DNA of 64,000 bases from Sphaerolaimus hirsutus (Eukaryota; Nematoda; Chromadorea; Monhysterida; Sphaerolaimidae): positions 23,077,832 through 23,141,831 of the forward strand of contig OZ038458.1 of NCBI GenBank assembly GCA_964036195.1, given 5' to 3'. Made by a program: the position numbers and the translations under genes. A model generated the notes under the pieces. It searched no databases, was not told the DNA's origin, and was given only the letters and a program-made list of their open reading frames with translations. Of the stretch, positions 1 through 64,000 are shown in pieces; positions within the stretch are counted from its first letter, which is position 1; every line of letters begins with the position of its first letter.

Positions 1-124
1 CTGGAATCTGATCCACCACATTTTCACGAGATCTTTACAAAACTTTCAACGATGTCTAATTCTTAAAGATGTCTCAATTTCAAACTGACCCCCCCCCCCA
101 AAAAAAATAAAGAAAAAAACCAAC

Positions 125-3100
125 CGGCTCTTTCTGCGTGGCCACACCAATCAATCTCACAATATTCGGATGCGTATACTCTCTCATAGTTCTCGCTTCA
201 GCGATGAAAGCGGCCCTTTTCTCCTTGTCATTGATTACCCCCTTGAGGGTTTTCACTGCCACTGTGGCTGGGGGGTCATTTTGGTGCAGCACCAACGTGC
301 CAAAAAACACCTCACCAAAAGCACCATGGCCGAGTGTTTTGCCTAGGGTTATCTGGGGGGTTGGGGTGGGGTGTTGGGTTTGTAGGTAATTGTGTTGGCA
401 CCAGGTTTGTTTTCTATCTGATGCCTTTTAACCATTTTCAGTCATTTTTGGCTATACTTTTTATGTGCTTCTATAGCCATTTTCAGTGATTTTTCCTGTA
501 GTTTTGGTGATTTTTCTCCCTTTTCTAGACCCTGAAAAGACTATCTGTATTTTGTTTGTCAGAATTTTCAGACAAGGGGGCAGTAACCAGACCCTGTCGG
601 TAAAGTAAAATATAAAATGTCAAAAACGAAAAGAGTTTATTACTGAACTTTGCATCATAATTTGACACTTAACTTTCCATTTGTCATGACAATTGACATG
701 TCAAATGTGTCAAATGGCATTTTACATGACATTTGACACATTACTTTACACTTTACAGAGTGTGGGATTGACACCGGTCTTTATTCATTTCTCCTTCATA
801 AATCATCATCAAAATGTTTGAAAGATAATTAAATAAAAATAAAAATTCTACCTGATCATTGTTCAGCTGCCAACTTTGATGGGAAACGGGCTTCAACAAA
901 ATAAATTTCTGGTTTCCAATGGGCTCCTTTGTTTTTGTGTAGTACAGGATCAAGTCTGGGATGCACTGGAAACAGTTGTCCATTTTGATGTGCCTTTGTG
1001 AAGGAATGAATGCCTCCATTAGATTTTGGTGATATCCAGTTTATTCAAATGTATGGTTCAAATTGGTGGTGCTCTCTGCCACAATATTTTTCCCGTTTTC
1101 CATTGAGTGTAGGAGAACATGTTTCACTGTATTTTCCATGAATTTTTGGCATCTCTTTTTTTGGCAAGTATTATCTATGGTTTTTATTGACTTTTTATTA
1201 TTATTTTATGTTACTGGGATACAGGGCCCTACCCTTATGGGTTACGCCCTTCCCTGGCTCTTACTCATTTAAATAGTGATATCTAATGAACTACTCTCCC
1301 CTATCTGTCATGCATATGACTTGTCCCGTACACAAGAAGTTTGTCCAAACATCTCCGATGTGCATGACAGACCGTAGAACCTAGTGGGTTAGACTCCCAT
1401 GTGCAAGGAACTGAGCAAGGTGTTGTCCTGCATATTTCTCGCAAATGATCACTCCCCGGACAAATGTGTAGTATATGATTTAGATTTGCTGCCACTTTTA
1501 TGTATGCATTAGAGCATAGAATGCACAGCCTGTATCCCTTTTTGCTTCTATTTCGCAGTGCATTATATCTTGCTGCCAGCCAGTTTAACTCATTGTAGTG
1601 TAGGCCCTTTATTTCTATGCTCCCTGTATCACCATGCCTGTATTGAATTGCTGACTGGGTTTTCATTGTAGCAAGTGTCGCACCTCGCCTCTTTAAATAT
1701 ACCATGTTCTTGATATCTAGTTTTCTCAGTTGTTGTGTGGCTATATGGAACCCCAGTCTGGTTTTGGAATCTGCGATAATAGCACAATTTGTATTGTCAA
1801 TTTTTAATCTTTTATTTCCACATAGAGAATTATCAACCTCCCAGGCGTGATATAACCATCTGTTTTTATTCAGCCTTGACATGTAATTATTGTTGGTCAA
1901 AATCAGCTGATCATATTTATCTGAGGGAAGTATCCCATCCAAATCATGTAACAAGATAGCATTGCTCGTATTAATTGGCAGTCTGGCTACTCGTTTCATG
2001 GTTTGCATATATATGCGGTCCATCTCTTGTAGTTGCGAGTTCGATAGACCTGTAACTTCGACACCAAACATGCTTGCTGGCTCTACATATGCCTTCCACG
2101 TTATTTTCCCATGATATAATGGTGAAATTGAGTTTTTGGCTGCTGCTACTGCCAAATTGCTCAATTGACGCATTTTTATAAGCCTATTAGCTTTGTGTTC
2201 TGAAAAGGGGTCAACACCTCTGTTTATTTGCACACCCAGATATCTTATACTATCTGTTTCTTTTAGAACTGTCTGTCTTGGTTTTTTAGGGTTGCCTATC
2301 TTGAGAGTCCATTCCCTTTTTGGACGATTCGACACGCCCCATCTCAGAACTTCACTCTTTGTTGGGTTGATCGAAAAACTCCAACTCCATGACCACTCAC
2401 TGAATGTGTCCATAAGGACTTCCAAGTCACTATCTTTGCTGGCCATCAATACAATATCGTCGGCAAAGAGTAGTGCAGGGATTTTTTTTGCGTTTCTTCC
2501 GCATTTTGCCCCACAACCTGTCTCAAGAAGTTTTTCAGCCAAATCATGTATGTATATAGCATAGAGCGTTGGACTCAGTGCACATCCTTGTGCAACGCCT
2601 ATTGGGTATTCAAGTTGATCACTTTCATACCCAGCATAGGTCATTATAGCTGTTGTCTTCTTATATACATTCGAGATAGCTTGAATTAGGGTATCCGGAA
2701 CCCCAATTAGTGACATTTTTAGCCAAAGTTTCTCTCTGTCAACTCGATCAAAAGCTTTGACCGCATCTACAAAGCAAGTTATATATTCATTGCCGTTCGC
2801 AACGGCGTAGTTGTAACATGATTTCAGAATTTGTACATTGTCTAATGTCCGCCTGCCCGGCCTAAAGCCGCCCTGCATTTCAGTTAGGGCATGAGAATCC
2901 TCTAGCCATCGCATCAGACGTTTGTTTATAATTGACATGTATACTTTTTTTATATTGCATGAAACTCCAAGGGTTCTGTAATTTTTCAAATTTCCTTTAT
3001 CCCCCTTTTTGTGGAGCAACATCATTTTGCATAAAGCTGCTCTGTTGGGAATTTCACCCCCGTTCCACCATGTATTATATAGTTGCACCAATTGATCAAT

Positions 3101-6100
3101 GTGATCGACCCCAAGTAGTTTAAGTTGTTCATGATAAATTGAAGTGGTACCCCCTGATTTGTTGTTTTTGAGATCGTGTATGGCTAATTCTACCTCTATG
3201 TAGGATATCTGATCCTCCAGCTTGGTTTTTTGTTTTCTCGAGCAACTAATACCTTGTATTTTACTTGTATCCACCTCTGAGATTGCCATCCCAGGGTTTT
3301 TTTCCATGACAACATTCCAAGCTGAGGTCAATTCTTTATTCATACCTTCTCTTGTTGTTACAGGATCGTCATTATCGTCATGAATGGTGTGTAGCACACA
3401 TTTATTATCATTACGAATCTCATTCACTTTTTTATAGATCATATTAATATGTGCAGACCCCCCTGTTTTCACTAGTTTTTCTATTTCTTTGTCTTTTTTT
3501 CGTCTTTCAATTTCCGTCTTCATTCGAGATAATGTGCAGCGCTCCTGTCGAAGATTTTGAAATAACGCGTTCTGCTCAGTGATATCCACAATAGCACCTC
3601 CTTTGTTTATTCTTTTGATTTTTCTCCTCAATTTTGATATTTTTCTCCCTTGTTTAATCAATTCGCTCGGGACTTCATATATCTCAACTGCTTTGGATCT
3701 ACGTTTAGCCGCCATGTTGATTGCTGAAATGGCATTATCATATGTGTTAAATGTGGCCACGCTGATGTTTGATTTGAAATCTTTTTGCTGTTCAGCAGTT
3801 TTTGGTCTGATAAATCCATTTTTTTGTGGTATGGATGTGACCTGGAAACATAGAGTTGTGACGATAGCATTGTGATCTGATTGAATCACGCTTAATTCAC
3901 CACATTCATCTATGATCCCTCTAGACATCAAGTCTCGGTCTGTTGTTAGGCATAGATCTATTATTGAGTGGGCATTTTTTCTTTCGAATGTCCATAGCCC
4001 ATCCATATGTCTATTTAGCAATTCCAAGTTGTTGTCCAGTATGAATTCGCGAACCAATTGTCCGTTTTCATTTATATCTCCATTATTGTTCGGTACCCCT
4101 GTTGCATCATTGCCGACATGTCCATTGAAATCACCAGCTATCAGAAGATGTTCGCCATTTTTATTGCTGTTTGATATAGCTCGGCTTAGTTCCATAAGTA
4201 TATTTTTATTCAGTCTCGAGGCTGCTTTACATGTTTTTGCTTTTGCATTGTTTTCTAGATACGCAACCATTACATTGAGTTTTGAGTCATGTTCTAGGGA
4301 CAAGCGCTTATCTTTCCGCAAAGTACTCATGTCACATCTCTGGCTAATTTTTATGTTTAAAATATTTTGGTGAACAGAAGGTTCCACTTTATTTAATGTA
4401 AAGTATAGTCCTTTTCTGATATATATGGAGAGCCCACCTGTACCTGTCTCACCTTTGAATGTATGCACTGACTGGTAGCCACCAATATTCGCTACTTCAG
4501 ATCTATTTTTGTGTTGTGTTTCACAAAAACAGAGCACATCTGCGCCTGAACGAAGTATCGTTTCGAGAAGCGCATTATATTGTTGGTTCAGGCACCGCAC
4601 ATTCTGGTATAGAACCGTAAGCGCCATAGATTCAATGATAGAAAATGCTGCAGAGGTACCAGCCACATTTTTTGCGGCTACTGAGCCATCAATATTCATC
4701 ATAAATATAAAACAGCTGCAGTAAAATGCAAGTTTATAAGATATTCCATGTTTATTTGAAATGGGTGGAGTCTTCGTAGAGGAAACCTTGAGTTGCCATA
4801 TTTTTTTGCTCTTGAGCAATATACAACAAAATAACATTCCCTCCAACCATTTTAAATCGACAACATTCGCACCAAAATAGCCGAACACAAAAAATACCAA
4901 TATCTGCGCACACCCCTGCAGTAAATATTGCCCAGCTAATATGAAAGTTGAAAATGTTGGTAAATTTTCAAAAACAAAATGCATAAGTTTGATCCATGTT
5001 CATAAAATTTCAAACACAGAGTGCATTAGATCCACCACAGTGACAGCATAAGTAAACACACGTATAAAATTCATACCCAGATTATTCGTTCCCAGAATAA
5101 TACCCAACATGAGGAAAGGTAATATAAAAATCCAACAATGTGCATCCTGCATATGAGTCGAGGCACCAATGACGTCACTGTATTTATATTCACAACAATT
5201 TTTATGAATTTGCACATTTGCATCAGTAGATTTTTTGAGTTCCACCCCTGTCGATTCCCTTTTACATGACAACAGCAGGTTTTCTGGCACTGAGCCAATT
5301 TTCAAAATCGGATCAGATAGATGGTCATGAGAATGGTAAGCGTGTCTACTCAGGGATACACATTGTCGAAATTGTTGAATATGTAATGATAAAAACATGT
5401 ATGTTAGCTTGAATGAAATACATGAAACATGATTCAAAACTCGCTCAAGCACAAGAGCAAACGTGTTTGGAGAATAAGCCATTTTTAAGCATATATTCCT
5501 GTACAAGTCTCTTTGTACAAGTACAACACATTTGCTTATTACACATAGTGCGAAATGACAGTTATCACAATATGCATCCTTGCCACAGTCTGGAATCAAA
5601 ATTGGAACGCCCCAGACCGCCATCGCATTTTGCAACTGTATAGAAATGATACGTTTGAAAGAACGCAGTAAAAGCTGTTTTTTGACATATCTATTTTCAC
5701 AAATATTTTTCATTCGGGGTTGTTTAGTTAGTAGGATATTTTCAATTTTTAACACCTCATATCTGAGTTGAGTGATAATTAGCACAATTAAAAAGTAATG
5801 TTTGCACATTTCACACACTGACCAACTAAACTCAACTAACAATAATAATTTAACTAACAATAAAAATTTCTCCAAGACGCAACTCTCTACCACTACATTG
5901 TTCATGTGCATAATTAACTCGCACATTTTCGCCATTCCGATGCCTGGGGGGGTATATTTGGTAAAGAGGTGAATGTAAAGCAAAAGTAATGTAAATGGAG
6001 CGGAGTGAATTTTTACGGCAAAACCCCAGAATATCTTTTTTTTGTAGTGAGGTATTTTATCGCCTAGCATGGTATCATACCCAGATATAATGACACTAGC

Positions 6101-9100
6101 TTTGAACGCCGCTTCATCTTGGATCCCCAATATTGCCTCGTCACAAATTTCAGTTGAGCATCCCCCCTCAGTGGACACCGATTTGACGCCCTTACGTGAA
6201 CGGGTAGAGGTGTGAGGTTTTTTTACAGTACTCGAATCACACTCCATGTTAGTAATTGTAAATATTAGTAGACACTGAACATCGTACCTGAATATCGGGG
6301 GTAGATGTAGAATATTGAATTCAGAAATTGATATATAGCCATTTTGATGTTTTCGATTTTTTTGGCACCATGCCATGATCTGAAAAGCCATGATCTGAAA
6401 AGCCAGGATCTGAAAATCGACCAGCATGTCCCCACCTTGATTTGTCAAGAGGGTGCCCGGTCGTGACATCTGTTTCAGACCATTGGCACTTCGCGGAAAA
6501 CATCGAATGAATGTTGAATGTGGGGATTTACCCATGTAACACAAGCAAATTGCAGGATTAAGGTTATATGCAAGCAACAAAGGACTCATAAAACGACTCA
6601 GCAAGCATGTTAGTAAGCAACAATCAAAACTTACCTCCAACACGCCTCGAAATTTGATAAAAATAGAATATCGATGTTTTTGGCACAATGCCAAAGTCTG
6701 AAAATCGGCCATCTCTAACCCACAATGGGTTGTTGATAGTGAAAGCGGCCATGAATGTACATTCAGACAAGTGGCATTTAGAAAAGAACAACGATTGATA
6801 AGATATAGTGGGGATTTACCCATTTCTGGACTCGAAACGAGTCGTGCCAGAAGAGTTTGGCACTCTGCCAGATATGCAGATTCGGCTAAAAAGCCGTTTT
6901 TTGTGACAATGGTCACATTTGGGAGGGTCACAGTGGGCGAAGAGGGATTGGACCTCTCACCCGTGCCCTCGAAACACGCTAAAAACACTCTAGAAAACGT
7001 TTGCAGCTTGAATCTATCTCTATACGGGATTTACCGAAGCGAGAAAGATTTTTTCTTTTTTCGACAGTCTTAATTTCTTTCTTTAGTTTCTTTTGACTTA
7101 ATTGAAACTACAAAAAATGCTCAAAATTGAGTGAATACCTGCTAGTGATGTAAAAGCGCTTGGCGATAGCGCCAAACGGAAAATATCAAATCGAGTTGAC
7201 ACCGAAACCAGTTGACATCGAGTTGACACCGAAACCAGTTGACATCCAGTGTGTGGCACCTAAGTGACGACCACTTTAGTAACCACCTAAGTAACCACGG
7301 ACCAGAAGCCGCTGGCGGTCTGCTGCAGCACCACGTGCACGTGCTCCTTCTTCCACAGCGCCGACAGCACGTAGCACCGCTTGCCCTTCACCTCGGTCGC
7401 GCGCACCAGGAAGTCCCCGTTCTTCCGCAGCAGCTCAGCCACAGAGTTCCTGGGCCGCGATCCAATTGGAAGCGAGGTGAGAGGGTGGGCATGATTTTGG
7501 GATATTGTGCTATTTCAACGTTTTCACGTGATACAGCATAGTTGCCGTAATCATTTGTATCGTGGCACTTTATTTTCATTGTTTGTGTGGGTCGATGCTT
7601 TAAGAAATCTTAAAATCATTTAGTTGACATTCAGTTGACACAAATTGGCGATGTCAACTAGTGTGTATAGGCCCTTCAAGGCGTTGCACAAACTGGGGCA
7701 AGTCCCTAAAAGTACTTTACTCTTTACTTTATTACTGATATTGCTCTTGACTTTTAACTTGATTCTGGTGCTGGTTCCGCAAGTGGCAAATTTAAAGAGT
7801 CAAGTTAAAAGTAAGAGAAAAGTCAAGAGTAAAGTACTTGGCAACTTGCGCGACTGGCCCCTGAGTGTCAACTACCGTATTTCCTCGAAATACCCCCCCT
7901 CGTTCTACCCCCCCCCCCCTCTCGAGACCACTTTTAAACAATCACCCCCCGGGGGGTATTTTGAGGAAATACGGTAGTTGCGGTGTGAATGCAGCCCGAC
8001 CTGGGCAGCAGTCCGTGGTAGTAGTCCTGCACCTCGAGCGGCACGGCTGCGGTGCTGGCGGCGGCGCCGCTGTCGCTCATCTCCGACTCCCTGCTCATCT
8101 GCTTGACCGTCTTTTGTTTGGGCACAGGCACCGCCGCCGTCTCTGGGGGGCGGGGTTTAGTTGTTTCGGTGCCAGGGTTCTTAGCTAGCTCGAAAAAAAA
8201 GAAAGTTTTTTCCCACTGACACTTTACACTTTGAAAGGTTGACACTTTAAAAGGGGGTAAGTGGCGTTGAAAAATTTGGAAAACGTGCGGTAGAAATTCC
8301 AGATGCTATTTCCTTGAAAAATGTGCGATGTCTTGGATTTTTTGACTGTTAGGAGGTGAACGGCCCACTTGCAAATGTCTACTCAAAAAAAACAAAAGTA
8401 AAAAAAAAGTACTAAAACAAGCGCAATCTCTAACAGATTTGGACCATTTCCAAGACTCACCTTTATCACTGCGTATCGACCGGTTCTCATTAGAGCTTTT
8501 AGAGTTTTTCTTCCTTGTCGGCAAGTCATCAGACTGAAACGACCCTGCTGCAACTCCCAGACCCTGCAAAATGCCCTGTAAATTGGCAAACGTACATTCA
8601 CATAACATTTTGCAATTTGCATGACATTTGCCATTTCCACAGCAGTTTACAGGGTGCGGGAGTGGCACCTTGCCCGCTGCGCGGCCGAATTTTTGCTTTT
8701 ATCCTTGTAACTGCCTGCGAAATGAAAACCATTTTGATAGTGGAGTGAGCATAAATAATTGAGGGGTCAAAAAACGGATGCAGTTTGGATGGGAATGCCT
8801 TTTCAGTTGACCCAAACCAGTTTCAGTTGACAAAGTGGCCCAGTTTTGGCGCGGAACAACCCACCAGCAGTTCGGGAACTCCCACTGACTGAGCTTTTTT
8901 CTTCGAGCCTGTATTCACATTTTCGGTGGTCGCGTTAGCGGAGGGTCGGCCCTGCAGTTTTACCGAATTTACGAACGTATTTCTTGGTGCCGATAAAAAA
9001 GATTGGCCAATAAATTGCAACAGTATAAGGTTGCGCTTGGCATTAATTGCTAATTCAGCAGTTTATCAAGTGGTGACTAGCGATGGAATGGCGCCATGGC

Positions 9101-10979
9101 GCCATTTTGCCTGGCGCCCTTTGGCGCCTGGCGCCATTTTTCCTGGTGCTTTTCCATACTAGTGTGACTTAATATAAAAACTTTGATAGATGCACAAAGT
9201 ATTCAAGATAATCATTTCAAGTGTTCAAGTTTCCCTGACAAGTTATTATTAGTATTCTACAAATGTCATATTAGTCAAGAGTTCGAGTACAGTTCGTAAT
9301 TACCGCATATCCTCGAAATAACCCCCCCCCCCTCAAAATGGAGACTATGAGTTTATAACCCACATCGAAATACCCCCCCCCCCCTCCCCAATTGAGTGTA
9401 AAGAGAACGTAAATGACGAGGCAATGCAGAACACACGTTAAAAACAATGACTTTGTTACGTTAGAACACGGTATATATTTACCAATTACATACCGTATTT
9501 CCTCGAAATACCCCCCTCAAAATGGACACTATGAACTTATAACCCCCCCCCCCCGAAATATAGTGTATAGAAGACGTAAATGACAAAAGCTACAGTTTGA
9601 TCCGGGAAACGCAGAATACACGTTAAAAACAATGACTGTGTTATGTTAGAACAGGGTTTATAACGTCTAGGTACTTATATTTATAAGTCTATAGAGCCTT
9701 ATAGATGGCCGCTTTTGTAGCATGTTTCAACGTCTGTGCACGTTACAAACAACAATTTAGTACTGGGATTTCAAAAAATTTCTGGCGAAATAATAACCCC
9801 CCCTCGAATTACCCCCCTCAAAATTCACACTCTGAAAAAATCAACCCCCTGGGGGTATTTCGAGGAAATACGGTACCTACCCATTAAAGCACTCGGAGAA
9901 TTCTCTTCAAAGTGTGCGCAAACGTGCCCGAATTGGGCCCACACATTACCTAGTTGACATCGCGAATTCGAGTCAACTGGATGTCAACTCAAATACTCAA
10001 ATTTTTTCCAAAGGATCATACTTAACTGAAACAATGAACATTAAGTGTATCGATGTAAAATTGACTACCGTATATACCCGATTACCCCCAGACGTCCATG
10101 TATTTTCAAAGCGTTTTTATGCTTGTTTGCTTTAAAAGCCATGTATTTTTGCAGCCAGCATTGATTTCATTGCATGAATTGTGGAATTTCAACCTACCGT
10201 ATTTCCTCGAAATACCCCCCCCCTCGTTTGACCCCCCCCCCCTCTCGAGACCACTATGAAACAATCACCCCCCCCCCTCGAAATACCCCCCCCCAAATTG
10301 AGTGTAAAGGGATAGTACATGACAAAAACTGTAGTTTGTGTTCTGTGTACTGCAGAACACACGTTAAAACAATGTCGGTGTCACGTTAGAACAGTGTACA
10401 TACCATCTACATACTAATATTAGTCTACAGAACCTTATAAATGGCGGTTTTTGTTGCATTTTTCGACGTCTGCGTACGTTTCAGACGACAATTTCGTACT
10501 TGGTTTTCAAAAAATTTCTTGTGAAATAATAACCCCCCCCCCCTCGTTTAACCCCCCCCCTCTCGGGACCACTATGAAACAATCACCCCCCGGGGGGTAT
10601 TTCGAGGAAATACGGTATTCATACAATATATGGGTCATGCATCATACTCAATATTATGCCAAAAAATAACCCCCCTCGAATATGCCCCCCTCAAAGTTCT
10701 GACAAAGAAATAACTACCCGGGGGACTTATTCGAGAATACCTATACAGTATGCTCTATCACATAGGATTTTATAACGTGAAGGAAAATTTCGTTACAAAA
10801 TCAGTTTCAACATCACCCAACCACAGGTACCTATTTCACAGAGGGGCTTATTCAAGAAAACACGGTAAAGTATTTGCCTGCGATTGAGAATCCGCGTTCT
10901 TGGCTGCGAGCATCCATTCAGGAACAACTTTTTCCTGTGCCTTTCCCTGTGTGTTTTCATCATCATCCGCCGCCGACAT
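125..10979 (-). CDS. SH2-tyrosine kinase gene, copy A (exons 1-8, runs off the left edge)
   Basis: Exons: 10878-10979, 8865-8951, 8669-8714, 8461-8547, 8001-8142, 7299-7449, 852-1013 and 125-352. Lengths and phases equal those of copy B. All are open, and the glycine loop, VAVK and FLVR Arg are intact, so nothing shows this copy to be dead. Protein differences seen are Met for Leu in exon 5 and Ser for Trp at the end of exon 6; other changes noted are silent. The intron between exons 6 and 7 carries a 5.9-kb retrotransposon in the same orientation, which could disturb transcription. Exons 9-11 must lie left of the window. Confidence 0.88.
575..768. mobile_element. Introner-family element inside kinase intron 7-8, copy A
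   Basis: Equivalent of the copy B element. CAGACCCTG near the left end and CAGAGTGTGGGATTGACAC at the right end are degenerate versions of the family ends. Confidence 0.5.
1301..4984 (-). CDS. ORF2: APE endonuclease, reverse transcriptase, zinc knuckle
   Basis: 1227 residues. Residues about 1-110 are hydrophobic and unassigned. About 120-385 form an exonuclease-endonuclease-phosphatase fold: VLYQNVRCLN, CFCETQH, the GDFNGHV box near 285 and SDHN near 370. About 600-900 form reverse transcriptase: GGFRPGR, the motif A Asp in FVDAVKAFD near 740, AQGCALSP near 800 and LLFADD near 841. Near 1180 there is a C-x2-C-x12-H-x4-C finger. The enzyme nicks target DNA and primes cDNA there. No stop or frameshift, so it may be active or very young. 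Stop TAG at 1301. Confidence 0.95.
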   Translation of the reverse strand: MHFVFENLPTFSTFILAGQYLLQGCAQILVFFVFGYFGANVVDLKWLEGMLFCCILLKSKKIWQLKVSSTKTPPISNKHGISYKLAFYCSCFIFMMNIDGSVAAKNVAGTSAAFSIIESMALTVLYQNVRCLNQQYNALLETILRSGADVLCFCETQHKNRSEVANIGGYQSVHTFKGETGTGGLSIYIRKGLYFTLNKVEPSVHQNILNIKISQRCDMSTLRKDKRLSLEHDSKLNVMVAYLENNAKAKTCKAASRLNKNILMELSRAISNSNKNGEHLLIAGDFNGHVGNDATGVPNNNGDINENGQLVREFILDNNLELLNRHMDGLWTFERKNAHSIIDLCLTTDRDLMSRGIIDECGELSVIQSDHNAIVTTLCFQVTSIPQKNGFIRPKTAEQQKDFKSNISVATFNTYDNAISAINMAAKRRSKAVEIYEVPSELIKQGRKISKLRRKIKRINKGGAIVDITEQNALFQNLRQERCTLSRMKTEIERRKKDKEIEKLVKTGGSAHINMIYKKVNEIRNDNKCVLHTIHDDNDDPVTTREGMNKELTSAWNVVMEKNPGMAISEVDTSKIQGISCSRKQKTKLEDQISYIEVELAIHDLKNNKSGGTTSIYHEQLKLLGVDHIDQLVQLYNTWWNGGEIPNRAALCKMMLLHKKGDKGNLKNYRTLGVSCNIKKVYMSIINKRLMRWLEDSHALTEMQGGFRPGRRTLDNVQILKSCYNYAVANGNEYITCFVDAVKAFDRVDREKLWLKMSLIGVPDTLIQAISNVYKKTTAIMTYAGYESDQLEYPIGVAQGCALSPTLYAIYIHDLAEKLLETGCGAKCGRNAKKIPALLFADDIVLMASKDSDLEVLMDTFSEWSWSWSFSINPTKSEVLRWGVSNRPKREWTLKIGNPKKPRQTVLKETDSIRYLGVQINRGVDPFSEHKANRLIKMRQLSNLAVAAAKNSISPLYHGKITWKAYVEPASMFGVEVTGLSNSQLQEMDRIYMQTMKRVARLPINTSNAILLHDLDGILPSDKYDQLILTNNNYMSRLNKNRWLYHAWEVDNSLCGNKRLKIDNTNCAIIADSKTRLGFHIATQQLRKLDIKNMVYLKRRGATLATMKTQSAIQYRHGDTGSIEIKGLHYNELNWLAARYNALRNRSKKGYRLCILCSNAYIKVAANLNHILHICPGSDHLREICRTTPCSVPCTWESNPLGSTVCHAHRRCLDKLLVYGTSHMHDR
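5000..6823 (-). CDS. ORF1 candidate of the non-LTR element (607 codons)
   Basis: Open from 7030 to a TGA at 5000-5002; the first ATG in frame is at 6823. The stretch from MECDSSTVKK to GYDTMLGD is polar and Gag-like in position. The rest is rich in Cys, Leu and Ile, and I recognise no RRM, coiled coil or CCHC knuckle. The frame is the same as ORF2, separated from its ATG by the TGA and five codons. It may be a true ORF1, a read-through precursor, or partly an open repeat region; length alone argues against chance. Confidence 0.6.
   Translation of the reverse strand: MGKSPLYLINRCSFLNATCLNVHSWPLSLSTTHCGLEMADFQTLALCQKHRYSIFIKFRGVLEVSFDCCLLTCLLSRFMSPLLLAYNLNPAICLCYMGKSPHSTFIRCFPRSANGLKQMSRPGTLLTNQGGDMLVDFQILAFQIMAFQIMAWCQKNRKHQNGYISISEFNILHLPPIFRYDVQCLLIFTITNMECDSSTVKKPHTSTRSRKGVKSVSTEGGCSTEICDEAILGIQDEAAFKASVIISGYDTMLGDKIPHYKKKIFWGFAVKIHSAPFTLLLLYIHLFTKYTPPGIGMAKMCELIMHMNNVVVESCVLEKFLLLVKLLLLVEFSWSVCEMCKHYFLIVLIITQLRYEVLKIENILLTKQPRMKNICENRYVKKQLLLRSFKRIISIQLQNAMAVWGVPILIPDCGKDAYCDNCHFALCVISKCVVLVQRDLYRNICLKMAYSPNTFALVLERVLNHVSCISFKLTYMFLSLHIQQFRQCVSLSRHAYHSHDHLSDPILKIGSVPENLLLSCKRESTGVELKKSTDANVQIHKNCCEYKYSDVIGASTHMQDAHCWIFILPFLMLGIILGTNNLGMNFIRVFTYAVTVVDLMHSVFEIL
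6300..7060 (-). repeat. Degenerate 5' monomers of the non-LTR element
   Basis: Three imperfect units each carry a TTGGCA-x-x-ATGCCA-like block (about 6368, 6680 and 6857) and a GGGATTTACC block (about 6523, 6811 and 7026). Promoter-type monomers at 5' ends are known in several non-LTR families. The units also code within the open frame. Confidence 0.45.
7875..7974. mobile_element. CCGTATT element, copy A kinase intron 5-6
   Basis: CCGTATTTCCTCGAAATACC on the left and its inverse on the right, between TA dinucleotides, with long C runs inside. Shared with copy B (20595-20693). Confidence 0.85.
8461..8547 (-). CDS. Kinase copy A exon 4 with tandem acceptor
   Basis: Same 87-nt exon as in copy B, but the acceptor reads GCAGCAG, a NAGNAG pair that could include or skip one codon. 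The second CAG is where the other introners place their splice acceptor. Donor GTGAGT. Confidence 0.65.
8548..8668 (-). mobile_element. Introner-like element forming kinase intron 3-4, copy A
   Basis: The intron begins GTGCCACTCCCGCACCCTG and ends CAGGGTCTGGGAGTTGCAG. The ends match as inverted repeats at 18 of 23 positions. The donor side is CAAG and the acceptor side GCAGCAG, consistent with an aged CAG duplication. At 121 bp it is the shortest of the three, and the most diverged. Confidence 0.68.
9079..9162. mobile_element. GGCGCC palindromic element, copy A
   Basis: AGCGATGGAATGGCGCCATG on the left and TTTTCCATACTAG on the right, with five GGCGCC palindromes between. Shared with copy B. 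Confidence 0.65.
9303..9873. mobile_element. CCGTATT-type element, copy A kinase intron 1-2
   Basis: TA-flanked ends CCGCATATCCTCGAAATAAC and GTATTTCGAGGAAATACGG. Internal partial ends suggest older nested copies. Matches 22027-23015 in copy B, which has a further insertion. Confidence 0.75.
10197..10615. mobile_element. CCGTATT element present only in copy A
   Basis: Copy A reads AACCTA-element-TATTCATAC, while copy B reads AACCTATTCATAC without it (23333-23346). This fixes the ends at CCGTATT and AATACGG and the target duplication as TA, as in Tc1/mariner-type transposition. Confidence 0.95.
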
Positions 10980-11246
10980 TTTTGCAATGTTTTCTTTTTT
11001 AATTTAAAATTAGTTTAGTGGTGAACAGTGATGGATGCGAAAATTCGAAATTGTTTTGGGATTTTAAACTGAACTTCAGATTTTTTTACGTACGTATACT
11101 CGCGTACTGCGTAAATACGTTTACGTTTCCTCCCGACAAAAATACCCGTACTCACATACTCGCGTACTTTTTGAAAGTACGCGAGTACAGAAAACGTATT
11201 TTAAGGGGACAGAAAATGTTATTTTGCCAGACAGAAAGTGACAAAT

Positions 11247-11878
11247 AGGGTGTCAAAAAATGTTTTAACGGAAAACGGAAACGGAAAAAAATTTCAGCGG
11301 CTGGAAAACGGAACGGAAAACGGAAAAACAATTGCACTTGGCGGAAAACGGAAACGGAAACAGAAAAATAATTTCCGTGGCCGGAAAACGGAAAAAGGGG
11401 CCGGAAAAACGGAAACGGAAAAATGAAATTTCCATGGAAACGGTAAAAATTTGCTGAAATTTTACCAAAAAATGGATAAAATTTGCTGAAATTTTGCTGG
11501 AAGAGGGAAAAATTTGCAGAAATTTTGCTGGGAAAAGAAAAATTTTACATAATTGACAATCTGCATGAATTTTTTCCCAGTTTGGCTGGAACAGTAAACA
11601 GAAAATTGAGCCAAAAAAGTAAAATGAGGTGGAAAAACAGAAAATGGAGGCGGAAAACGGAAAAAAGGCAGAAAAACAGGAAATTGAGCCGGAAAACGGA
11701 AAAAAGACGGCAAAACTTAAAATGTAGCCGGAAAACGGAAAATGAGCCGGAAAAACGGAAACGGAAAAAAATGTGGCCGGAAAACAGAACGGAAAACGGG
11801 AAAAAAATTTCAGCAGCCGGAAAATGGAACGGAAAACGGAAAAAAATTGCCTGCGGAAAACGGAAATTTGACACCCTA
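11247..11878. mobile_element. AGGGTGTCAAA element, copy A
   Basis: Ends AGGGTGTC and GACACCCTA, flanked by GTGACAAAT and GTGACAAAC (9 bp). Nearly the whole interior is a degenerate array of GGAAAACGGAAACGG. Lies just upstream of kinase exon 1. Confidence 0.88.
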
Positions 11879-12583
11879 GTGACAAACATAGGACATTTTC
11901 TCAAGAAATGCTTATCAGGAGAGAAAAACACACACACCTTTGATATATTTCACGTATAACAACTTTTACGTTTTTCTTTTGTGAGAAAAATATTCACTTT
12001 TACGTTTTCTGTGGGAAAAAACAACACTTTTATGTATTCCCTTGAAAAAATACTCATTTTTACGTTTTCTCAAAAAAAAGAAGTATTTTACTCACCTTTT
12101 ACGCAGTGTAAAAATAAAAATACAATACTTTACGTTTTCTGTACGCACGTGTGAGTAAAATAAAAATACTTTACGTTTACGTTTACTTTAATAAAAGTTC
12201 GGTTCTTTTAACAACTCTGGCGTATTACTATAAAATACAGGAGTTATAAAATCTCCGAAAAGTATCTGAATAATCTTGTCGCCAATTCAAACAGCAACTC
12301 TCCTCAGAAAAGAGTTCTCAATAGATCTCTCTTATATCTCAAAAATCTAAATTTATTTTTCAGAACGCTTTCCATCGCTAGTAGTGTCTGTGGTGATGGC
12401 AATCTCGGCTGGAGGGGGGGGGCTTTTTCAACTCTCAGGGGTCACTTCGTTGGAAATTTTGTGGTCGTTGTGGCTCATTCGAACAGATTTTATAGCATTC
12501 ATTGGGTTGCAAAAATGGGCGCGTATACGAGGAAGATTTTTAACAATGAAAGTCTGTACTTAATACTCGGCAAATTAAATATA

Positions 12584-12874
12584 CCGTACTTACTCGAATA
12601 ATAACCCCCCTTCAACGATTTCGGTCGTTAAATGGGTGTGGAAAAAACATTCCCCTTTGAATAATTCCCACCGCTGATGCCGGTGAATCTGAACATTTGT
12701 AGTATCCAATTTGAACAACAATAGCTTGTTATTTTGATTATAAAGCATATTTAGTAAAATGAATTGATAGAAACAAGCTTGAAATATTTGAAGAAAAACC
12801 TAGTGATCGCCTCGTAAAGTTTCCCCAAAAAAAAAGTATGACGAAAAAATACTGTTCTGTTCACGTAAATACGG
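12584..12874. mobile_element. CCGTACTTACTCGAATAA element, copy A
   Basis: TA-flanked, with ends CCGTACTTACTCG and CACGTAAATACGG. Lies between the kinase and LSD1 remnants. Shared with copy B at 25294-25583. Confidence 0.75.
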
Positions 12875-13019
12875 TACATGCACAAAAGACTGACACATTG
12901 AAGATAAATACAGTAAATTCAGTGGTCACATTTATGCATCGTAAAATATGCGTGAAATTGCCTAAAATACCAATTAAATCCCATCCCAATATACGCATTC
13001 ATTGATCGCAATTCACATT

Positions 13020-13252
13020 GGGCCCACACACACTAGTTGACATCGCAAATTCGCGTCAACTCAGTGTCAATTGAATAAAACAAGAAGTTTGTAAAAAGCA
13101 TCACACTTAACAGGAACAATGAAAATGAAGCGTCATATGATGTAAAATTAACTATGCTCTATCAGATAGATAAGTTGAAATCACAGTATCACTTAAATTC
13201 AGTTGACATTTAGTTGACACGAATTCAGTTGACATCCAGTGTGTGGGGGCCC
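13020..13252. mobile_element. GGGCCCACACAC element after the LSD1 remnant
   Basis: Ends GGGCCCACACACACTAGTTG and CAGTGTGTGGGGGCCC, with repeated TTGACATC and GTCAACT motifs inside. Starts 17 bp past the stop codon of the remnant. Confidence 0.8.
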
Positions 13253-13268
13253 ATTCACACCCCCCCCC

Positions 13269-15541
13269 TCAGGGGGCGTAGGGGCACTGGAGGTACTGCT
13301 CTGCGATGCGGCCGGCCTCGCGCAGCCCCGAGATGATGGCGCCGTGCACGGTGGCCGCCTGCCCGTGCGCCGTGTGCTCGCCGCAGAAGAACACCCTGAT
13401 AAACACTTTAAAGGTAGCTCATTAAGTGGGGTGGCACACTTTTCGGGCAGTTTTTTTGAAGTGTGTGGATTTTATTGTGTGGAATTGGGGTCGAGAAATG
13501 GGATCTTAGGATAGTGATGGAAAAGCGCAAAATGTTCCCAACGAATTAGTTTACACAGGAAATTTTCAAAATTCAGCCTTGAGAAATTTCTGAGTCATTC
13601 GAGTGATAATCGCTACCTGGAACTAATGCCGGACCTCGTCAAGTTACAAATTTCCGAGTGCGTGTAAAGTTCTCAGCCAAGCATCGACCAGGCGACTTAA
13701 ACGCCATCCGCAACTTGACAGGACATTTGAAACTTTGTCCAAATTATGTAACTTCATCCACTATATTTATGACAAAACCCCCCCAAATGAGCAAAAGGCC
13801 ATTGCAGCGCCACCCCCCCCCCCCCAGGAGCACCTGTGTTTGTTGGCCACGTTCGACTCTGAGCCGGGGGCGGCGGCGGCGCGCGGCTGCGGCTCGCAGC
13901 TCGTGTCCTTGTCCGTGGACTCGTTGCTCACCGGCGCCGCCAGGATGTCGTAGTCGTCTTCTGTTGGTTTTTGGAGGGGGGGGGTTAGCATTATGGTGTC
14001 AACAATTTTTTCTACGGAAAACGGAAACGGAATTTTTTGCACTCGAAATACACACCCCCCAAAAAAATTGTATGCAAATAAAACGTACATGATAAAACGT
14101 GCAGTTCGTGATCTAGCAATGCATTACAAACGTTAAAAAGAATGACTGCGTTACGTTAGGACATGGTTTATACCAATTACATACCGTATTTCCTCGAAAT
14201 ACCCCCCTCAAAATGGGCACTATGCATTTGTGGTCCAGGAAATGCATAACAGACGTTCAAAACACTCACTGTGTTACGTTAGAACATCGTTTATACCATC
14301 TACATCCTTATGTAAGGCTGTAAAAACTTATAAATGGTGAGTTTTGTTGCATTTTTTACGTTTTTCTCTCAAAATTTTCACTCTGAAAAAATAAACCCCC
14401 CAGGGGGTAATTCGAGGAAATACGGTACATACTATAAGGCTGTAGACTGTTATACATGGTGGTTTTTGTTGCATTTTTCTACGTCTGCGTACGTCACAAA
14501 AAAACAAACTAGTACTGGGAGTTCAAAAAATTTCTGGCGAAATAATAAACCCCCCTCGAATAACCCCCCTCAAAATTCGCACTCTGAAACAATAACCCCC
14601 CGGGGGGTATTTCAAGGAAATACGGTATACCAAAACTGCCCACCATCAAACGACTATAGAAAAAAGGAACGTGACAAACCACTGGCGCCGACGGCCACGT
14701 AGCTGTAGGAGCCGCGCGTCCAGCAGTCTGCCCGCCAGCGAGTCACCACCGACCCCAGCGGCTGCGCAACCACAATCATGCGCCAAAAATTAGAGGGACA
14801 CTTTTCACTGCAGTGAACTTTAATTGAAAAATGTATTTTTGTGAGAGTGCGGCTAATAGGATTTGGTCATGATGTGTGTAATAAAAATCCAGGTGTCTAT
14901 TTTCTAAGGTCGATCAGTCCATTTAAATAGTGGAGTTGTCGACTTCTCAGATAGTGGAGCTGTCGACTTCTTGACCGTATTTTTTGTGACTCTTGCAAAA
15001 GTGTCAACATCCGACTCTTCAAAACGGTACATGTACCTAAATAAAGTCAGATTTTTTTAATATGAAATCAGTCCAAATTGCACGGCCGAACCTTGGGCAC
15101 GCCGCTGGTGCCGAACATCTGACAGAGGGCCTGTACGCATCTGCCCACGACCACGTCGTCGCTCAGCTGCTCCATGTGCTCGGCGCTGCGGCCCGACACG
15201 CACACAGTCAGCGCACACTGCGTCGCGTTGGCCACCTGCCAACATTTGGGGGGGGGGTGTTTTTTGGAGGACAGTTGTTTTTTGAACGTGTCTAGTGTTT
15301 TCGGATTACGGTGGACGTCTTTGGCGGCTTGAATACACTAATTAACAACGGGCATCATATATTCAAGATTTTCCACATTTCCACTCTATTAAAAATAAAA
15401 GAGCACCTGACTATTTCCGTCGGCGGTGCTGAAAAAATGGAACAAATCGCCGCGGGAGTCTGTGCAGGCGGCGGCGCGGCCGAAAGTGTTGGCTCCGCCC
15501 ACCGCGGGCTCCCAGAACGGCCGGTCGAAGAACAGCACCAC
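13269..15541 (-). pseudogene. LSD1 3' remnant in copy A (exons e-i only)
   Basis: Exons at 15407-15541, 15092-15235, 14680-14761, 13834-13960 and 13269-13395 match exons e-i in length and phase and are still open. The duplication breakpoint at about 15600 cut off everything upstream, so it has no start, no catalytic-Lys exon and no promoter of its own. Upstream on the same strand lies the last exon of kinase copy B. The intact frames suggest either a recent duplication or use in a joined transcript. Confidence 0.9.
14184..14625. mobile_element. CCGTATT elements in the LSD1 g-h intron, copy A
   Basis: One complete TA-flanked element (14184-14425), followed by sequence ending in a second GGAAATACGG at 14625, so one element lies inside the remains of another. 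Confidence 0.72.
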
Positions 15542-15599
15542 CTGCAGTTGGCAAAGTTGGCATATTGTCTCCGCGCACACTAGTTTTCACACGAAATTT

Positions 15600-16288
15600 T
15601 CAGCCCCTGCTCTCAACGTATATGTGAAAAATGGGATGTCCATAAAATTCCATTCGGTCAGAGCAAAACAGCTTCGGGGAGGAAAATGGTCTTGTCGACT
15701 TTATGTACGCGATAACATTTTTGTTCCCGGGGAAGCCGAGGCTGCCTTATGGGAAAATTATGGACTTGTCGCCATTTAGAAATCGGTTTCCATAGTGGAC
15801 TTATCACATTTCTTGCGTTTTTCCCCATAAAAAAGGAAGCGGAGGATGGACTTGTCGACTTTTAGCCCAAAACTAAGTGGACTTGTCGACTTCTTGCCCA
15901 AACTTTTTGCATTTTTTCCCAAAAAATGTCAAATTTGGCACTGCCATATGGGCATGTGAGGTCAAAAAATTTGTGGAAAATGATGAAACATGTGCAGAAG
16001 TAGCCCCAGATGACGTTTCCGGGCCTAACTCGAAATTTTCATATTTTGGACTTGTCGACTTTTAGAATTGGACGCCTCAATTCTGAGGAGAAATACCCCC
16101 TTGAACAACTCCCCCCTGAGAAACTGACGAAAAATAACTCCCATGGAGTCTTATCCTAGGATATACATTAGCTCCAAAAGCGTACAAAAATCGAAACTAA
16201 AACGTGATTATAGGCCACCTGAGGCGATTGCGAGGAAATACGGTATAGGCGTGAATTATTGGCCTGAAAGTATTCCCGAGCCAGGACT
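15600..16288. other. Region downstream of kinase copy B
   Basis: Starts at the duplication junction. Contains repeated TGGACTTGTCGACTT motifs (15840, 15877 and 16049) and the decayed right end of a CCGTATT element ending at 16242. A plus-strand open frame near 15600-15779 is short and unassigned. No kinase exon found. Confidence 0.5.
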
Positions 16289-16417
16289 AGGGTTCAAACG
16301 GGATTGACTTTTCCGGATCGGGACGGGATTGGGATTGGCTTTTTCGGATTTCGGGATCGGGACCACGAAATCCCGAAACGTCTCGGGATTCGGGATCGGG
16401 ATCCCGTCTGCACCCTA
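16289..16417. mobile_element. Short AGGGTTCAAACGGGAT element at the kinase 3' end
   Basis: 129 bp from AGGGTTCAAACGGGATTG to GATCCCGTCTGCACCCTA with GGGATCGGGA repeats; target duplication decayed. It carries the stop codon reached by reading through the last kinase exon. Confidence 0.85.
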
Positions 16418-16647
16418 GCCACCACCGTGCAAGGTGCCCCCCGCACCTTGATCTGCTTGATGGCGTGCACGAGGTGCTTGAAGCTGGGTCTGTGCTCCGG
16501 CTTGCTGGCCCAGCAGTCGGCCACCAGCGCGGCCATGGCCTCGGGGGCGCCTGGGGGCAGCACCAGCCGGAACGCGTCCATGGTCACCTTGCGCCGCACC
16601 TCCGCGTTCGTCAGCCCCTTGTACGGCTCCGACCCGTCCGCGTACAC
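16294..16647 (-). CDS. Kinase copy B exon 11 (C-lobe end) with transposon-derived tail
   Basis: The 67 codons 16647-16447 run from VYADGSEPYKG through ADCWASKPEHRPSF to HAIKQIK and finish the kinase domain. The frame then stays open for 50 more codons and stops at 16294. About 40 of those codons lie inside the AGGGT-ended element at 16289-16417, giving an Arg/Ser/Pro-rich tail. An AAG|GTGCGG donor at 16447 is the alternative end. I see no further kinase exon down to 15600. Confidence 0.85.
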   Translation of the reverse strand: MYADGSEPYKGLTNAEVRRKVTMDAFRLVLPPGAPEAMAALVADCWASKPEHRPSFKHLVHAIKQIKVRGAPCTVVARVQTGSRSRIPRRFGISWSRSRNPKKPIPIPSRSGKVNPV

Positions 16648-19600
16648 CTGCGGGGGTGTTGCCCTATTGTAGGGCGCTGGAGGGTGGGGGCCCGGCCGTG
16701 TCCCGTGAGATGTAGAATGCCATGCAAAGTGATGCGAAAGGCAAATGGGTTTGTCATTTTTCGGGCACTTTTACATGACGTTGGAGACTGCATGGCATTT
16801 GATATAATAATAATAATCAATTTGTTTATTGGTCCATCGACTACACACACATGAGAAGAATATCCTCACGGTGCTTTGAAGAGTCGCACCCTCAAATGGC
16901 ATTTTACAGGACCTGGGAATGGCATTTGTTTTGTCACCGTCCCACACGCCGTAAAATGCCAGTGGCTGGTCCAGCACAGTATAATTTAGTATTTATGTCA
17001 TAAATTGACTGTCAAAATTTTTTACAGTAGGTAGACCAATACAACACGACAACCGACAATTTCTCGTGACATTTTCCAGGGTGCGGGACTGCGGGACCAC
17101 CTCAAAATTCAATGTAAACACGCACCTCGTAAACGAGTACCCCGTAAGCCCACACGTCGCTCTTGTGCGAGTACTTCATGTCGGTGAGAGTTTCCGGGGC
17201 GAGCCATTTCACGGGCAGGGGGCGCGCCTTTTTGTCCATGCGCTCCTCCCCCGCCTCCACTTTGACCGACAGACCGAAATCGCTGATTTTAACGTGCAGC
17301 CCTGTGGGGTGGAAAGTTGTGGGGTTTTTTTTGTTGAGGGTTGATTGAATTGTTTGCTGTGACTGTTTTTTTTGTTTGAGACGAGTTTTTGAATATATCA
17401 CACTTAGTATGGAAACTTATCGTAACCGATCTGAATAATGAGCCAAAGGTTATACATTTATTTCATCATAATATTTCGTTTTTGTTACTATGGAATAATT
17501 ACGAAATTTATCACAAGATTTTGTTCGTCTAATTATGGGTTATGGTAGAATTCTGCACATACTTTGCGGTCCGCCGAGTATATTTCATACGCTTAATTTC
17601 AATGTTCGGTGGAAGTAGTGATGTGTGATGGAATGGTGCCATTTGAGGCTTCCAAAATGTGTCTTGGTGCTTGCCCTATATTGACTTTAGTGTCCAAAAA
17701 CCTTACCGCCTTGGTCAAAACTGTCAAGATTTTTTGTCAAAATAGGCACAAGACTCTGAGCAAACAAACCAGGGTCCAGCAGGCAGTTCCTAGCGGCTAC
17801 GTCTCTATGAACGCAGTGTTTTTTCTCCAAATAAGCCAAGCCTTCTGCTGCTTCGAGGCAAAATCGACGCCTGTCTGATGGCAGAATTTTCACTTTCAAT
17901 TTTGCCTGTTTTTTCAAATGCGCGCGCAGGGAACCGTTGGGGCAGAATTCCATCACGATCATCACCTGTGGGGGTAATATTTAGTGCAGGGTTAGATACC
18001 TATAGATATTTGTAAGGTATACTCAAACAATTAGACATTTTGCCAAGGTCTGGAATCTGATCCAGCACATTTTCACGAGATCTTTACAAAACTTTCAACA
18101 ATGTCTAATTCTTAAAGATGTCCCAATATCAAACTGACCCACCCCCCCCCCTAAAAAAAAATGAAGAAAAAAACCAACCGGCTCTTTCTGCGTGGCCACA
18201 CCAATCAATCTCACAATATTCGGATGCGTATACTCTCTCATAGTTCTCGCTTCAGCGATGAAAGCGGCCCTTTTCTCCTTGTCATTGATAACCCCCTTGA
18301 GGGTTTTCACTGCCACTGTGGCTGGGGGGTCATTTTGGTGCAGCACCAACGTGCCAAAAAACACCTCACCAAAGGCACCATGGCCGAGTGTTTTGCCTAG
18401 GGTTATCTGGGGGGTAGGGGTGGGGTTTGGGTTTGTAGGTAATTGTGTTGGCACCAGGTTTGTTTTCTATCTGATGCCTTTTAACCATTTTCAGCTATTT
18501 TTGGCTTTATTTTTATGTGCTTCTATAGCTTTTATGGTAGTCATTTTCCCTGTAGTTGTAGTGACTTTTCTCCCTTTTCTACACCCTGAAGAGATCTGTA
18601 TTCTGTTTGTCAGGATTTCCACACCAGGGGGGAGTCCCAAACCTTATAAAATGTTAAGTATAAAAATGTAAAATGTCAAAAACACACACAAAAAAAGATT
18701 TTATTATTGAACTTTGCATGATAATTTGACACTTTACTTTACATTTGCCATGACAATTGACGCTTTGCATGACATTTTACATGACATTTTACACTGTACT
18801 TTACACCTTACAGGGTCTGGGATTGGCACCTGTCTTTATCTCCTTCATAAATCATCATCAACATGTTTGAAAGATAATTAAATAAAGATAAAAATTCTAC
18901 CTGATCATTGTTCAGCTGCCAACTTTGATGGGAAACAGGCTTCAACAAAATAAATTTCTGGTTTCCAATTGGCTCCTTTGTTTTCGTGTAGTACAGGATC
19001 AAGTCTGGGATGCACTGGAAACAGTTGTCCATTTTGATGTGCCTTTGTGAAGGAATGAATGCCTCCATTAGATTTTGGTGATATCCAGTTTATTCAAATG
19101 TATGGTTCAAATTGGTGGTGCTCTCTGCCACAATATTTTTCCCGTTTTCCATTGAGTGTAGGAGAACATGTTTCACTGTATGTTCCATGAATTTTTGGCA
19201 TCTTTTTTTTTGGCAGGTATTATCTAATTTATGGTTTTTATTGACTTAATTGAAACTACAAAAAATGCTCAAAATTGAGTGAATACCTGCTAGTGATGTA
19301 AAAGCGCTTGGCGATAGCGCCAAACGGAAAATATCAAATCGAGTTGACACCGAAACCAGTTGACATCGAGTTGACACCGAAACCAGTTGACATCCAGTGT
19401 GTGGCACCTAAGTGACGACCACTTTAGTAAACTCGGCAGACATGAAAGGAATCAGTGATTCGGCCCTTACGTACCAATTTTAAATTTCGTTAAAATTGTT
19501 ACGTTAATTTTGAATTTGAATGAATGCATTCCAATCGATTCATGGTAAATCTTATTCAATCCGACGTTTTATGCGAGAACAGGATAAACTGGTCACGCAT

Positions 19601-22600
19601 ATTGTCGTATGAAAGCAGATAACAAGGTATTTTATTGTAACAGCCCGGACAGTTTCCCACAATAAAGTACGTATGTGTGCGTGCGAAAGAACAAGGGAAG
19701 TTCGACCCTGTACACTGTACACCACTAGCGAAATCTGGATCGTTTTGAAAATCTAAAAATTGCTCTGAATAACATAAAATGCTCACTATGTTCGTAATAA
19801 TAAGAAATTACCGTATATTTATCAAGTGTAGATCTTTAATTCAAATTTCGTCGGTGACGTTTCACTAATCTAATTGAAAAATTTGTTGATGGTCATCCCT
19901 ACGCATGAAATACGAGTGTCAAATACAATGAAATTGGGTTAGAATGGCACTCGTACAAAAATTCGTTAGACCATTGACTCGCATAATGTCTGCCGAGTTT
20001 AACCACGTAAGTAACCACCCACCAAAAGCCGCTGGCGGTCTGCTGCAGCACCACGTGCACGTGCTCCTTCTTCCACAGCGCCGACAGCACGTAGCACCGC
20101 TTGCCCTTCACCTCGGTCGCGCGCACCAGGAAGTCCCCGTTCTTCCGCAGCAGCTCAGCCACAGAGTTCCTGGGCCGCGATCCAATTGGAAGCGAGGTGA
20201 GAGGGTGGGCATGATTTTGGTCAATTGTGCTATTTCAACGTTCTCACGTGATACAGCATAGTTACCGTAATCATTTGTATCGTGGCACTTTATTTTCATT
20301 GTTTGTGTGGGTCGATGCTTTAAAAAATTCTAAAATCATTTAGTTGACATTCAGTTGACACAAATTGGCAATGTCAACTAGTGTGTATAGGCCCTTCAAG
20401 GCGTTGCGCAAACTGGGGCAAGTCCCTAAAAGTACTTTACTCTTTACTTTATTCCTGATGTTGCTCTTGACTTTTAACTTGATTCTGGTGCTGGTTCCGC
20501 AAGTGGCAAAGTTAAAGAGTCAAGTTAAAAGTAAGAGAAAAGTCAAGAGTAAAGTACTTGGCAACTTGCGCGACTGGCCCCTGAGTGTCAACTGCCGTAT
20601 TTCCTCGAAATACCCCCCTCGTTCTACCCCCCCCCCCCTCTCGAGACCACTTTTAAACAATCACCCCCCGGGGGGTATTTCGAGGGAATACGGTAGTTGC
20701 GGTGTGAATGCAGCCCGACCTGGGCAGCAGTCCGTGGTAGTAGTCCTGCACCTCGAGCGGCACGGCTGCGGTGCTGGCGGCGGCGCCGCTGTCGCTCATC
20801 TCCGACTCCCTGCTCAGCTGCTTGACCGTCTTTTGTTTGGGCACAGGCACCGCCGCCGTCTCTGGGGCGGGGTTTAGTTGTTTCGGTGCCAGGGTGCTTA
20901 GCTAGCTCGAAAAAAAAGAAAGTTTTTTCCCACTGACACTTTACACTTTGAAAGGTTGACACTTTAAAAGGGGGTAAGTGGCGTTGAAAAATTTGGAAAA
21001 CGTGCGGTAGAAATTTCAGATGTTATTTCCTTGAAAAATGTGCGATGTCTTGGAGTTTTTGACTGTTAGGAGGTGAACGGCCCACTTGCAAATGTCTACT
21101 CAAAAAAAAAGTAAAATAAAAGTACTAAAAAATGCACAATCTCTAACAGATTTGGACCATTTCCAAGACCCACCTTTATCACTGCGTATCGACCGGTTCT
21201 CATTAGAGCTTTTCGAGTTTTTCTTCCTTGTCGGCAAGTCATCAGACTGAAACGACCCCGCTGCAACTCCCAGACCCTGCAAAATGCCCTGTAAATTGGC
21301 AAACGTACATTCACATAACATTTTACAATTTGCATGACATATGCCATTTCCACAGCAGTTTACAGGGTGCGGGAGTGGCACCTTGCCCGCTGCGCGGCCG
21401 AATTTTTGCTTTTATCCTTGTAACTGCCTGCGAAATGAAAATCATTTTGATAGTGGAGTGAGCATAAATAATTGAGGGGCCAAAAAACGGATGCAGTTTG
21501 GATGGGAATGCATTTTCAGTTGACCCAAACCAGTTTCAGTTGACAAAGTGGCCCAGTTTTGGCGCGGAACAACCCACCAGCAGTTCGGGAACTCCCACTG
21601 ACTGAGCCTTTTTCTTCGAGCCTGTATTCACATTTTCGGTGGTCGCGTTTGCGGAGGGTCGGCCCTGCAGTTTTACACGTTTTTACCGAATTTACGAACG
21701 CATTTCTTGGTGCCGATAAAAAAGATTGGCCAATAAATTGCAACAGTATAAGGTTGCGCTTGGCATTAAGTGGTAATTCAGCAGTTTATCAAGTGGTGAC
21801 TAGCGATGGAATGGCGCCATGGCGCCATTTTGCCTGGCGCCCTTTGGCGCCTGGCGCCATTTTTCCTGGTGCTTTTCCATCACTAGTGTGACTTAATATA
21901 AAAACTTTGATAGATGCACAAAGTATTCAAGATAAACATTTCAAGTGTTCAAGTTTCCCTGACAAGTTATTATTAGTATTCTACAAATGTCATATTAGTC
22001 AAGAGTTCGAGTACAGTTCGTAATTACCGCATATCCTCGAAATAACCCCCCCCCCCCCTCAAAATGGAGACTATGAGTTTATAACCCACATCGAAATACC
22101 CCCCCCCTCCCCAATTGAGTGTAAAGAGAACGTAAATGACGAGGCAATGCAGAACACACGTTAAAAACAATGACTTTGTTACGTTAGAACACGGTATATA
22201 TTTACCAATTACATACCGTATTTCCTCGAAATACCCCCCTCAAAATGGACACTATGAACTTATAACCCCCCCCCCCAAATATAGTGTATAGAAGACGTAA
22301 ATGACAAAAGCTACAGTTTGATCCGGGAAACGCAGAATACACGTTAAAAACAATGACTGTGTTATGTTAGAACAGGGTTTATAACGTCTAGGTACTTACC
22401 GTATTACCTCGAATTATCCCCCCCCCCTTGAATTAACCCCCCCTCGAATTAACCCCCCCTCAAAATGGGCTGGGGAAATAATAAACCCCCCCCTCGAAAT
22501 ACCCCCCCTCCGGAATGATGTACATCATGTATGCAATGTACATGATGTATTTATTACTACTTATTTGCATCGCAGCTACTCTCATACGCTCATTTGTGCA

Positions 22601-23696
22601 CAGATGTACATCTATAGCCGCAATATAATCTATATTCTCACATTTATTACCGTTTTTGTGTAAGAAATAGCGTATTCTTTACTACGAATTCCACGAAATT
22701 TTCTGGCGAAATAATAAAACCCCCCCTCGAATAAACCCCCCCCCCTCGAATTAACCCCCCCTCAAATTTTGCTGGCGAAATAATAAACCCCCATGGGGGT
22801 ATTTCGAGGTAATACGGTATACTTATAAGTCTATAGAGCCTTGTAGATGGCCGCTTTTGTAGCATGTTTCAACGTCTGTGCACGTTACAAACAACAATTT
22901 AGTACTGGGATTTCAAAAAATTTCTGGCGAAATAATAAACCCCCCTCGAATTACCCCCCTCAAAATTCTCACTCTGAAAAAATCAACCCCCTGGGGGTAT
23001 TTCGAGGAAATACGGTACCTACCCATTAAAGCACTCGGAGAATTCTCTTCAAAGTGTGCGCAAACGTGCCCGAATTGGGCCCACACATTACCTAGTTGAC
23101 ATCGCGAATTCGAGTCAACTGGATGTCAACTCAATAACTCAAATTTTTTCCAAAGGATCATACTTACCTGAAACAATGAACATTAAGTGTATCGATGTAA
23201 AATTGACTACCGTATATACCCGATTACCCCCAAACGTCCATGTATTTTCAAAGCGTTTTTATGCTTGTTTGCTTTAAAAGCCATGTATTTTTGCAGCCAG
23301 CATTGATTTCATTGCATGAATTGTGGAATTTCAACCTATTCATACAATATATGGGTCATGCATCATACTCAATATTATGCCAAAAAATAACCCCCCTCGA
23401 ATATGCCCCCCTCAAAGTTCTGACAAAGAAATAACTACCCGGGGGACTTATTCGAGAATACCTATACAGTATGCTCTATCACATAGGATTTTATAACGTG
23501 AAGGAAAATTTTGTTACAAAATCAATTTCAACATCACCCAACCACAGGTAGTTCACAGAGGGGCTTATTCAAGAAAACACGGTAAATTATTTGCCTGCGA
23601 TTGAGAATCCGCGTTCTTAGCTGCGAGCATCCATTCAGGAACAACTTTTTCCTGTGCCTTTCCCTGTGTGTTTTCATCATCATCCGCCGCCGACAT
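16294..23696 (-). CDS. SH2-tyrosine kinase gene, copy B (Fes/Fer-like, no F-BAR), 11 exons
   Basis: Exons in order: 23595-23696, 21578-21664, 21382-21427, 21174-21260, 20720-20861, 20019-20169, 18901-19062, 18179-18406, 17770-17965, 17126-17301 and 16447-16647, the last reading on to a stop at 16294. All junction phases agree. The product is about 526 residues, or 576 with the read-through tail: a polar N-terminus of about 125 residues, one SH2 domain, then a kinase domain. SH2 marks are YYHGLLPR and GDFLVR. Kinase marks are GHGAFGEV, VAVK, HRDVAARN, SDFGL, WLAPE and SDVWAYG. The family phosphorylates tyrosines in the cytoplasm, with SH2 coupling to the kinase. There is no F-BAR or coiled coil, and no tyrosine in the activation loop between DFG and APE. 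Membership is clear from motif order; the substrate is unknown. Confidence 0.9.
17126..17301 (-). CDS. Kinase copy B exon 10 (activation segment)
   Basis: VKISDFGLSVKV, then EAGEERMDKKARPLPVKW and LAPETLT, then SDVWAYGVLVYE. The DFG and APE anchors are intact. The loop between them has no tyrosine, unlike most cytoplasmic tyrosine kinases, which carry an autophosphorylation site there. Donor GAG|GTGCGT. Confidence 0.95.
17770..17965 (-). CDS. Kinase copy B exon 9 (hinge and catalytic loop)
   Basis: 65 codons plus one base. VMIVMEFCPNGSL forms the hinge and alpha-D, and HRDVAARNCLL the catalytic loop with Asp and the Asn that binds metal; AAR is the tyrosine-kinase signature. Acceptor CCCCACAG, donor G|GTTTGT. 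Confidence 0.95.
18179..18406 (-). CDS. Kinase copy B exon 8 (N-lobe)
   Basis: 76 codons beginning ITLGKTLGHGAFGEV, the glycine loop, then VAVK with the ATP-anchoring Lys, and AEARTM with the alpha-C Glu, ending ATQKEP. Acceptor CCCCCCAG, donor GTTGGT. The two differences from copy A that I checked are silent. Confidence 0.95.
18606..18834. mobile_element. Introner-family element inside kinase intron 7-8, copy B
   Basis: On the minus strand the sequence runs from CAG-GTGCCAATCCCAGACCCTG to GTTTGGGACTCCCCCCTG, the same termini as the LSD1 introners, but it lies well inside an existing intron. Copy A has the equivalent at about 575-768. Arms contain TGTCATGCAAAG-type motifs. Confidence 0.6.
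18901..19062 (-). CDS. Kinase copy B exon 7 (SH2 end and linker)
   Basis: 54 codons, phase 0 at both ends, from AFIPSQRHIK through CIPDLILYY to LKPVSHQSWQLNNDQ. The last part is the SH2-kinase linker with the conserved Trp. Donor CAG|GTAGAA. The acceptor (GGAG|GC) is chosen because it alone keeps phase with exon 6. Confidence 0.85.
19430..19999. mobile_element. AACTCGGCAGACAT element present only in copy B
   Basis: A 14-bp inverted end AACTCGGCAGACAT and a TA duplication. Copy A has the empty site CTTTAGTAACC at 7273-7283. Inserted beside the exon 6 donor of the kinase. Confidence 0.9.
20019..20169 (-). CDS. Kinase copy B exon 6 (SH2 core)
   Basis: 50 codons containing NSVAELLRKNGDFLVRATE, with the phosphotyrosine-binding Arg of FLVR, then the central strands of the SH2 domain (YVLSALWKKEHVHVVL). 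It ends SGFWW at a GTGGTT donor, whereas copy A ends SGFWS. A 570-bp TA-flanked element lies only about 17 nt inside the intron. Confidence 0.88.
20595..20693. mobile_element. CCGTATT element, copy B kinase intron 5-6
   Basis: Same insertion as 7875-7974, inherited by duplication. The left TA has become TG. Confidence 0.83.
20720..20861 (-). CDS. Kinase copy B exon 5 (SH2 start)
   Basis: 46 codons between phases 1 and 2. A Lys/Ser linker (VPKQKTVKQLSRESE) leads into VQDYYHGLLP, the alpha-A entrance of Fes/Fer-type SH2 domains. The acceptor is CCCCAG and the donor CCCAG|GTCGGG. One Leu codon is Met in copy A. A 100-bp CCGTATT element sits about 25 bp into the following intron in both copies. 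Confidence 0.85.
21174..21260 (-). CDS. Kinase copy B exon 4
   Basis: Two bases complete an Ala codon, then 28 codons from GSFQSDDLPTRKK to IRSDK plus one base. Lys/Ser-rich linker before the SH2 domain. Donor GTGGGT here, GTGAGT in copy A. The acceptor is the outermost AG of the introner (TTGCAG). In copy B the second AG of the pair is lost (CGG). Confidence 0.65.
21261..21381 (-). mobile_element. Introner-like element forming kinase intron 3-4, copy B
   Basis: Duplicate of the 8548-8668 intron with the same ends and length. It predates the tandem duplication. The second AG of the acceptor pair is CGG here. Confidence 0.66.
21382..21427 (-). CDS. Kinase copy B exon 3
   Basis: A 46-nt exon encoding AVTRIKAKIRPRSGQ, very basic. 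The acceptor is TTTCGCAG and the donor AAG|GTGCCA. The donor lies at the first base of an inverted-repeat element that forms the next intron. Phase 0 to phase 1. Chosen because it is the only frame without a stop that keeps phase with both neighbours. Confidence 0.55.
21578..21664 (-). CDS. Kinase copy B exon 2
   Basis: 29 codons, from GRPSANATTE to VPELL, lying between a CTGCAG acceptor and a GTGGGT donor, both phase 0. Low-complexity Ser/Thr/Lys linker with no domain. Conserved in both copies, with only silent changes seen. Confidence 0.6.
21802..21894. mobile_element. GGCGCC palindromic element, copy B
   Basis: As 9079-9162; the right end TTTTCCATCACTAG is intact here. Confidence 0.65.
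22027..23015. mobile_element. CCGTATT-type element with nested copy, copy B
   Basis: Equivalent to 9303-9873 but enlarged by the TA-flanked insertion at 22399-22817. Confidence 0.75.
22399..22817. mobile_element. CCGTATTACC element present only in copy B
   Basis: Ends CCGTATTACCTCGAATTATC and GTATTTCGAGGTAATACGG, between TA dinucleotides. Copy A reads TACTTATATTTATAAG at this spot, an empty site with one difference. Confidence 0.88.
23595..23696 (-). CDS. Kinase copy B exon 1 (start codon)
   Basis: The ATG at 23696 opens 34 codons beginning MSAADDDENT and ending ADSQSQ, acidic and polar. The ATG context is A-rich. The best donor is a GC site (CAG|GCAAAT), because the open frame stops ten codons further on, inside a transposon end. 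Phase 0 matches the next exon. It is identical in copy A except for non-coding changes beyond the donor. The start and donor are inferred. Confidence 0.65.
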
Positions 23697-23963
23697 TTTT
23701 GCAATGTTTTCTTTTTTAATTTGAAATTAGTTTAGTGGTGAACAGTGATGGATGCGGAAATTCGAAATTGTTTTGGGATTTTAAACTGAACTTCAGATTT
23801 TTTTACGTACGTATACTCGCGTACTGCGTAAATACGTTTACGTTTCCTCCCGACAAAAATACCCGTACTCACACACTCGCGTACTTTTTGAAAGTACGCG
23901 AGTACAGAAAACGTATTTTAAGGGGACAGAAAATGTTATTTTGCCAGACAGAAAGTGACAAAT

Positions 23964-24586
23964 AGGGTGTCAAAAAATTTTTTAACGGAAAACGGAAACG
24001 GAAAAAAATTTCAGCGGCTGGAAAACGGAACGGAAAACGGAAAAAATTGCACTTGGCGGAAAACGGAAACGGAAACAGAAAAATAATTTCAGTGGCCGGA
24101 AAACGGAAAAAGGGGCCGGAAAAACGGAAACGGAAAAATGAAATTTCCATGGAAACGGTAAAAATTTGCTGAAATTTTACCAAAAAATGGATAAAATTTG
24201 CTGAAATTTTGCTGGAAGAGGGAAAAATTAGCAGAAATTTTGCTGGGAAAAGAAAAAATTTACATAATTGACAATCTGCATGAATTTTTTCCCAGTTTGG
24301 CTGGAACAGTAAACAGAAAATTGAGCCAAAAAAGTAAAATGAGGTGGAAAAACAGAAAATGGAGGCGGAAAACGGAAAAAAGGCAGAAAACAGGAAATTG
24401 AGCCGGAAAACGGAAAAAAGACGGCAAAACTTAAAATGTAGCCGGAAAACGGAAAATGAGCGGGAAAAACGGAAAAAAATGTGGCCGGAAAACAGAACGG
24501 AAAACGGGAAAAAAATTTCAGCAGCCGGAAAATGGAACAGAAAACGGAAAAAAATTGCCTGCGGAAAACGGAAATTTGACACCCTA
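23964..24586. mobile_element. AGGGTGTCAAA element, copy B
   Basis: Duplicate of 11247-11878, within 300 bp upstream of the copy B kinase start codon. Confidence 0.88.
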
Positions 24587-25293
24587 GTGACGAACATAGG
24601 ACATTTTCTCAAGAAATGCTTATCAGGAGAGAAAAACACACACACCTTTGATATATTTCACGTATAACAACTTTTACGTTTTTTTTGTGAGAAAAATATT
24701 CACTTTTACGTTTTCTGTGGGAAAAAACAACACTTTTATGTATTCCCTTGAAAAAATACTCATTTTTACGTTTTCTCAAAAAAAAGAAGTATTTTACTCA
24801 CCTTTTACGCAGTGTAAAAATAAAAATACAATACTTTACGTTTTCTGTACGCACGTGTGAGTAAAATAAAAATACTTTACGTTTACGTTTACTTTAATAA
24901 AAGTTCGGTTCTTTTAACAACTCTGGCGTATTACTATAAAATACAGGAGTTATAAAATCTCCGAAAAGTATCTGAATAATCTTGTCGCCAATTCAAACAG
25001 CAACTCTCCTCAGAAAAGAGTTCTCAATAGATCTCTCTTATATCTCAAAATTCTAAATTTATTTTTCAGAACGCTTTCCATCGCTAGTAGTGTCTGTGGT
25101 GATGGCAATCTCGGCTGGAGGGGGGGGGGCTTTTTCAACTCTCAGGGGTCACTTCGTTTGATATTTTATGTGGTCGTTATGGCTCATTCGAACAGATTTT
25201 ATAGCATTCATTGGGTTGCAAAAATGGTCGCGTATACGAGGAAGATTTTTTAACAATGAAAGTGTGTACTTATTACTCGGCAAATTAAATATA

Positions 25294-25583
25294 CCGTATT
25301 TACTCGAATAATAACCCCCCTTCAACGATTTCGGTCGTTAGATGGGTGTGGAAAAAACATTCCCCTTTGAATAATTCCCACCGCTGATGCCGGTGAATCT
25401 GAACATTTGTAGTATCCAATTTGAACAACAATAGCTTGTTATTTTGATTAAAAAGCATATTTAGTAAAATGAATTGATAGAAACAAGCTTGAAATATTTG
25501 AAGAAAAACCTAGTGATCGCCTCGTAAAGTTTCCCCTAAAAAAAGTATGACGAAAAAATACTGTTCTGTTCAAGTAAATACGG
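25294..25583. mobile_element. CCGTATTTACTCGAATAA element, copy B
   Basis: Copy of the 12584-12874 insertion in the LSD1-kinase intergenic region. Confidence 0.75.
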
Positions 25584-25728
25584 TACATGCACAAAAGACT
25601 GACACATTGAAGATAAATACAGTAAATTCAGTGGTCACATCTGTGCATCGTAAAATATGCGTGAAATTGCCTAAAATACCAATTAAATGCCATCCCAATA
25701 TACGCATTCATTGATCGCAATTCACATT

Positions 25729-25959
25729 GGGCCCACACACACTAGTTGACATCGCAAATTCGCGTCAACTCAGTGTCAATTGAATAAAACAAGAAGTTTG
25801 TAAAAAGCATCACACTTAACAGGAACAATGAAAATGAAGCGTCATGATGTAAAATTAACTATGCTCTATCAGATATATAAGTTGAAATCACAGTATCACT
25901 TAAATTCAGTTGACATTTAGTTGACACGAATTCAGTTGACATCCAGTGTGTGGGGGCCC
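25729..25959. mobile_element. GGGCCCACACAC element after LSD1
   Basis: Same insertion as at 13020-13252. As it starts 17 bp downstream of the LSD1 TGA, it probably supplies the 3' UTR. Confidence 0.8.
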
Positions 25960-25976
25960 ATACACCCCCCCCCCCC

Positions 25977-26103
25977 TCAGGGGGCGTAGGGGCACTGGAG
26001 GTACTGCTCTGCGATGCGGCCGGCCTCGCGCAGCCCCGAGATGATGGCGCCGTGCACGGTGGCCGCCTGCCCGTGCGCCGTGTGCTCGCCGCAGAAGAAC
26101 ACC
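25977..26103 (-). CDS. KDM1A: LSD1 exon i (terminal)
   Basis: [19 protein letters not shown], then [16 protein letters not shown], ending QCPYAP and a TGA at 25977-25979. Contains the FAD-contact GEHT and ATVHGA motifs. A GGGCCC-ended element starts 17 bp past the stop and must form part of the 3' UTR. Confidence 0.95.
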
Positions 26104-29100
26104 CTGATAAACACTTTAAAGGTAGCACTTGATTAAGTGAGGTGGCACACTTTTCGGGCAGTTTTTTTGAAGTGTGTGGATTTTATTGTGTGGAATTGGG
26201 GTCGAGAAATGGGATCTTAGGATAGTGATGGAAAAGCGCAAAATGTTCCCAACGAATTAGTTTACACAGGAAATTTTCAAAATTCAGCCTTGAGAAATTT
26301 CTGAGTCATTCGAGTGATAATCGCTACCTGGAACTAATGCCGGACCTCGTCAAGTTACAAATTTCCGAGTGCGTGTAAAGTTCTCAGCCAAGCATCGACC
26401 AGGCGACTTAAACGCCATCCGCAACTTGACAGGACATTTGAAACTTTGTCCAAATTATGTAACTTCATCCACTATATTTATGACAAAACCCCCCCAAATG
26501 AGCAAAAGGCCATTGCAGCGCCACCCCCCCCCCCCCCCCCCAGGAGCACCTGTGTTTGTTGGCCACGTTCGACTCTGAGCCGGGGGCGGCGGCGGCGCGC
26601 GGCTGCGGCTCGCAGCTCGTGTCCTTGTCCGTGGACTCGTTGCTCACCGGCGCCGCCAGGATGTCGTAGTCGTCTTCTGTTGGTTTTTGGAGGGGGGGGG
26701 GGGGGTTAGCATTATGGTGTCAACAATTTTTTTTACGGAAAACGGAAACGGAATTTTTTGCACTCGAAATACACACCCCCCAAAAAAATTGTATGCAAAT
26801 AAAACGTACATGATAAAACGTGCAGTTCGTGATCTAGCAATGCATTACAAACGTTAAAAAGAATGACTGCGTTACGTTAGGACATGGTTTATACCAATTA
26901 CATACCGTATTTCCTCGAAATACCCCCCTCAAAATGGGCACTATGCATTTGTGGTCCAGGAAATGCATAACAGACGTTCAAAACACTCACTGTGTTACGT
27001 TAGAACATCGTTTATACCATCTACATCCTTATGTAAGGCTGTAAAAACTTATAAATGGTGAGTTTTGTTGCATTTTTTACGTTTTTCTCTCAAAATTTTC
27101 ACTCTGAAAAAATAAACCCCCCAGGGGGTAATTCGAGGAAATACGGTACATACCTACTATAAGGCTGTAGACTGTTTTACATGGTGGTTTTTGTTGCATT
27201 TTTCTACGTCTGCGTACGTCACAAAAAAACAAACTAGTACTGGGAGTTCAAAAAATTTCTGGCGAAATAATAAACCCCCCTCGAATAACCCCCCTCAAAA
27301 TTCTCACTCTGAAACAATAACCCCCCGGGGGGTATTTCAAGGAAATACGGTATACCAAAACTGCCCACCATCAAACGACTATAGAAAAAAGAAACGTGAC
27401 AAACCACTGGCGCCGACGGCCACGTAGCTGTAGGAGCCGCGCGTCCAGCAGTCTGCCCGCCAGCGAGTCACCACCGACCCCAGCGGCTGCGCAACCACAA
27501 TAATGCGCCAAAATTATACTCGGCAAACATGATACTCTGCCCTCGCACTGATTTATGTCTCGTGTTGGAAGCGTGCCAACGATTGTTAAATCATGCGATT
27601 TCCATAAAAATATGTAAAAATTTATCGATGTGAATATGTTTATGAATAACATTATAACAATCAATTTTGTGATCTTTTTATGAAACTCGCACGTGTGTTA
27701 ACCATCGTTGGCACACTTCCAAAGGGAACCACGCGTGCAAGCGGTAAAGTAACCGGAGTATAGAGTGACACTTTTCACTGCAGTGAACTTTAATTGAAAA
27801 ATGTATTTATGTGAGAGTGCGGCTAATAGGATTTGGTCATGATGTGTGTAATAATAATTCAGGTGCCTACTTTCTAAGGTCGATCAGTCCATTTAAATAG
27901 TGGAGTTGTCGACTTCTCAGATAGTGGAGCTGTCGACTTCTTGACCGTATTTTTTGTGACTCTTGCAAAAGTGTCAACATCCGACTCTTCAAAACGGTAC
28001 ATGTACCTAAATATAGTCAGATTTTTTTAATATGAAATCAGTCCAAATTGCACGGCCGAACCTTGGGCACGCCGCTGGTGCCGAACATCTGACAGAGGGC
28101 CTGTACGCATCTGCCCACGACCACGTCGTCGCTCAGCTGCTCCATGTGCTCGGCGCTGCGGCCCGACACGCACACAGTCAGCGCACACTGCGTCGCGTTG
28201 GCCACCTGCCAACATTCGGGGGGGGGGGGTGTTTTTTGGAGGACGGTTGTTTTTTGAACGTGTCTAGTGTTTTCGGATTACGGTGGACGTCTTTGGCGGC
28301 TTGAATACACTAATTAACAACGGGCATCATATATTCAAGATTTTCCACATTTCCACTCTATTAAAAATAAAAGAGCACCTGACTATTTCCGTCGGCGGTG
28401 CTGAAAAAATGGAACAAATCGCCGCGGGAGTCTGTGCAGGCGGCGGCGCGGCCGAAAGTGTTGGCTCCGCCCACCGCGGGCTCCCAGAACGGCCGGTCGA
28501 AGAACAGCACCACCTGCAGTTGGCAAAGTTGGCATATTGTGCCTGCGCACACTTGAAGGGTGTGCTTCTAAAAGTACCGATCTACAAAAAATCGATTTTG
28601 AGATACATGCGATTGAAAGTTTGGAGTATGCAATACCCATACATGGGTATTTGGTATGGGAATTTTGGGTGTGGGTATTTCGGCCATATTGTTGGGTATC
28701 CACATGCATGGGTATAATCATTCATTATACACATAACACTAGCTATATAAAATTTAGTGAATTGTATTTTTGTAGTACAGTACATTTTAAAGGAACAAAT
28801 TGGTAATAGCATGTAGATCGGTATGTTTTAAAGCACAAAATCAGAAAGCTGTAGATCGGTACTTTTACCCATAATAAAAAAGCACAAAATGAGTTTTTGC
28901 GCAACCGGACACCGATCTGACATCGGTACTTTTCGAAGCACAAAAAATAATGTGCAGATCGGTACATTTAAAAGAACAATTTTTAAAAAAGTGTGTAGAT
29001 CGGTACTGATAAAGACACAAAAGCTGAAAAAGCTTGTAGATCGGTACTTTTAAAATTTCAAAAACTGTATTTTGTGATTTTTTTGCTTTTTCGACCCCCC

Positions 29101-31014
29101 AATGTCAAAATTGAATTTCGCACCCCCCACATATTATATATATTTTTGAAGCGCATTCTTATGGGGACCGCAAAAATGGTCCTAACTCAAATTTGAAAAA
29201 TTTGTAGATCGTACTTTTAGAAGCACACCCTTCACTTGTTTTCACACGAAATTTCGAAAACTCACAAATCAGCTTAAAACGCATTTGAGTTTTCTACAAT
29301 GAGATGGCCGTCAACTACAGTTGACGGAGATTAAAAATGACTCATTGTAGAAAACTCAAACATGTTCAAAGCTCATTTATGTGTTTTTGAAATTTCTTAT
29401 GAAAACTAGTGTGCGCAGGGCCATTTTATCAACATTTCAATGAAAAATTCGGAATAATATTTTCATTAGAAAAATATCAACCTTGTTCAAATTGCCAAAG
29501 CCGAGTCTCCTGGTGGCAGTCCCAAGCCCTGTAAAGTGTAAAGTAAAGTGTCAAATGTAAAGTCAAATGCAAAGTAAACTGTCAATTGTCATGCAAAGTT
29601 CAGTAATAAAATCTTTTCTTTTTTGTTTTGATTGACACTTTACTTTGCATTTGACTTTACATTTGACACTTTACTTTACACTTTACAGGGCTTGGGACTG
29701 CCACCTGATGGCGTCGACTTTCCACTGGGGCAGCGGGGGGTCGAAGGCCACCTTGAAGGGCGGCTCGTGCTGCTGCGCCACCCGCAAGCTCTGCTTCTCT
29801 GAAAGATGAGAATAGATTGAAAATTGATTTAAGAGCCAGGCGTCAGGTACCCCCCCATTTGAATTCAAATATTGTGATGGGAAAATGTCTACAGTAGGCA
29901 CGATTTTAGGTAATAGCTGTCCACTATGTGAAATTTATATGCGAATTAAATAAACCAGGAGCTAGTCGCGCACGCTGTCAGGTCATAGGTCAAGTGCCAT
30001 GCAAAATTTCATACAAATTGGTCGAGTGTCATGTTAAAATATGTAATACAAATTTGTCAAATGCCATGCAAAATGTAAAAAGTTCAAAAATAAAAACTTC
30101 TTTTTTGATAGACACTTTGCATGACATTTAACACTTGACATGGCACTTTACGGGGTGCGGGATAGCCACTGTCACCAGGGTATTTTCCACATCCTGTAAA
30201 ATGAAAAATAACTTTGTCATGGTGACATGTACAACGTTCAGTAAAAAAAGAAAAATTTCACCAGGCATTCTACACGGCGCTGTACAAACGTGCCAGACGT
30301 TTTACATTTGAGTGTGCGAGACGGTCCCCCATCCACCAACCAATCAGCGGCTTCCATCCATCCGCAACTGAATCCTTCAAAACGCCCAACGGCAGCGAGC
30401 AAAGACACACGTCGGCGGAAATTGTTTCTGTCTTGGAAAGGTCCAGTTTATGACTGGCATCCAATGGAGCCACGTCAATCTCCACGCCAGTGTTGGTGTA
30501 TTTGATCTGGTGCCAATTACACAAGTTGACAAGTGACAAGTAAAGTGCTAAGTAAAATGACAAGTGGTAGGTTAAGTGACAAGTATACTTTGTGCCTACG
30601 CACGCTAGTTGACAACCAGAAGTTGACAAGTAAAATTCAAAAACTGATAAATCTGTTTTTTAACACATTTAAGTTGACCAAAGTGAATCATATGTGATCT
30701 CCGTCAACAGTAGTAGACAAGACTTCTCATTCTAGTAAACTCAAATGTTTTGAAACTGATTTACCAGTTTTCAAAATTTTCATTGTCAAATAGTGTGTGC
30801 AGGGTCCCAAGTATTTCCATACACAGTTTATCTCAATACTATTCACTTTACGAAATTACCTTGTCACTTAACTCGCCACTTATCACTTCACTTACCACTT
30901 CATTTTCTCGTCACTTGTGCACTTTTGGAATTGGCACCTGGGTGACGACCTGCTGCAGCTGAACATCCAAACCCTTGGCTAGTTGCTCGGCCACCGTGCA
31001 GAAGCCGCCCTTCA
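25977..31014 (-). CDS. KDM1A: LSD1/KDM1A-like lysine demethylase, C-terminal half, nine exons
   Basis: Exons: 30938-31014, 30341-30506, 29705-29798, 29482-29509, 28379-28513, 28062-28205, 27405-27486, 26550-26676 and 25977-26103; all phases agree. They encode the second half of the FAD amine oxidase domain of a histone H3 demethylase. Marks: LPLGVLK; PPLPQWK with the catalytic-site Lys (Lys661 in human LSD1); [46 protein letters not shown]; and the FAD-binding [15 protein letters not shown] and [14 protein letters not shown]. The stop is at 25977. A 41-residue segment before GEHT is longer than in human. The SWIRM and tower parts are not found up to 64 kb. Two of its introns are transposons. 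Confidence 0.93.
26550..26676 (-). CDS. KDM1A: LSD1 exon h
   Basis: [15 protein letters not shown], then a Ser/Glu/Ala-rich stretch ending VANKH. It starts like the NDYDLMAQP of LSD1 but carries a longer, less conserved loop before GEHT. Acceptor CCAACAG, donor CACAG|GTGCTC. Confidence 0.88.
26905..27351. mobile_element. CCGTATT elements in the LSD1 g-h intron, copy B
   Basis: Equivalent of 14184-14625; the inner element is 26905-27146. Confidence 0.72.
27405..27486 (-). CDS. KDM1A: LSD1 exon g
   Basis: 27 codons plus one base: [17 protein letters not shown], then [10 protein letters not shown]. Near-identical to the LSD1 core [17 protein letters not shown]. Donor G|GTTTGT. Confidence 0.95.
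27517..27760. mobile_element. TACTCGG element present only in copy B
   Basis: Begins TACTCGGCAAAC, ends CCGGAGTA, flanked by TA. The empty site in copy A is AAATTAGAGG at about 14788. Reverse-oriented relative of 47151-47395. Confidence 0.85.
28062..28205 (-). CDS. KDM1A: LSD1 exon f
   Basis: 48 codons: [15 protein letters not shown] to [12 protein letters not shown] to [16 protein letters not shown] is typical of LSD1. Acceptor TTGGCAG, donor AAG|GTTCGG. Confidence 0.93.
28379..28513 (-). CDS. KDM1A: LSD1 exon e
   Basis: 45 codons, phase 0: [14 protein letters not shown] to [10 protein letters not shown], equivalent to VVLCFDRVFWDP of human LSD1. Acceptor AACTGCAG, donor CAG|GTGCTC. It is the first exon inside the duplicated unit; copy at 15407-15541. 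Confidence 0.94.
28541..29422. mobile_element. GCGCACACTAG element enclosing another element
   Basis: Outer ends GCCTGCGCACACT and AGTGTGCGCAGGGC. Inner arms carry CGCATTTGAGTTTTCTACAA and its inverse. The duplication breakpoint of copy A falls inside this element. Confidence 0.8.
28554..29234. mobile_element. TGAAGGGTGTGCTTC element nested at 28.5 kb
   Basis: Inverted ends of 34 bp (TGAAGGGTGTGCTTCTAAAA and onward) match except for one deleted base. CT flanks both sides, and copy A shows the empty site. The interior repeats a TAGATCGGTACTTTTA motif about seven times. Confidence 0.88.
29482..29509 (-). CDS. KDM1A: LSD1 exon d (28-nt micro-exon)
   Basis: One base plus nine codons, giving RLGFGNLNK after joining. 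This corresponds to MGFGNLNK of human LSD1, directly between exons c and e. It lies between the introner acceptor CCACCAG and an AAG|GTTGAT donor. Too short to be seen by ORF length; recognised by homology and phase. Confidence 0.92.
29510..29704 (-). mobile_element. Introner: 195-bp inverted-repeat element forming LSD1 intron c-d
   Basis: The intron begins GTGGCAGTCCCAAGCCC and ends GGGCTTGGGACTGCCACCAG. Its two arms of about 75 bp differ at about one base. CAG precedes and ends it, a 3-bp target duplication. Removing the element leaves ATCAG joined to GAGACTC, encoding Ile-Arg-Arg-Leu, the conserved LSD1 reading. Both splice sites are thus set by element ends plus the duplicated CAG. Non-autonomous, no ORF. 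Confidence 0.93.
29705..29798 (-). CDS. KDM1A: LSD1 exon c (catalytic Lys)
   Basis: 30 codons with split codons at both ends: [15 protein letters not shown], then [15 protein letters not shown]. The Lys of QWK matches the lysine that positions the catalytic water in LSD1. Acceptor TTTCAG. The donor ATCAG|GTGGCA is the first base of a 195-bp introner. Confidence 0.92.
30341..30506 (-). CDS. KDM1A: LSD1 exon b
   Basis: 55 codons plus one base, from [12 protein letters not shown] to [15 protein letters not shown]. The chosen donor (ATTG|GTTGGT) keeps phase with the next exon and resembles the kinase exon 8 donor. It leaves about 20 extra residues compared with human LSD1, so the exact end is uncertain. 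An 18-nt micro-exon near 30195 is conceivable but not supported. Confidence 0.75.
30507..30937 (-). mobile_element. Introner: 431-bp element forming LSD1 intron a-b, with a nested element
   Basis: The intron begins GTGCCAATTCC and ends AATTGGCACCAG. Arms of about 75 bp, rich in AAGTGACAAG-type motifs, match at roughly 70 percent. CAG flanks both sides. Excision joins CACCCAG to ATCAAA (Thr-Gln-Ile-Lys) in frame. The middle, about 30593-30806, holds a GCGCACGCTAG-ended fold-back element. Confidence 0.88.
30938..31014 (-). CDS. KDM1A: LSD1 exon a
   Basis: Two bases and 25 codons: [20 protein letters not shown], then QQVVTQ, matching the LSD1 segment before the catalytic region. The acceptor follows a long C-rich tract. 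The donor CAG|GTGCCAATT is the first base of an introner. Phase 1 at the start means at least one more upstream exon exists. Confidence 0.88.
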
Positions 31015-31333
31015 CTGAGTGGGGGGGGGGTTGTTTGAGGGTGGGGTAGGGTGGGGTGGGGTGGGGTTAAGCGTTTTTCAGTAGATGTTTTGTAGTTTTG
31101 GATATTTGAATGACGTAGAATTCAATCCCAAACCCAATTTTCCCCCGTTTTTGCGAGTCGCGTTCGCGAGTTTTTTTTGCGAGTTTTTGTGCACAGAAAG
31201 GTATATCAACATAAATAAAAAATGTTTGGTTTATTGGCACATCAGCCAATTTTTCCAGCTACCGTATTTTCTACAATAATTCCCACATGGAATATCCAAA
31301 ATCTGCTGAACACTATATTTATATTTAGGTATA

Positions 31334-31743
31334 CCGTATTACCTCGAAATACCCCCAGGGGGTTTATTATTTCGCCAGCAAAATTTGAAGGGGGGATAAT
31401 TCGAGGGGGGGTCTATTATTTCGACAGAAATTTTCGGAAATTCCCCATACGCAGACGTAGAAAAATCGAACAATTACATAGATGTATATGTGTTTATAGG
31501 CATATATAACTGTATAAACAAAAACCCTACTCTAACGTCACTTAATCATCAGTTTTAACGTGTGTTCTGCATTGTACAGATCACAAACTGTGGTATTTGT
31601 CATGTACGTTCACGTTACACTCAATTTTAGGGGGGGGGGGTATTTCGAGGGGGGGTTTATTATTTCCCCAGCCGAAATTTAGGGGGGGTATTTCGAGGGG
31701 GGGGGGGGTTAATTCAAGGGGGGGTTCATTCGAGGTAATACGG
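31334..31743. mobile_element. CCGTATTACC element
   Basis: TA-flanked, with ends CCGTATTACCTCGAAATACC and TTCGAGGTAATACGG, and many G runs inside. Lies just upstream of the first visible LSD1 exon. Confidence 0.85.
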
Positions 31744-32122
31744 TACATTGAACTTTTATAAGCAACCACTTTTTCTAAATGCTGCCCCCGCGCACAATTA
31801 ATTGCAAAATTTATCCCAAAGCCAAGCTCGCGTATAAATAAATACCGAATAAACTTTCCATCCAGTCAGGTACCAATTCACAAAAGTTGTTTACAAAAAG
31901 GCGCCCTTTAAAGTGGCGGCGGCGTGCCGATTTGTTTTGCAAACGGTGGCAAACATTTGAAAAACATCAATCAGTCACGTAAATAAACAATTCGGGGGTC
32001 CAAAATTGTGTGGATTGTGCCAAAAATAATTCGACACTGGCGCCATCAAGTGTTTGGTAAATAAAATATCGTCTGAATCTGACCGCACGCGACTGTAAGC
32101 GATTTTGGTCATTGTGCTCTTA

Positions 32123-32402
32123 CCGTATTTCTTCTAATAGAACAGCGTCATTATACTTTTCCGTCACGTTTTTACCTGTCGTACCAATGGAGGATGCCGT
32201 TCTAGTTTTTCACCAATTTTTCATTTGAAAATTTGAATTTGAAAATCAGATTATCAATTAGAAATTGGGTATCTATTTGAATGCTTTAAACGCTGTCGCC
32301 ATCCACCTTTTGTGTTTTGGCACTGTTCCAACATTCTACAACAGCACATTTTACCTGCCGTTCTATTGGAGATACTCCGTTCTACTATTAGAACAAATAC
32401 GG
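32123..32402. mobile_element. CCGTATTTCTTCTAATAGAAC element
   Basis: Ends CCGTATTTCTTCTAATAGAA and TATTAGAACAAATACGG between TA dinucleotides. A CCGTTCTA inner motif is repeated. A subfamily without poly-C ends. Confidence 0.75.
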
Positions 32403-33014
32403 TATCAGTGAAGCGTGGAAAATGAAATGAATACCGATTCCGCACGCCTAATAACATACCTATTTAATTATTTGCATATTTATTTACGTATTTACGTTTA
32501 CTATTTACGTATATTATTTTACGGCTAAAAATTCCGAACAAACTTTGTAATTACGAAAATCAATATTTAGCAGCTTAAGCACACGATTCATATCACTACA
32601 ATACAAGTGGAATTCATAGATGTGTAAATACAGATATTTGTGCATTTGTAATTTGGTTTCATTTAAATTTCTTTCATGAACATGTATTGTGTTTGTCCCT
32701 CTGAAACTGGGCTGATTTTCGACACAGAAAACCCTCAAACAACACAGAAAAAATTGCGAGGTCCTTTCAATAAAATCACACGCAGATGCATGCATATGGG
32801 GCATCTTTCAGGTGCCATCTCGTGTTACCAATTACACAACAATGGCTACCAACTGTTTTGCTCGCAATGTTTAAACACCGAATGCACAATGCTATGCTTC
32901 CATTCAGATACCGTAATCCGACGAATAATTGAACACGGATCTAAGAATGCAAAACAGTGTAAACACATTTATGGTAGAAGTAACCGTTGAAAACGAATGC
33001 TTTGAAGCGTGCAG

Positions 33015-33190
33015 CAAAACTCTGGTGACTCTGGAAAATGTCAAATGTCAAAATCAAATGGCAGTGTCAAAAAGTCAAGTAAAATGAACTGTATAACGGC
33101 AATCTGTGTTTGTTATTTTCAAGTTCATTTTACATGACTTTTGACACTTTGCATGACATTTTATATTTTACAGAGTCTGAGGAGGGCCCC
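33015..33190. mobile_element. Degenerate introner-family element
   Basis: Runs from ACTCTGGAAAATGTC to ATTTTACAGAGTCTGAG, with repeated TGTCAAA and TTTGACA arms. No exon is visible on either side, so it looks like an intergenic or deep-intron copy. Confidence 0.45.
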
Positions 33191-33257
33191 CTGCCAGTCT
33201 TCTCAGTTATAATGTTGCAAATCCGATTTTGCAATGCATAATCTTCCATGCTACCTC

Positions 33258-34346
33258 AATGGGCTCACACACGCTAGTTGACATCGACACCAAATGTCAA
33301 CTGGTGCCGATCCCGATTCAAAGCTTGCTGACGAGTGGACGAACGACGTTCAAACGCAATCTTTGAATTAGGAACGGAACCGGGGGTATCCCATTGAGAC
33401 AAAAGTGTTTTGGGACAACAGTAGCTTTGATACAACAAAAATGCTCATTGAGACAAAAGCTACTTTGATACAATAGTTTGTGCATTGGTACAACACCCTG
33501 TGCATTGGTACAACACCCTGTGCATTGGTACAACATTTGTTGCTTTGATACAACACCTGTCGATTTCACGTGTAAGCATCCATTATATTATGAATGACAT
33601 AATACCTGCAACATAATATTGAGACCTCATTGAATTTCCTGCACCTGTTTGTAAGAGAGCAAATTAGAGTGGAACATAAAAGTTTTCGGCATGCCCAAAG
33701 GATTTGAAGTGGCCGGATGCTGCACAAAGTACCAACACACACTGCGTGCACTGATTAAAGCGATTAAATGTGCAAATTTTGTAAAACTTTTTTTGGAGCT
33801 GGAACACTACCTGGAACTGGACCCGGCATCAACATTGTAATTCCAGGGAGGTCATTTTGAACACTAGTTTACTGAACTAGTGTTCAATTTTTTTTACTTT
33901 TACTATTTACTTTTTTTACACGGTTTTTTTCAAACCTTATTTTTCAATTTGCACGTTGGCAGCATCTGGCAGCATGTGCAGTAACTGGCCATTTCAAATC
34001 CTTTTTGGCATGCCAAAGCTTTTATGTTCCGGCTCTGATTTGCTCTCTTACAAACTGGTGCAGTAAATTCAATGAGGTCTCAATATTATGTTGCAAGTAT
34101 TATGTCATTCACAATATCATTCAGGCCAAATACAATAAATGTTGTATCAAAGTGGCAAATGTTGTACCAATGCACATAGTGTTGTACCAATGCACAAACT
34201 GTTGTATCAAAGTAGCTTTTGTCTCGATGAGCGTTTTTGTTGTATCAAAGCTACTGTTGTCTCAAAGCACTTTTGTCTCAATGACGCACACTCAACGGAA
34301 CCAGTTGACATTTGGTGTCGACGTCAACTAGCGCGTGTGACCATTG
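33258..34346. mobile_element. Large fold-back element with long arms
   Basis: CAATGGGCTCACACACGCTAG on the left and its inverse CTAGCGCGTGTGACCATTG on the right. Left and right arms match over several hundred bases, including TTGTATCAAAG and GTTGTACCAATGCACA blocks. A short central spacer is near 33840-33900. Confidence 0.8.
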
Positions 34347-34493
34347 GCGCCACACACGCTGGATGTCAACTGAATTAGTGTCAACTAAATTTTAGTGAAT
34401 TGTGATTTCAACTTTCCCATGTGAAGTTGGTTTTTAGTTGACATTGAGTTGACGCGACTTTGCGATGTCAACTAGCGTGTGTGGGCCCATTCA
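34347..34493. mobile_element. Short CACACACGCTGGATGTC element
   Basis: CCACACACGCTGGATGTCAA on the left and GATGTCAACTAGCGTGTGTG on the right; a short relative of the GGGCCC elements. Confidence 0.7.
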
Positions 34494-34518
34494 GACAACT
34501 ACTGTAGTCACTACAAGT

Positions 34519-35114
34519 AGGGTTCAAACGGGATTGACTTTTCGGGATCGGGATCGGGATTCACTTTTTGTGATTTCGGGATCGGGATCGGGATTGGGGT
34601 TTCGGGATCGGGATCGGGATCGGGATTGGTTTTTTGAAATTTCGGGATCGGGATCGGGATCGGGATTGGCCGGGATTGGGGTCACGGGATCGGGATCGGG
34701 ATTGGGATAGGCATTTTTCCGGGATTGGGATTGGGTTCTAGGGATAGAAATTTTGGCCATTTTTCTGGCATTCACAGTTGTTCATAAAGGTCTCAAAACA
34801 CTGTTTGATGCCAGAATAGTGGCATAAAATTGACGCTGGGGGTTTGCATCCACTTTTTTGCATGCAAAAATGTCATTATTTCCCTGTTTATAATTTCCAC
34901 TAATTTTTCCGGGATCGGGATCCCGGACTTGGGAGTTTCTCGGGATCGGGATCGGGATTTGAAAACTTTCGGGATCGGGATCGGGATTGGTATTTTTGAG
35001 ATTTCGGGATCGGGATCGGGATTGGGGTTTCGGGATCGCGATCGGGATCGGGACTGGTAAATCCCGGAATTTCACGGGATCCGGGATCGGGATCGGGATC
35101 CCGTTTGAACCCTA
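34519..35114. mobile_element. AGGGTTCAAAC element, 596 bp
   Basis: Flanked by a perfect 9-bp duplication ACTACAAGT (34510-34518 and 35115-35123). Ends AGGGTTCAAACGGGAT and ATCCCGTTTGAACCCTA. The outer parts are GGGATC arrays. The 9-bp duplication points to a Mutator-like transposase. Confidence 0.92.
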
Positions 35115-36087
35115 ACTACAAGTCAAGTGCGACACATTCACACACACACATGGAGCCAGCAAAAATCACTTCCAAATCCAATCCAAACACGAGATACATG
35201 TGAATCCTGATAGGATCATCGAGTCAAGTGCCATGGCAGAAAATCGAAAATGGAAAATTCACTCGAGACCAAAAAGCGGACATCTGCTTGCTTCTGTTCG
35301 CAAAATTGGGCTTCCCAAAAACGGTTTTAAGATGGAAACAGATCGTTTTTCATCGATGCATGGAAATCGAGTGGGCCCCTGGGATGGAAATCCACTTGAG
35401 ACGTTTAATGGGAGCGATTTTTAAGCGCCGGGGTCAAAAGCTGAATATATGGCTTATTCTAGACTATTATTGTCTATTAGAATGCAATTTTAATTGGTAA
35501 AATAGCACTATTTGTCGATTTTCTTAATTTCCTTTTTCGGATTTATTTTTTTATTGTTTTGACAGCCATTTTCATCGTATCCAAATCGTGTTTGTGCATA
35601 AAAGCATATTAGGATATTCATTCATGCATGCCGTGATTTATGATAAACCGTGGAAAAGCGGCGAAATTCCGGCGAAAATATCGTGAAAATTAGGAATTGA
35701 AACCTGTCAAAACATGGCCATTCCTCCAATCAATATAGCAGCATGCTATAAACAACATGTTGCATGCATTTCATGTCGCCGATAGAATTGTAGGTGTGAT
35801 TCACGATAATTATCCGTGCACATAAACAACGGTGCAATACAATTTTGGTAGACGCGCAGTTATCTCCCCGAAACACCAGGGACTAGATTCACTTAGCCCG
35901 ACACATTTTAAATCGGTTTTCCATAAAGTTTCCGGGTTTTTTTCCTAAATCTGACACATGTTTCCGGGAGGCGGAAAATAAAAGGACTGCGGATACATGA
36001 CTGAATTTTTATCCGACCCCATGTTATTATGATTGACCGAAAACGAAATAATTCAACAAAACATTTCCATGTCAAATATCATACAAA

Positions 36088-36262
36088 GCGTCAAAAGTCA
36101 TGCCTTGTAAAATGTCAAACAATTGAACAAGATTTGACATTTTCCATGACTTGAGACACTTTTGAGATTTGATTGTCACGCGTCAAATGTCATTTGATAT
36201 TTTCAGGGCCTTTTAGACACTTTGCTCGACATTTCACATTTTACAGGGTTTGCGAGTGCGTG
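36088..36262. mobile_element. Degenerate introner-family element
   Basis: GTCATGCCTTGTAAAATGTC on the left and CACATTTTACAGGGTTTGCG on the right. Same arm vocabulary as the introners. No neighbouring exon seen. Confidence 0.4.
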
Positions 36263-36736
36263 CATCCAGGACAACCCAAAAAGTCGGGCCACCCAAAAAT
36301 CGTGTCGGGCAAATTTTATCTCACCCCAAAGAGCCCGGACGCTATTCAACGGGTTCAAACCGTTGAAAATACGGATCAATGACACCTTCGGGCACAATTA
36401 GGTCCGAATATATATGTGAATAGTCCGACCGGAAGTCTAGAGCGCCCTGTAATTGCGACCGGCGGAACAATGCGTGCGTGCGTGCGTGCAGGGCACTGCG
36501 TGTTTATGCATGTATTTATGTGGGTACAGTGTGAATGATTCATTGCAAGTCCGACTAATAATGAATCCGACTTGTTTACAGTCGGATTCATATGAGCATG
36601 TATTTGGGTGAATAATACCTCCCTTTGAATAATCCCCCCTTCTGGAATAACTTAGATGAGTGAGGAAAAATTAATTCACGTTTTTATGCATATGATAAAT
36701 GTGTTGTGTCCAATTTGAACAAAAATGGCATGTTGT

Positions 36737-36905
36737 AGAAAGAGTGCAAAATTGCATTCACCTCAGGTGGGAATTGAACCTGCACCTCTTGTACAGAACA
36801 TGAACACCCTACACGCTACACCACAGCGGTTAGGGTGCTGAAAGAGCTGGGCTCTAGTCACTATAAGGGGCTGATATGCTGCACTGGCAATGCCCTTAAC
36901 ATTAT
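36737..36905 (-). mobile_element. tRNA-like SINE remnant
   Basis: On the minus strand GTGGTGTAGCGTGTAGGG resembles an A box and GGTTCAATTCCCACC a B box about 35 nt later. The acceptor and anticodon stems do not pair well, so it is not a working tRNA. It interrupts an element whose uninterrupted form is at 12.7 kb. Confidence 0.5.
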
Positions 36906-36964
36906 TTTGGTTATAAAGCATATTTTGTGAGACGAGTTGATAGAAACATGCTCAAATTTTTTAA

Positions 36965-37313
36965 CCAAATAATAGTTCCTCGTTGGATAGTTATGCCCTC
37001 GAAAAAGTCTGATGTGAAAACACTTCCCCAGGGGAATGATTCAAGCAAGATGTATCTGATCTTTTTTCAACAATTTTGTGATTCTTATGACTTTTTTTGA
37101 TCACTTGACCACATCTCTTGTCCACTCGCAAAATTTTTTTTATTTATATTTATCTAACAAGAGATGTGGTCAAGTGATCAAAAAAAGTCATAAGAATCAC
37201 AAAATTGTTGAAAAAAGATCAGATACATCTTGCTTGAATCATTCCCCTGAGGAAGTGTTTTCACATCAGACTTTTTCGAGGGCATAACTATCCAACGAGG
37301 AACTATTATTTGG
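36965..37313. repeat. Near-perfect palindrome with 156-bp arms
   Basis: The left arm 36965-37121 and right arm 37159-37313 are reverse complements with about one mismatch. The spacer is 37 bp. The arm belongs to the decayed CCGTATT-related element seen complete at 12584-12874. Confidence 0.93.
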
Positions 37314-38209
37314 TACTTAGCAAATTGTGATGCATAAGTACATAGAAAACCATGCTAAAACAGATGTGATTGGGCTGACAAAATTGCTGCTTAATTCCAA
37401 GGTTTAACATCAACTCACAGCAGGGAATAATCATCAGAAATACTGATAAATACCTCAAATTAAATTCGGGAAATTTTTTCTACAATTTTAGATAAATTTG
37501 GGACAGTACCCCTCAAATTTTACAGGGTGAAGAGATAACAGAAAGCATTGTGTTTTCTATTTACTATTCATTATTCTTCAAATCCGACCGAGTCGGACTG
37601 CCACACAAGTCGGACTAATTCAGTACACAAGCAAATGTGCAATGAGCTGCATGCACATCGTTTTCATGCGCGCACGCAACACGCGTTCATGCTCCAAGTG
37701 ATTAATTGAAAATGATCATAATTAGATGAAAGAATAAATATTGGCGAGCGCGTGGATTTTTGAGTGGGCTAAAATTAAATATGATATTTTTCGGTTCAAG
37801 GAGAATGTATTTTTATGGCGAAAACGTTTAAGTTAAAGTGAATTTGTCGTCAATTTCTTTCAATGTCACTCCTAAAAGTCCCAAAGTTCTCAATGGCAAT
37901 TATCGCAAACACTTGATCTTCCATAAATCTTCGGGCATATAAAACTCAAAATGCACTGACATCTTTACAGTTCCAGTATAAAAGTGTCCCAACAGTAACT
38001 ATACATTCGCATTTTGCATGGCACACCGCAATTTTACACGGGCCATCGAACTTTGCGCCGCAAACAAACATTTAATTAGCGAATTATTTCCGTCTCAAAT
38101 CACTGCGCAGCCACATATTTTCGCCCATATTCATGCATTGATGTATTTATGCCTTGAGATGACTTACTTTTACGTGTGAAAGTAGGTGTTACTGTTACAC
38201 TATGTTCGT
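37314..38209. other. AT-rich stretch, nothing recognised
   Basis: No gene, RNA or structured repeat seen between the palindrome and the GGCGCC element. Confidence 0.4.
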
Positions 38210-38460
38210 AAGTGATGGTAAGGCGCCAGAAAAATGGCGCCAAGTCAAGAGCGCCAGAAAAATAGCGCCAAGTCAAGAGCGCCAGAAAAAATGGCGCCAT
38301 TGTTGAGGGCGCCAGAATCAATAGCCACCGCTTGTTGCGCAGCATTTTCGAATGGCGTGGCGCCATATAATTGGCGCCAAGCGCCATATGATCATTGCTC
38401 CATTCAAATTGCAGCCTGGCGCCAGAAAACGTTCAAAATATGGCGCCATTCAATCGCTAG
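38210..38460. mobile_element. GGCGCC palindromic element
   Basis: AAGTGATGGTAAGGCGCCAG on the left and TGGCGCCATTCAATCGCTAG on the right; about ten GGCGCC sites. Confidence 0.65.
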
Positions 38461-39453
38461 AGTGCACATCGCCCAGGAAGTTATTACTCTATTCAGAAGG
38501 AACATGTATTTATATTAAATACATTCATGTGCGTGTAAATATTGAGGCATTCGGGTGTAAGGAACGGCTAATTATGCACGCATACTTTAACATGTGACAG
38601 ACAAAGTTTGCATTTTGTGGTTGGCTGCATTATTTAGAACCTCAAGAATATTAAGATGTGCTATTTTTCATAAATTGTTAGTTGGTTGTGTTGTTTTATG
38701 TTTTTTTTCTGACGATCTGACAATCTTTTTCCAGTTTCGTCCTTTTTATAAAAATATTTCATAATTTAACGAATGAATATAAAGGAAAATTGAAGGTCGA
38801 CCAACTGATTGAAATGCGATCAATCAAAACTTGTTTCCATGTGATCCATTTTGAAAATTGTTTCCTTCTCAAAATAACATTCTGAGGCTAGAAAAAAGGG
38901 CATTTTTCATTTCTAGAAAAAATATACCATAAACTCCGCCCACGGGCACGTTCAAAATGCCCAAATTCACTGGAAAAAAGCCATAAAAGCCCCCATAAAT
39001 TATTTCAAAAAATTTCAGTCATTTCACGCCCACCTGCAAGGAATTATTGGGCAATATTTCTGCCATTAGGTGCCATATTTATGTGACTTTTTATTGGTGG
39101 ATAAACTATAAATATTTAGTTGCGGCCGGTGAGTGAAATAGGTGACAATGACCGTCGATTTCTGACGCCCAAAGTCATTATGAGCATCTGTCCCAGTTCA
39201 ATATTATTTCACCCATAACTGGGAGCGTCATTGCCGGAAAATATTTTATTTTACTCATTTTGATCCAATAATTGTTGTCGATTGGCTAATAATTTTTTAA
39301 GTGATTTTTGTAGTCGACTGATTATTATTTATTTTTTCCTTATTTATTTCGCACTGCTGGGTCTTAGCCACTTTCGGATTTTTTGGCAAGATTCCAATGT
39401 GTATAGGTCAGTTTGCGTATTACTGGAGTTATCCCTTTTATGCTTTCGAACTA
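38461..39453. other. AT-rich stretch, nothing recognised
   Basis: Only short frames; no exon-like GC-rich block and no clear repeat end. Confidence 0.4.
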
Positions 39454-40310
39454 CCGTATTTCCTCGAATTACCCCCGGGGGTTTATTTTTTCAGAGTGGA
39501 AATGTTGAGGGGGGGGGGGGGGGTATTTCGAGGGGGGGGGGGTTATTATTTCGCCAGAAATTTTATCGAAATCCGAGTACTAAATTGTTGTTTGAAACAT
39601 ACACAAATGTCGAAAAATGCAACAAAAACCGCCATTTATAACACTCTATGTACTTATATATGTACGTAGACGGTATATAACCGGTTCCAACATAACACAG
39701 TCATTGTTTTTGACATGTGTTCTGCGTTTCCCGGTTCACAAACCGCATTACGTTCCTATACAGTAAATTTGGGGGGGTATTTCGAGGGGGGTTTATAAGT
39801 TCATAGTACCCATTTTGAGGGGGGTATTTCGAGGGCGAGATCTCGGCCGTAAAGTAAGCCCGGCCGTAAAGTAAATTCGGCCGTAGTGCATAGTTGTACA
39901 AACGTATTTACGTTTACTCGATAAATACGTATACTCGAGTGCTGCGTAAATACGTTTACGTTTCCTCCCGAAAAAATACCGGTACTCAATTACTCGCGTA
40001 CTTTTTGAAAGTACGCGAGTACAGAAAACGAGTATTTACAGATATTTACGTTTACTCACCTTTTACACAGCGTAAAAGTAGAAAATTTTTACTTTACGTT
40101 TTCTGTATTCAGGTGTGACTAAAGATAAAATACTTTACGTTTACGTTTACCTTGAAAAAAGTTCAGTACTTTAAACAACTCTGCCGTAATGATGCCCGGC
40201 CTAAAGTAGCACCCTCTACTTTACGGCCGGGTTTACTTTACGGCCGGACCATCCCCTATTTCGAGACGGGGGGTATTTCGAGGGGGCGGGGTTTTTTCTA
40301 GGAAATACGG
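39454..40310. mobile_element. CCGTATT element interrupted by a GGCCGTAAAGTA element
   Basis: Outer TA-flanked ends CCGTATTTCCTCGAATTACC and CTAGGAAATACGG. Inside, from about 39833 to 40255, lies a second element with GGCCGTAAAGTAA-type ends and CGTATTTACGTTTACTCG arms. The latter is related to 11075-11200 and 12100-12200. Confidence 0.78.
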
Positions 40311-40788
40311 TAAACTATTTAAATGTGTCGCTTTAAGAGGAGACCATTTTTCAAGACGGACCAAATTTCCAGAGAAAAAATTAATAAAATTTTTGTAAAT
40401 ATCTATGCAGCTTAATTAAAATTTCCCCATCGATGCGAGTGGCCAACTCGCACATAAACACATATAAACATGGGTCCGCAGTAATGCGAAAATGCATCCC
40501 TGCCGCCGTTCATGACGATTTTCCATTTCACGGCGCAGAAATGGATCGGCCATTTCATTAGATCCAGCGTTTTTCAATATCACTATTTACTAGCTAACGC
40601 ACCGCTTCGCATCTACTATTATTTAAGTAGTAGAAATTTTACTTTGCTTGGCATTGAGATTGTATGGTGGTGGATCTTGACCGGGTCGAGGGCAACGCCA
40701 CCGGGACCGATACCGTTACCGCGGATTTAGTACGGTAGGGTACCGGTGCAGCGGTGGTGCAATAGAATGAAACTTTCTGGTTTCTTTA

Positions 40789-41105
40789 TCTGCCAGACCA
40801 TGTCAAATGTAAGATGTTAAAAATGTGTAGATTTCATGTAAATTGTCATGTAAAATGCCACGGAAAATGTTAAATGCCTGGTAAAGACAAAAAATGTTAA
40901 ATGCCTGGTAAAGACAGAAAATTAGACCTTTTGCACGAATTACAAAACTTTACATTTTACAGAATTTGGGACCACTCCCAGAAAAGTGGCCAGTAAAGTG
41001 TGAAATTTTCTTTCACTGTTTTAAACAGGATATTTGACATTTTTCATAACATTTTACATCACTTTTGACACTTTGCTTCACCTATAAATTTTATAGTGTC
41101 CAGGA
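40789..41105. mobile_element. Degenerate introner-family element(s)
   Basis: CTGCCAGACCATGTCAAATG on the left, ACATTTTACAGAATTTGGGA in the middle and a TTTTATAGTGTCCAGGAG end. Two overlapping or nested copies are likely. An ATGTTAAATGCCTGGTAAAG unit is tandemly repeated near 40867-40920. Confidence 0.4.
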
Positions 41106-41503
41106 GATCCACCTACCGTTTCTACTATTTATGACACTATTTATGATAAAACTTTGGTGTGGGCAGGCACCAACACATTTTAGTGTTGTTACACATCCAT
41201 CCACATTTCACATTTATTTTGATAAAATGTACCGGTACCGATACCGATGCTGATTCAGTGCGGTGCAGTGATTCCGGTACCAGACTTTGTATAGGTCGTA
41301 ATGTTTTATTGGAATCTGGTGGGTGTCATGTTTGGTGCGCAATTATGTACCTGATTGATTTTCTTGCATCTTGGTGTTCATATCGAATTTCCTATCTCTT
41401 CAAAGAATGTACCGAAATTTCTTAACTAACGGCACTTTTTCATGCTTTTTCTAACAAAAACGATGCTCTTTTGCAATGCTTCTGTATCTCAATATGTACA
41501 ATA

Positions 41504-41810
41504 CCGTATTTGCTAGAATAATTCCCCTGGGGAATTATTTTTCGTCAGAAGTTTTAAGAGGGAACTATTCGAGGAGGAGTTATTCAAGGGGGGTTATTCA
41601 AGGGGGGGGGGGTTATTATTCCGTCAAAATATTCCATCATGTTTATGTAAACTCATTTCACGAAATATTCTTTATAAACAATATAACATTGGAATTGGAC
41701 ACGTTCAAATTGGACACAAAAATTTGAAAATATGCTTTAAGGGGGAATATTCAAGGGGGGATTTTTTTCCACAGTCGCCTAACAGGGGGGAATTGTTCAA
41801 ACAAAAACGG
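41504..41810. mobile_element. CCGTATTTGCTAGAATAATTCC element
   Basis: TA-flanked; the ends CCGTATTTG and AAAACGG are partly decayed. Inner GGGG-ATTATTC motifs are repeated. Confidence 0.6.
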
Positions 41811-42269
41811 TATTTAAATACATATGTTGACCCGATTCTATACCCTTGGACCATATGGCGGTGTCATTTTCCCACAGCCAAAAACGACAAGATTATGACT
41901 TTATACCGCAGACATCTGCCAGCAGTTATTCTTGTATTTTCCATGTTGTATAGTAAGAAACAATAATCATTACTTTTATTACTTTTCATATATAACTAGA
42001 GCATCTGTTCCAGATACCTAAACAAACCAAAATTGGGCAGGAAATATGGAAAATACAACAAACACATTTGTCCCAGGTTCCCTTTGATATTCAATATAGC
42101 TTCAAAAACTTCACACCACCGCCTAAATACCCTGACTTTCAAGGTTCAAAAGAGATTATTTTACAACACATTTTTACGATTGAGATGTCCCCCGCAGGTT
42201 TCTGGGTGTGGCATAGTGCCAAATTAAAAACAGAAGTTAAACAGATGGTAAATGGCTGCTTAAAAGCTC

Positions 42270-42515
42270 CATTTGACATTTATTTTTATGAAAGTCTTTG
42301 GTTCCACACACACCACTTTCATACAGAAATTTAATTTTTTTTTGTTGGAAAACCCATAAATCAGTTTTCAACGCATTTGAATTTGCCGGAATTATTACTG
42401 TCGGCGAAATAAAAATGACATTCTGGCAAACTCAAATGCGTTAAAAGCTGATGTATGAATTTTTTATGCATTTTTTCCGAAAATTCAGCAAAAACTAGTC
42501 CGTGTAGGCGCTTTC
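42270..42515. mobile_element. Fold-back element of the GCGCACACTAG type
   Basis: CATAAATCAGTTTTCAACGC and GCGTTAAAAGCTGATGTATG arms, with ACTAGTCCGTGTAGGC near the right end. Arms match those at 28541-29422, 30593-30806 and 61083-61290. Confidence 0.65.
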
Positions 42516-42718
42516 TATTCCATAAAAGAAGAAGCATAATAAATGATTTCGTCGGACGGATACCACTTGTTTCATACTGAACCTCATTCATTCCAAATTT
42601 TTCAGCGAAATTCACGTAAATAACATTTTTGGGTCAGTGCCAACTTTCCGTCGCGCATTCGCCGCAGCGCGCATTAATGATAGCTAGCACAGATTATCGG
42701 ACCGTTTCATTCAAAATT

Positions 42719-43157
42719 CAGGGCCGTATCCAGGGGGGGGGGCGGGGGGGGCTGCAGCCCCCCCCCCTTCCCGGGGCGAGACCAGAAAGTGACCGGAAAA
42801 TGCCACTTTCTCAACGTCAGCGTAAAAAATTTTTGCGCGCAAGCGCGCAGTCTTCACCAGACATACGATATTATCATCAGATTTGCTCCATGTGGCCGCA
42901 AATCGTTATAAATACACTCAATCTTGTGCTTTCTGCTGTTTTGTATGTATATTTACATACATATACAGCATTCCATGGCGCTAGCGCCAACGCCAATGGC
43001 GCCATGGCGTGGCGCCTACTAATGGCGCCAGCGCCATGGCACCATTCCGCCACTATGTAGCTAAAATTTTAGGGGGGGGGGGCTGAGCCCCCCCCCCCGT
43101 CGCCGGCCTCCGTAAACAAGCAGCCCCCCCCGCTCAAAAATCCTGGATACGTCCCTG
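42719..43157. mobile_element. hAT-type element CAGGGCCGTATCCAGG
   Basis: Ends CAGGGCCGTATCCAGG and CCTGGATACGTCCCTG with a perfect 8-bp duplication TCAAAATT. No transposase. Contains a GGCGCC-rich block at 42966-43060. Confidence 0.93.
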
Positions 43158-43395
43158 TCAAAATTTACTGTACAACAATACATCACTAGAGTTGTCCACC
43201 CCCAGGGGGTCCACTCTAACCACACATAGTTATATTTATTTGTTGCCTACCCCCTGCTTTACCTTCCATTGGCGCCACAAACACTGGTTGTCAACTCGAC
43301 TTTAGCTAAGTTTAGGTCGCAGGACAATTTTCCAAGTACACATGCGGAAATGTCGATAAGGCCACGGTTTGTAAATCGGGTTTATCACATGTCAA

Positions 43396-43991
43396 TAGGG
43401 TTCAAACGGGATCCCGATCCCGATCCCGGATCCCGTGAACTTCCGGGATTTACCAGTCCCGATCCCGATCCCGAAACCCCAATCCCGATCCCGATCCCGA
43501 AATCTCAAAAATACCAATCCCGATCCCGATCCCGATCCCGAAAGTTTTCAAATCCCGATCCCGATCCCGAGAAACTCCCAAGTCCGGGATCCCGATCCCG
43601 GAAAAATTTATGGAAATTATAAAAAGTGAAATAATGACGTTTTTGCATGCAAAAAAGTGGATGCAAACCCCCAGCGTCAATTTTATGCCACTTTTCTGGC
43701 ATCCAACAGTGTTTTGAGACCTTTATGAACAACTGTGAATGCCAGAAAAATGGCCAAAATCTCTATCCCTAGAACCCAATCCCGATCCCGGAAAAATGCC
43801 TATCCCAATCCCGATCCCGATCCCGTGACCCCAATCCCGGCCAATCCCGATCCCGATCCCGATCCCGAAATCTGAAAAAACCAATCCCGATCCCGATCCC
43901 GAAACCCCAATCCCGATCCCGATCCCGATCCCGAAATCTCAAAAAGTGAATCCCGATCCCGATCCCGAAAAGTCAATCCCGTTTGAACCCT
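43396..43991. mobile_element. AGGGTTCAAAC element, 596 bp, inverted relative to 34.5 kb
   Basis: Flanked by ACATGTCAA on both sides (43387-43395 and 43992-44000). Same length and content as 34519-35114 in reverse. Confidence 0.92.
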
Positions 43992-44696
43992 ACATGTCAA
44001 CTGGGTCGACTGAGTTTCATCAAGATTTTTGTTGATGAGTTTCGAACATGCCACCTAAATAGAACTAAAATTGAGTTGACACTCGTTTGACAGTTGACAG
44101 TATCAGTTGACTGAGTTTGAGTAAAACAGTTGACATTCAGTATCTCTGGCGCCGATCCAAACGGATTACATCGGGCAGCATTTCACTCAAATTTTGCCGC
44201 GCCGCTATTCGAAATCGTTCAAAGACAATGGCTCCAAATTGTTGTGGACGCGCAATTAAACAACTGCATTTACCACCTGGCGTGAATTGCGCCGCCGCGG
44301 TGATTGCATATATGCAGATTGAAAATGAAATACCCCCCCCTCTGACCAGGTTTACGAATGTTGGCGTGGGCGGAAAATAGGAAAATTGTATTGTTGCAAA
44401 TGTGTCAAGTGTTTTTAAAGGTTTTTTTTGTGGATTAGGAGTTTTTGAATGATTTGCAATATAGCTTTTGCAGAATGTAATCATTTTAACATGCAGTAAT
44501 CCTGCAAATGCACTGTCCTGTAAAGTTTCCAATGCCATATAAATATGTTGGTGGGGATTTGAAACTTTGTGTGGAATTTGTCACTTAATTAGTCTTCAAT
44601 GCTAGACATTTTTTCCACCCACGAAAACTTGCAAGCATCAACCATATTCCCAAAAAACAAGAAATCTTTTAGCAATTCCGCCAATGTCACCTGATT
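43992..44696. other. Stretch between two AGGGT elements
   Basis: A moderately GC-rich block at 44150-44330 gives a 133-codon minus-strand frame (44137-44538) with no recognised domain. A GCCAG|GTGGTAAA donor-like site lies in it. Too weak to call a gene. Confidence 0.3.
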
Positions 44697-46423
44697 AGGG
44701 TGTCAAATTTCCGTTTCCGTTTTCCGTTTCCGCCTTTCCGCAGGAAAATTTTTTACCTTTCCGTTTTCCGTTTTCCGGCAGCCAAACAATTTTTACCTTT
44801 CCGTTTTCCGTTTTCCGGCAGCTGAAAAAATTTTACCTTTCCGTTTTCCGTTTTCCGGCAGCTGAAAATTTTTTACCTTTCCGTTTCCGTTTTTCCGGCT
44901 CATTTTTCCGTTTTCCGGCTGAAAAATTTTTACCTTTCCGTTTCCGTTTTACCAGGCCATTTTTCCATTTTCTGGCTCAATTTTCAGTTTTCTGGCATTT
45001 TTCCATTGTTTTTCCAATCTGTATTTATCTTCACCTTTGGACTCCTGCTGTTTTCTGCTATTTCATTCATGACTGATCTGGAGTTTGACAGCCATTCCCT
45101 CATGTTCATAGAACATTGGTTAAATAAAGCATTGACTTTGTAATATAGTTCTAAAGCTTCAACTTCATTCGTGACACTCATGATGAAGTTATCGACATAA
45201 ATGTTGTTTATTATCATCGCCAACTGGTTTCGTTCCCCTTCATTTTCTTCATATTCATTCATGTTGTTTATTGTCACATTTAAATGGTATTTTATGACTG
45301 CTCCCAAAATTGCTGGGCTGCAGACAAGTCCAAACAGTACGCTTTTAAAACAAAGTACTATTAAGTTATTTTCAGTTACTGGTTTTGAGGCATCTTTCAG
45401 CCAGAAAGATTGCGTGTAGTCTCTAGCTTGGTCATGCAATCCTATTTGCAAAAATGCCTTTTCAATATCGGCAATTAATGCTAGATTGCCTGCCCTGAAC
45501 CTCAGGAGTAGGCCCAGTGCTAATGGTGTTGTAATTGATCCTCTAAAAAGGCACTCGTTGAAACTGGGCTTACCTGCGGACCCATCGTACACGATTCTGC
45601 ATGATGTCGATTAGCCCGGTGTGATTACTGGCTGGTGTGGCAGGTAATGAATCCCCTTGTTGTCTGTTTTGTTGTCACAGATCTCAATTATTCCCTTTTC
45701 TAGTTGGTCATCCAAAACTTTCCAGTATTGTTTGAATAAGTTTGGATCTTTGTTGAATCTTCTTATCAGTGATTTAAAGTGCACCAAGGCTTCTGCTTTT
45801 CCTGTGGGCAGGTCACTGATACTCTCTTTATACGGCCAGTCAATATAGTATTGTTTGTTGTTGTTGTTGAATTTTATGCTATTTATTATCATCTCCTCTG
45901 CAATGTTGTCATCAATTGCATAGGGGTCATCAGTAATCCCCACTGCTTCTATACTGTGAAATTGTCATAGTGTTTCCTTTCCTATGGCCACTATTGCTAC
46001 TTTTTGATGATTTTTTGTTGGTTCGGTTAAGCTTGAACTACAAGTGAAGTTACAGGCATGATCCATAGTTGCAGAATGTACAGCTACCACAATCAAAGCC
46101 AAACAGGCAAACCTGCATGCAGGTTTTCCTTCTGCAAATTTGTCTATTACCGTGCTAATTTCACTTTATTTTTTTCCGTTTCCGTGAAAATTTTGCTTTC
46201 CGTTTTCCGTTTTCCGGCATTTCATTTTTCCGTTTTCCGTTTTCCGGCCAACAATTTTTTTTTACCTTTCCGTTTTCCGTTTTCCGCTGAGTGAAATTTT
46301 TTTACCTTTCCGTTTTCCGGCAGAAATTTTTTTTTTACCTTTCCGTTTTCCGTTTTCCGTAAAGTGAAAAAATTTTACCTTTCCGTTTTCCGTTTTCCGT
46401 AAAAAAAATTTTTTGACACCCTA
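44697..46423. mobile_element. AGGGTGTCAAA element carrying a retrotransposon fragment
   Basis: Ends AGGGTGTCAAATTTCCG and TTGACACCCTA, flanked by CACCTGATT (44688-44696 and 46424-46432). Arms of TTTCCGTTTTCCGG repeats enclose about 1.1 kb of foreign sequence with a broken BEL/Pao polymerase. Architecture as in gene-capturing Mutator-like elements. Confidence 0.9.
44984..45964 (-). pseudogene. pol: BEL/Pao LTR retrotransposon pol fragment (reverse transcriptase)
   Basis: The frame starts within the region before the polymerase (HSIEAVGITDDPYAIDDN), includes HQPVITPG, an in-frame TAA at about 45608-45610, then YDGSAGKPSFNECL, ADIEKAFLQIGL, FGLVCSPAILGAV and IYVDNFIMS. These are BEL/Pao reverse transcriptase motifs. 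The catalytic box reads YVDN rather than YVDD. No LTRs, RNase H or integrase are nearby, and the fragment ends inside the repeat arms of the host element. Non-functional. Confidence 0.9.
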
Positions 46424-48158
46424 CACCTGATTACCTGCACCGTCACACTTCATGAGATATTTACCTCATTCATACATTCTACCGCTTAACGTTTCATATT
46501 TATTGAACCACATACGAATGCACAAAAACACGGATAAAACAGGACTAAATGGGAACGAGTGTCTCCTTGAATCGTTTACCTGTCATGTCACATTTGTTCC
46601 GCATTTATTTATGAGCTTTTGCTTTCCTACGAGCCCAAAAGGAGATATTAGCGTTGAGGTTTGTACTGACATAATCGCTTTCTGAAGTGATATATGTACG
46701 TGGATATTCACGTATATTCAGAAAATAAGTGCCGCCATATTGGAAAATATTTCTATGTGGAAAATGCCCGTGGCATTTTCAGTGGCAATTATCCAATAAA
46801 CTTGCTGAAGTATTTTTAAAGGGGATATAAAGTGCCTGTGGATATCACAAATTCGGCACAGTGCATTCATTCAACAGAAATGGTTACGGTTTTACCTTTC
46901 GTATTTTTTTCAAAATTTTCGATTTAAAAACAGATAAAGATACAGTTTACCCATATCTTTGCAAGACTATATAAACGATTCTACAGACCCCGTTTTGTAA
47001 AGCCTTTTAATACGTTGACAATTTTCATGTTTTACCCGGTACAAAGTAGCATTTTTACTTTTTTATCCATTTTTTAAAATTGAAAGCTCACTTCAGCTAT
47101 AAGCAGTGAATATTCGACACAGTATTTACTCAACCTGATCTCAGCAAGTATACTCCGGTTACTTTACACTGTGCACGCGTGGTTCCCGCTGGAAGTGTGC
47201 CAACAATGGTTAACGCGTGCGAGTTTCATAAAAAATGACAAAATAGATTGTTGTTATAATGTTATTCATTAACATATTCACATCGATGAATTTTTTAAAT
47301 ATTTTTAGCGAAATCGCATGATTAAATGATCATTGGCGCGCTTCCAACACGAGACATAAGTCAGTGCGAGGGTAGAGTATCACGTACGCCGAGTATATCA
47401 CAAAATAATTAAGTGATATTTTCATTGGAGTGATTTGTTCTAGAAATAAGTTCACGTGTAAAAAATTGTTCCAGTATTTTCTGCATTGATATCTACATGA
47501 CATTTTATCAGAAGCTTCCGTTTCAATCAGATAAAATTGACAGGCGAGGAAAAGCCGATTAAATCTGACCGAGATATTTTAAGCATTTAATTACTAGGTT
47601 ATTTTTCTACCTTAATCACAAATGTGAAAAACAAACAGATCTTACATTTGCGGGTAGCTATCAAGCTAATGAAACGTGGATTGAGCCACAACAATTCAGT
47701 CAATATAAGAAATTGATAAATCCCCATCCATGAGATGTGCAGATCTTTTAATGTATTAAAGAGGTATAAAATCTTATTTAACAGGTGCATGTCGGGCATT
47801 AGAACGCTTCCCCCACTTCGTAAATCATTCCTTCTATAATATTTGTCACGGATTAATCCCTGTAAGCCACAGAATGAAATATGATATTGTATTATCACTA
47901 AGTTATTAGTTACCTGTGCGACCTTTAGCTGCTTACCATAATCTTCATAATAATGTCCCAGGGGTTTAAATTTTTTCAATGCATTCTAATTTCGATCGAG
48001 GCATCCTCAGACGCTCTTATAAATACAAGATAAACTTGGCACTGCAAATGCAAATTGATAATCAAAAATATATCGAGAAATTCCAACCAATTTGCACTTA
48101 ACTGATTGTTGCAAACTAGTCTCACATGGGGGTCTATTCAAGGTATATCAATCCACCC
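46424..48158. other. AT-rich stretch with one small element
   Basis: Apart from the 47151-47395 element nothing is recognised; the 126-codon minus frame at 47599-47979 looks random. Confidence 0.4.
47151..47395. mobile_element. TACTCCGG element
   Basis: 245 bp between TA dinucleotides. Its reverse complement starts TACTCGGCGTACGTGATACT and follows the 27517-27760 sequence closely. Confidence 0.82.
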
Positions 48159-48654
48159 CAGGGGTCTCCTAGGGAAGGGGGCTGCGGGGGGGGGGGGCTG
48201 CCCCCCCAAATCCGCCAGCTATCTATCTATCCCGGAGGCTGCTCAGCTATCTATCTATCCCGAGGCAAAATTTTTGGCTACTACCCCCAAAGACCCCCCC
48301 CCCCCCACCAAATCGCTCATCCATCTATCTGGAGTCGTTTTTGAGAAATTTTGCCCCGATTTTCGCTCAAAATCACTAATTTTCGCACCTTTTTATAGTT
48401 TTTCACCTTCAAAGTCGTGCTTTCCGGCTATATACATCGTTATATACCTATTTTTAGCCATTTTTACCTACTTTTGGCTACTTTTAACTGATTATTAGCG
48501 ATTTTTTCCCCTTTCTGCCTTTTTAACCTTGAAAAAGCTTATATATTGTGCCCCCGCCGGCCCCCCCAGATAATTTTCCAGCTATCTATCCCTCCGGAGG
48601 AGCGATTTGCTATCTATCCAGCCCCCGCGAGGGCCAAAATCCTGGAGACCCCTG
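48159..48654. mobile_element. hAT-type element CAGGGGTCTCC, copy 1
   Basis: Ends CAGGGGTCTCCTAGG and CTGGAGACCCCTG, duplication ATCCACCC. Interior has G and C runs and CTATCTATCC repeats. No ORF of note. Confidence 0.93.
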
Positions 48655-49434
48655 ATCCACCCGGTGCTCTCTTTCAACAAATTACGGTAGCATCCATCCA
48701 TCAAGTGAAATTCTATCGCTATCAATAGCCATATGCCATGATGCGCAGCATAGGCGATGCGTGCTAAATCCCCCTAAGATTATCAGGGTAATGAAATGTC
48801 ACCTTTGTAAATTGGTTGTTGACACGGCAACTCATGCCCTACCTATATTATATTTACCTGACAAATAGAGCTTTCTTATAGCCTACACACTTATGTACAG
48901 ACTTATGGTGCACTTTACAATGATAGCTACTTTTAGCATTGAAAAAAATGGTCAATTTTTAGAGAATATAATTAAATATCATCTCAGAAAATCTCTCGAG
49001 AAAAAATATATAATTAAATCTCTCTAAAAAAACCCGGGAAAATATAAATATCAGAATTTGACAGATTTTCTGATATTTTTAAAAATGTCAGAAAATCTCT
49101 CAAAAAAATATATAGTTAATCGTGGAAAAGATATAAATCTCAGAAAATCTTATATTTTCTGAGATTTTTTAAATATATTTCTCCCAGAGATTTTTCCAAT
49201 GCTATGTACCGTATGCCATCTGAATACAAAAATTTAGGTAATTTCATGAATATTCTGATAATAATTTTTACAAAATATTTATCTCTCATCGCATTACATA
49301 AATAAATAGCTCTTACTACTGTAAGTTTGATGCACAATTTTGAGCGTGACTTTATTCAACAAAATATGGTAACACTTTTGTATAGTCAAATCCAAAGAAG
49401 TAAGGCTATGTTTGAGATTATAATGCATTCATAG
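48655..49434. other. AT-rich stretch with short inverted repeats
   Basis: Between 48955 and 49195 TCAGAAAATCTCTC and TTTTCTGAGATTTT motifs alternate in both directions. No gene seen. Confidence 0.4.
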
Positions 49435-49932
49435 CAGGGGTCTCCTAGGGGGGGGGCTGGGGGGGGGGGGCGGCTGGGGGGGGGGGGCTGCCCCCCCCCC
49501 AAATCCGTCAGCTCTCTATCTATCCCGGAGGCCGCTCAGCTATCTATCTATCCCGAGGCAAAATTTTTGGCTACTACCCCCTTAGCCACCCCCCCAAATC
49601 GCTCAGCTACCTACCTATCTGGAGCGATTTTTGAGAAATTTTGTCCCAATTTTCGCTCAAAATCCCTAATTTTCATACCATTTTATAGTTTTTCACCTTC
49701 AAAATCGTGGCTTTCCCCTATGTACATGTTATATACATATTTTTAGCCATTTTTAGCCCGTTTTTACCGATTTTTTCCCCTTTTTGCCTTCTATGCACTG
49801 AAAAAACCTCTAAATTTTGCCCCCGTGAGCCCCCCCCCCCAGAAAATTTTTTCATCTATCTATCTATCCCTCCGGAGGAGCGATTTGCTATCTATCCAGC
49901 CCCCGCGGGGGCCAAAATGCTGGAGACCCCTG
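49435..49932. mobile_element. hAT-type element CAGGGGTCTCC, copy 2
   Basis: Same ends, duplication ATTCATAG on both sides; interior closely follows copy 1. Confidence 0.93.
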
Positions 49933-52633
49933 ATTCATAGGTAGATATCAGATTACAATCCATGACTGTTGACATGATATTTGGAATGTTTTTGTGGTAT
50001 GTTTCACTTTTCTACGTGTGACATAAATCCATGCAGGAAAATTGTTTTTAAAAACATTTTTACATCGGCCGGATGAGCCCCACAAGTGCATTCACCCCAA
50101 AAATCACAATGAAATTAGATCACAATGGGCGGCCTGACATCAAAAAGTCACCCCCAAATACACGGACACCCATGTAGGTCTTGCGAAACGTTATAGAATA
50201 ATTCTCTTATATAATGCGACATCGCATAAATTCCATGGAACAGTGAGCACGCCGCGTCACAAATCATTAGCATGTCATTAGTGTGAAATTTCGCGCAACA
50301 TCAAAGTGAAAGTCCTTTATAGATGGCGGTCCATATTTCAATTAATAACAGCCTATAGGTGAATTAATGAGCGATAATTATGGCATTGCCATATTATCAG
50401 AGGTGACATCGGCTTTTATTCACTATTGTCACAAGGTTTTATCCCTAGGGATCAATTCAATATCTTGTCAAGTGTCAAGGGTTGCATTTTTTCTAAAGTA
50501 GAAAAATAAAGAACAATGCTCAAAGTGCGACAGCATCAGGATACAATGCTGATTCTTTCAGGAATTGTTCATTCTTACTAATATATTGAAAAAGTTATAC
50601 GGAAAAAATGTTGGAATAATGCCAAAAATTCATTGTCCACTGTACTTATAATTTGAAAGAGAAAAACAGCAACGTATTTTTCACTTGACTTGTCCACAAT
50701 TCCCCCAGAAACAAGGTCACAGTGTCGGTCTGTCAAAAAAAAGTCAGCACATCGGTGTCACAATTGGAGGGCAGGTGGCACACCAAAAAGATACCATCAC
50801 ACACTATTAACAATGTATTTAGGGATGGAATGGTGTAATAGGGCGCCATATTTTGGGGGTTGGCGCCTTTTTTACTGGCGCGGAACCCTATTTAAGGGGC
50901 GCCAAAACATGTGAACCATGATGATACAATTAATAAATATTTTGGTAACACTGTGCAGACATTGGCGCCAGGCACCACTGTCTAAAATGGCGCCATGGCG
51001 CCAATCACGCCATTTTCTCTGGCGCCATTCCATCACCACTCACAAAAACACACAAAAACATGTGACAGGCGGCAACCACGCGTCAAAGAGCACCGCGGCA
51101 GAAGTCAAAAAGCCATGGGCGCTAATCCCTACCAAAGAAATTAGGCCAGCCAGGAACCATGTTTAATCCTATTGAAGTGGCAATCATCAAAAGAGTGACC
51201 GCAAAAGTGCCCCTTCACCTAATTTTTTCATTGTCGGTCACATAATAATCCATTCTGCATTCATAATCCATTTTTGGGAGCTTCCTTTCAGTGTGAGTGT
51301 CGAAAAACATACATTTCCACCCTCAAAAGATGAGTGCCTTAAAGAGTCGGTTTTCATAAAGTCAAGCCTCGATCAATTGACTGCCATTTTGTTTACAGTG
51401 TTCCAGCACAGAAATAAGGATTCAGAAAATGGTATATCGATTGTGCCATTCACATGACTTGTAAATTAGCCACAAAGTGCCATTATTTCAATGCCAAAGT
51501 TCAATGGCTTCCTCGAGTGTTTATCTCTGAATTCACACTAGGAAAATTCCCAACAATTGCATAAACATTTGGAGAAATGCCAAAAAAATTCCCCATTTTG
51601 ACGTCGTTGAAAATCGCCCAAAACTCGCCAAAAAACCTCTCAATTCCCCCAAAAACATTCATTGGCACACTTCCAAGTCCAAAGTCAGGTAGCACTTTGC
51701 ATGCAAGTGCAGATGCGTTATCAATGTTAACATGTGGCTTTTGTGAAGGCGCCCGCCGCAGCTGCAGCCCAATATGTCAACATGCACAGGCCATGTGCTC
51801 GTCACTGATCGCATCTAGTTGTTGCAGCGGCGGGAAATTTTGTGTTTGTTTTTGTTGTTGTTTTTGTGGGAGATAATAAATAGGTTAAGCTTGTAGACTT
51901 GCGTGTGGAAAATTGTATACTCGGCGAACCGCAAAGTATGCACCCAAAATTACTTATGTCTCAGTCGTTAATGAGCAAACACTTACTGAGCGGATACTTA
52001 TGCATGCACTTTCACAAAAAAAAAATATTTGAAACGAGAAAGGCGGAGCCTAGTACAATCAACGTTTCTACCTGAAATAATTTTCTTTGGATAAAATTAT
52101 ACTTTGTCAAGGATGACGTCACGGTGGAGTATTTCCTTCAGAAAAAAAGCGTTTACATTCTTTTACATCAGCATTACATATAAAACTTTTGGAGAGTTTG
52201 CTTAATGATATTGCCACGCCATATTTTGGACTGCATAATATTTTACAATCCACATTTTTTTATCCAATACCTTCAACTCAATATTCAAAATATTTGAAAA
52301 CGCTCATTTTACTCACTTTTCCGCCGCCGCGCCAGCTCAAACCGCACAAAACATCTTTGCATGAAAAACTAGGCCCCGTTTTTCATTTCTACCCGACGCT
52401 TCCATGCGGCTTAGCGCCTTAAAAATTGCCAAATTTGCATGTGTTGATTGGGAAATTTAACGTGTGCCAAGCTAAAAACCATTTTGCCGCTATATTTGAT
52501 TTGATTGGACCATCGCTGCAAATTTGATTTTTATTGCCTCTTTGATGGCTCGCTTCTTAGTGAATTTACTTTTACACGTTTTTTTTTCCTGGTGGAAAGA
52601 ACCAGTTAACACGCTCAAAACGCTAACACGCTA
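49933..52633. other. Non-coding stretch
   Basis: Holds the GGCGCC element at 50821-51037, a GC-rich block at 51741-51835 without a good open frame, and a TATACTCGGC end near 51919 that may start a decayed TA-flanked element. No gene called. Confidence 0.4.
50821..51037. mobile_element. GGCGCC palindromic element
   Basis: AGGGATGGAATGGTGTAATA on the left and CTGGCGCCATTCCATCAC on the right. Confidence 0.65.
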
Positions 52634-52723
52634 CCGTCGGATTTTTTCCCTTCGAATTACCCCCCCCCTCAAAATTTGCTGGCGAAATAATGAACCCGCT
52701 GGGGGTATTTCGAGGGAATACGG
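52634..52723. mobile_element. Short decayed CCGTATT element
   Basis: 90 bp from CCGTCGGATTTTTTCCC to TTCGAGGGAATACGG, after TA. Confidence 0.6.
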
Positions 52724-53526
52724 TTAAATACTTATTGCATATAAATACGTAGGGCCATTTTCGGTTATTTAACATAATTTTATTTGACATAATCAACGTT
52801 TTTTTGGCATATTGAGCATATAACAACCTTGCTAATGCTAATGCGATTTTAAGCTATTTTTGCATTCGTAAAAGTTCCGTCCTTAAACCAAAACCATTGC
52901 CTTTTTCCCCACAATTACATTTTATTAGAAACCTGGAAACAATCCAGCATGAGTTTTGAATTGAACCAGATAAGCCAGAAAAATATTCATACGATTATTA
53001 GCTTCTTAGTGCGTCAAGTACATATTTATACAAAATTTATTAACGTTTCTCACTGTATAAAACGCTAGAAATCACTTTGTAATTAGAAATATTTATGTCA
53101 GTAAATCCTACATCTATTCCCACATTCACAAGATTTTTTATCACCACCCGACCAGGAAATAACGAATAAGCCCTGAAACCAAATTCTGCAATTTTCAATA
53201 TTTTTCAATTCGCAATATTGCAAATGTTGAATCTTCAAATCTACCTACACAAATATCATTCTGCCCCAAAGCAATCATTATAGAAGCACGGTGCCACTGT
53301 AATTTCCCCTCACATCACCTAGATGTATACATTGGGAAGCAAATTTCAAAATTGGCACCCCAAAGATTCATTAGTTGCAGTGGCCGCTTATTAGCTTGCT
53401 ATTGCAAATAGATTTGAGTAGATATATCTATGTCTATCTGTATCTATGTGTAGGTATGTCTGTTGTTTATTTGTAGTTGTATAGTTTTAACTTTAATTTT
53501 AATTCGTTTCCTAGTTGACCGCTAAA

Positions 53527-53748
53527 GGCCCACACACACTAGTTGAGATCGCAAATTCGTGTCAACTAATTGTCAACTAAAAACACCATTTTTAAAGCAA
53601 CAGAAACAATGGAAATTAAGGCTCACGATATAAAATCAACGATGTTATATCACATAAGAAAGTTGAATTTGAATTTACATAATCAACCAAAATTTAGTTG
53701 AATACAGTTGACATGAATTCTGATGTCAACTAGTTTGTGTGGGCTCAC
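53527..53748. mobile_element. GGCCCACACACACTAG element
   Basis: GGCCCACACACACTAGTTGA on the left and GTCAACTAGTTTGTGTGGGC on the right, about 220 bp. Confidence 0.75.
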
Positions 53749-54017
53749 AGCAGTAGTGATGTTTGCAAATATTTAGCAAAGTGCAGCCAAAGGGATTAAA
53801 GGTGAATCAAGTTAAAATCAAGTTAAATGTCCAAATTCAATAACTTCAAAATTGAATTTGAAACTTAACTTCACCCGCGCTCACATCACAATCAACCTTT
53901 AATCCGACATCCCTGACTCGTAGCAAATTTCCGTACTGGGCACCCAAACGGTACGCGTGAGTGTAATTGCTGCGAATTTCCCAATCCGAGATTGTGTGTC
54001 CCGAAAGTAGTGGCACA

Positions 54018-54424
54018 CAGGGCCGTATCCAGGGAGGGGCGGGGGGGGCTGCTACCCCCCCCCTTCCCGAGGTGAGACCAGAAAGTGACCGGAAAATGCG
54101 ACTTTTTCGACGTCAGCGTAAAAATTTTTGCGCGCAAGCGCGCATTTTTCACCAGACCTAAGGTATTATCATCAGATTTGCTCCATGTGGCTGCAAATCA
54201 TTACAAATACACTCAATGTTGTGCTTTTTGCTGTTTTTGTATGTATATTTACATACATATACAGCGTTCCATAGCGCTGGCGCCAACGCCAATGGAGCCA
54301 TTCCGCCACCCTGAAGCTAACATTTTAGGGGGGGGGCTGAGCCCCCCCGTTCGCCGGCCTCCGTAAACAAGCTCAAAACCTCCGTAAACAGGCCCCCCGC
54401 TAAAAAATCCTGGATACGTCCCTG
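54018..54424. mobile_element. hAT-type element CAGGGCCGTATCCAGG, second copy
   Basis: Same ends as 42719-43157, with target duplication GTGGCACA (54010-54017 and 54425-54432). Confidence 0.93.
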
Positions 54425-54432
54425 GTGGCACA

Positions 54433-56419
54433 GGTTATATTGTGGCTACGCACACACTGCGCAGTGAACTCATGAATCAGCATTGTGCAGTTGAGTTCAC
54501 CGGAATGAGTTATATTGAATCAATTATGTTCTTGATGCACTTCATTCATTCCTGTAAATGCAAATGCTACTCAAACGCTATGAAATATTAGTGCAGTGCT
54601 TTTTTCACTATCAATATTCAATATTTTGTTAGTGACTGAATATCAGTGTTTTCTTCAAAAATGCATAGCATGCAGTCTGCCGAGTATAACTGAAATGTTT
54701 CTTTGCAGCATTTACATTTTTTGCAGCAGCATAACATAAAAACTAATACATTTTCAATCAGAAATAGCTATATGAGCTGTAACTCAAAAAAAAAGTCCAA
54801 ATCCAAATTGCTTCCAAAAACAACCTGTCCCAGGACTTTTCGAACAGACCACTCAAATAGGGGGAGAGTATACCCCCACAACCAGCTAAACACTTCGATA
54901 TCAAGCTAGAGATGCATGAGCACTAATGATGATGAAGGTTCTACTTGGGGCATGTAATAAGGCACAGCTAGCACATTTCCTCCCAGGAAGGGAGCATAGT
55001 TTGAAATTGGAATGAGTGAAGTGTAGTGGACGGTGTCCACTCTATTTCTTAGTGTATTTGCCATGTGCAACTTGGTTGGCTTGGTAGTAACTAAATATTT
55101 AGTGGTGGTTTGAGGGTTGTGTAATTTCAAGAAATCTTTATGTGGCTAGAACAAGATTACTGTGGCAAAATTCAAATTTTATTGAAAGTGATGTATCTAA
55201 GGAAAAGACAGTCTGTTTTGCTCGATTTAGAATTTTTATTTTCACATATCCATAAGCTTCCCAATTCTAAACTAATACTACACCAATACTAAACCACCAT
55301 ATCCATAAGTTCTTCCCCAGCCACCAGTAACACTTTGACTGATGTCACATCTAAATTCACACTGGGAATTCAACATTGCATCACTGGGCGACATTTAAGC
55401 AAAGTGAATTTTCATGCCTACCAAGCAATTGAATTGCTCAATCTGCACTGTTGCTACAACCAATTGGGCGTGCAGCTTACAACTGCCACTGATATAGACA
55501 TTGGTGGGAAAGTTGAAAATTATTTGTTGGGTGAAAATAACTGACTAGTTGTCATTTAGGGAAAATATTGGACCAGTCAAATTCACTGGCTAAGTGCCAA
55601 TGTTGAGCACATTTGTGGCTGAATTTCATTCATAGTTGCAACTTTCAACACTCATTGCCTATTGTTCAAAAAACTCTTTGGCTTAGTTTTCTCCACATTG
55701 TCTTGTATGAATATTTTCAAAGGATTCACAATATGAACTCTACCAAAAAGTCCCTAACCTAAATCAAGTTCAAATTCTCCTAGTGACATATTCAAAATAC
55801 TGACCAGAAAATGCATGTACCATCACTATCAGTAGGAGTTCTGAAACTGCAAAATGGCATCAGAAGCAATGCTCATAAATACATCCACAGAAGTGTCACA
55901 GGGCGTCCTTCCCAAGTGCATTTGCATACAATGGTCATGTGACATGGAAATTTAGTTTCAGACACTACAATTTTGATTGACAACAGTCCCACTGAAACTT
56001 CATATTTCACTGTTATTGTCCACTGCGCATTTGTGATATATATATTTCAAATTTGAAGTTTGCGCTGTGTGCATTAATAATTCACATTCAAGGTCAAAGT
56101 GTCACGCAAACCAAATAAGTTTTGGCAGGAAAGTGAGATCTAGGCAAAATAAATATATACACACATTTTACTATAACTGGCAGATTATGGTTTCAGTGCC
56201 ACTTTCTGTTGTTATTGATGAAACAGCAATGTAAATAGAGAGTGATTTCATTCTAGATGACTTGACCCCCCACAGAGAACAATTTTGACATATAAAATCG
56301 GATGCAATTTGCCTGTTCGTAAAGTTTTGTCCATTCCATGGGTATTCCAGATTTTGAAACTTCAGGTGATTGTATAGATAGCAAATCGCTCCTCCGGGTA
56401 TAAAAAATTTGGGGGCAGT
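54433..56419. other. AT-rich stretch, nothing recognised
   Basis: No frame above 110 codons and no clear repeat until the CTATC-rich old element at 56380. Confidence 0.4.
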
Positions 56420-57090
56420 AGGGTTGGGCAATGTTTTTTTAAACGTTTTTTTTTTTTTAAACATGATGCCCGAAATGTTTGTTTTTTTAAAAACCATCAG
56501 TCGAAATTTTTAGTACTAAGCACTAGGTATTTTGCAAAATTTTTGCGCGCAAGCACGCAATTTCACACACAAATTGACATTGGTGGTTGTTTTCATTGGT
56601 TTTGTGGCATTTTTAGTATCAAAGTATCCATTTCTATGTGCTACCATGGGTTAATAAGCCGTCATATGTCGGTGTAGTTTATAATATTGAGGTAATGTGC
56701 TTCCATGTACCTCCACAGTGTGTAACTTCACTTCCAAAGTAACAACCTCCTTTTATAACCTTGTTTCATCACTATTCTGTGCCAAACTTTACCTGAAGTC
56801 ACAAACATTCGACTATAAGGCGATATACAAATGATATGTCGACGAAAAATGGATATTTTTGACACAAATCACCACTTATAATGCTATCCCATGGCTCCAC
56901 AGACATTATATGGTCATATATAACATCAGAGTATTGCCACTGTCTGACATACCTATATATGTTGACACAAGGTCATATCTGGGAGCTTTAAAAAAAACGT
57001 TTTTTATTTAAAAAAAACGTTGTTTTTTTTTAAAAACGTTGTTTTTTTAAAAAAAACATCGAGTTAAAAAAACGTTTTTTTTCAACCCTA
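56420..57090. mobile_element. AGGGTTGGGCAATG element with poly-T arms
   Basis: AGGGTTGGGCAATG on the left and TTTCAACCCTA on the right, with AAACGTTTTTTT runs at both ends. Flanks share only GGCAG. Sits within an old copy of the CAGGGGTCTCC family. Confidence 0.6.
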
Positions 57091-57160
57091 GGCAGGAGGG
57101 TGGGGGGGGGGTGCCTTCCGGGTTAGACAGATAGCTGAGCGGCCTCTGGAATAGATAGAT

Positions 57161-57605
57161 CAGGGGTCTCCTAGCGGGGGGCTGGGGGGGGGGGCTGCCC
57201 CCCCAAATCCACCAGCTATCTATCTATCCCAGAAGCCGCTCAGCTATCTATCTATCCCGGAGGCAAATTTTTTGCCTATCTATCCCCAAAATCTACCTAT
57301 CTGGAGCGATTCTTTAGAAATTTTGCCCCAATTTTCGCTTAAAGTTGTTAATTTTCATACATTTTATAGTTTTCACCTTCAAAATCGCGGCTTTCGCCTA
57401 TACACATGTTTATATACCTATTTTAGCTACTTTGAACCTGTTTTTAGCGATTTTTTTCACGTTTCTGCCTTCTATGCACTGAAAAGCCTATATATTTTGC
57501 CTCCGCAAGCCCCCCCCCCCGAAAAATTTTCAGCTATCTATCCCTCCGGAGGAGCGATTTGCTATCTATCCAGCCCTGCAAGGGCCAAAATCTTGGAGAC
57601 CCCTG
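57161..57605. mobile_element. hAT-type element CAGGGGTCTCC, copy 3
   Basis: Same ends, duplication AGATAGAT. Inserted into the CTATC-rich part of an older family member seen on both sides (56380-56419 and 57091-57160). Confidence 0.9.
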
Positions 57606-57613
57606 AGATAGAT

Positions 57614-60600
57614 AGCTGGGGAGTTTGGGGGGGGCAGGTTACCCTACTTTCATAAACCTGGTCCATTCTAATTCACATTCTCTTTGGATATTTGAAGCTT
57701 TACTAGACAAAAAAGCTTTATTTACCATCTAAACATTGACCAAAACTCAAGTTAAAATATTCAGTATCTGTCATTATGACATCATTGTAAAAGAAATGAA
57801 AACCTATCCAAAAAAATACATTCCACACATCGCATGTAAGCGATTGATAATTTTCCATTTTAAACATTTTTCGTTTTTTTTGTGAAAGTGGATGTGCACG
57901 GCGATATTACTACCTAAAGTAAGAATAGACAGGCAGTTATGGACACTACTTTCCAAACAGTAAGTATTAATCCTGTTGTAATCCATTGTTTGCATTTACA
58001 CATTACAAAAATGTATTCAATCCAACCGCTTTTCTATAAATTTCGCCAAATCTGGTTTGTGGTTGGCTGAATCTGTTCTTTACTCATGTATTTACTTGAT
58101 TGCTTGGAACCAAATTGTGCACTTGCCTGCAAATAATTCACATTACCAGTATTCAGTGGGTAATCACTGATTTCATATTGATTATGTATGTCCATACTGG
58201 TGATTAGGGATGTGTATATTCAATATTGTGGAAGTAAACCTGATAAAAATTTCAAAACAGAAATATTTTAGTATATTTAATGAAATACACCCTGTAGTTT
58301 AACACCACACACAAGGTGTGCATACATAAATAAGTATATTATTTACACTAATCCCTGTGTATCCGATATTACTACAATAGTAATAAAATATGGCATGGAA
58401 TGCATAGAGAAAGGTATCGATTGATTGGGATTACACTAAATCAGGCCACAATCACAACCTGAAAATTGTATTACAATCAAATATAGTGAAATGTAATCCC
58501 TCCATGACATTTTACACTTCACAACTTTGATCAAATCAAATTTACCTCAGATTTCATGATATTTTACATAGGGAGGAATTCCACCAATTTGTACTAGTCT
58601 ATTTATCTGGCACACATGAGTGAACACACCCTGGTCACACTCAATGTTGCATCCATTCAATTTTATGCCCACAGATAACCATAATCAGTCAGTACATATT
58701 TATGCACACTGGTTGCAATCTAATAAGGGGCACCAGAGGACATTCTGTGCCCAGTTTGAAAGTGATTGAACTGAATTCATGCATTTTGTATTTAGGAACC
58801 AGACAATTTTATAATGAGTGACCATTGTCCACTATGGTGGGATTTGGTTTTCATTTTGTTTATAGTAAGTGTATTTATATTATGATTATTTTGTTCACAA
58901 TAGATATAGTCTCATTACTTTCTATCTGCTCTGTTTTAAGTTTATATTCCAATGCATAATAATAGCCCATTTTGCATATATTTCAGTTGACACCCTTATG
59001 CAATTCCCAATCGAACATTTGAGCAAAATTCTCAAACATCAAATCCCACATGAGAATCAACTCATTAGAAATGGTTGAAATCTGCCAGTTCAATGGTCAG
59101 TGTTAGCGCTTAAGAATTCCCATTTTATTCCATGTGCATGCACAATGGAAACAGATTTTAGCATTCAGTTTCTGGTTTGGAGCACATGCTAACAGCTCCA
59201 GTTAAAGGTTCGATTTCAGTATTGACATGGGTGGATTTTGCACAGCTCCATTGTTAATAGTTGCACCAAATTCACTACTTGACAAGTTGACACAGACAAG
59301 TTGACACATATTTGTCAACTAGTGTGGGGCTTCATTCATTTTACCCTTGATCTAGGAATTGTTTCAGCAAATTCAATTGAAATTCACCTACTTTTATCAT
59401 TACTCACTCCACCTTAACACAAACCAATGAAAATTTATTTCACTCAAACAGTGTAAACTTTGAATAGTTTGATTCATCCTACACACACTTGTAAAACCAC
59501 ATTTAAGCGGCCCGATACAACCGCCAAACTGCAGTAATCAGAAATGAAAAGATTCAGCCGAATTTTATAAGGGCCCATTAGTATATTTCTAGGCGGCGCC
59601 TTTCACTTTGACAATGCGCACCGCCAGTATACATCATGAGAATTGTGGAAGCCATCAAATGGCACGCGTCCAAGATTTGCCACTTGCACTAGTGTTGGAA
59701 AATGGGACCGATTCGAGTGATAATTTGATGATTGAGACATCGTATTCTAAAAGTCGACCAAAAGTTTTGCATTCTTTTCCGAAAGTGTCAAATTTGACTC
59801 TATGAAAAAAGGGGTAGAATTGGATGCCTCAATAATACATTGATATTTACACTGAGATTTTTTACCCATTTCGAAACAATAACATTTTTTGTAATGACAC
59901 AAATCGCTTTTTCTGCTTTCTCGCTCTAATTGAAATTCCGCATGACCAATCACGTGGCTTTATTCTCCAAAATACGGTAACTTTACCCGCAAAGCACGTG
60001 GTCAGATCAATAAATCCGTCTCAAAAACGTATTTCCGGGATTTTTCAACCATCACTATATAGCCCACCTTTACAATGGGCCAAATGAATGCGGGATATTG
60101 AGTGGCCATTTCACACTGTGCATGACATCAAAATGGCACCGCCCCTGTGCTACAGCACTTGAACCTTTGGTTCGGAAATGTGGAAATTCCTGGAACCAGA
60201 ATTATAGATTTGAAGTGCATTTGGAAGTGTATTTGTTGTATTGATTTTTACATTTTATTTTGAGAATTTTGAGAAAATTTCTATTTTACATCGCGTTGTC
60301 TATTTTTGCGCTTTTTTATTATTATCGTTTGTCATGATTTTCACTCATCATCCATCAAATTTCATCCATAGCATTTTTTTCAATGTTGAGCATATCTCCA
60401 TTCATTGCGCAATTTTGAGGACAATAAGATTTCTCACAAGATAAAAGTCTCTAAAAAAGGCATAAAATCTAACTACTAGATGTGAATCTATTTTTACTTT
60501 CAGCCAATTAACTAAGAGGAGTGACCAGTGGTCATCAACCTTGATGGCATATTGCCAAAAATCACGCCGAGATGTGTTCTGATCGCAAAAACTGATATCA

Positions 60601-63600
60601 CATAGTTTCTGCAATTTTATTGTTCCATGCAATACCATGGGAACGCGCATTTTATTGGCATGATATTGCATTTTAGCTGCCATTTTGATGGAATCGTGCT
60701 GACATTTTATGTGTTCTCTACCAATTTCACAGTTATTTATCCATTTATGGAAATTTATATTACAAGTTTTATGTCAGAAATTTTGATGACTTCCTGTAGG
60801 ACATTTGTGTCACCGATGCAACTTCACTTAATAGTCTATAAATCTTCTACGAATTTATTTCAAACTCTGACTGTATTAAATTGCATTGTAGTCATATTGT
60901 TTGGTGCAACTGTTGAACAAATTATACCGCTCGCACACATTGAATTTCACTTTTATAGTGCATCCACCTATAAAAGTGGAACTCTGTAAATTAGACGGGC
61001 AAACTTGCATTTCAGGGGCGCAATTTAAATAGCCCGATATTAGATAGACTTATTTCAGCTGAAATTTGTAGACTAATGGGTTGCGCTGCACACAATAGTC
61101 AACTGCCAGTAAACTTGGTAAAATTGGTAAACTCATAAATCGACTTTGAATGGTATTTGAGTTTACTGCAATTGAGTGTATGTCAACAAAATTGACAGTT
61201 AGTAAAAATAAGACATTCCAGTAAACTCAAATGCGTTCATGGCTGATTTATGTATTTACAAAATTTATCAAATTTCAGTGGTAAGCTAGTATGTGCAGCG
61301 AAAATTCGGACAATATTTGCAGCAAAAATTACCCGATACAATGTAGCGGGTTACCCGAAAATAGGGTCGGGTCAATTAAATTTCGGTCCAGGTACATGTC
61401 ATACGTATGTATATGTTTAGTTGCAGAGAAGCTTGTCATTATAGGTTTATTTCCCGCACAAACTAAGGCAATATAAATATGTACATGCGCGTGCCGCGTT
61501 TGTATACAGCTGCAGCCAAGCCACATATGCAAACCCAATTTGATGTAAAATATACTTCACACTTTTTTTTGGGCACGCCCAAAGAAGCACAAACATCCGC
61601 TAAGTAGAATGATGGATTTGTAAATATGAGGTTCAGTGTTGACTTTCCCTCGCGTGGGATCAAGTGTGATTTTTACAGGGTGTTCCAAATTGCAAGGTGG
61701 TTGCCTAATCGCACTGCGGACTACAAATATTTCTGTGGTAAAAATGACTCCAATTCCAACAAATTGCCATTACAAACCAAAAAAGTGCCAATAATCGACC
61801 ACCCGAACGTTACAAAATCCCAAAATCCATCATTAAAACCATATTATTTGCGCTGCCGAAAAACATCATCCCAAAAACCATCACTATAAGAAAATAATAC
61901 CCAGACCAAATCCCAATCCAAATTTGCGATATTAATATGATTGAGTGGTTGATTTCACACCTGGCGTGGCTGGGCACACAAATATATACATAGATTTTGT
62001 AAGGAAACAATAAGAGCTCATCTTTCAAGGAGCACTGGACAAGCTGTCACCAATTTTGTTGAGGGGCTGCTGCCTGATCGAGTGGCACATATGTTGTTCT
62101 ACAGTAATCCTAACAATGTGGAGACATTGATAGGATTACTGTAGAGACTTTGGTGCTTTTTTGTGGTTTTTGTTGTGACTTTGTGTAATTAATTTTGAAG
62201 GAACATGTCAGCATTTTTTGTATTATTGTTTTTTTTTGGTTGATTTATGTTCATATCAATTTTTTTATCAATTCTATCGACCATTCTATTATTATTCAAT
62301 CAAAAATGATTTGTTGAATAAATTCACCACTTTCACCACTAAATTTCTTGTTCTTAAGTTCACGTTTACACAAGTTTAATTGTTATTTTAGAAGAGCTTA
62401 GCTTGGCCTTGCCCTTAGCTATAGTTGGCACACAGCCAATATGAGACATAAATATCTGCATGTGTAATACAGCGCAGTCTGTGCAGTAAAGTGAAAATAT
62501 AACACTATCTTTTCCCAACCAAAAACCCCAAATCACCAAACCACCAGTGCCACCACATTCAAAGTATTACTGTAGTGGCATCTAAGAAATCAAAAACCAC
62601 TAGGGAGGGAGGGGCAAGCCACGCTCAGCTTGTGGTGTAGATGACAGTCTGCCAGCTGTTTCACACGATTACCACTGACACTTGAGAGTCTGGCCCAGAA
62701 AATCTGCCCATTTTGGTACAGGGTGATTCATTTGTAGTTTTTTTTTGAAAGTGATGTTTGTTTAGTTTTTTATAGTCATTTCTTGATGGGTGAAGTTTTA
62801 TTGAATTGAGATTTAGTCTAGTTATTTGAGTGATGACGTTTATGGCTCACCCTGCAAACACACTTGACAGCTTGTGTTCCCATCGCTTCATTTCCCCAGT
62901 GTTTTTCTCCAATTTCAATGACTCATGAGTTTGGATTAACAAGAGATTTGTAAACTGAGAATTTGTCCTTCAGAAGTTTTTAACCCACTATACAAAACAA
63001 CTAAATTAGGTCAATAGTGCCCAAATTATGGTTGATGAAATAATTTACAATTTTCCCCCAATGACTAAAAACAAATGCACAAATTCAAGTGCCAGCTTCA
63101 CTATTGTGTTTATAAATTTTTGCTGCACTTCCATTTGCATAATCCCTAGCCAGGGTCATTTATCAATGTGGTTATAAGTGCTGCTAGAGATCAATGACAC
63201 AAATCGAAGCTAAAAATGCAGCACAAAATGGATCAAAAATAAGCTTCAGCCATATTTCAAGGCTGTTTTCGATGCCAAATTTGACGCACGATATCTCATA
63301 GATGAAAGATTTTTGGAGAATGGGTTTTACATGATTCAAAGAGGGTTTGGTCACAGAAATTGTGTTTTTGAATCATTTTTCATATTCAGTAAGCAGTTCA
63401 TATCATTGCTGGCTTCCTCTGCTGGGACATCAGTGTGTTTAAATGTACACATTCAAATTTACTTATGTACTTTTTACACCCATCCATGTTTATGTATCCA
63501 CATAGGTGCAAAATGTATTTACAAAATACAAATTGTAGCTGGTAGCAGCGCTGAATGCTGGTACAATGCATGGATGCACACGTTATTTTAGCTCACGCAT

Positions 63601-64000
63601 GCCCGCCGGTTGATAATTGTGATTGCAGTTCAGGTATATATGTATTCACTTACTGGGCCTGGTTCCAACTTGAAGCGAATTCAAATACAAAATTTTGGCA
63701 AAATAAGGTAACAAAAATTTTACGTCCAAAAGGACACATGGATCGTAAATACATATATATTGATGCATCAATATGTCAGTTTGTCAATAATGTTTTATTG
63801 TATCGCATTGAAACTGGGCCCAGCAGTTCCGCTTTTTATGTATGCGTGTATGTATTAATCATACAATACAGAAGTATGTAAATACATGCGTATCGAAGGT
63901 GCGCCTTGCAAACACTTTCCGTTTCTTTACAAAACTTATATTTAATAAAATAGCCGGTGTTATTTTTGCATTTTGCATCACCTCCACTCAAACAACATTC
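57614..64000. other. AT-rich stretch with one fold-back element and one hairpin
   Basis: Apart from the element at 61083-61290 and the hairpin at 62099-62144 I see no gene, RNA or long repeat. Frames reach only 120 codons and lack composition bias. Confidence 0.4.
61083..61290. mobile_element. Fold-back element of the GCGCACACTAG type
   Basis: GCTGCACACAATAGTCAACT on the left, TAAGCTAGTATGTGCAGC on the right, with GAGTTTACTG and CAGTAAACTC inner arms. Confidence 0.7.

Follow-up and report, generated by a model that had tools for sequence, protein, structure and literature searches.

Introners with terminal inverted repeats (TIRs) and target-site duplications (TSDs) were reportedly found by Huff et al. 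2016. Elements of this build with one splice site of their own and the other taken from the duplication have already been described in the consulted part of the survey by Gozashti et al. 2022, which gives introners in only two animal groups and names copepods in its text (PMC9860276). For the introner elements of Amoebophrya, the authors exclude a transposase as the general means of mobilisation in the sections of their report consulted (PMC7789003), and in the searched text of the study of introns in the copepod Eurytemora affinis there is no mention of a transposon, inverted repeat or hairpin (PMC5714493). Among DNA transposons, NuwaI of the PHIS (PIF/Harbinger-ISL2EU-Spy) superfamily has a CWG target duplication and TIRs of 12-61 bp that usually start GGG, and according to the consulted part of its description it is reported only from animals (PMC4482050). 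Here we describe an intron of LSD1 that bears on these systems, located in a 64-kb window (the whole stretch of DNA that was analysed), with the following features.

29510..29704, minus strand: LSD1 intron E3/E4, 195 bp, phase 2, GT-AG, consisting of element e1 and a single copy of its CAG target duplication
29513..29704, unstranded: element e1, 192 bp, with 74-bp terminal inverted repeats (73 matches) and tip GTGGCAGTCCCAAGCCCTG
29510..29512, unstranded: target duplication CTG (sense CAG), source of the acceptor CAG
29705..29707, unstranded: second CTG of the target duplication (CAG in the sense direction), final bases of exon E3

As in the surveyed introners, to the extent that the text consulted describes them, e1 is a short non-autonomous element that forms a whole intron, with TIRs and a target duplication, and it would bring one splice site and the duplication the other, with no predicted change in the length of the spliced product; it differs in its 3-bp CWG (CAG or CTG) duplication, its 74-bp arms and its probable animal host (PMC9860276). 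The preliminary description had called the family apparently unlike known introners, which holds at most at the level of the family, since TIR/TSD introners that co-opt a splice site are those of the same survey, as far as its consulted text goes (PMC9860276). The Amoebophrya elements, in the sections consulted, likewise have hairpin-capable inverted repeats joining exon edges and direct repeats, 3-5 nt long there, that overlap exon/intron boundaries; however, that set was defined among non-canonical introns with inverted repeats of 8-20 nt, whereas e1 forms a GT-AG intron flanked by CWG, and its stem is 74 bp long (PMC7789003). Eurytemora affinis is, like the probable host here, an animal, and has an apparent burst of intron gain, but the donors reported in the text searched are GA and GG, in contrast to the GT donors of the e1 intron and of a second intron described below (PMC5714493).

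The minus-strand gene interrupted by e1 is, judged by sequence comparison, LSD1. Nine modelled, joined exons match human LSD1 with E = 2.6e-66 (query 1-324), against only 6e-27 for LSD1B.

30938..31015, minus strand: LSD1 exon E1 as recognised, 5' limit uncertain
30341..30506, minus strand: LSD1 exon E2, 3' limit picked to hold the frame with a GT donor
29705..29798, minus strand: LSD1 exon E3, 94 bp
29482..29509, minus strand: LSD1 exon E4, 28 bp, RLGFGNLNK
25977..28513, minus strand: LSD1 exons E5-E9 (28379-28513, 28062-28205, 27405-27486, 26550-26676, 25977-26103)

It had been proposed that the whole 195-bp intron is an inverted-repeat element, that its donor GT comes from the element tip and its acceptor AG from a 3-bp CAG duplication, and that the LSD1 frame is uninterrupted without it, all of which was borne out at 29510-29704. 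The intron is the 192-bp e1 plus a 3-bp CAG, and in the sense direction (29704..29510) it reads GTGGCAG...CTGCCACCAG. The sole mismatch in the first 74 positions of the arms lies at position 67, and the arms diverge from position 75 on. When 1,719 CAG|GT...CAG pairs spaced 60-1500 bp apart were scanned for inverted repeats at their edges (1,193 on the sense strand and 526 antisense), only two scored above 4, the e1 intron (71) and the intron at 30507-30937 (17). Removal of e1 in silico joins exons E3 and E4 in frame to give conserved LSD1 sequence, which agrees with the frame of human LSD1 across the junction; with e1 retained in the reading frame, a stop is met at the eighth codon.

It is thus very probable, in our view, that the e1 intron is an introner, namely a MITE-like non-autonomous DNA transposon inserted into a CAG of an LSD1 exon. 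We suggest that e1 would have been moved by the transposase of an absent autonomous partner, with a target choice like that of NuwaI of the PHIS superfamily, and that it would have inserted into the trinucleotide CAG of the exon and duplicated it. Because the TIR of e1 starts GTG, the upstream CAG and the tip would together read CAG|GTGG at the 5' splice junction, and the CAG copy on the downstream side would serve as the 3' splice site; with GT supplied by the tip and AG by the CAG duplicate, precise splicing would restore the exon as it was before insertion. We infer splicing of e1 by the spliceosome and continuity of the exon before insertion from these sequence relationships. The donor GTGGCA is not out of place in LSD1, because the remaining donors in the gene model are loose as well (GTTGGT, GTTGAT, GTGCTC, GTTCGG, GTTTGT and GTGCTC). 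The sense RNA, with 15 flanking bases per side, has a predicted fold of -140 kcal/mol (200 shuffles give z = -20.8), and the donor GT sits inside the long stem of this predicted fold, a position that could hinder U1. A rival AG (TTTACAG) is present 19 nt before the acceptor, and its use would shift the frame.

A second LSD1 intron is built in the same way.

30507..30937, minus strand: LSD1 intron E1/E2, 431 bp, phase 0, GT-AG, consisting of element e2 and a CAG target duplication
30510..30937, unstranded: element e2, 428 bp, with tip GTGCCAATT
30595-30804, ends approximate: insertion of ~210 bp nested in e2

Elements e1 and e2 agree in architecture and in duplication and have related ends, and the two introns, both in one gene, have the tip and the subterminal repeat pattern in common while being mutually diverged. 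The arms of e2 are the more diverged, with matches at 29 of the first 35 positions (a figure derived from the score) and at 58 of 71 aligned positions overall, and e2 also carries the nested insertion. In these two of the eight modelled LSD1 introns, the element and the intron have matching edges on both sides. Element e2, a relative in the same CWG-flanked family, would have made the second LSD1 intron likewise, probably earlier than e1. The reading of the e1 intron as an introner, already put forward in the preliminary description, gains support from e2 and from the CWG-flanked family found across the window.

Of the other explanations, the one that survives best, though we regard it as unlikely, is that e1 is a MITE that inserted into an exon of a non-functional or incomplete LSD1 copy and is not spliced. 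The 5' half of LSD1 was not found in the window upstream (none in 33 kb, with the human LSD1 sequence as query and Pfam on translated frames), and therefore the gene at this locus may be incomplete; moreover, exons E5-E9 are partially duplicated, and the upstream AG in the e1 intron is frame-shifting. However, all nine modelled exons are open once joined at GT-AG introns, and both CAG-flanked elements lie exactly where splicing restores the frame. The duplicated copies of E5-E9 themselves speak against a pseudogene, as they differ at none of 615 exon sites versus 22 of 1,754 non-coding sites (Fisher P = 0.0023), and by this comparison the coding exons E5-E9 seem to be under constraint. A search for LSD1 relatives in viral_contigs gave six pattern matches, none of which was confirmed.

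The introner reading of e1 also concerns the family to which it belongs. Relatives were located by BLAST and a position matrix, and the terminal profile recovered nine independent two-ended copies in the 64-kb window, e1 and e2 included; in four Markov controls no terminal pair rose above threshold. The other seven are as follows.

29959..30169, unstranded: diverged relative e3 in LSD1 intron E2/E3, flanks CAG/TGT
18628..18829, unstranded: diverged relative in a kinase intron, flanks CAG/CTG; related copy at ~579-774
20488..20580, unstranded: diverged relative in seemingly non-coding DNA near an SH2 exon, CTG/CTG duplication; segmental duplicate at 7768-7860
8548..8668, unstranded: diverged relative with no gene model at the site, flanks CTG/CTT; segmental duplicate at 21261-21381
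16933..17095, unstranded: diverged relative in a kinase intron, flanks not CWG
16694..16925, unstranded: weak relative in the kinase intron shared with 16933-17095, flanks not CWG, missed by a stricter profile
40784..40978, unstranded: weak relative, flanks TTT/CAG, a pair that the stricter profile does not recover

None of these seven lies at a known intron edge: four are within modelled introns, one is by a kinase exon and two are without a gene model. The window holds, besides LSD1, exons of an SH2-tyrosine kinase, which were located with a FES sequence; LSD1 and SH2-tyrosine kinase genes together point to a holozoan. Scans of the window for tRNAs and Rfam families gave none, and exact and degenerate patterns of the family tip had no matches in viral_contigs or genome_contigs.

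The first profile gave 13 pairs, which became nine when the duplicates 21261-21381 and 7768-7860 were collapsed and two further pairs were dropped, namely 516-774, a related copy of 18628-18829 whose left end was mis-called, and 16694-17095, which joins termini of two adjacent copies. A stricter matrix, trained on seven distinct tips scoring at least 29, listed 12 pairs, and eight were kept after removal of the duplicate 21261-21381, the mis-called left ends 516-774 and 18570-18829, and the overlapping alternative 34347-34708. Relative to the first set, 16694-16925 and 40784-40978 fell out and 34347-34737 came in, a pair from the stricter profile only, in minisatellite-like sequence with flanks TTG/CTA and no CWG. 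The commonest tip start is GTG, at 8 of the 18 termini of the nine copies and in both e1 and e2 (GGG, 2 of 18). The matrix was itself trained on tips from the same window, and therefore the total of recovered tips does not stand as an independent figure; the flank trinucleotides, left unscored, constitute the only test. Variants starting GG or GA occur at 18628, 20580 and 29959.

The outer flanks are CAG or CTG at 11 of the 18 termini of the nine copies; each of 12 neighbouring offsets gives 0-1 of 18. The choice of duplicate matters to the flank count (8548 has flank CTG, its duplicate 21261 CCG). Without e1 and e2, CWG is found at 7 of 14 outer flanks against a background of 0.026 (P = 2e-8), and since the tips of 20488-20580 entered the first matrix after its CWG flanks had been seen, leaving out this copy as well gives 5 of 12 (P = 8e-6). 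With the stricter profile the corresponding figures are 10 of 16 flanks for eight copies and 6 of 12 without e1 and e2. An exact CTG/CTG duplication is present in three of the nine copies, e1, e2 and 20488-20580 (and in the duplicate 7768-7860), whereas the copies 16933-17095 and 16694-16925 have CWG at neither flank. In view of this excess, CWG appears to be the target of the element family.

An alternative that we hold to be somewhat less probable still than a pseudogene is that the CAG flanks are an effect of ascertainment, with insertion at any 3-bp site and survival as introns of the CAG ones alone. A 3' splice site requires YAG, and exonic insertions that survive would indeed be filtered to CAG. 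Such a filter does not account for CWG flanks at copies away from known intron edges (the 7 of 14, or 5 of 12 without 20488-20580, given above), nor for the exact CTG/CTG duplication at 20488-20580 and 7768-7860, which suggests that the transposon itself targets CAG and that the flanks do not reflect a splicing filter alone. The least probable account, that a transposon inserted or expanded inside an old LSD1 intron and filled it to the edges by chance, can point to the relatives at 18628-18829, 16933-17095 and 29959-30169, which do lie within pre-existing introns, but it would have to explain how element edges plus CAG duplication fall exactly on both splice sites in two independent introns, with no residual intron sequence left where remnants would be expected.

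We therefore return to e1 as a transposon-derived intron. The family is most likely a MITE-like, non-autonomous DNA transposon, and a Pfam scan that covered six frames of 31,001-60,998 and two minus-strand frames of 22,001-34,000 yielded no transposase domain. It resembles NuwaI in its CWG target duplication; unlike NuwaI, whose TIRs usually start GGG and are 12-61 bp long, its commonest tip start is GTG (GGG in the minority noted above) and the arms of e1 reach 74 bp.

The near-identical arms had also been taken to mean that the intron is young. A young insertion is plausible, as arm identity in e1 is 97%, the best kept of the nine family copies (40-82% in the others). However, the two terminal repeats of an inserting element do not arise as copies of a single template, and arms could be homogenised, so that near-identical arms alone cannot date the insertion of e1.

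The birth of introns is a long-standing question, and the family around LSD1 presents near-intact and diverged copies that both form introns. We speculate, tentatively and with less than even confidence, that a CWG-targeting, NuwaI-like family with GTG tips is 'splice-ready' and has been, and still is, one of the main sources of new introns in the lineage of this probable animal. If so, each insertion at an exonic CAG in the sense strand would give CAG|GTG and CAG|, and target specificity alone would make exonic insertions into precise introns, while the GG and GA tip variants could seed introns with GG or GA donors as in the copepod. The family may in this way connect the creation of splice sites with the CWG preference of an established transposon group, NuwaI.

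Judged from their sequence, two introns of the minus-strand LSD1 gene, which was modelled in nine exons (E1-E9), are each a whole inverted-repeat element together with one copy of the trinucleotide CAG.

Features of LSD1 and its elements (coordinates in the window)
29513-29704: first element, inverted-repeat, 192 bp
29510-29512 and 29705-29707: flanks of the first element, CTG on the plus strand, CAG in the sense of the minus-strand gene
29704 to 29510, minus strand: LSD1 intron E3/E4, phase 2, equal to the first element plus one CAG
30510-30937: second element, tip GTGCCAATT, arms identical at 58 of 71 aligned positions
30937-30507, minus strand: LSD1 intron E1/E2, 431 bp, phase 0, equal to the second element plus a CAG duplication
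7280-15581 and 20000-28553: duplicated segment, about 8.5 kb, copies 97-98% identical, containing part of a kinase gene along with LSD1 exons E5-E9

The preliminary description had proposed that 29510-29704 is an introner, that is, a transposable element forming a whole intron, with near-identical arms of about 75 bp differing at about one base. Its coordinates are exact, and the arms agree at 73 of their 74 opening positions, with divergence beginning at position 75. Intron E3/E4 (in gene sense, GTGGCAG...CTGCCACCAG) takes its donor GT from the element and its acceptor AG from the 3-bp CAG duplication, as had been suggested. The predicted uninterrupted LSD1 frame was also borne out: after in-silico removal of the element the joined E3-E4 peptide of 20 residues aligns with human LSD1, and retention of the element brings a stop at the eighth codon. 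Exon E4 measures only 28 bp, and without the element E3 and E4 form one 122-bp exon. The RNA of this intron, extended by 15 bases at either end, is predicted to fold at -140 kcal/mol (z = -20.8), a stability reached by 0 of 200 shuffles.

The second element holds an internal insertion of about 210 bp, itself bounded by inverted ends (set by eye), and without it would measure about 218 bp, near the size of the first. Because one of its tips aligns with the first element (GTGSCARTYCCAA) and both continue into AAGTG-type repeats, we take the two as diverged members of one family. Inverted ends of the CCCTGCGCACACTAG type, read by eye, occur at 30595-30804, nested in the introner 30510-30937, and at about 28540-29410 in LSD1 intron E4/E5. 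The other six modelled LSD1 introns are without such inverted-repeat edges (weak score 5 at two). When every CAG followed directly by GT was paired with each CAG 60-1500 bp downstream and the inverted repeat was scored from the exact edges (1,193 sense-strand and 526 antisense-strand pairs), every score but two lay between 0 and 4; the two exceptions, 71 and 17, belong to the two LSD1 introns.

On the evidence of the flanks, the CAG at these introns appears to be the transposon's own target and not just what splicing has allowed to survive: CWG (CAG or CTG) is in excess at the flanks of the family, including copies other than the two LSD1 introns. In the window a position matrix of the tips listed 32 termini, whereas each of five Markov-simulated windows had 1-5 (top score there 17.4); the count of 32 is inflated by training on tips of the same window and includes some weaker matches in minisatellite sequence. 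The flanks, which provide the test, were read with a matrix of positions 4-26 only, which leaves the flank and first bases unscored. With it 13 pairs passed the threshold, while four simulated windows had no such pair. After two segmental duplicates were collapsed and two mis-pairings dropped, nine independent two-ended copies remained. The trinucleotide directly outside their termini is CAG or CTG in 11 of 18 cases, against 0 or 1 of 18 at each of 12 other offsets (-6 to +6). Leaving out the two LSD1 introns gives 7/14 (background 0.026, P = 2e-8), and leaving out also 20488-20580, whose tips entered the matrix after the flanks had been seen, gives 5/12 (P = 8e-6). A stricter matrix, with training tips picked by score alone, yielded eight copies and CWG at 10 of 16 flanks. 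The duplication is exact in three of the nine copies, each CTG/CTG on the plus strand, the third being 20488-20580, which is not a known intron edge; in the others the two flanks are unlike, as expected for old copies and proof of nothing. The CWG flank is absent at 16933-17095 and 16694-16925 (two of nine), and at 34347-34737 (stricter matrix only). Tips of the family also stand back to back, 7-8 bp apart, at 16925/16933 and 30169/30178, as if elements insert side by side.

The nine exons, joined, match human LSD1 with E = 2.6e-66 (next family LSD1B, E = 6e-27). Exons E1-E4, and hence both introners, were single-copy in searches of the window, and E5-E9 are present twice, at 13.2-15.6 kb and 26.0-28.5 kb. 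The copies of E5-E9 differ at 0 of 615 exon positions versus 22 of 1,754 aligned non-coding positions (Fisher P = 0.0023), which suggests constraint on the coding sequence, whether the copies are duplicates or a pair of haplotypes that the assembly placed in tandem; the whole segment could likewise be either. Upstream of E1, the 33 kb at 31016-64000 yielded no amino-terminal half of LSD1, so that the gene as modelled is incomplete; the possible readings are a partial gene, a mis-assembly or an intron of great length. Pfam gave a single weak match, below cut-off, in six frames of 31,001-60,998.

The duplicated segments carry insertions of about 420 bp, one in each at different places, and the second a further one of about 245 bp at 27516-27761, with TATACTC-type inverted ends and seemingly at TA. 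Its 88% relative lies at 47149-47397, and the two represent a second transposon family, mobile after the duplication. The kinase exons, located with a FES sequence, are those of an SH2-tyrosine kinase; taken with LSD1, they indicate a holozoan host, probably an animal. Elsewhere, degenerate GGGAT-type minisatellite copies at 34513-35114 and 43396-43997, in inverted orientation and 95% identical, translate to repetitive DP/IP strings, and a reverse transcriptase match (PF00078, minus strand, about 45100-45490) is weak and below cut-off (E = 0.002).

The sequence itself shows the anatomy, the frame, the flank preference and the family; the transposase, the splicing and the earlier continuity of the exon are inferred. 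Most probably, a transposase working on the element tips inserts the element at CWG with a 3-bp stagger. An exonic CAG on the sense strand would then become CAG / GTG...CAC CAG / (slashes marking intron edges), the tip supplying the donor GT and the duplication the acceptor CAG, and splicing would return the original, previously continuous exon. The first element has a competing AG (in TTTACAG) 19 nt before the acceptor, and its use would shift the frame. If a branch point lay inside TTTAC, the true acceptor would follow it after about 22 nt, and the inner AG might be hidden by the hairpin. The nearest other AG in the second element is 41 nt upstream of the acceptor. In the predicted fold the first-element donor would lie within the stem, a possible hindrance to U1. 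Loose donors are also the rule at the other modelled introns of LSD1.

By anatomy, the LSD1 elements are introners: a 2022 survey (PMC9860276) describes families with terminal inverted repeats (TIRs) and target duplications, some carrying one splice site and co-opting the other from the duplication, which is the same working and anatomy. Among animals, the survey reports introners from just two groups, and among 835 land-plant genomes from none. In Amoebophrya too, introners (PMC7789003) carry inverted repeats with a predicted hairpin fold, along with direct repeats of 3-5 nt. NuwaI of the PHIS superfamily (PMC4482050) has a target choice equal to that of our family but TIRs that usually begin GGG, unlike the GTG of the LSD1 elements. 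Because of this difference, and because Pfam scans of six frames of 31,001-60,998 and two minus frames of 22,001-34,000 gave no transposase, we did not file the family as NuwaI. No report of CWG-targeting introners was met in the literature searched, a search of limited depth and thin on subscription papers.

TIRs, unlike LTRs, are not made identical at insertion, so arm identity is no clock from zero, and the young age that had been read from the near-identical arms does not follow directly. Arm identity does limit later decay, unless the arms were homogenised, and in this respect the first element has the best-preserved arms of the nine copies (97%), ahead of the second (82%) and the others (40-65%). 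The best-preserved pair of copies is thus the pair that forms introns, a pattern compatible with recency as well as with maintenance through splicing.
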